This document shows positions 1 to 23,203 of a stretch of 23,203 bases of DNA, one piece after another. The stretch's first letter is position 1. Each line of letters opens with the position of its first letter. The stretch comes from a virus. The stretch lies in the IMG/VR virus record IMGVR_UViG_3300036886_000016, positions 1-23,203 of that record; one strand, written 5' to 3'. The notes below the pieces were generated by a model. That model worked only from the letters and a program-made list of their open reading frames with translations, had not been told where the DNA came from and searched no databases. Made by a program: the position numbers and the translations under genes.

Positions 1-1468
1 GCGTGTAGGTCCCGGAGAAGATCTCGGCGGACTGATCGTAGTCGGTCGCCCGGGGTAGAATGTAGACGGCGGCACCGCTGCCGGTCGCCGTAACCGTGTA
101 GATGCCGTTGTTCGCCGCGGTGGCTTGGTTCTTAACGAGGATGCGATCGCCGACCGCCGCGGTGTAGCCGTCGACGACGAGCCCGGCGAAGCCGACGCCG
201 GTCAGCGTCGCGCCTACGCCGGACGCGCCGTTGCTGTAGACGGGCGTATTCGAGAGGACGGCCGCCGTCGCGGCCTGTACGCTGGCGCGGACGCTTAGGC
301 CCGCGGCGACGTTGTCGACGTAGGATTTTATCGCGACGTCGCTCGCCGCGCTCGGCGTCGGCATCCCGGTTATCGTACCGCCGGAGATCGAGACGGCGCC
401 GGAGTTCTGCGTCGCCATCGTCCCGAGCCCGAGCGCCGTCCGCGAGCCGGATTGATCCGTGAAAACCGGGGCCACCGTAAATGTCTGCGCGAGGGCCCAC
501 GTATGAACGGCCGGCTGCGCAGTCGCGAGCGTCGCCGCAGCGGAGCCGGGTCCGGTGGCAGTGACATCGCCGGTCAGAGCAGTTATGCCGGCCGCCGTTA
601 TAGCCGTCCCGTTGACGTAGAGCGCAGTCGCGTTGAGCGTCCCCGCGCCCTTTGATCCGCCGGTCGGCGCGCCGACGGTCACGCCGGCGTCGTTCTCAGC
701 GCAGATGACGTCGGCGAGCGTCGTCGAGGCGATCGGCGTCGTCGCCATGCACGCCTTCGATCCCTGATGCGCCGCCGCGATGTTCTCCGCCGCGTAGGTC
801 CGGAACGACGCGATCGGGCCGACGACCGCCGCCGCGCTGCTGTAGGCAAAGGCGTTGATGCCGGAGAGCTGCTCGCCGCTTAGAACGCCGCTCGGGCTCG
901 CCGCCGTCCCGTCGAAGCGGACGCCCGTGAAGAACGAGGCCGCGCCGAACGACGTTAGTTCAAGTCGCGTGTTCACCGCGTCGGCGTTGCCGATCTGCAG
1001 GACCGTTCCGGTCTGCGCTGCCGGAAGCGACGCCGCGTTTAGGCTGATCTTCTGCGCCGCTGCGAACGTGTTCGTCGCGTTAACGACCGCGCACGTCGCG
1101 CACGGCGTCGCCCCGTTCGCGAACGGACCCTGCGTCGAGCCGTTGATCTGCGCGAAGAGTCCCGCCGTCGTCGTCCAGACGTCGCCGTTGACCGGGCTCG
1201 ATGGTGCCGCGCCGGGGAGAAGACTAAACCCGGCCGCGCTCGCAGACGACGCGATGGTCGTCAGCTTGCCCGTCATCGTGCCACCGGCTTGGTTGAGTGG
1301 CGTGTAGTTCAAAACATCCTGTTTTTGCTGGAAAAAATTATTCCACTGAGCCGCCGTAGGCACGAACCCGTAATACATGACCGGGTTTGGCGGGGACTGC
1401 GCAAGCGCGGCGCCGACCGGCGCGAGGAGCGCGGCGCAAGCGACGAGGGCGGCGGCTAGTTTTTTCAT
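1..1468 (-). CDS. Long tail fibre protein with N-terminal signal peptide, 3' end off the window
   Basis: The frame is open from the ATG at 1468 to the left window edge (489 codons read, no stop), so the C-terminus is missing. A GAGG element lies 7 bases before the ATG. Residues 1-25 look like a Sec signal peptide: two Lys, a hydrophobic core rich in Ala and Leu, then ALA-QS as a likely cleavage site. After that come AAQWNNFFQQKQD and GGTMTGKL, typical of the N-terminal part of phage tail fibres, and long Ala/Thr/Gly-rich stretches. Near the left edge is a segment with AIKSYVDN and GDRILVKNQATAANNGIYTV, a motif common in tail fibre and tip proteins. The likely role is host-receptor contact at the baseplate periphery. 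It is the last gene seen in the tail operon, 8 bases after the preceding stop. The signal peptide is unexpected for a virion protein assembled in the cytoplasm. Confidence 0.85.
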   Translation of the reverse strand, partial: MKKLAAALVACAALLAPVGAALAQSPPNPVMYYGFVPTAAQWNNFFQQKQDVLNYTPLNQAGGTMTGKLTTIASSASAAGFSLLPGAAPSSPVNGDVWTTTAGLFAQINGSTQGPFANGATPCATCAVVNATNTFAAAQKISLNAASLPAAQTGTVLQIGNADAVNTRLELTSFGAASFFTGVRFDGTAASPSGVLSGEQLSGINAFAYSSAAAVVGPIASFRTYAAENIAAAHQGSKACMATTPIASTTLADVICAENDAGVTVGAPTGGSKGAGTLNATALYVNGTAITAAGITALTGDVTATGPGSAAATLATAQPAVHTWALAQTFTVAPVFTDQSGSRTALGLGTMATQNSGAVSISGGTITGMPTPSAASDVAIKSYVDNVAAGLSVRASVQAATAAVLSNTPVYSNGASGVGATLTGVGFAGLVVDGYTAAVGDRILVKNQATAANNGIYTVTATGSGAAVYILPRATDYDQSAEIFSGTYT

Positions 1469-1476
1469 TTCGATCC

Positions 1477-2136
1477 TCATTTCGGGAACGACTTCGGAGT
1501 CCATTTGTCGATCGTATCCGCGGTCAGGTCTTCGATCTCGGAATGCAGCAACGCGCCGTGGCGCGAGATCGCGCGGATTGAATCCATCTTGGCGTCGTGA
1601 TCTGCCAGGAACGCGGCATCTTCTGCTGGCCGTCCCGCAATGACCGCGCGAGTTAGTTCGTCGGGGTCGAGCTTTTTCTTTTTTGCGGCGATCTCGTTCT
1701 GTCGCTTGGCGTCGGCGGCGTTGATGTCCTCGCGCCGGAAATGGTGCGCGCGATGCTTGCCGGACGGGATAATCGCGGAGACCAGCCGGCCCTCTTCCTG
1801 AGAGACTTGGTTGAGGAGGATCGTCTTTTTGTTTGCAAGTTCTGCCGCACCGATGGCCTCTTTGCTCGGCATGTCCTCGTCGATCTCGTAGTCCGGCGTG
1901 CAGACGCCGCTCGGCGAGATCGCAACGGCGCGCGCGATCAGTCGGTGCGGCTCCGGCGGCGGATATGGGTCTGCCTTCCCGTCCTTGGCCTTCGCCATAT
2001 GCGCAGAGTGCGCGGCGACGTCGGCGCAGTGCTGGTGGACCGATTGGTCGAAGTTCCGCAGCGCGTTCGCGGCGAATACGTTCGGCGCCTCCGCGATGGC
2101 CGTGTTGATCTCGGAGCGTTTCACTTTGAACGTCAT
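1477..2136 (-). CDS. Phage protein of unknown function between the two tail fibre genes
   Basis: A 219-residue, mostly charged and helical protein that I do not recognise. It starts at an ATG 7 bases after the stop of the collar-type fibre gene, with AGGA just upstream. There is no signal peptide or membrane segment. The N-terminal half contains a His/Cys-bearing stretch (QSVHQHCADVAAHSAHM). The middle has many Lys and Glu residues (AAKKKKLDPDE near residue 155), and the end, TADTIDKWTPKSFPK, is basic. Its place between two fibre genes suggests a tail fibre assembly factor or minor fibre component. Only the position supports this. Confidence 0.75.
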   Translation of the reverse strand: MTFKVKRSEINTAIAEAPNVFAANALRNFDQSVHQHCADVAAHSAHMAKAKDGKADPYPPPEPHRLIARAVAISPSGVCTPDYEIDEDMPSKEAIGAAELANKKTILLNQVSQEEGRLVSAIIPSGKHRAHHFRREDINAADAKRQNEIAAKKKKLDPDELTRAVIAGRPAEDAAFLADHDAKMDSIRAISRHGALLHSEIEDLTADTIDKWTPKSFPK

Positions 2137-2143
2137 AGAGTCC

Positions 2144-3211
2144 TCAGAGCTTCATATAGATCGTACCGATGATCCCGAGCTGCATGTTCTGGTGTGACGT
2201 TCCGCCGCCAACCGCGACGCCGGTAAAGGCGGCCGAGACACCGGTCGATGCCGGCGACGTATTCGATGCGGCGGCGGCGAACGTAGCCGCCTGATTGCTC
2301 GCTGCACCAGAGATGTTGTTCGAGATCGGCAGGGCGTGAAAGTGCGTCGGGTCCGTAATCGCGACCGAGCCGCTCGGCGTGAACGTCGGGATTTGCGCCA
2401 GCGTGAGCGTGACAGCGTTGGACCCGAACAGCGATCCGGGGGTGTTCTGGCTTCCCGTTGCGAACGTAACCCCGGTGAATCGCGATGCAGGACCGGACAC
2501 CGACCCCATCGTGTCGCCGCCGACGACGCCGACATAACCGCGGAGATCGAGTAGCCCGATCGTCTTGTGCGCGGCAAAGTCCGCAGCCGCAGAACCGCCG
2601 CGGCCGCCGCTGACCGGGCACTGCGAGTTCGAGAAGTTCGTCCAGAGATATGAAAACAGACCGGAGCAATCAGCGTTAGCCCGCTCCGTTGCCCCGCTCG
2701 AAGCATCGCCGATGCTGTTGCCGTTGCAGCGCGTCCAGCCGGTCTGCGCTATCCCGTCGGCGCGCGTCTTGATGTCACCGGTGACGAACGTCCCGCCGTT
2801 GAGATTGAACTGAATCCATCCCGCCCCCCCGGCGTCGGGGTTGGTGACGTTGGCATCGGCGGAGGAAAGCCATTGCACGCCGAAGCTGGTTGCCGAGGCC
2901 ACGATCGCGCCGAGCGGATAACCGCTGATCGCCGTCTGAAACGTCGCGTCGTATGGAATCGGTCCCCCGGCGTTCTGCCAGCGGTTCCAGTTCGTGATCG
3001 CAAGCAGGATGCCGTTGAGATCCTGCTCGAACGGGGGAACACCTCCGGCGCTTACCGGTGTGCCGTTGAGCGGGACGAAGCCGTCCGTGAACGATGCAAA
3101 GCCGGGGTTGACGCCGATCTGAGAGGCAACGGGGATCGTCCGGACGTAGGCGCCGCCAGCACTGCTCGCGAACGGGACCGCGATTTTGGTTGGGATGCCT
3201 GACGCCAGCAT
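2144..3211 (-). CDS. Tail fibre protein with collar-type C-terminal domain
   Basis: The ATG at 3211 gives 355 residues. It lies 13 bases after the stop of the DUF2612-type gene and follows a GAAGG. An extension further upstream would be Arg/Ser-rich and lie inside the previous gene, so it was rejected. The N-terminal third (ASGIPTKIAVPFAS, then GGVPPFEQDLNGILLAITNWNRWQ near residues 58-80) resembles baseplate-proximal fibre segments of myoviruses. The second half has the hallmarks of Collar/microcystin-dependent-protein-like fibre tips: a GWTRCNGNSIG element, LLDLRGYVGVVGGDTMG, then TLTLAQIPTF and a His-containing THFHALP. Such proteins form trimeric fibres that touch the cell surface. The gene follows the DUF2612-type gene, the usual place for a first fibre. 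Confidence 0.85.
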   Translation of the reverse strand: MLASGIPTKIAVPFASSAGGAYVRTIPVASQIGVNPGFASFTDGFVPLNGTPVSAGGVPPFEQDLNGILLAITNWNRWQNAGGPIPYDATFQTAISGYPLGAIVASATSFGVQWLSSADANVTNPDAGGAGWIQFNLNGGTFVTGDIKTRADGIAQTGWTRCNGNSIGDASSGATERANADCSGLFSYLWTNFSNSQCPVSGGRGGSAAADFAAHKTIGLLDLRGYVGVVGGDTMGSVSGPASRFTGVTFATGSQNTPGSLFGSNAVTLTLAQIPTFTPSGSVAITDPTHFHALPISNNISGAASNQAATFAAAASNTSPASTGVSAAFTGVAVGGGTSHQNMQLGIIGTIYMKL

Positions 3212-3224
3212 TCGATGAAGACCT

Positions 3225-3884
3225 TCAGGATTGAACGATCGTCGCCGCGACCCCGACCGGCTTCGGCAGAACCCCCGACTGGCCGAGGATCGCAAGTTCG
3301 ACAGAGGTTAGCACAAACTTGAAAGTGTACGCCAAGGTCATGTTTCCGGTGTCCGCCACATAGGCGTTTCCCCGGCCCGGAAAGAGGTTCAGGAGCAGTT
3401 GGTTGATGCTCTTGATCGAACCGTCCGAAATGTTCGACAGAGCCTTCGCGAAGATCAGCGTCCGGAAGCTCGAATCGGAAAGCTGGAAGTTGCTCGTCAG
3501 CGAGGCGCCCGTATAGAACGCCGCCTGATTAAGCGGCTGCGCCGAGAGCGTCGACGCCTCGTCGAAGCCGAAGAAGAGCCCGGGGTTCGCGATGTGGAGC
3601 GTCCGCGTCACCCCGACGATCCGGCCCCAGACGTCGAGCCCGTAGCCCTGCGCCGTGTCGACGTTGAACATGAGGTCGAAGAAGGCGTCGAGGTTCTGCG
3701 TCTGGTCGATGTACTCGTCGAAGTTCGTGATCAGCATCGTGAGTCGATCTGAATTTGCGTATTGACTAATCACAGTCTTCCAGACGTCGAACGTCGGCAT
3801 ATTGCCGATCTGGCTGACGCCGATGGTGAAGGCCCCGATCGCGTTCGACCCCGGGACCGGCCTCGGGAGGGGAGGGCCGCTCAT
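3225..3884 (-). CDS. DUF2612-family baseplate/tail protein
   Basis: 219 residues. The ATG overlaps the baseplate J stop as ATGA, so the two are translationally coupled. The stretch NFDEYIDQTQNLDAFFDLMF followed by NVDTAQGYGLDVWGRIVGV (residues about 54-92) is the signature of the DUF2612 family. This family occupies the position after gene J in many myoviruses and is thought to link the baseplate wedge to the fibres, the role of gpI in P2 or gp48 in Mu. The remainder (SISNISDGSIK-like stretch, LLNLFPGRG, ending GVLPKPVGVAATI) also fits the family. The following gene is a fibre, which supports the role. Confidence 0.88.
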   Translation of the reverse strand: MSGPPLPRPVPGSNAIGAFTIGVSQIGNMPTFDVWKTVISQYANSDRLTMLITNFDEYIDQTQNLDAFFDLMFNVDTAQGYGLDVWGRIVGVTRTLHIANPGLFFGFDEASTLSAQPLNQAAFYTGASLTSNFQLSDSSFRTLIFAKALSNISDGSIKSINQLLLNLFPGRGNAYVADTGNMTLAYTFKFVLTSVELAILGQSGVLPKPVGVAATIVQS

Positions 3885-5332
3885 GTTATCGTGACCGCGA
3901 TGTTCGCCGCCGCGATAATAGGCGACTGGTTTATATTGACAGAGACCGAGTTAAGCGTCGGAGCCGCCGCCACGATGATGCCGCTCAAGACCGTGAGCGA
4001 GTTGTTCAAGTTGTACGTCCCCGTTCCTCCCGCGCCGCTCCCGAGCGAGACGATCTTCGTGCCGGGTACGATTCCTGCCGTTCCGCCGACGGATCCACCG
4101 AACGAACCGGAGAGCGTCTGCCCGACGGCGAGCGCCCCGGAGATGACCGCCGTCACCGTCATGACCGTTCCGTTGATCGAGCCCGTCACCGTCGCGGCCG
4201 GCGAGTTGATCGAGCCGTCGAGGATCGAGATGATCTGTATCCATGACCCGAGCGCGGCGAGCGGGGCGTAGAAGCGGCTGGCGTAGATCGTCGAGCCGAT
4301 CGTCGCCCGCGGTCCGCCGTCGGCCCCGGCGAATGCGTTGATGAGCGCGTTCTGGATCTGCGTCGCGGCGTCCGACGGGACGAGCGCGTTGTTCGCGATG
4401 TTGACCGCGAAGAGGATCTCAAGCCCCGGCGGGATCTCGTACGTCACCTGATAGGACGGAAACGGCTGCGCGTATCCGGCGTTCGAGTCGAGAACCGTCT
4501 TCGTCGTGTTGCCGTTATAGTTGCAGCCCGGAGACTTCTTCGCCCATATCGCGTTCGCGACCGCCTGCGGATCTCCGCCGACCGCGGCGACGTAGACCGA
4601 ATGCGCGACGAGCGAGACCCCGCCGATCGTCGCCGGCGCGTTCGCGACGTTCTCCGTGACGTAGGCGTCGAGGACGCCGGGGACCGCGAGGACCGCGCCG
4701 CGGATCGACGGGAGCGATCCGACCGAGTTCAGCGCGACCGATGCCGCCCGGCGCGCCTCGAATGCCGCCCGGCTCTCGACGTTCGCGCCGAGGACGCCGT
4801 CGGTCGGGTTGTTGATGCTGTCCCACCCGGGGATCGCCTTATAGATCTGCGTTAGCGTGTTCGCCGGGCACGCGGTCGGCCCGACGACGGTCGAGGCGAA
4901 CTGCGCGGAGACCGTCCCGCCGACGCCGATCGTCGAGTCCCCGGTCGCCTGATAGAGCGTCCCGTCCGCCGCGAGCGCGAGCGAGCCGCCCGGGATGACG
5001 ACGCCCGCGAGGCCCGTGCACGTGCACTGGACGACCGTCGGCTCCGCCGGGTTGCGTTCGAGGAAGTAGATCCGCGCGAGGCCGTCCTGCCAGCGCCCGG
5101 AGGCGTAGGCCGGGTCGAGCTGCTGCGTCATGAAGACGAACGTGTCGTTCGAGTTCCCGACGACCGCCGCCTCGCTCGACGCGAGTTGGCCTTGCGGCGT
5201 CGTAAGCGCCGGATCGAGCCCTCCGCCGAACGCCGCGTCGATGTCCTCGGTCACGCCCGCGAGGATCTGCGCCTCCGTCGGAGCGATAAAGCCCGTGGGC
5301 CCGAATGTTGGCTTGGGAACTGATGTTGCCAT
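3881..5332 (-). CDS. Baseplate J-like wedge protein
   Basis: 483 residues. The ATG is one base after the stop of the W-like gene. The order is typical of the baseplate J/gp47 family: N-terminal PTFGPTGFIAPTEAQILAGV, a domain with LTTPQGQLASSEAAV (about 43-57), the conserved core NPTDGVLGANVESRAAFEARR (about 175-195), and LPSIRGAVLAVPGVLDAYVTEN (about 207-228). The protein forms the baseplate wedge around the hub. Residues about 381-448 are a Gly/Thr-rich beta module (TGSINGTVMTVT to GTGTYNLNNSLTV) that is not part of the J fold and is also found in the neck, terminator and sheath proteins of this window. The C-terminal piece after the module (LNSVSVNINQSPIIAAANIAVTI) looks like the normal family end, so the module sits as an insertion near the C-terminus. 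Confidence 0.92.
   Translation of the reverse strand: MATSVPKPTFGPTGFIAPTEAQILAGVTEDIDAAFGGGLDPALTTPQGQLASSEAAVVGNSNDTFVFMTQQLDPAYASGRWQDGLARIYFLERNPAEPTVVQCTCTGLAGVVIPGGSLALAADGTLYQATGDSTIGVGGTVSAQFASTVVGPTACPANTLTQIYKAIPGWDSINNPTDGVLGANVESRAAFEARRAASVALNSVGSLPSIRGAVLAVPGVLDAYVTENVANAPATIGGVSLVAHSVYVAAVGGDPQAVANAIWAKKSPGCNYNGNTTKTVLDSNAGYAQPFPSYQVTYEIPPGLEILFAVNIANNALVPSDAATQIQNALINAFAGADGGPRATIGSTIYASRFYAPLAALGSWIQIISILDGSINSPAATVTGSINGTVMTVTAVISGALAVGQTLSGSFGGSVGGTAGIVPGTKIVSLGSGAGGTGTYNLNNSLTVLSGIIVAAAPTLNSVSVNINQSPIIAAANIAVTIT
3989..4192 (-). repeat. Beta-repeat module copy 4, in baseplate J
   Basis: Encodes about 68 residues with the pattern TGSINGTVMTVTAVISG, a Gly-rich middle, then GSGAGGTGTYNLNNSLTV. 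It matches the modules at 14010-14186, 13462-13638 and 12453-12632 in pattern. It is longer by about 8 residues because of an extra GGSVGGTAG-type stretch in the middle. This is the most divergent of the four copies. Confidence 0.75.
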
Positions 5333-5333
5333 T

Positions 5334-5684
5334 TCAGAAACTCGCCGCCGTCGTGGTCCCAGACGAGTCGGTAATTTGGATCTGGCCCGTCACCACCCTA
5401 TCATTGATCGACGTGATGAAGCACGCGGCCGTCACGACGCCCGGGACCGTAAGCGCCGCCTTCACGAAAAGCGCCTTCATCAGCGCGACCGGCGGAAACT
5501 TCCCGAGAATTTGCTCAAAGTAGGGAATTCCGGGAGCCGTATTAAACCAGAGTTCACCTTTGAAAAGCCGGATCGCGCTCGCGGCATTCTGTGCAAGCGC
5601 GTATGGATTCGACGCGACGGCGATGTTGTTATCGACGTCAACTACGAGGTCCCAGTTTGAAACGTCGAGAAGCAGCGTGCGCAA
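5334..5684 (-). CDS. Baseplate wedge W/gp25-like protein
   Basis: 116 residues, starting at a TTG preceded by a consensus GGAGG with 6-base spacing. No ATG or GTG fits as well. The N-terminus LLLDVSNWDLVVDVDNNIAV, followed by NPYALAQNAASAIRLFKGEL and PYFEQILGKFPP, is the pattern of small baseplate proteins of the gp25/W class in Mu-like and related phages: a DxxxWDL start, then an AxAIRLFxGE helix. gp25-like proteins bind the end of the sheath and initiate its assembly on the baseplate. The gene is followed one base later by baseplate J, the standard W-J order. Confidence 0.85.
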   Translation of the reverse strand: MRTLLLDVSNWDLVVDVDNNIAVASNPYALAQNAASAIRLFKGELWFNTAPGIPYFEQILGKFPPVALMKALFVKAALTVPGVVTAACFITSINDRVVTGQIQITDSSGTTTAASF

Positions 5685-5690
5685 GGTTTG

Positions 5691-5695
5691 CCTCC
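5691..5695 (-). promoter_or_regulatory. Shine-Dalgarno GGAGG fixing a TTG start
   Basis: Read on the minus strand, GGAGG is followed by six bases and then TTG CGC ACG, the start of the W-like baseplate gene. This strong ribosome binding site decides in favour of the unusual TTG codon at 5684. Confidence 0.75.
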
Positions 5696-5720
5696 GGGTT
5701 CTGTCGCCATCCTAACACGT

Positions 5721-6218
5721 TTAGGTGAGGGCTATCTCCCGCCATGCTAAAACCAGTTTTATCCAGAGCCGGGGTGAGGTGGCTAGATTTGTGCCGTCGT
5801 AGCTATAATAAAAATCTCCAGTGGCCCCGATGAAAGAACTCGGTACTGACTGTGTAGTATTGACCAGCAGATTGATTGTTCCAGCCGGGCCGGGTGCGCC
5901 CGCTGCCCCCGCAGCTCCGGCCGCGCCCGCAGCGCCAGCCGCTCCATTTGCTCCATCTGTTCCACGCGCTCCGTTCGCTCCTGGCACGCCGGCCGGCCCG
6001 GCGGGGCCTGGGACCCCGGTGTAGATATTTGGGTCGTGCAGGGAATAATGGCCGCACCACCAATCAGTCTCTACGCCAAGCCATCGCGCGAACGGGAAGT
6101 CGGCCGAATTTGATCCGACAGACTGCGGCACGCTGTTTACGCACGAAAAGACAGGATTAGCCTCCCCCTCGTAGGTAACGGAACGGCCGTAAAAGCAATT
6201 CGAGCATTGGTCGACCAT
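5721..6218 (-). CDS. Collagen-like protein with N-terminal cysteine cluster, within the baseplate gene set
   Basis: The ATG at 6218 lies one base after the stop of the spike gene and gives 165 residues. Residues 1-60 contain CSNC (5-8), Cys26 and a WWCGHYS segment (Cys55), which together could bind a metal or form disulfides. Residues 68-115 are about 16 perfect Gly-X-Y triplets, mostly GAA and GPA, expected to form a collagen-type trimeric helix. The last 50 residues (NLLVNTTQSVPSSFIGATGDFYYSYDG-type) look like a small beta domain ending in LAWREIALT. Collagen-like stretches are common in phage fibres and appendages. The position between spike and W suggests a minor baseplate appendage or decoration. 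Its function is not known. Confidence 0.82.
   Translation of the reverse strand: MVDQCSNCFYGRSVTYEGEANPVFSCVNSVPQSVGSNSADFPFARWLGVETDWWCGHYSLHDPNIYTGVPGPAGPAGVPGANGARGTDGANGAAGAAGAAGAAGAAGAPGPAGTINLLVNTTQSVPSSFIGATGDFYYSYDGTNLATSPRLWIKLVLAWREIALT
5874..6017 (-). repeat. Collagen-type Gly-X-Y repeat coding tract
   Basis: About 16 consecutive Gly-X-Y codon triplets (GVP GPA GPA GVP GAN GAR GTD GAN, then GAA repeated, then GAP GPA). At DNA level it is a GC-rich near-repeat of GCC/GCG and GGC codons. Such tracts tend to change length by slippage. Confidence 0.85.
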
Positions 6219-6219
6219 G

Positions 6220-6942
6220 TTATGTCCCCGCAGTTGGCGCGAGAGTTGTCGCGGCGCCGATTGTGACGCCAGCGTGCTTGTGAGTCTGAAGACCGACCTG
6301 ATCGGCCGTGCCCTGCCCGGCAACGACCGCGCCCTTCGTCTTTATGTCTCCCGCGTAGATCGAGCCGTCGAGCGCCTCGATCGAGCCGGAGAGTTGGAGC
6401 GCGCCGTCGACGAAGACCGGCCCGGTGAGGTGGATGCCGTCCGCTTTCATCTCGATCACGTGGTTGTTCTTATCGGAAAGTTTGATCCCGTCGTCCGTGA
6501 TCGCGATCGTCTGCGTCGCCGCGCCGTTCAGGACGCCGCCGAAGTAGACGCCGTCCGCCGCGTCGAGCTTGCGGAGCGATCCGGGGTTCGCCTGCGCCTT
6601 CGTCGACTTGACCGACGAGATGTCGCGGTCCGCGCAAACCATCACGCCGATGTCGTCGACCTCCGGCGTCAGGATGATCGCGTTCGCACCGGCCTGATAG
6701 ACGAAATACGGGATGCCGAAGATCGTCCCGTGCGGCGTCGAGTTCCCCGCGCCGTCGAGCTGGTTGACCAGCGGTAGGACGTCGACGGTCTTCGCGTCGG
6801 AGTCGACCGCCTGCACCTTGACGAGCTTCATCGTCGAGATCTGCGCGAGCATCTGCTCGATCGTAAAGATCAGGACGTTGTACGCGTCCGCGCTGTCGGA
6901 CGGATCCTGCTGGCCGTAGCCCTGATTCGTTTGCTCGGTCAT
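6220..6942 (-). CDS. Baseplate central spike, Gp138/gpV type
   Basis: 240 residues. The ATG overlaps the hub stop as ATGA. Residues about 35-110 (MKLVKVQAVDSDAKTVDVLP, then HGTIFGIPYFVYQAG and GDIGVMVCADRDIS-like sequence) match the OB-fold of the Gp138 N-terminal family, the spike of contractile tails. Residues about 145-205 form a repetitive beta region (DDGIKLSDKNN, ADGIHLTGPVFVDG, LSGSIEALDGSI) expected to be a trimeric beta-helix. The end, THKHAGVTIGAATTL, carries an H221-K-H223 pair like the HxH motif that holds iron at the tip of P2 gpV and phi92 gp138 spikes. It would pierce the outer membrane on contraction. Its neighbours are the hub upstream and the collagen-like protein downstream. 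Confidence 0.9.
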   Translation of the reverse strand: MTEQTNQGYGQQDPSDSADAYNVLIFTIEQMLAQISTMKLVKVQAVDSDAKTVDVLPLVNQLDGAGNSTPHGTIFGIPYFVYQAGANAIILTPEVDDIGVMVCADRDISSVKSTKAQANPGSLRKLDAADGVYFGGVLNGAATQTIAITDDGIKLSDKNNHVIEMKADGIHLTGPVFVDGALQLSGSIEALDGSIYAGDIKTKGAVVAGQGTADQVGLQTHKHAGVTIGAATTLAPTAGT

Positions 6943-7874
6943 CGCCCCACCGCCGCGAGAACCGGAGCCGGAAACTTCGGATTATAGCCCGAGATCATCA
7001 TCTCCCATTTCCCGTTCGGGAGCTGCGCGTCGAGCGCGAGGTCGAGGCCGTAGATCGCCCAGACGCCGGTCGCGGGCTTCAGGCTGCTGTTGACCTGGAT
7101 CCTCCCGCCGAACGCGATCGACGGGTTATAGACCGACCGCACGATGATCCCGTAGGCCGTATAGGTCGGGTACTGAATCATCCCCGGAGGCTCGACGACC
7201 GGGATCGCGCCACCGCGCGAGCCGTTCTTCGGCCAGATGGCGAGGACGCCGCCCTCGCCGCCGTTCCACGAGATGTTCGCGTCCTTGACGCACTTGAGCG
7301 CCTGCGTCTTCGCCGAGCCGGAGAAGTACGGGCTCGGCAGCTTGACCTGCACGCCGTTGTTCTCGAACCGGAGCCCCATCTGCGTCGCGAGCCCGCTCAT
7401 GATCGTCGCGACGTCGGTCGCGCCCTTGAAGCTCGACGCCGCGACCGGGATCGCCGACTGCGCGAAGAGCGACTGCGCGGAGATCTGGAACGCGACCTCC
7501 GGCGCCCTGTTGAAGTCCGCGTAGGCCGCTATGATGTAGCCGAAGAAGACCGTCGAGAGCCCGTTCGTCTCGTCGCCGGCCGAGACGACGATCTGGTTCT
7601 TCGGGACGAGGTTGATCTGCATCCCGAGCGTCGAGAGCCGGTTCATCATCGACTCGGTCATCCCGAAGATCGTCAGCTCCATCGTCGAACCGAGCGGCCC
7701 GCCCGCGTTGTGGATCCTCGCCGACGTCCGCAGGCTCGGGAGCGTGACGGTGTTGCCGCCGCCCTCGAACGACTGGATCGATGACGACCCGGTCACCGTC
7801 TCCCCGGTCGTCGGATTCTTATCGGTGCTGGACAGCGAGATCGTCACCTCGATCCGCCGCTGTAGGAAGGCCAT
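6939..7874 (-). CDS. Baseplate hub protein (Mu gp44 / P2 gpD-like)
   Basis: 311 residues, ATG start 4 bases after the plug gene. The N-terminus AFLQRRIEVTISLSS, the segment RTSARIHNAGGPLGSTMELTIFGMT (about 48-72), and SLFAQSAIPVAASSFKGATDVATIM (about 134-158) fit the hub proteins of Mu-like and Pam3-like phages, which form the trimeric ring between the tail tube and the spike. Its stop overlaps the start of the spike gene, its direct binding partner. Length is close to the usual 300-370 residues. Confidence 0.85.
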   Translation of the reverse strand: MAFLQRRIEVTISLSSTDKNPTTGETVTGSSSIQSFEGGGNTVTLPSLRTSARIHNAGGPLGSTMELTIFGMTESMMNRLSTLGMQINLVPKNQIVVSAGDETNGLSTVFFGYIIAAYADFNRAPEVAFQISAQSLFAQSAIPVAASSFKGATDVATIMSGLATQMGLRFENNGVQVKLPSPYFSGSAKTQALKCVKDANISWNGGEGGVLAIWPKNGSRGGAIPVVEPPGMIQYPTYTAYGIIVRSVYNPSIAFGGRIQVNSSLKPATGVWAIYGLDLALDAQLPNGKWEMMISGYNPKFPAPVLAAVGR

Positions 7875-7878
7875 CGGC

Positions 7879-8196
7879 TCACGCCTCTACCAAGGTCAGC
7901 AGTTCCGATTGCTCGATATACATCAGGAAGAACCGCGTCTCGATTCCCGTGTAGACCGGGTCTTCGGAACCTTGTGTGTCGACGAACGAGAAGTCCCCGA
8001 CGAATCCGAGATAGGCCGATCTCACGATCCGGTTGAGGTTCTCGCAGATAACGCCGCCGATGATCAGCGCGCCGTTGACGTAGACGTCCATAAAAAGCCC
8101 GGTGCTCTTCTGGTAGACGTTGAGCGTGCAGTTCTGGTTCGCGAGACCGACGCTGACGGTCTGCGATGGGAGCGGTTTGAGCGGGATAATCTGCAC
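7879..8196 (-). CDS. Small baseplate plug protein (Pam3 gp18-like)
   Basis: 105 residues from a GTG start one base after the stop of the Dit-like gene. The start QIIPLKPLPSQTVSVGLANQ and the core NCTLNVYQKSTGLFMDVYVN, followed by GGVICENLNRIV and YLGFVGDFSFVDTQG, match the small beta-sandwich proteins that fill the baseplate plug position in cyanophage Pam3 and many related myoviruses. The gene is directly upstream of the hub gene, the usual place. I recognise the family by pattern only. Confidence 0.82.
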   Translation of the reverse strand: MQIIPLKPLPSQTVSVGLANQNCTLNVYQKSTGLFMDVYVNGALIIGGVICENLNRIVRSAYLGFVGDFSFVDTQGSEDPVYTGIETRFFLMYIEQSELLTLVEA

Positions 8197-8197
8197 G

Positions 8198-8818
8198 TCA
8201 CTGCACCGTATGCGGTTCGATGGTGATCGTTCCTTGGCCCGGCTGCTGCCCCTGCACGGTCCCGCCGTTGACCGGGTTCGCCGCGCTCGGGGACTGCGTG
8301 TTCGTGAACGACGAGGCCGCTGCCGTCTGAACCTGGACTAGCCGCACGTCTACCGTGATCATGCCGACGCCACCCTCCGCCGACCGCCGATAGTCGTAGC
8401 CTGCGACGTTGACGTTCGTGTAGATCGCCTCCGGCGTCACCACGTCGTAAAGATCGACGGTCCCGCCGATCGCGGCGATCTGGTCGAGCAGCGATTGTCG
8501 ATTAGCCTGCGATCCACCGGAGGCGAGTCGAACGCGCGTCATGAACGGTGTGTTGACCTTGTCGTAGGTCTCGAATCCGCCCTGCTCGATCGGGTAGTTC
8601 GCGATCGACCAGTCCTGCTTGTAGGAGAAGTCGGCGACCGTGTCGGCGATCACAACCGGCACGCCGTTCTGGAATATCCCCCACTGCGCCGAGATCGGAA
8701 GTCCGAACGCGCTGATGAGGTCAGAGATCAAAATCTGAACGACGGCGGCCGCCGCGAGCGGGTTGCGCGGAAGCGCCGGGACGCCGGGAGCGATCGGGAC
8801 GTTGGGGAATATCGGCAT
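8198..8818 (-). CDS. Dit-like distal tail/baseplate protein
   Basis: 206 residues, ATG one base after the tape measure stop. The core SAQWGIFQNGVPVVIADTVADFSYKQDW is the pattern of the Dit-like N-terminal domain, and it continues with SIANYPIEQGGFETYDKVNTPF and the Arg-containing RLASGG. The C-terminal 45 residues (TQSPSAANPVNGGTVQGQQPGQGTI) are low complexity and probably disordered. Such proteins cap the tube and connect it to the hub. The order tape measure, Dit-like, plug, hub, spike is standard for this phage type. Confidence 0.83.
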   Translation of the reverse strand: MPIFPNVPIAPGVPALPRNPLAAAAVVQILISDLISAFGLPISAQWGIFQNGVPVVIADTVADFSYKQDWSIANYPIEQGGFETYDKVNTPFMTRVRLASGGSQANRQSLLDQIAAIGGTVDLYDVVTPEAIYTNVNVAGYDYRRSAEGGVGMITVDVRLVQVQTAAASSFTNTQSPSAANPVNGGTVQGQQPGQGTITIEPHTVQ

Positions 8819-8819
8819 T

Positions 8820-10265
8820 CTACTGCTGCCCGTTGTTCGCGCTCGCCGCGTCGTTCTGCCGCTTCAGGATGGCGTCGCGGAAGTCGTTCGCGATCGCCGC
8901 CCCGTTCTCGCCCTTCGCGTAGACGTTGACCGTGTCGATCTTGATCTCCGACGTGCTGGTCGAGGTCGATCCCCCGTTGTTCGTCACGCTCGACTGCGCC
9001 GCGCTTCTCGCGCCCGGGCTCTCACCAACCGGGCCTTTATAACCGTGCCATGCCGATGTGCCGTGCTCGCGCATCCAATCGAGCGAGAATCGGATCTGCT
9101 CCGCCTCCGTTGCAGGATTGCGAGCATCGAGTCCGGTCTTCTTCGTAAAGATGTCGCCCAAACCTCCGACGGCCATCCCACCGCCAGCAACGTTTCCATA
9201 ATGAAGCTGGAACGGCCCAAAGGATGATCCGCGGTCGCCGACGTAGCCGCCCTTTCCTTCTCCGGTCCAGACGCCGACGGCGACGTTCGGGTCGATGGGA
9301 TGCGGACCCTTCACCGCCTCCGCGCGAATGAACGCCTCTCTCTCCGCGTTCGACTTGAACGGGCCGGAGCGGCTCGCAGCGCCGCCCGGGAAAAGCGGCT
9401 GGCCTATCTGCGTCTTTGTGTCCTTGTTCGTGAGATAATCCCACGCCTCGCTCGGCGTCAGGTTCAGGAAGTCCGCCGCTTTGATCGCCGCCGTGAAGAC
9501 GCCGAGCTTTCGGCCGATCGATTCGGCCTTCAGCCCGATCTGGCCCCACCGCTTCTCGAACTCGCCGGCCGCATCGGTCGCGCTAGGGGTCGCTGCACCG
9601 ATCCTCTGGACGTAGTCGAGAATCTCCTTCATCCCCGCCGATCCGCGCAGCAGGAGATCGACGAACGCAGGATCCAGCCCGAGCCGCCGGCCTAGCAGTC
9701 CGGCTTCTGCCGGTCCGTTCGGTCCGCTATCGTGAATGGCCTTCAGATTGTCCGCGAGGTCCATGAGCGCCTGGTCGACGCCCTTGTTGACGTCGATGAC
9801 CTTCCCGCCGGCCGTGCTGATCGCGCGCAGGTCGGCGACCATCGGCGAGATGATGCCTATCTTCCAGCCGGCGAAGACATCCGAGAGCGACGTGAACGAA
9901 CCGGCGAGCCCCTCCGCAGTCCCGCCGAAGATCCTCGCGGCGCCCTGCCACCGCGAGATCGTCTCGACCGAGACGCCGATGTTGCGGTTCAAGCGGCCGA
10001 GGTTCGCGTCGGCGTGCGCGAGCGATAGGAAGAACTCTGTAACGCCGTAGCCGCCGGTGAACGCCGCGAACAGACTGAGCGCCTGCCGGTGCGCGAACGT
10101 GAGCGCCTCGCCAGCGCGCATGCTCGACTGCTCGACCTCCTTCGCGCCCTTGACGGCCGCGGCCTGCGTCTTCTTGAACGCGTCGAGCGCGTCCTTCTGA
10201 TTCTTATTAAACTTGGAAGCATCGAGCCCTAGCGTAACGACAAGGGCGTCAATTTCAGTCGCCAC
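8820..10265 (-). CDS. Short tape measure protein with C-terminal muramidase-like domain
   Basis: 481 residues from a GTG at 10265, 3 bases after the chaperone T stop. The N-terminus (DALVVTLGLDASKFNKNQKDA, residues 6-26) is typical of tape measure proteins, followed by an Ala/Lys-rich helix and a hydrophobic segment around 60-82. Residues about 308-412 hold a peptidoglycan-hydrolase pattern: NAEREAFIRAEA, then WTGEGKGG with Glu336 as the likely catalytic acid, GDRGSSFGPFQLHYG, GGLGDIFTKKTGLD and AWHGYKGP. This is the tail muramidase type found in other phage tape measures and tail lysozymes. About 1.5 angstrom per residue would give a short tail of roughly 70 nm. It lies between the G/G-T chaperones, which fold it, and the Dit-like protein. 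Confidence 0.9.
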   Translation of the reverse strand: MATEIDALVVTLGLDASKFNKNQKDALDAFKKTQAAAVKGAKEVEQSSMRAGEALTFAHRQALSLFAAFTGGYGVTEFFLSLAHADANLGRLNRNIGVSVETISRWQGAARIFGGTAEGLAGSFTSLSDVFAGWKIGIISPMVADLRAISTAGGKVIDVNKGVDQALMDLADNLKAIHDSGPNGPAEAGLLGRRLGLDPAFVDLLLRGSAGMKEILDYVQRIGAATPSATDAAGEFEKRWGQIGLKAESIGRKLGVFTAAIKAADFLNLTPSEAWDYLTNKDTKTQIGQPLFPGGAASRSGPFKSNAEREAFIRAEAVKGPHPIDPNVAVGVWTGEGKGGYVGDRGSSFGPFQLHYGNVAGGGMAVGGLGDIFTKKTGLDARNPATEAEQIRFSLDWMREHGTSAWHGYKGPVGESPGARSAAQSSVTNNGGSTSTSTSEIKIDTVNVYAKGENGAAIANDFRDAILKRQNDAASANNGQQ

Positions 10266-10268
10266 GGC

Positions 10269-10891
10269 CTACGTCCTCTGCTTGCGAAGGATCGCCCGGT
10301 TCTCCGCGTTTATCAGGTCGATCTCGATCATGTCGTAGCAGTCCTCGATGCCGTAGACCGTGCCGAGTTCGTTCAGCGTTGCGAGTCCGGTCGAGACGAC
10401 GGCTCCGATGAGTCCGGAGACGTTCGGGTAGTCCTTGAGCGCCGCCGCGGCTGTCCGTCCACCGACGCCTTCAGCCATTCGGCGGCGGCGGCGAAAGTAA
10501 AACCCGCGTGGAGCTCCAAAATCTTCTGGCGGAGCAGGAGGAGCGTCGAGACCTCTTCGTAGTCCGACGCCATCGTCGGGCGCGTCGTCGTCGAGCGCGC
10601 GGCGCCCGGCACGTTCTGGACGATCTGGATGCAGCCGAGCATCTCGTCCATCAGCGGCTCGACGTTCTCGAACTGCGCCCCGGCGAAGCCCTTGTAGCCC
10701 ATGATCGCGATGCCGATCATGCCGGCCGCCGCGATCTCCGGCGGGATAACGACGTCCTTGTTCGTCATCGCGAGGAAGGCGCGGGCCGCCCACTTCTCCG
10801 TGCGGATCGCGTCCATCTCGGTTAGGAGGAACGTCTTGCCAGAGTCCCGCCCTGGCGCCGTGATGACGACTTCTTCGGTCTTGCGCGGCAC
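10269..10891 (-). CDS. Tail assembly chaperone G-T fusion made by -1 frameshift
   Basis: The frame that encodes the first 131 residues of protein G continues after a one-base backward slip into a second frame ending at the stop 10269-10271. The proposed product is 207 residues. The T part (GGRTAAAALKDYPNVSGLIG to YGIEDCYDMIEIDLINAENR) looks genuinely coding, while the zero frame below about 10450 turns into an Arg/Ser-rich shadow. The slip site G GGT TTT (10505-10499) is in the correct register, and a 9-bp GC stem follows 5 bases later. Fusions of this kind (lambda G-T, P2 E-E') hold the tape measure during tube assembly, and the tape measure gene follows 3 bases later. An alternative is a separate 69-residue protein starting at the ATG at 10478. 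Confidence 0.75.
10373..10891 (-). CDS. Tail assembly chaperone G (unshifted product)
   Basis: 172 residues from a GTG preceded by GGAGG at 6-base spacing. The beginning (TEEVVITAPGRDSGKTFLLTE, residues 5-25) and WAARAFLAMTNKDVVIPPEI are typical of small tail chaperones encoded between tube and tape measure. PLMDEMLGCIQIVQ and YEEVSTLLLLRQKILELHAGF follow. The last 35 or so residues are Arg/Ser/Thr-rich and look like read-through of the other frame, as expected if most conserved sequence continues in the shifted product. The 61-base gap upstream (10892-10952) holds only the ribosome binding site and a weak GC-rich inverted repeat. Confidence 0.8.
   Translation of the reverse strand: MPRKTEEVVITAPGRDSGKTFLLTEMDAIRTEKWAARAFLAMTNKDVVIPPEIAAAGMIGIAIMGYKGFAGAQFENVEPLMDEMLGCIQIVQNVPGAARSTTTRPTMASDYEEVSTLLLLRQKILELHAGFTFAAAAEWLKASVDGQPRRRSRTTRTSPDSSEPSSRPDSQR
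10440..10505 (-). promoter_or_regulatory. Programmed -1 frameshift signal: GGGTTTT slip site plus GC stem
   Basis: On the minus strand, GGGTTTT occupies 10505-10499 and is phased X XXY YYZ with respect to the G frame (GCG GGT TTT). Five bases later begins CGCCGCCGC (10493-10485), which can pair with GCGGCGGCG (10448-10440), a 9-bp all-GC stem with a 36-base loop. Slip heptamer, spacing and downstream stem match known -1 signals in tail chaperone genes. That it is used is inference. Confidence 0.7.
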
Positions 10892-10952
10892 TTAGGCCCT
10901 CCGGCTCTGCGAGGGCGCGATCCTTCCGGCGCGACCGGCCCGATTAAATTTC

Positions 10953-11381
10953 CTACGCGATCGACGGGACGACCGACTTCCAGCGGATCGCGAACTTCTG
11001 CTGCTGCGCGAGCTTCTTGATGTCGGGGATCGGCTTGTAGCCGATCAGGAAGCCGCGCGAGAGCGTCCACTTCTTCCCGAGCGACGGCAGGACGATGAGG
11101 CCCTCGGCGGTCAGCGTATCGAGGAGCGCCTGCTGCTGCGCGTACCACTGATCGAAGATGAAGACCGACTCGCTGTCCGCGAGCAGCGTGACGCCCTGCT
11201 CGAACGGCATGAAGACGAAGCCGCCGGTGAACTCGCCGTCGACGCCCATCATCGTCTCCGACGAGTCGAGGACGTTACCGTCCGCGACCTCGTCGACGCC
11301 GAAGCCCTGGAGTTGGACCGGGGTGTCGAAGAGCCCCGGGATCGTGATCATGAAGACGCAGTTCGCGGCGGTCAGGGACAT
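10953..11381 (-). CDS. Tail tube protein
   Basis: 142 residues. The ATG at 11381 has AGGAG upstream, partly formed by the sheath stop codon. The sequence SLTAANCVFMITIPGLFDTP, the middle with SSETMMGVDGEFTGGFVFMP and VTLLADSESVFIFDQWYAQQ, and the end KFAIRWKSVVPSI fit the small beta-barrel tube proteins of Mu-like, Pam3-like and related myoviruses. The main support is its place directly after the sheath and before the chaperones. It would form the hexameric rings through which DNA passes. Confidence 0.82.
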   Translation of the reverse strand: MSLTAANCVFMITIPGLFDTPVQLQGFGVDEVADGNVLDSSETMMGVDGEFTGGFVFMPFEQGVTLLADSESVFIFDQWYAQQQALLDTLTAEGLIVLPSLGKKWTLSRGFLIGYKPIPDIKKLAQQQKFAIRWKSVVPSIA

Positions 11382-11390
11382 CGTTCGCTC

Positions 11391-13100
11391 CTACTGAATC
11401 ACGACGCTCGTGAGGTTGATCTGCTGGACGCTGCCGCCGTCGGCGTACCAGAACGTGCACGGCGGCGAGCCGCGGGCGGCGCGCACCGTCGGCGACGCGT
11501 CGAGGACCTGAAGATACCAGCCCTGCTGCGTGATCGTCGGCGCGATGTTCGCCTTGGCCGCGGCGTTGACCGCCGCGATCTGCGAGGAGGAGAGCGTGAC
11601 GCCGACGCGGATCGCGCCGAAGTTCAGAGCTTGGTCGATCGTCGACTTGAGCGCCTGCTCGATCGAGGCCCGGCCCGCCGCGTTGTACGGGATCGACTTT
11701 GAGCCGAGTAGAAGCGCGAGCAGCGCGGACTGGAACGAACTGTTGAGCCAAATCTGGTTGCAGTAGGTGTCCATCCACGCGAACGCGCCGGAGACCGACC
11801 CCTTCGCGAGGATGTTGAACTGCGGACCCGCTTCGGCGTAGGCGCCGTAGTAGTTGTAACCGTTCGAGAGCAGGTTCGCCGACGTCGTGAGGTCGGTGAC
11901 GCCCGGCACGAGGCCGGCCTGCGTCCGGAACATGAAGTCCGTCCGGCCGTTCGTCTGCGAGAAGTCGATCGACGCCGCGATCCCCATGACGAAGGCTTGG
12001 TGCATGAGGTCCGACGGCTCCCAAATCGGGAAGCTGCCGGAGTCTCCGGCCGCGATAAGCTGCTGGCCGAGGCTGGAGCTCGCCGGGACCGTCGTCGTCG
12101 GAGACGCGTCGGTGTCCCACGGAACATAGGCGTACTGCTGGTTCTGCCCGGAGGCCCAAGCCGCGAACGCGAGCTTGTTCGTGTTCCCGGAATTATCCGG
12201 GTTGAACGCGGTCGTGAACGTCGCCCAGTTCCTCACCGAGGCGATGAGCGTCGTCATGAAGGCGGAGGGCGTCGCCGCGGCCGCTCCCTGCGATAGGACC
12301 GCGCCGGTCGCGGACGTGAGCAGGAGCGACGTTCCGAGCGCGCCGGACGCGAACGTGATCGTCGAGGTCGAGCCCGCCGAGCCGGAGACGGTGAAGGCCC
12401 CCGAGACGCTGTCGTACTGAACGGCCGGGCTGTAGGCCGTGATCGCCTGCGAGATCGCGGTCTGCGAGGGCGAGACGGTGTAGGTGCCGGCGCCGCCGGT
12501 GCCGGTCAGCGCGCCGACGATGTAGGTCGCCGCGGTCACGCCGGTTCCCGAGAGCACGTCGCCCGCGCTCAGGCCGCCCGAGCCGAGCGCGGTCACGGTC
12601 AGCGTCGTTCCAGCGATCGAGCCGGTGATCGTCGCCGCCTGCGTACCCTCGATGCCGAGCGCCGCGGCGATGATCTCCGCTGCGTTCGAGAACGAGGTCG
12701 CGGCCGAAAGGTTGATGCTCGCCGTCTTGAGGACGCCGTCGATCGTGACCGAGAGCGTCCCGGAGAGCGCCTGAAGCTCGGCGAGCGTCATCGCCGATAT
12801 GTTGCCGCCCCGGAGATAGGCCGAGACCGCCGCCGTCGGATACTGCGCGACGAGCAGCGCGCCGGGCTTCTTGTTCGATCCGTCGAAGCCGGCGAAGTAG
12901 ATCGCGGCCCAGAGCGCCTCGTAGGACGTCCCGCCGAAGAACGAGTTGACCGCCGCCGCGTTCGCGAAGCTCGAGACCGTGCCGACCGGGACGCGCGTAT
13001 TCGCGCTCAGGAGGAGGCCGTTCAGGTCGACCGCAGACCCGCCCGCGGCGAGGACGTTCGGCGTGACGTTGACGAGCTGTGAGGCCGGGATCGTCGACAT
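11391..13100 (-). CDS. Tail sheath protein (DUF3383 family) carrying an inserted beta module
   Basis: 569 residues, ATG with AAAGGA 8 bases upstream. The start TIPASQLVNVTPNVLAAGG, then VDLNGLLLSANTRVPVGTV, YFAGFDGSNKKPGALLVAQY (about 68-87) and AYLRGG is the DUF3383 pattern, the contractile sheath of this phage class. The later conserved parts are VQYDSVSGAFTVSGSAG, PWDTDASP, NGYNYYGAYA, and MDTYCNQIWLN. Residues about 157-216 ([13 protein letters not shown] to GTYTVSPSQTAIS) are the Gly/Thr-rich module that recurs in three other proteins here. It interrupts the outer domain between EIIAAALG and the VQYDSVSGAF stretch, so it probably protrudes from the tail surface. The sheath drives contraction; tube and sheath genes are adjacent as usual. 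Confidence 0.9.
   Translation of the reverse strand: MSTIPASQLVNVTPNVLAAGGSAVDLNGLLLSANTRVPVGTVSSFANAAAVNSFFGGTSYEALWAAIYFAGFDGSNKKPGALLVAQYPTAAVSAYLRGGNISAMTLAELQALSGTLSVTIDGVLKTASINLSAATSFSNAAEIIAAALGIEGTQAATITGSIAGTTLTVTALGSGGLSAGDVLSGTGVTAATYIVGALTGTGGAGTYTVSPSQTAISQAITAYSPAVQYDSVSGAFTVSGSAGSTSTITFASGALGTSLLLTSATGAVLSQGAAAATPSAFMTTLIASVRNWATFTTAFNPDNSGNTNKLAFAAWASGQNQQYAYVPWDTDASPTTTVPASSSLGQQLIAAGDSGSFPIWEPSDLMHQAFVMGIAASIDFSQTNGRTDFMFRTQAGLVPGVTDLTTSANLLSNGYNYYGAYAEAGPQFNILAKGSVSGAFAWMDTYCNQIWLNSSFQSALLALLLGSKSIPYNAAGRASIEQALKSTIDQALNFGAIRVGVTLSSSQIAAVNAAAKANIAPTITQQGWYLQVLDASPTVRAARGSPPCTFWYADGGSVQQINLTSVVIQ
12453..12632 (-). repeat. Beta-repeat module copy 3, in the tail sheath
   Basis: Encodes about 60 residues, [17 protein letters not shown] to GTGGAGTYTVSPSQT. 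It shares the exact 20-base word GTCAGCGTCGTTCCAGCGAT (plus strand, 12598-12617) with the copy in the neck gene (14155-14174), so the two are related at DNA level. Confidence 0.8.
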
Positions 13101-13113
13101 GAGATTTATCCTT

Positions 13114-13842
13114 TCACGGCGGGTAGGCTACATCGACGTCGATGACCGTCACGGAGACCGCGTCGCCGTACTGCTGCGGCGTCCCGGTGACCGTCTCGTT
13201 CGCCTGCAGATGCGCCTCGACGACCCATCGGTCCTCGTACTGCTGCTCGGCGTTCAGGAACGGCATCTGGCGCGGATCGTCGGCGTAGAGCGGGGTGACG
13301 GCGGCGTTCAGCGCGGTCATGAAGTCGACCGCGCTCGCGTCGCGGAGAAGCGTCGAGATGATCTGCGCGTTGTCGGCGCCGGAGGGGCCGTGCACGTCGA
13401 GCTGGACGACGATCTCCGTCTCCTGGACGACGTCGATCGAGCCGCACGAGAGGTTCGCGCTTCCGAGCGCCTGCGACGGCGAGACCTTGTAGGTCCCCGG
13501 CCCACCGGTTCCTGACGTGAACGACGTGATCGTCGTCGAGGCCGCGATGCCGGTCCCGAAGATCGTCGCGCCGAGCGCGAGTATCCCGATCAGGACCGAC
13601 GAGACCGTCAGCACGTTACCGGCGATCGAACCGACGAAGAGGCAGTCGTTGTCCCCGTCGAGGTTCGTCCCGAGGCGCTGGCGCCGGATCGGCGTCATAA
13701 GGACGAAGTCCTTCGCCTTCGGTTCCGGCACGCGATTCACCTGTGCCAAGATAACCTCGACCTTGCTCGGCAAGACGTTGAGCAAGAAGGCCCGGAGGAC
13801 CTTCAGGACGGAGGATTGAGTCGGTGCGACGGCGATGGTCAC
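13114..13842 (-). CDS. Neck / tail terminator protein (gp12-like) with inserted beta module
   Basis: 242 residues from a GTG at 13842; the same frame has a TGA a few codons upstream, which limits the start. The N-terminal part (VLRAFLLNVLPSKVEVILAQ, residues 15-34) with PEPKAKDFVLMTPIRRQRLGT, and the C-terminal part (VQLDVHGPSGADNAQIISTL, ALNAAVTPLYADDPRQMPF, QYEDRWVVEAHLQANETV) match phage neck terminator proteins that cap the tube below the connector. Between them, residues about 69-127 are the repeated Gly/Thr module (VGSIAGNVLTVSSV to GTYKVSPSQ). The gene is followed by the sheath. The start codon has only a weak ribosome site; the 65-base gap upstream holds no clear promoter or terminator. 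Confidence 0.85.
   Translation of the reverse strand: MTIAVAPTQSSVLKVLRAFLLNVLPSKVEVILAQVNRVPEPKAKDFVLMTPIRRQRLGTNLDGDNDCLFVGSIAGNVLTVSSVLIGILALGATIFGTGIAASTTITSFTSGTGGPGTYKVSPSQALGSANLSCGSIDVVQETEIVVQLDVHGPSGADNAQIISTLLRDASAVDFMTALNAAVTPLYADDPRQMPFLNAEQQYEDRWVVEAHLQANETVTGTPQQYGDAVSVTVIDVDVAYPP
13462..13638 (-). repeat. Beta-repeat module copy 2, in the tail terminator
   Basis: Encodes about 59 residues, VGSIAGNVLTVSSVLIG to SGTGGPGTYKVSPSQ, same pattern and length as copies 1 and 3. It lies between the RLGTNLDGD segment and the GSIDVVQETEIVVQLDV strand of the host protein, a spot that varies in length in this family. Confidence 0.78.
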
Positions 13843-13907
13843 TGAGCGGAGACCCGTGGAACGTCAGAGCCTCCTTAACACGACGCCGAACCCTTTGTGT
13901 AGATATT

Positions 13908-14483
13908 TCAAGAGCCGTCTTGGAGCGTCACACAAAGCTTGCTCCAGTCGGGCCAAGACTCCAAAACTAGGGCCACGAGCCAGACGGCCCCGCTCGTCAT
14001 GGCGACCGGGCCGACGGTCTGATCGATGTCGACCTCGTAAGTGCCTATGCCGCCGGCGCCGGTCCCGAGCGCCGTGATCGATGTTCCGTCGAGGATGCCG
14101 CTCCCGGCGAGACCGGCGCCGACCGCGATCTGGCCGGAGAGGACGCTCGTGACCGTCAGCGTCGTTCCAGCGATGGAACCTGTGAAGAACGCCCCGGGGA
14201 CCGTGACGAGGTCGCCGCCGCGGTTCTCGACGCGGACGAGCCCCTCGACGCGGCCGTTGACGTAGATCGCCCGGCGCGTGCCCTGGAGGTTCAGGCCGTC
14301 GATCTGCTGAATGTCGCGGAAGGTGAGCGACTGGACCTGACCGGGCACCGAGACCGCCGGCGCGTAGGACGGAACCCGCGTCCCGTCGTCGTCGGTCGAG
14401 TAGCCGGTCGAGACCCGGATAGAGATCGGTAGGAACGGATTAACGGTCCCTATCGCGCCCGCGGCGATTTGATGGAGGTTCAA
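13908..14483 (-). CDS. Neck/connector protein carrying an inserted beta module
   Basis: 191 residues from a TTG at 14483, preceded by GGAG with 6-base spacing. The ATG codons further in would lose conserved-looking sequence. The N-terminal part ([20 protein letters not shown], then [20 protein letters not shown] and [20 protein letters not shown]) and the end ([20 protein letters not shown]) look like a small neck protein that joins the head connector to the tail terminator. It occupies that position. Residues about 100-158 are the Gly/Thr-rich module also found in the terminator, sheath and baseplate J. The module falls in what should be a turn between VTVPG and VWLVALV. It is the first tail gene after the metabolic cassette, 3 bases after the radical SAM stop. 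Confidence 0.75.
14010..14186 (-). repeat. Beta-repeat module copy 1, in the neck protein
   Basis: Encodes about 59 residues, [18 protein letters not shown] to [18 protein letters not shown]. It contains the same exact 20-base word (plus strand 14155-14174) as the sheath copy (12598-12617). Confidence 0.8.
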
Positions 14484-14486
14484 TTC

Positions 14487-15959
14487 CTACTCCGCCGCTG
14501 CTGTCTCCGGTTCGAGCAGCCTACGCCGAAGCGTGTGGCGAGTCATCTGCCGGACGTGCGCGACGGTCGCGGCGCCGAACTTCTTCCCGATCATCGCGAG
14601 GTAGTCCGGATCGCTGAAGTAGGTCCGGAAGGCGTCGTCGCGGAACTTCAGGACGCGCGCCGCGTCGACGTGGAGCGTGTCGAGCGGCCGGCAGTCCTCG
14701 GAATGCTGACTGTAGCCGAGCCACGTCGCCGGGAGCGTCGAGCCCTTCGCGACCGCCTCGGCGAAGAGCGGCGAACCCGGATAGGCCATCGCGCTATAAA
14801 AATTTGCGAAGTCCGTGTTGAGCTCCAGCGCGAGGTCGAGCGTCGTCTGCATCGAATAGGCGTCGTCGTCCGGAAGCCCGAAGATGTAGTTCCCGATGAC
14901 GTTGATCCCCGCCGCCTGAATCTGCCGGACGATCCCGACGATGTCGTCGTTCTTGAGTTTCTTCGACGCGCCGTCACGCACGAAGGCGCTCCCGGATTCG
15001 ATCCCGAGCGCGAGCCAGCGGATTCCGGCGGCGCGCAGGAGCGCGAGCTTCTCCGGCTTGACCGTGTCGATCCGCGAATACGCCCAGATGTTGAGGCGCG
15101 ACGCGATCCCCGAGGCGACGAGGCCCTCGCAGATCGCCGTGTAGTGCCGCTCGTTGAGGACAAACATCTCGTCGACGATCTTGAACACTTGAACTCCGTA
15201 TTTAGAGTTCAAGTTGACGATCTCCGCGACGACCTTCGCCGGGTCGCGCATCCGGTATCGGCGCGAGGCGAACGGCGCGTTGATGCAGCAGAAGTCGCAG
15301 GCGTACGGACAGCCGAACGACGTGTGGATCGAGGCGTACGGCTTGCGCGCCGAGAGATCGCCGAAGCATTGCCAGTTGTGCGCCCGGTAGCGGTCCATCG
15401 GGAGGAGATCCCACGCGTCGCCGTCGAGATCGTCGATGTCGAGGAGCGGGGCGCGGGGATTGATGATAATCGGCTCCCGCTTTCCATATACGAGTCCAGG
15501 GATAGCCTCGAAATCATCACCGGCGAGCAATCCGGTGATCGTAATGGGACCCTCGCCGACACATGCAAAATCAATCATTTCCTCACGAAGAGTCCGCTCC
15601 GGAAGCGCGGAGACGTGACCGCCGACCATAATGATCGGAACAGAACCCTTGCGGGCCTTAATCGCGCGCGCCGTTAGGCCGGCGGCGTGCATCTGTTGCG
15701 TGGCCCCACTAGGTTGATGACCGTATGCAGCGATGCAGACTAATCTTGGGTTGAACTCGCGAACGAGGAGCGCTACCTGTTCTGGATCAAGTTTCATCGC
15801 TTCAGCGTCAATAATTTTAACGCTAAATCCGCGAGCGCGGATATATCCAGCCATCACGCGGCCCCACAATGGTGGCTCCACGGCCACCAGATCGGAACCG
15901 AGTTCTCCGTAGATTCCGTGAACCCCCCCGGGATGAATTACGACAAGATCAAGCGACAT
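14487..15959 (-). CDS. B12-binding-domain radical SAM protein
   Basis: 490 residues, ATG start overlapping the end of the HNH gene by 11 bases. The N-terminal 145 residues have the alternating beta-alpha pattern of a cobalamin-binding domain (LDLVVIHPGGVHGIYG, VEPPLWGRVMAGYIRARGF, KIIDAEA, PRLVCIAAYGHQPSG, IIMVGGHVSALP), without the DxHxxG motif, as in the BchE-like class. The radical SAM core follows with TSFGCPYACDFCC, giving the iron-sulfur ligands Cys217, Cys221 and Cys224 (CxxxCxxC). Later are KIVDEMFVLNERHY, WLALGIESGS and YIFGLPDDD, all usual for the family. These enzymes do methylations or other radical rearrangements; the substrate cannot be read from sequence. The 5' third (above about 15460) has lower GC than the rest. 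Confidence 0.9.
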   Translation of the reverse strand: MSLDLVVIHPGGVHGIYGELGSDLVAVEPPLWGRVMAGYIRARGFSVKIIDAEAMKLDPEQVALLVREFNPRLVCIAAYGHQPSGATQQMHAAGLTARAIKARKGSVPIIMVGGHVSALPERTLREEMIDFACVGEGPITITGLLAGDDFEAIPGLVYGKREPIIINPRAPLLDIDDLDGDAWDLLPMDRYRAHNWQCFGDLSARKPYASIHTSFGCPYACDFCCINAPFASRRYRMRDPAKVVAEIVNLNSKYGVQVFKIVDEMFVLNERHYTAICEGLVASGIASRLNIWAYSRIDTVKPEKLALLRAAGIRWLALGIESGSAFVRDGASKKLKNDDIVGIVRQIQAAGINVIGNYIFGLPDDDAYSMQTTLDLALELNTDFANFYSAMAYPGSPLFAEAVAKGSTLPATWLGYSQHSEDCRPLDTLHVDAARVLKFRDDAFRTYFSDPDYLAMIGKKFGAATVAHVRQMTRHTLRRRLLEPETAAAE

Positions 15960-16452
15960 GCGCCCACGCCTTCCGTTTGCGGATTGCAGTGATCAACGAT
16001 TTATGGACACTGAACTGCCGCGCTAAGTCGACGCCGCGCTTATCGCTTAATCTGATTTCCCGAACCTTTTCATCGTCTAATATAGCGTTGCCGTTCTTGA
16101 TTCCCGGCAACGACTTTGCCGGTCCATTTTGGCGACCCCTGGCGCTGCAATCGCGCATATTATCGGTGTTTGTTCCTAGGAAAAGATGGGCTGGATTGCA
16201 GCACGACGGATTATCGCAGCGGTGACAAACGAAAAGACCGGCCGGGATTGGCCCATTATGAATTTCCCAAGAGATGCGATGTGCGTAAAGATTCTTCCTA
16301 TAGTTTTCGAGACGACGCCTGATGTGGAGCGATCCATAACCCACACCGTTGGTGTCCCCTGTCCATCCCCAACATCCGTCCCGAACGAGAACCTTCTCCC
16401 AGAATCGATCCGCAATCGGTCGACTCTTCCTCGTATATTGACCTGATGGCAT
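15949..16452 (-). CDS. HNH endonuclease, likely free-standing homing enzyme
   Basis: 167 residues from the ATG at 16452, which overlaps the epimerase stop as TGATG and has GGGAA upstream. A longer GTG form would extend 11 codons into the epimerase. RFWEKVLVRDGCWGWTGDTN (16-35) is the usual opening of this HNH group. The active-site region runs from AHRISWEIHNGP (His58) to CHRCDNPSCCNPAHLFLGT (Cys76, Cys79, Cys84 and Asn86/His89), the zinc-holding HNH_3 type. Residues 123-160 (AILDDEKVREIRLS to SLITAIRKR) form a helix-turn-helix for DNA recognition. The gene is AT-richer than the epimerase and radical SAM genes it separates. Confidence 0.92.
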   Translation of the reverse strand: MPSGQYTRKSRPIADRFWEKVLVRDGCWGWTGDTNGVGYGSLHIRRRLENYRKNLYAHRISWEIHNGPIPAGLFVCHRCDNPSCCNPAHLFLGTNTDNMRDCSARGRQNGPAKSLPGIKNGNAILDDEKVREIRLSDKRGVDLARQFSVHKSLITAIRKRKAWAHVA

Positions 16453-17387
16453 CAGACGTTCCCGCACTGATACTTCCGAAAGCACTGGTATAGCTTGATA
16501 AGCTCTCGAAACCCGTCGTCGATACTATAGGCCGGAACCCATCCCGTCCTCTCCATTTTCTCGTTAGAAACGATATAATCGCGCTTGTCTGGGTCTTCGG
16601 CGATCGGCGCTTCCATGAAGTGAAAGTTTGGGATCTGTAGTTTGATGCGTTCGCAAAGCTGCCGCTTCGACATATTGGCGCGGCTGTCCCCGACGTTGAA
16701 CGTATTGCCGCGCATCTTCTCGAAGTTGTCGATCGCATGAAGGAAGGCGCGGGCGACGTCCCTTACGTGACAAAAGTTCCGCATAAAGTCCTGCTGAAAT
16801 AGGACGATTGATCGCTCGCTGACCGCCTTCCAGACGAATTCATTCAAAAGCAAATCGGTGCGATGACGCGGTGAAGCGCCGAAGACCGTCGCGAGCCGGA
16901 ATGTCACCGCGTTCCGCCGTTCGAGGACGAGCAGCTCCGCCGCGCACTTCGTCTGCCCGTAGATCGAGATCGGTTTGAGCGGCGTCTCTTCATCGCACTC
17001 CTTCCCCGGCTGGCCGACGCCGTAGCCGCTGTTCGTATTCGGGAAGATGAACCGCTGCTCCGGGGACGCCGCCTCAAGGAGACCCTTGATCGCCCCGTAG
17101 TTCGTCGACCACGCCGCCTCCGGGTCGCGATCGCAGAGCGGCGCGCCGACGAGCGCGGCGAGCGGGATGACGTAGTCGGCCTTCGCGAGGAGCGGGATGA
17201 CGACGTCCGTGTTCCGGGCATCGCCGCGGACGACCTCGAAGCGCGGGTCGAAGCAAAGCGCATTGAGCGATTCCTGGCCCCACCGAAACGAGTCGACGAC
17301 CGTGACGTGGTGACCGGCGTCGAGCAGAGCCGGAACGAGGATCGAGCCGAGGTATCCGGCCCCGCCTGTGATCAAGATTGAAGGCAT
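16452..17387 (-). CDS. NAD-dependent sugar epimerase/dehydratase family protein
   Basis: 311 residues; GAAGGGA lies upstream of the ATG. It is an extended short-chain dehydrogenase: ITGGAGYLGS (6-15) binds the dinucleotide, and the catalytic set is Ser120 (NTNSGYG), Tyr143 and Lys147 (IYGQTKC). The C-terminal part with FMRNFCHVRDVARAFLHAI and NTFNVGDSRANMSK binds the nucleotide-sugar. A Ser rather than Thr, and no following Asp-Glu pair, argues for an epimerase or reductase rather than a 4,6-dehydratase. It would act on a soluble NDP-sugar in the cytoplasm, probably the same one used by the dehydratase just upstream. GC falls in the last 180 bases next to the HNH gene. Confidence 0.88.
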   Translation of the reverse strand: MPSILITGGAGYLGSILVPALLDAGHHVTVVDSFRWGQESLNALCFDPRFEVVRGDARNTDVVIPLLAKADYVIPLAALVGAPLCDRDPEAAWSTNYGAIKGLLEAASPEQRFIFPNTNSGYGVGQPGKECDEETPLKPISIYGQTKCAAELLVLERRNAVTFRLATVFGASPRHRTDLLLNEFVWKAVSERSIVLFQQDFMRNFCHVRDVARAFLHAIDNFEKMRGNTFNVGDSRANMSKRQLCERIKLQIPNFHFMEAPIAEDPDKRDYIVSNEKMERTGWVPAYSIDDGFRELIKLYQCFRKYQCGNV

Positions 17388-17398
17388 CGAGTTTCCCT

Positions 17399-17578
17399 TC
17401 AGCGCAACAGCGAATAAACGAACAATCCCATGACGATCACTGCTGAGGGAGCAATCATGATGATTGCGCTACAGCCGATCGGGACGCTGTCGGCCGGTTG
17501 CCGGCTCAGGCTTCGGTAGGCCAAGAACGGCCAGACGACCGCCGTGAGCAGCGAAAGTACGATGAACAGCCGGATCAT
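17399..17578 (-). CDS. Two-helix membrane miniprotein overlapping the dehydratase gene
   Basis: A 59-residue ORF with an ATG at 17578 and an AAAGGT ribosome site 8 bases upstream. It has two clear hydrophobic segments, LFIVLSLLTAVVWPFLAY (4-21) and AIIMIAPSAVIVMGLFVYSL (38-57), joined by the polar linker RSLSRQPADSVPIGC. It overlaps the last 110 bases of the upstream sugar enzyme gene in another frame and ends 11 bases before the epimerase start. I do not recognise the family. A role as a membrane anchor for the pathway or an unrelated small phage membrane protein are both open. Confidence 0.62.
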   Translation of the reverse strand: MIRLFIVLSLLTAVVWPFLAYRSLSRQPADSVPIGCSAIIMIAPSAVIVMGLFVYSLLR

Positions 17579-18707
17579 CGGAATACCTTTTGATGACAGC
17601 GACCGCCGCAGCGATTTCCTCGCTCATGTCGCCCGGCCGATTCCCGAGAAACAAACCGGTGCGACCAATGATGTCCGCGTTCGGCGTCTCCTGCCCGACG
17701 CGGTAGGGCGCGCCATAAGGGTGCTGGAGGAAGCTGCCGCCCGTGGGAAGGCGGGCATCGATCCCTTCGGCCCGGAAAGCCGCCACTAGCTGATTCCGCG
17801 CAGGAGCCTCGCCGACGCGGAAACTGAACCCGAACGGGCTTGGGTCGCCTTCGTGGTCCTGAAAGTCGATAGGCGAGCCCCGGACGGCCCATTTGAACGC
17901 CTCTAGGTTCTCCGCACGAGCCCTTACGAACCCGGGGAGTTTCTTGAGCTGCTCCCGGGCAATGGCCGCGTGCATCTCTAAACCCCTCAAATTGTACCCC
18001 ATAATTTCAAATTGATACTCATCTTCAAAGGCTTGCGCGGGTTCCACATCCCGCGTCCAGCCGTGCGCCCGCAGCATCCGGCAAAGTCGGTCGCATTCAT
18101 CGTCATCCGTCAGGACCGCCCCGCCTTCGATCGCCGAGACCTGGTGGCTGTAGAAGAAGCTCTCCGTCGCCATCAGCCCGAAGGACCCGGTTGTCGCCCC
18201 CTTGATCCGGGCGCCGAGCGACTCGCAGTCGTCATTGATGAAATAGGCGTCCATCACGCCAGCGGCCGACTGCCACCCGGGCAAGTTCGCCGGGCTCCCG
18301 AGAATGGAGCAGCCGACGACGAGGCGAACGCCTTCTGGCGATTGAAGATTTCCATAGAGATCAGCGTTCCAACTCCCGTCGCAGTCCGCCAGCACGAGGT
18401 CGAGCCCGTATTGGACGAGGGGGGCATAGGTTGTCGCCCAAGCCACCGCCGGCACGATCACCTTGTCCCCCCGCTTCAGGGGTCGATGTTTCACGTGTGA
18501 CAGTGCCGCGACCGCGATTAAGTTCGCCGAGGAGCCGGAATTTACCATCACGGCGTGCTTCCGACCGTGAAACGCCGCCAATTCCCGCTCGAACGCCGCG
18601 ACCTCCTCGCCCTGCGTGAAACGGCCAGACCGGATCACGCGCTCGATCGCCTCGCGCTCCTCCTCGCCGTGAGCCGAATAGGCTGTCGGATGCTTCCACT
18701 CGGTCAC
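17469..18707 (-). CDS. DegT/DnrJ-fold sugar enzyme with His for Lys, ColD/RfbH-like 3-dehydratase
   Basis: 412 residues from a GTG with GGAGGG upstream; GTGA overlap with the previous stop. PLP-enzyme features: VIRSGRFTQGEEVAAFE (24-40), HAVMVNSGSSANLIAV (51-66) for the phosphate, KVIVPAVAWATTYAPLVQYG (82-101), and NDDCESLGA (158-166) with the Asp that holds the pyridine nitrogen. In aminotransferases a Lys follows near SFxxxK; here the sequence is ESFFYSHQVSAIEGGAV with His188 at that place. ColD and RfbH-type enzymes have this same change and remove the 3-hydroxyl of 4-keto-6-deoxy sugars instead of transaminating. No ferredoxin domain is seen, so it is nearer ColD than RfbH. The last 37 residues lie over the downstream miniprotein gene and look like an added tail. 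Confidence 0.9.
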   Translation of the reverse strand: MTEWKHPTAYSAHGEEEREAIERVIRSGRFTQGEEVAAFERELAAFHGRKHAVMVNSGSSANLIAVAALSHVKHRPLKRGDKVIVPAVAWATTYAPLVQYGLDLVLADCDGSWNADLYGNLQSPEGVRLVVGCSILGSPANLPGWQSAAGVMDAYFINDDCESLGARIKGATTGSFGLMATESFFYSHQVSAIEGGAVLTDDDECDRLCRMLRAHGWTRDVEPAQAFEDEYQFEIMGYNLRGLEMHAAIAREQLKKLPGFVRARAENLEAFKWAVRGSPIDFQDHEGDPSPFGFSFRVGEAPARNQLVAAFRAEGIDARLPTGGSFLQHPYGAPYRVGQETPNADIIGRTGLFLGNRPGDMSEEIAAAVAVIKRYSDDPAVHRTFAAHGGRLAVLGLPKPEPATGRQRPDRL

Positions 18708-18931
18708 GCCGTTCCCTCCGAAGTCTGAGCCGCCGCGTGGTGCTCAACGTCTCGAGCTAGTTCTGGCCCCGTCCATCCCGCAGTGGCAAGGAACCGCGAT
18801 AGGTTTACCCACAAACTATAAGCCACGCCGACCGGATCGGACTCGCCTTCGATGCTGTCCATGAACTCCTCGAAAATCTCATCTCCGCGTTCTGTTGCTT
18901 CTGCAATTTCCTCGTCGGTCGGATCAGCCAT
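18704..18931 (-). CDS. Small acidic protein of unknown function
   Basis: 75 residues, ATG start overlapping the end of the E1 beta-like gene by 8 bases and ending in a GTGA overlap with the next gene. It is strongly acidic in the first half (DPTDEEIAEATERGDEIFEE) with a hydrophobic patch VGVAYSLWVNLSRFLATAGW (34-53), so probably a small helical protein. There is no metal motif or signal peptide. I do not recognise it. Tight coupling to both neighbours suggests that it is expressed with the sugar enzymes, perhaps as a helper subunit. Confidence 0.72.
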   Translation of the reverse strand: MADPTDEEIAEATERGDEIFEEFMDSIEGESDPVGVAYSLWVNLSRFLATAGWTGPELARDVEHHAAAQTSEGTA

Positions 18932-19445
18932 AAAGCGCCATCCTCTCGACGAGCAACGTTGAACCCTCGAAGGCCATCGCGGCGCGATACTCGGGGACGA
19001 TCGACTCGGCGTCGTTCAGATCCACGACGCGCACGGTCTTAAGCATCCCACGGAAGACGTCGGAGAAGTCGCCTAAATGTTGGGGCCCTGGATCAAGCGG
19101 CTCCGCCGTCGCAACGGCCGTCCGGATAATCACCCGCGGCCGGTAGTCTGAAAAAATCGGCAACTTGTCGAGATGAAGCACGATCTGGTTTGTCGCCAAT
19201 AAAAGGAAGTTAAACCGTGGGAACATGCACACGGGCAAATCGCCAGCGAGCGCCGCGCCCGTACAGAAGCCGGCCTGCATATCCTCCGCGACTGGAAACT
19301 CGATCCGCTTCTCCATCGGCACGTCGCGGAGCGTAGTATGCATCGCTGTCCCAGCGAAACGGGTCGCCTGCCCGACGAACACCGATCTCGGATGCTCGGC
19401 GACGAGCGCCATCGCACGGCAGAGTTGATCAAAATACAGGCTCAC
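18924..19445 (-). CDS. Short E1 beta-like subunit of a thiamine diphosphate enzyme
   Basis: 173 residues from a GTG at 19445 that forms a GTGA overlap with the preceding small ORF. The family begins exactly here (SLYFDQLCRAMALVAEHPRS aligns with the usual E1 beta opening), while an ATG 47 codons upstream would add sequence unlike the family. The pyrimidine-binding domain has VFVGQATRF, then RIEFPVAEDMQAG with Glu54, the residue that activates the cofactor, and the following GAALAGDLPVCMFPRFNFLL. E1 beta subunits are normally about 325 residues. Here the C-terminal transketolase domain is missing and the protein ends after LLVERMALYG. It pairs with the alpha-like gene upstream. Substrate unknown. 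Confidence 0.82.
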   Translation of the reverse strand: MSLYFDQLCRAMALVAEHPRSVFVGQATRFAGTAMHTTLRDVPMEKRIEFPVAEDMQAGFCTGAALAGDLPVCMFPRFNFLLLATNQIVLHLDKLPIFSDYRPRVIIRTAVATAEPLDPGPQHLGDFSDVFRGMLKTVRVVDLNDAESIVPEYRAAMAFEGSTLLVERMALYG

Positions 19446-19594
19446 GGTTTGTGCTGTCCGTAAACAATCCAACGCGATTGCTTGGCCGTCATGAAGATGA
19501 AGCGCCATGGCTGGCGACCAGCGCCATGCTGCTTGCGTGCCTGTATCCAGACCGCTCGCCAGAAAATGAACCCGCCATAGAGCCAAGCGCGCAT
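19442..19594 (-). CDS. 50-residue Trp-rich, basic ORF between the E1 alpha and beta genes
   Basis: The ATG lies 1 base after the alpha-like stop, and the TGA overlaps the GTG of the beta-like gene. The 50 residues include MRAWLYGGFIFWRAVWIQAR at the start and end with RWIVYGQHKP. Five Trp and many Arg/Lys give a basic aromatic protein, possibly membrane-associated. I do not recognise it. It fills the gap between two genes that should be adjacent, with neat start and stop junctions, which is the main reason to believe it. It could still be a by-product of the alternative beta start. Confidence 0.55.
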   Translation of the reverse strand: MRAWLYGGFIFWRAVWIQARKQHGAGRQPWRFIFMTAKQSRWIVYGQHKP

Positions 19595-19595
19595 T

Positions 19596-20189
19596 TTAGA
19601 AGTTCACTCTTTTTCCTGAGCCCGCGTGTGGCCACGGGCTTAACTCGTATCCATAGTGCCGATAAGCGAGGCTCGCGCCGGGCCATCGCTTCGTACCCCA
19701 CGTCTCCGCGGTCGGCGAACAGACTGACAGCCCATTATCCTCGATCACGATTCGGAGCGGAAGCTCGAAGCCCGCCGCGTAGCGCCCGACCTCGTCGAAG
19801 ATTCCCGTTGTAGCGGTCATATCGCCGCAAAATGCCCAGACCTTCTCGCGGCCGCCGGCCCGCTTGATCGACCACGCAATCCCGAGCGCAATCGGCAGGA
19901 TGCCGCCGACGATCGCCGAGGAAATTATCCGATAATCTGGATAAGTGAGGGTTATCGACTTGCCGGCGAGGATGTCGGCCATCAGCCGGTCGCGCGGGAC
20001 CCCGCGCAAAAGACAGTGAAAATGCGAACGCCATTGTGTTGCGACCCAATCGTTAGGGCCGACGTCCTTGAAGATCGAAATTAAATCGGCCTCGTTCCCA
20101 CCGGCTAGATGGACAGGCGCTCGGATGAGTCCTTTATTGAAGGCTTCCGCAACCTCCAATTCAAAATTGATGAGATCCAGCGGCGTCAT
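19596..20189 (-). CDS. Short E1 alpha-like subunit of a thiamine diphosphate enzyme
   Basis: 197 residues; the ATG overlaps the preceding stop as ATGA. The order matches dehydrogenase E1 alpha subunits: EVAEAFNKGLIRAPVHLAGG (12-31), DWVATQWRSHFHCLLRGV (47-64), SAIVGGILPIALGIAWSIKR (91-110), then the diphosphate/metal motif CGDMTATTGIFDEVGRYAAG (121-140) with Asp123 and Asn152 (EDNGLS). The usual GDG is GDM here, but the metal-binding Asp and Asn are kept. Typical E1 alpha chains have 330-360 residues; this one stops after WPHAGSGKRVNF. With the beta-like protein it would form an alpha2beta2 enzyme using thiamine diphosphate. No E2 or E3 genes are present, so a 2-carbon transfer onto a sugar is more likely than a dehydrogenase complex. 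Confidence 0.85.
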   Translation of the reverse strand: MTPLDLINFELEVAEAFNKGLIRAPVHLAGGNEADLISIFKDVGPNDWVATQWRSHFHCLLRGVPRDRLMADILAGKSITLTYPDYRIISSAIVGGILPIALGIAWSIKRAGGREKVWAFCGDMTATTGIFDEVGRYAAGFELPLRIVIEDNGLSVCSPTAETWGTKRWPGASLAYRHYGYELSPWPHAGSGKRVNF

Positions 20190-20455
20190 TGCGCGGCGAC
20201 CTTCATGAGGACGACGAAGGCGATCAGGCCGAGCCCGAGCGACAAAATTCCGACAACCCACGGCAGAAGATCGAGTGCGGATTTTCGGTCTAGTATGAAT
20301 GCCGTCGTCGTCGCCCAATCTGTCGACCCGCAGTCCGGACATGCGTAGGTCGCCACGCCGGGGGCCGCAGCCATATTCCGCAGCCGATTGTTAAGTGCCG
20401 ACCGACTGCGCGCCGCCCATGTCGCGCAGTTTTCACAAGTCTTGGAACGTTCCAT
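20186..20455 (-). CDS. Small zinc-ribbon protein with C-terminal membrane helix
   Basis: 89 residues from the ATG at 20455, which overlaps the previous stop as TGATG. CENC (7-10) and CPDCGSTDW (39-47) form a likely zinc ribbon. Residues about 63-85 (LLPWVVGILSLGLGLIAFVV) form one membrane helix, with Lys85 and a short tail after it. I do not recognise a function. The design (cytoplasmic zinc ribbon plus tail anchor) suggests a small membrane-bound adaptor. It is coupled to the E1 alpha-like gene by an ATGA overlap. Confidence 0.72.
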   Translation of the reverse strand: MERSKTCENCATWAARSRSALNNRLRNMAAAPGVATYACPDCGSTDWATTTAFILDRKSALDLLPWVVGILSLGLGLIAFVVLMKVAAQ

Positions 20456-20592
20456 CACTTCTCCGCAACCTCTTTGACGGCCTCGACCAACTCGCGAATC
20501 TTGTCCGCGTCGACAACCCATCCGGCCTCCTCTGCGAGCGTCGCAGTGGTTTCAGCCAGAGCCAGCAGTAGCGCGCGTTCTTCTTCGGTCAT
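20455..20592 (-). CDS. Small acidic helical protein, 45 residues
   Basis: The ATG at 20592 overlaps the stop of the HNH gene as ATGA, and the TGA overlaps the next ATG. The sequence is nearly all helix formers (MTEEERALLLALAETTATLA, then DADKIRELVEAVKEVAEK), so a coiled coil is likely. It is acidic overall and has no known motif. A second in-frame ATG three codons upstream (20601) is possible. Supported by the perfect junctions on both sides; function unknown. Confidence 0.62.
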   Translation of the reverse strand: MTEEERALLLALAETTATLAEEAGWVVDADKIRELVEAVKEVAEK

Positions 20593-21167
20593 GGCAACCA
20601 TGCCCAATCTGTTCTAGAGAGGATGCGCCCTATTTGGCGGCGGGAAACACCGAACATCTTCCCGATAGTCCGGTGAATAAATTTCCCCTTCAGGGCTCTG
20701 ATTTTAAGAACATCTTCGCTCGTCAATTTTGACATGCCGCTTGTTTCGCCTCTGGGAAAGGTTCCGGCGTCTATTGCGTCTTGTACGTCTTCTTTTTTGG
20801 TGCCCCACATCAAATGATTTGGGTTAACGCAGCCGCCCTTCCCATTCCCGCAAGAATGCCGAGCAACATTGCGTGGTGGCGGCTCGCCATGAGCAAGAAT
20901 GCAAATGTGGCGCGATACTAGAAGGACCGCGCCATCCACATATGCGACCGGATAGCCATTTACTGAGTTTCTGGCGAACGGCCAGATCAAACAATCAGAG
21001 CCTTTATAATTCAACGCCTCTCGAAGCCATTTTATGATTGTGCCGTCTCGGCGCACACCTCCGCCCAATGGATCGCCGTGACGCTGCCACCGCAAATAAT
21101 GGGCATTGCACCAGCCTCTATTTTTAACCGGCTGATTGCACTCTGCAACCTTGCATAAATCTGTCAA
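20589..21167 (-). CDS. HNH endonuclease with N-terminal zinc finger
   Basis: 192 residues from a TTG at 21167 that overlaps the previous stop as TTGA. The family usually begins just before the first Cys, which fits this start; another TTG 12 bases upstream is possible. Domains in order: a zinc finger with Cys5, Cys10, Cys20 and His23 (CKVAECNQPVKNRGWCNAHY), then the HNH core from SRHICILAHGEPP to ARHSCGNGKGGCVNPNHLMWGT (His104, Cys106, Cys113, His118). The C-terminal helix-turn-helix is KLTSEDVLKIRALKG and TIGKMFGVSRRQIGRILS (147-184). It is a likely mobile homing enzyme. The gene has visibly lower GC than most of the window, as has the gene before it. Confidence 0.9.
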   Translation of the reverse strand: MTDLCKVAECNQPVKNRGWCNAHYLRWQRHGDPLGGGVRRDGTIIKWLREALNYKGSDCLIWPFARNSVNGYPVAYVDGAVLLVSRHICILAHGEPPPRNVARHSCGNGKGGCVNPNHLMWGTKKEDVQDAIDAGTFPRGETSGMSKLTSEDVLKIRALKGKFIHRTIGKMFGVSRRQIGRILSRTDWAWLP

Positions 21168-21700
21168 AAGATGTCCCAACAGCCAAATTGCTCCGGGAGA
21201 TCAGATGCCATGCAATCAATCTTATAGTCAACCCTCGATCCGGCCACCAATTCGGCTAGAACATTTTTTGCGGAATTTCTGACGCCGTTTATTGCGTGGG
21301 TTGCCTTCAGGCGTTCTAGTTGTATTTCCGGAGACTCGTCGGAACTGCCATCGCGGATTTTCGTCTCATTTTCCCACACAAATCTATTTGCAAGCTGCAC
21401 AACCGTGATTGCCCATACAGCCCTTGCGGTGAGACCGTTTGGCAAGTCTCGCAATAAAAGATCGATGTCGTGAAGAATGGCCTCGCGTTCGACGACGTAT
21501 TCAGATCGATGGTCTTTGATAAAAATCATCTTCATCTGCACGATCGTCAATCGGTCAACGAGATCGCTCAACGTCGGCAAATATTTTCGGCCCTGATTCG
21601 CCGCATTAACTGCGGCATCATCTCTCTTTCGGAGAGCTTTATATGTCCGCAAAAGCGGGGTCGATCCTTCCTCCGGCGCGTCTGGTCCGTGCTCGTCCAT
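21164..21700 (-). CDS. Phage protein of unknown function
   Basis: 178 residues from the ATG at 21700, chosen because AAGGAG lies 7 bases upstream. A GTG at 21748 would add 16 residues and also has a usable ribosome site. The segment KYLPTLSDLVDRLTIVQMKM (about 39-58) is a conserved-looking amphipathic pattern that I have a weak memory of in phage proteins near sugar genes, but I cannot name the family. The rest is helical and charged, with a Cys near the end (FGCWDIF). Its stop overlaps the start of the HNH gene. GC is lower than in the tail genes. Confidence 0.72.
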   Translation of the reverse strand: MDEHGPDAPEEGSTPLLRTYKALRKRDDAAVNAANQGRKYLPTLSDLVDRLTIVQMKMIFIKDHRSEYVVEREAILHDIDLLLRDLPNGLTARAVWAITVVQLANRFVWENETKIRDGSSDESPEIQLERLKATHAINGVRNSAKNVLAELVAGSRVDYKIDCMASDLPEQFGCWDIF

Positions 21701-21757
21701 TACGCGGCTCCTTGGAATCGGTAAGCAATATCGGTCGTCATCTTTCACGCGGCCTTC

Positions 21758-21985
21758 CTAAAGTTTGAAAATCAGATGACTAGAGCACGCCCGAAAAGCG
21801 GCGATATGAGTTCGGGCGGTCGTCCGCATTAGAAGCCAAGCCGGAACCTTGCTCGGCACCTTGGCTATCGTGTCGTCTACCAATTCGTCAGGGTCATAGC
21901 CGTGCGCCCATGAGATTGCGCGAGCAACGATCTCGACGTCCTGATCGGTAATCGGGTCGTCTTTGTATTCCCCGACGCGGGCCAT
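21758..21985 (-). CDS. Small protein of unknown function, 75 residues
   Basis: The ATG follows the preceding TAA directly (TAAATG). The sequence ITDQDVEIVARAISWAHGYD, then DELVDDTIAKVPSKVPAWLL, is probably helical. There are no metal, membrane or catalytic motifs. Small acidic/helical proteins with an AISWAHGYDPDELV-type stretch occur in phage genomes, but I do not know their role. A gap of 57 bases follows before the next ATG. Confidence 0.7.
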   Translation of the reverse strand: MARVGEYKDDPITDQDVEIVARAISWAHGYDPDELVDDTIAKVPSKVPAWLLMRTTARTHIAAFRACSSHLIFKL

Positions 21986-22213
21986 TTACGGATGTGTCCC
22001 TTGAAATCTCGAGGGCGATGGAGGCGCAGGCCGCGGACGAGGCTTTTGATCGGGACAGGTCAACTCGCCGTCTTGCGGGAGCTGCCCGTCGAGAATGCAG
22101 GCTGGCCGAACCTTCGGTATAAACCACCGAATCCACGCAGGCATCGTATGGACGCGGCAGCGCCGGAAGTTGTCGAGGTGAACGCAGTTGGGGCGTCCTA
22201 GATGCCAACCCAT
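21986..22213 (-). CDS. Small Cys-bearing, Pro-rich phage protein
   Basis: 75 residues from an ATG that overlaps the previous stop as TGATG and ends directly at the next ATG. It has four Cys: C10 and C19 (CVHLDNFRRC), C40 (RPACILDG) and C53 (ELTCPDQ), a spacing that could hold a metal ion. The middle, MPAWIRWFIPKVRP, is aromatic. The last 20 residues are Pro/Arg/Ser-rich and probably disordered. The pattern looks like a conserved small phage protein but I cannot assign a function. The longer frame that contains it upstream is a shadow of the neighbouring gene. Confidence 0.68.
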   Translation of the reverse strand: MGWHLGRPNCVHLDNFRRCRVHTMPAWIRWFIPKVRPACILDGQLPQDGELTCPDQKPRPRPAPPSPSRFQGTHP

Positions 22214-22515
22214 CACGCGGCCTCCAGCGCCTTCACGCGGTCGCGATACCATTTCCGCATCTTGCCGGCGGCTTGGAAAGCCTTCTCGCCCTGAACTCGG
22301 CGCAGATAGGCGAGACCCTCGTCCGTCAATTCGTACGCCTCGACGCCTTCTGGAATCATCGGCGCGTAGTGCATGCGCCGCCCGACGTAGCCTTGACGTT
22401 CGACGTATTCGACGGCCTCGCGCGCCTCGACGGCGTTGTAGCAGCCGACGTGCCAGCCACCGATCGCCGTGAGAAGCCAATTCATATCGGTTGAGCCTAT
22501 CCAGCGTTGCGTCAT
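22213..22515 (-). CDS. Small winged-helix-like protein of unknown function
   Basis: 100 residues; ATGA overlap with the glycosyltransferase stop. NAVEAREAVEYVERQGYVGR (28-47) followed by AYELTDEGLAYLRRVQGEKA (60-79) resembles the helix-wing arrangement of winged-helix DNA-binding proteins (helix, helix, strand, L-T-x-x-G). The C-terminal tail is basic and helical (KMRKWYRDRVKALEAA). A small transcriptional regulator is possible. An internal ATG ten codons later is a possible alternative start. Confidence 0.7.
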   Translation of the reverse strand: MTQRWIGSTDMNWLLTAIGGWHVGCYNAVEAREAVEYVERQGYVGRRMHYAPMIPEGVEAYELTDEGLAYLRRVQGEKAFQAAGKMRKWYRDRVKALEAA

Positions 22516-23203
22516 GCCGCTTTCCTTTCAAGAATCCCTATCTTCCGAAGTGGCTCGCCGACGCAGACCTCCGGCGGGAGCCGCGTCTTGAATGCCGCGA
22601 GTTGCGACGCGTGAATCCCCTTCCACATCGACCGGACGAGGAGCGCGGTGTCGTAGAACGATTCCATCGTCGAGGAGAACCGGACGATCTCGTCCCACGG
22701 CTTCGAGAGCGCGTGAGGCTCGGCGACGACCGCGCGGCCGATTGAGAGCGCGGTGTTGCAGCGAGACGACGAGACGAGGCCCATCTCCTCGTGCTTGCGA
22801 ATCTGGACGATGACCTTCGCCCGGCGCATCAGCCGGTCCCGCTCGTCCTGCGTCGCGAAGTCGCCGACGACGCGGACCGCCTTCTCCGTCCCCATCCGCT
22901 TCGCGAGTTTCTTCAATATCCGCAGGCGCCGGTTCGAGACCGAGCCGAAGAATCCGAAGTCGTAGTCCGGCTCGATCCCGTCTGGCGGGCGGATCAGCGA
23001 TGGCGCGTAGCCGAGTTCGACGTAGGCCGTCGGGGCGAACTGCGAATACCAAGCGGTGACCGCCTCGCCGGGGACCAGATGGAATATCCCCTCGATGTAC
23101 GGCGCAATCCCCGGGAAGACTTCCTGACGCATCTTCATCTCTTTATCGCGGCCGTGGTTGAAGCCGGTCGGCGTCGGCTCCTCGGTCGCGAGGCAGAGTA
23201 AGC
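22512..23203 (-). CDS. Glycosyltransferase, 5' end off the window
   Basis: The frame is open to the right edge, and the sequence above the internal ATG at 23138 (CLATEEPTPTGFNHGRDKEM) reads as real protein, so the true start lies outside the window. Visible length is 229 residues. The C-terminal half has the pattern of GT-B glycosyltransferases: DYDFGFFGSVSNRRLRILKK, then VRVVGDFATQDERDRLMRRA, IVQIRKHEEMGLVSSSR and ALSIGRAVVAEPHALSKPWD, the donor-binding part with the acidic residue after VVAEP. It would transfer a sugar from a nucleotide donor in the cytoplasm. Heading the cassette of sugar enzymes, it is the natural user of their product. Confidence 0.82.
   Translation of the reverse strand, partial: LLCLATEEPTPTGFNHGRDKEMKMRQEVFPGIAPYIEGIFHLVPGEAVTAWYSQFAPTAYVELGYAPSLIRPPDGIEPDYDFGFFGSVSNRRLRILKKLAKRMGTEKAVRVVGDFATQDERDRLMRRAKVIVQIRKHEEMGLVSSSRCNTALSIGRAVVAEPHALSKPWDEIVRFSSTMESFYDTALLVRSMWKGIHASQLAAFKTRLPPEVCVGEPLRKIGILERKAA

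Follow-up and report, generated by a model that had tools for sequence, protein, structure and literature searches.

A promiscuous small domain inserted within unrelated virion proteins of tailed phages

A real, widespread and unnamed virion domain recurs within unrelated structural proteins of tailed phages. It occurs four times in the window analysed here, itself an IMG/VR virus record of 23,203 bases, whose minus strand carries an E217-like contractile-tail gene set. Comparison with relatives shows that this module is an in-frame insert, gained or lost at specific loops, and not an ancestral part of the proteins that carry it. We give about even chances to the reading that it is a promiscuous, independently folding surface decoration domain of ~68 residues, spread by recombination.

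All four host genes are on the minus strand of the window. Copy 1 (13992..14195) is within a neck or head-completion (collar-like) protein (13908..14483; phrog_1912, E 4e-34), copy 2 (13438..13647; DCLFVGSIAG...SQALGSANLSCGS) is within the neck/tail terminator (13114..13842; PF23961, E 3e-23; phrog_1876) and copy 3 (12432..12638; AATITGSIAG...SQTAISQAITAY) is within the tail sheath (11391..13100; DUF3383, PF11863, E 3e-128; phrog_205). Copy 4 (3968..4198; AATVTGSING...SLTVLSGIIVA), which has a 9-aa internal insertion, is close to the C terminus of a baseplate J-like wedge protein (3881..5332; PF04865, E 2e-16; phrog_6; E217 gp44, PDB 8env_J). The tail tube protein (10953..11381, minus strand; E217 gp32-like) is without the module and provides a contrast inside the same window. 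A preliminary description of this DNA had reported the motif in these four proteins, and translations, alignment and profile all agree with it: the module profile finds exactly four copies in the window, each at E 3e-26 or better, and the aligned copies have 51–59% pairwise identity and 18 invariant columns. The host families are recognizable, as had also been described, with the terminator, sheath and baseplate J identified by Pfam and the neck protein by phrog_1912; to the collar gp28 of E217 the neck protein is linked weakly (Pfam E 0.028, under the cutoff).

The module had been put at 60–68 residues; the motif ranges translate as claimed, and each copy is ~8–10 residues longer, giving a unit of ~68–70 residues that is delimited by conserved flank positions in 397 copies (A at −2, and A/S-S-x-x-I/M-x-A at +1 to +7 after the motif). 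Conservation within the module is strongest at G21, G26, G31, G46, G48, G49, G51, T14, T38, I40, T52 and Y53. Threonine, glycine and serine make up 49% of the module, tryptophan 0.1% and charged residues ~3%. The median charged fraction is 2.7% compared with 15% in the hosts, and charge is lower in the module than in the host for 316 of the 316 proteins listed. This depletion of charge was absent from the preliminary description.

The sheath served as query to retrieve close relatives, which were compared after the modules had been masked. Of 12 relatives, among which a few loci nearly duplicate each other (L091/L092 and L089/L095), 10 are without any module in the neck protein and have a clean junction at the site, with GGDLITLP joined directly to DNSVWLV where the window has GGDLVTVP-[module]-GAVWLV; in L094 and L097, the neck protein carries the module at a different loop. 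The sheath has no module in L073 and L060; in other relatives the same place holds one copy or two. The module is also absent from the 504-aa sheaths of Pa193 and E217, and the best cultured-phage sheath matches are ~490–504 aa, which leaves no room for it. The C-terminal copy in baseplate J is kept in all of the relatives fetched, and L016 and L094 have an additional clean insertion between ADGG and PRARIG; E217 gp44 ends 28 residues beyond the last position aligned to the baseplate J of the window and has no module. Nearly all relatives have the module in the terminator, L085 being without it and L018 having an extra copy at a second site. At least seven distinct insertion sites are thus present over the four gene families. 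The comparison with module-less relatives had been proposed as a check. It rules out the stated refutation, that every family inherited the module at a fixed position, for three hosts (neck, sheath and baseplate J) and, through the single empty site in L085, for the terminator. The tails of E217 and Pa193 (Pbunavirus) share gene order and families with the window (collar, gateway, sheath, tube and baseplate J) but, unlike the window, none of these E217 proteins carries the module.

The module is extremely common among proteins of environmental viral contigs, as emerged from the profile search that the preliminary description had suggested. Three module scans of environmental viral contigs gave, after removal of duplicates, at least 460 distinct copies in at least 316 proteins and at least 41 flank clusters, which were built by BLAST and some of which may be distant relatives of one another. 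Among the copies listed, 97% are internal, with at least 30 host residues on each side, and some proteins have tandem copies. The viral hosts include SU10-type adaptor, Hc3 head-closure, minor head, virion structural, tail, fibre and spike families; almost all hosts among the matches listed are virion or secreted proteins. Given that the module is common in environmental phages and occurs in dozens of unrelated structural proteins, it looks to be a widely shared building block of the surface and not unique to this phage. In bacterial genomes, it is found in long, lectin-like proteins with Laminin_G_3, FG-GAP or Ig domains. A bacterial GH5 protein (L109) has two tandem modules; we did not take it as a sign of a polysaccharide-binding role, because its neighbours are fibre-like and it may belong to a prophage. 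Cultured phages rarely carry the module: a search of them with a natural copy (tblastn) gave 7 records, 5 of them strong, among 50,697, a count that is lowered by low-complexity filtering. Cultured carriers include the Sinorhizobium phages phiLM21 and phi3LM21 (in a fibre) and two Manatee Spring assemblies. The module consensus had no tblastn match in cultured phages, probably because of the same filtering.

An exact 20-base word in copies 1 and 3 had been taken to indicate DNA copying within the genome. The word (ATCGCTGGAACGACGCTGAC) is indeed common to the neck and sheath copies, but 13 of 400 synonymous shuffles of this pair also gave a shared 20-mer, making it only marginally unexpected for the pair and unremarkable over the six pairs tested. 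Where their residues are identical, the neck and sheath copies use the same codon 20 times versus 13.6 expected (z = 2.4), and the other pairs are near expectation. Copies that occupy the same slot have a mean identity of 67.6% across genomes, whereas copies in different genes have 52.2% within a genome and 51.0% between genomes (matched difference, +0.8 points), indicating that copies travel with their host gene and that recent intragenomic copying is not visible. No significant flanking repeats or target duplications were found around the copies, no GC shift between module and host was detected and no mobility gene for the module was seen; a module of 68 aa has no space for an enzyme. In the two best-sampled families, dN/dS was 0.089 for the module versus 0.072 for the host, and 0.125 versus 0.108 (values in the remaining families are close to saturation). 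The module is therefore under purifying selection, as strong as that on the host, although this could reflect merely the avoidance of misfolding of the virion protein. The spread is explained most simply by ordinary recombination acting over a long time, and the earlier readings of within-genome copying and of a selfish in-frame element should be dropped.

Structure prediction bears out the suggestion that the module folds independently: AlphaFold modelling of the module alone, using 79 diverse copies, predicts a confident fold (pLDDT 97.3, pTM 0.83). Pfam searches with the four modules gave no family match and no Ig family (Big, I-set or FN3) at E ≤ 1, and PDB sequence searches found no credible relative. 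The top solved fold match is a 124-residue chain in entry 8ECI from Arthrobacter phage Bridgette (Foldseek E 0.078, TM 0.69; VIA Z 5.6, 30% identity over 57 residues), which together with segment 104–171 of the Mystique tail tube 9N71 (VIA Z 4.9, 23% identity over 53 residues) provides the best phage fold matches. Further matches are a G1-ATPase segment (Z 5.1) and N-terminal parts of F1/V1 ATPase subunits (Z about 4–4.7). The N-terminal domains of F1/V1 ATPases are small barrels. Because all of these matches have Z < 8, they point to a 'small barrel-like' form, possibly a common arrangement, and not to a family. Antibody structures, which would represent the seven-strand Ig β-sandwich, rank below small barrels (Foldseek E > 2, TMq 0.20–0.31, r.m.s.d. 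about 8 Å), and the nearest folds of the modelled module appear to be small β-barrel-like and not immunoglobulin. Among predicted viral structures, the same module recurs (TM > 0.9, ~50% identity) in an HK97 major capsid protein, a P22 gp10-like protein and, at 51% identity, a collagen protein of Indivirus, a giant virus; segments of tail proteins also match at TM > 0.9.

The model of the window sheath (pLDDT 76.5) matches the Pa193 sheath (9b42_S) at Z 32 over 455 residues; the extra domain is thus borne by a complete sheath. The insertion falls between positions aligned to Pa193/E217 residues 148 and 161. Residues 91–210 of the Pa193 sheath form a flexible domain that is separate from the core (PMC11042391), and we infer that this is domain A of E217, which is lacking from the smaller pyocin sheath (PMC10329688). 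Judged from the aligned sequences, the sheath site is inside this flexible, non-core domain. A weak alignment places neck site A 5–8 residues beyond Pa193 collar loop 81–86, which contacts the gateway (PMC11042391), so copy 1 may be at a subunit interface and not free. The neck and terminator align weakly to E217 gp28 and gp29, which makes their insertion points on the solved structures tentative. A PDB match of the neck profile to designed TIM barrels was taken as spurious, and the terminator profile had no match among PDB sequences. As for the earlier proposal that the insertion points are surface turns, the sites are indeed loops of the host folds, and the module may face outward there.

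We propose that ordinary recombination has brought the module, in frame, into loops of the structural proteins of this virion and of those of many other phages. It would be displayed on the particle surface, because the host loops accept an entire additional domain while the virion protein around it remains complete. Many copies, ~6 per ring protein and with ~200 sheath subunits in E217-type tails, could form a decoration layer whose contacts with polymers of the host surface or the environment are weak, multivalent and non-essential, as has been shown for the Ig-like domains of some phages. Most plausibly, by analogy, the module acts like those domains, but its fold appears to be different and its position is internal. 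Phage Ig-like domains (Big_1/Big_2, I-set and FN3; Fraser et al. 2006; reviewed in PMC9022992) are likewise small β-domains in unrelated virion proteins with variable presence; they occur in ~25% of tailed phages in five virion protein classes, their loss causes some infection defects and they are thought to aid surface contact (PMC9022992). Those on the capsid and tail of Douge bind mycobacterial glycans (PMC13033339). The module differs in having no Pfam Ig match and small barrel-like nearest folds, and in being internal in 97% of copies whereas many phage Ig-like domains are C-terminal, YSD1 being a known inserted case. Its neck, terminator, adaptor and head-closure hosts are outside the five classes of PMC9022992; a defined, abundant domain reaches these proteins and the sheath, which are not in the published list of Ig carriers. 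Its composition, with so little tryptophan and charge, is unlike that of typical carbohydrate-binding modules and argues against a classic sugar-binding site; the charge depletion is also a clue to the function of a decoration domain.

Modules are concentrated in adjacent ring proteins (adaptor and head closure; neck, terminator and sheath), as would be expected if the inserted barrels touched neighbouring subunits and stiffened or sealed the connector and sheath as structural cement. Adaptor and head-closure proteins both carry the module in 83 of 189 loci, and terminator and sheath modules co-occur too, but this co-occurrence is inflated because neighbouring genes share retrieved loci. The phage that provides the top fold match, Bridgette, has cement proteins that bridge capsomeres (PMC13033339), and the weakly aligned neck site is near the collar–gateway contact loop. 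However, each host works without the module in relatives, adjacent proteins of a genome do not have matching modules (52.2% versus 51.0%) and tail fibres, spikes and, in bacteria, lectin-like or GH5 proteins carry the module too, all of which leaves cementing doubtful. It is unlikely, too, that the insert is a near-neutral or selfish passenger, useless to the virion and persisting by virtue of good folding, harmlessness and frequent recombination. Its huge spread over unrelated hosts, the tandem copies in some proteins and its variable presence at each site would suit a passenger; the lack of flanking repeats or target duplications, the host-like GC content and dN/dS, and the fact that same-genome copies are not more alike would not, and near-restriction to virion and secreted-type proteins is not required of one.

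The composition of the module (T+G+S 49%; charge lower than in all 316 hosts listed) would also suit an uncharged shield or an acceptor of O-glycans: a skin, rich in Thr, Ser and Gly, that changes the surface chemistry of the virion and to which phage-encoded sugars possibly attach. The window encodes an epimerase, a DegT aminotransferase and other nucleotide-sugar type enzymes, and module-bearing tail fibres adjoin FkbM methyltransferases in two Sinorhizobium phages. Yet the window genes scanned include no Pfam-recognized glycosyltransferase and sugar genes are widespread in phages generally; we consider this highly improbable. A broader version, which we regard as quite unlikely, has environmental phages insert one charge-free Thr/Gly/Ser-rich barrel, as a virus-wide 'skin' domain, into nearly all exposed structures of the particle (connector, sheath, baseplate, fibres and capsid), with possible use in Indivirus as well. 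This domain would set the chemistry of the virion surface through shielding, the display of glycans or adherence to hydrogels, by a mechanism distinct from Ig-like decoration.

The surface decoration domain that we favour resembles the domain mosaicism described previously, in which recombination likewise shares a domain among unrelated structural proteins (Smug et al. 2023, PMC10684548); the hotspots there are receptor-binding proteins, endolysins and polymerases, with one neck-passage example, and the word 'sheath' is absent from the text. The clean empty sites serve as a natural map of the positions at which an additional domain is accepted in tailed phages. Recognition of the module would also help the annotation of metagenomic phage proteins, because tail-fibre-type profiles match unrelated connector proteins through it. 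The isolated module matches segments of phrog_21413 (~399–465) and phrog_38233 (~555–630) with E values of 1e-13 to 4e-8; like the window hosts, these families contain it as a segment, but they are defined as whole tail-fibre-type or unknown proteins in which it is not recognized as a separate mobile domain.

The module, a beta-domain of about 68–70 residues, also occurs outside phages: among predicted viral structures, a protein with collagen repeats from Indivirus ILV1, a giant virus, contains it (51% identity, TM 0.92; BFVD A0A1V0SCQ2), suggesting either transfer between viruses across realms or a contaminating contig. The window itself encodes a collagen-like repeat protein (PF01391; 5721–6323, minus strand) in its baseplate region. 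In the comparison locus L109, a GH5 protein of 1399 aa (947–5146, plus strand) carries two tandem modules inserted into a GH5-like domain. The first GH5 part of this protein contains a further insert, ISGTGIPGNTTVISVDTPTQFTISNAATAAGT, that looks like a sibling of the module, hinting that the module is part of a wider superfamily.

An FkbM methyltransferase gene adjoins the module-bearing fibre gene in both cultured Sinorhizobium phages (L260, 6001–8000; L261, 5001–7023). Within the window, domain matches define a cluster of non-virion genes (14487–20342, minus strand) that encodes a B12-binding radical SAM enzyme, an NAD epimerase, a DegT/DnrJ aminotransferase and two paired products, with matches to E1 dehydrogenase alpha and to a transketolase pyrimidine-binding domain. 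This looks like a phage-borne nucleotide-sugar or small-molecule pathway. An HNH_3 endonuclease (15949–16485, minus strand) separates the tail genes from those of the sugar type.

Two fibre-like proteins, from the window (2–1504, minus strand) and L109 (6640–8172, plus strand), begin with apparent signal peptides (MKKLAAALVACAALLAPVGAALA and MKKLLLLSTLLLFPLQAEA, respectively), an odd feature for virion proteins.

Follow-up and report, generated by a model that had tools for sequence, protein, structure and literature searches.

A probable −1 programmed ribosomal frameshift joins the G and T tail assembly chaperone ORFs across a lineage of contractile-tailed phages

Results

Organization of the tail chaperone locus

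The window analysed herein is the whole of a 23-kb virus record from IMG/VR (IMGVR_UViG_3300036886_000016; 23,203 nt), the minus strand of which harbours a contractile-tail module in the order head and neck proteins, sheath, virion structural protein, G/T, tape measure and baseplate. The tail sheath gene (11391..13100, minus strand) matches phrog_205 (E-value 6.7e-87) and DUF3383. It precedes a gene 5′ of G (10953..11381, minus strand) which is similar both to phrog_1964, a 'virion structural protein' family (E-value 1e-38), and to the Pfam entry E217_Gp32 ('tail fiber protein gp32'). Because it is placed after the sheath gene, the product of this second gene is read as a probable tail tube protein. 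Lying between these sheath and tube-like genes and the tape measure gene are two overlapping ORFs, G and T.

G (10373..10891, minus strand) begins with a GTG codon and encodes a tail assembly chaperone of 172 aa, as assigned from a 21-sequence alignment (A1) and from phrog_1932, the tail assembly chaperone family, which is matched over profile positions 3–132 of 134 (E-value 4.1e-33). Within G is the candidate slippery heptamer, G GGT TTT (10499..10505, minus strand), for which NNT TTT is found at the homologous site of relatives. This is followed by a spacer of 5 nt (10494..10498), or of 8 nt in the register chosen by RNAfold, and then by the two arms of an all-GC stem of 9 bp, with the 5′ arm at 10482..10493 (in registers 10493–10485 or 10490–10482) and the 3′ arm at 10440..10448, all on the minus strand. 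The −1 frame around the slip reads FYFRRRRRMAEG, and from the slip onwards it continues as YFRRRRRMAEG... through the T domain, remaining open for 76 aa and a stop codon (10269..10499, minus strand). A G–T fusion made in this way is predicted to be 131 + 76 = 207 aa in length. The conserved core of the T domain (YxNV...ATLxELQTVYG...; 10272..10430, minus strand) is defined by a second alignment (A2) and by phrog_3976 (E-value 9.3e-17). The T stop codon occupies 10271–10269, and the GTG of the tape measure gene starts 3 nt later, at 10265. The tape measure protein itself (8820..10265, minus strand) is identified by phrog_2276 (E-value 2.1e-22) and by this spacing.

Elsewhere in the window, a repeat of 58–66 aa (...GTY...) is present in four virion proteins, namely the head protein, the neck terminator, the sheath and baseplate J. 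The copies (14010–14183, 13462–13635, 12453–12626 and 3989–4186, minus strand) display 44–54 % amino acid and 58–70 % DNA identity to one another, and have the look of a small domain dispersed among the structural genes of a single phage. The head and tail genes are preceded by a metabolic cassette (14487–20342, minus strand) containing a B12-binding radical SAM protein, an NAD-dependent epimerase, a DegT aminotransferase and two ORFs with transketolase/E1-type domains, which suggests sugar or surface-polysaccharide modification. Two HNH-type ORFs lie near or within this cassette on the minus strand, one (15949–16485) with a Pfam match well above the cut-off (E-value 4.8e-17) and the other (20589–21179) below it. 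A further minus-strand ORF (5721–6323) contains collagen-like Gly-x-y repeats (GPAGPAGVPGANGARG...GAAGAAGAAG).

Identity of the G and T products

The predicted structure of G (pLDDT 80) returns four matches in BFVD at E-value ≤ 0.001, one of which is named as a tail assembly chaperone and three of which carry no functional name; further named chaperones rank lower amongst its matches. A Foldseek comparison of the same model with the PDB gives no match at E-value ≤ 0.001, and no solved relative of G is found by sequence up to an E-value of 1. When the model is aligned with individual structures, the HK97 tail assembly chaperone (2ob9) superposes over 82 residues with a Z-score of 5.6, which is below the level that would prove a shared fold (rmsd 3.4, 12 % identity). 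YqbN (3klu), which we take to belong to the tail assembly chaperones, scores 5.3, with the next entry at 2.4 and the top entry, 5ir0 (unknown function), at 7.5. Such values are suggestive only of a chaperone fold in the G model, as Z-scores below 8 could reflect a common arrangement.

For T, all 21 members of alignment A2 match phrog_3976, a family annotated as 'unknown function', and neither T nor G has a Pfam match up to an E-value of 0.1. Foldseek places 15 BFVD entries against T, none at E-value ≤ 0.001; the best is an uncharacterized protein of 54 aa from Myoviridae sp. ctxpQ22, the same phage that yields a chaperone match for G. A search for solved relatives of T by sequence gave ten matches, the best with an E-value of 0.13, and all were set aside as unrelated-looking proteins.

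A T-like domain is also encoded, in one uninterrupted frame, by gp059 of Serratia phage MyoSmar (locus L126, 1156–1674), a 'hypothetical protein'. This is the sole T match in that record (hhalign probability 95.6), and no G match was found there, an empty answer that is weakly informative. As gp059 sits between the baseplate hub and spike genes and not in a chaperone locus, it does not speak against a frameshift; its occurrence is in keeping with a T domain that can be reused as a module.

Conservation of the frame relationship

Relatives were gathered from two scans of viral contigs, one scan of genome contigs (which gave one confirmed relative among 41 candidate stretches) and five named phage records. 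Together with the window this amounts to 116 loci containing both G and T or, since 27 contigs came in twice, to 89 distinct records by a hand count of contig names. Deduplication left 56 representatives, and a script located the (G/D/N)F motif of the site in 52 of them; the remaining four were examined manually and do not enter the counts based on 52 sequences. The representatives are related to each other, and counts made on them are not of independent events.

All 116 loci place T in the −1 frame relative to G. An earlier reading of the window made from its sequence only (the sequence-only reading) had proposed a −1 frameshift cassette in the tail chaperone gene, and had named relatives with a single uninterrupted frame as the observation that would point instead to a sequencing error; none is seen at this locus. 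An error of sequencing or assembly, or a decayed gene, might be entertained as the cause of the frame break in a window that is one metagenomic contig, but the same relation throughout the loci, which come from many samples and include named phage genomes, renders this exceedingly improbable.

Ten further phage records (L117–L125 and L127), read by hand at the chaperone locus, all show the same −1 relation of T to G along with an NNNTTTT site; MyoSmar is excluded from this count as a different locus. Three of the ten, L123–L125 (Bordetella, Stenotrophomonas and Pseudomonas phages), fit the arrangement and have G proteins that are absent from the 28 matches of the window G. Fourteen annotated phage records with this organization were inspected, and the two ORFs are joined in none of them: T is given a separate start in seven and no gene of its own in the other seven.

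The slippery site and the position of the shift

As the sequence-only reading stated, G GGT TTT is correctly phased, with the heptamer (10505–10499, minus strand) in phase with G as GCG GGT TTT. By itself, this is within chance expectation. The window contains a single GGGTTTT where 1.30 would be expected by chance, at least one is present in 73 of 100 shuffles, and there are 15 phased XXXYYYZ heptamers at the 5515 codon positions of the 17 minus-strand ORFs examined. The heptamer alone is therefore weak evidence, and the significance of the frameshift site rests on the relatives and not on the window sequence.

In those relatives the homologous site (LHxGF) reads NNT TTT in 115 of 116 loci. 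Amongst the 52 representatives, the heptamer is most often GGGTTTT (31), followed by GGATTTT (9), CGATTTT (3) and CGGTTTT (3), with AAATTTT (2), TGGTTTT (2), CAATTTT (1) and AGGTTTT (1) being rarer; its first base is G in 40. The four representatives read by hand comprise CGATTTT, GCCTTTT and AAGTTTT sites along with one locus, L008, that has no slippery site. A perfect XXXYYYZ heptamer is present in only 33 of the 56 (31 GGGTTTT and 2 AAATTTT). Codon choice at the site is uniform, with an NNT codon always preceding Phe: Phe is encoded by TTT in 52/52 cases, compared with 68 of 241 Phe codons elsewhere in matched G and T stretches, and wherever Gly is encoded (37/37) the codon is GGT, compared with 86 of 666 Gly codons in the same matched stretches. 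A conserved heptamer was what the sequence-only reading had asked of relatives; diverged ones do show the same or a closely similar heptamer in the same phase, together with a downstream stem.

L008 (IMGVR_UViG_3300037467_000001) is the only locus of the 116 that is without the slippery site. Near its LHV codons, CGC CCT ATA replaces GGT TTT Txx, and G, the linker and T in the −1 frame are all kept; this may be a genuine loss or an error in the local sequence.

Across all of G in the window the −1 frame stays open, giving a shift window of 571 nt, so the position of the shift is not pinned by this sequence alone. Such openness is what would allow the shift to occur elsewhere in the overlap, with the heptamer as a bystander. 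The relatives make this extremely unlikely. In L025 and L076 a zero-frame stop lies right behind the heptamer (GGT TTT TAA and GGT TTT TAG), confining the shift to windows of 31 and 28 nt that end in GGGTTTT and the stop codon. Moreover, conservation of the −1 frame begins right at the slip site, where the slip is followed by F, Y or L and then by Arg. Over the first 20 codons the −1 frame is free of stops in all 52 representatives; the zero frame terminates within 10 codons in 12 of them.

The linker and the internal ATG

Counted from the Gly column, position five is Arg in 49 of the 52 representatives and position six is a second Arg in 33. The sequence-only reading had remarked that the heptamer would place an unusual run of five Arg codons in the fusion; the five codons are there, but the run is not unusual, since the linker Arg residues are conserved in the representatives and that of the window is best seen as an extended F-x-x-R-R linker.

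The same reading drew attention to an ATG in the T frame and hence to two routes to the T sequence. The ATG does exist (10476..10478, minus strand, its first base at 10478), but it is probably no start and the second route is weakly based. T could be imagined as a separate protein initiated from this in-frame codon, whether translationally coupled to G or not, and the separate starts given to T by annotators in half of the records agree with that picture. Inspection by eye, however, reveals no Shine–Dalgarno-like or purine-rich sequence upstream of the ATG, and ATG, GTG and TTG are all missing between the slip site and the T core in 40 of the 52 representatives. In the remaining 12, the first such codon is TTG in five, ATG in four and GTG in three. 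The FxxRR linker that lies 5′ of the ATG is, in addition, itself conserved in the −1 frame. A separately initiated T is thus a very unlikely account of the locus and, because most representatives have no start codon between slip and core, free T is unlikely to be the usual product across this family.

The downstream stem

The 9-bp all-GC stem, claimed to lie 5 bases after the heptamer, is recovered as the minimum free energy structure. RNAfold pairs 10490–10482 with 10448–10440, leaving a spacer of 8 nt, and the alternative with a 5-nt spacer (10493–10485, read by eye from the sequence) uses the same 3′ arm and pairs equally well, owing to the repetitive sequence of the 5′ arm. The strength of the window stem depends on the stretch that is folded, with z-scores of −2.75 in a hand-picked 61 nt, −1.28 in 82 nt, −1.68 in 70 nt and −4.87 in the best-scoring 50-nt window out of 45 scanned. 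When the protein is held fixed, synonymous shuffles fold at least as well as the window in 174 of 500 cases (−1 frame) and in 48 of 500 (zero frame). The stem of the window is therefore largely forced by its Arg and Ala codons, and is unexceptional once the −1 frame protein is held constant.

Evidence for a stem comes from the family. A scan of the 52 representatives in 50-nt windows placed between −200 and +240 relative to the slip gives a mean z-score of −1.39 (se 0.18) directly after it, whilst those of the other 44 offsets range from −0.47 to +0.44. A 70-nt fold test gives a mean z-score of −1.02 (n=52) versus −0.19 at 258 control stretches. A contiguous stem of at least 7 bp (G–U allowed) that starts 3–8 nt after the slip is present in 32 of the 52, compared with a mean of 7.8 and a maximum of 16 in 100 sets of dinucleotide shuffles, and with 5–9 at eight other offsets. 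Against synonymous shuffles the excess amounts to mean z-scores of −1.31 in the zero frame and a weaker −0.75 in the −1 frame, compared with −0.59 to +0.06 at control positions, so part of the GC stem is a by-product of the linker codons. The stem–loop expected of a canonical X XXY YYZ signal with 3′ structure, at a spacing of about 5–8 nt, is present in the window and recurs in the family. An upstream Shine–Dalgarno-like stimulator is not enriched, being present in 7/52 at the site versus 0–9/52 at nine other offsets.

These features bear also on whether the two products might arise by transcriptional slippage, with RNA polymerase slipping on the T run to generate a mixed mRNA. The invariant part of the site is indeed a T run, and this extends to 7 or 8 T in L010, L029, L031 and L032. 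The run of the window, however, is only TTTT, which is short for polymerase slippage. Furthermore, the site fits a ribosomal heptamer because GGT is invariant wherever Gly is encoded, the first base is mostly G, and the stem lies 3–8 nt downstream; slippage of the polymerase is accordingly a highly doubtful source of the fusion.

Discussion

Taken together, the frames, the site, its phase and the stem in relatives support the proposed cassette, and G and T are very probably linked by a −1 programmed ribosomal frameshift of the lambda G/GT type. As judged from sequence comparison, this would be a known kind of frameshift, with a site that is family-wide in this lineage. What we infer is that the ribosome slips, how often it does so, and what G and GT do. 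In this scheme, most ribosomes would terminate at the G stop (10373) and yield the short chaperone, and a minority, delayed by the GC hairpin, would slip back by one base with tRNA-Gly and tRNA-Phe on G GGT TTT. The slipped tRNAs would re-pair on GGG TTT, bringing the ribosome into the −1 frame and generating the G–T fusion. By analogy with lambda, G would coat the tape measure protein and the T domain of the fusion would recruit tail-tube subunits, with the slip rate setting the G:GT ratio.

The likeness to lambda is one of architecture: the locus lies before the tape measure gene, G is short, T is a −1 extension, and a phased heptamer is situated near the end of G. Lambda differs in its slippery heptamer, which is GGGAAAG where that of the window is GGGTTTT. 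Further differences from lambda are the conserved downstream stem, and a T that belongs to the unnamed family phrog_3976. Programmed −1 frameshifting in tail assembly chaperone genes, as exemplified by lambda gpG/gpGT, is covered in a review (PMC5009743) that, in the part consulted, also names G_GGU_UUU amongst the shiftiest heptamers on mammalian ribosomes. The same source describes Escherichia coli dnaX, which shares with the present site a heptamer and a simple downstream stem–loop, and which differs in that a Shine–Dalgarno-like stimulator is not enriched here.

A further parallel is offered by Pseudomonas phage Adele and other Vandenendeviridae/Andersonviridae, for which the available part of PMC12846349 predicts a conserved −1 frameshift at a T-rich GTTTTT, argues the arrangement for Pakpunavirus and relatives, and notes that the T ORF is routinely annotated as a hypothetical protein. 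Both cases concern a myovirus chaperone locus with a predicted −1 frameshift at a T-rich motif. The lineages are different, however, and whilst the Adele case, in the portion consulted, is built on open frames and one motif, the present family adds a downstream stem, a codon bias at the site and relatives with a zero-frame stop after the heptamer. The portions consulted of PMC4440721, PMC10885494, PMC12846349, PMC5009743 and PMC13274417, and likewise of PMC12390725, PMC10329688, PMC10269795, PMC12512217 and PMC11324598, drawn mostly from non-subscription literature, contain no report of this frameshift in the named relatives, and the pertinent terms are absent from PMC11256456.

The P-site half of the heptamer is variable in this family (GGG, GGA, CGA, CGG, AAA, CAA, GCC, AAG ...). 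One speculative explanation, which we regard as possible but improbable on balance, is that the core signal consists of the A-site TTT-T and the hairpin, that the P-site half drifts as a dial of efficiency, and that shifted ribosomes may feed translation of the tape measure gene. On this last point, in 48 of 51 representatives the T stop has a long ORF starting no more than 20 nt away, where a long ORF is counted from the first start codon that gives at least 120 aa and is either ATG or preceded by upstream purines. Given that proximity, frameshifted ribosomes would end at the probable start of the tape measure gene. Tight gene spacing is, nevertheless, common in phage operons, and the closeness of the T stop to the tape measure gene may therefore mean nothing special.

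Returning to the frameshift itself, its recognition gives phrog_3976 a likely function, that of the part of a tail chaperone reached by frameshifting, and exposes a recurring gap in annotation, with G and T left unjoined in all 14 annotated phage records inspected. The relatives also constitute a natural series of heptamers with a hairpin at similar spacing, which would be useful for measuring the influence of P-site pairing on −1 frameshifting in bacteria. If the reading of the P-site half as a dial is true, then neighbouring phages would set different G:GT ratios.
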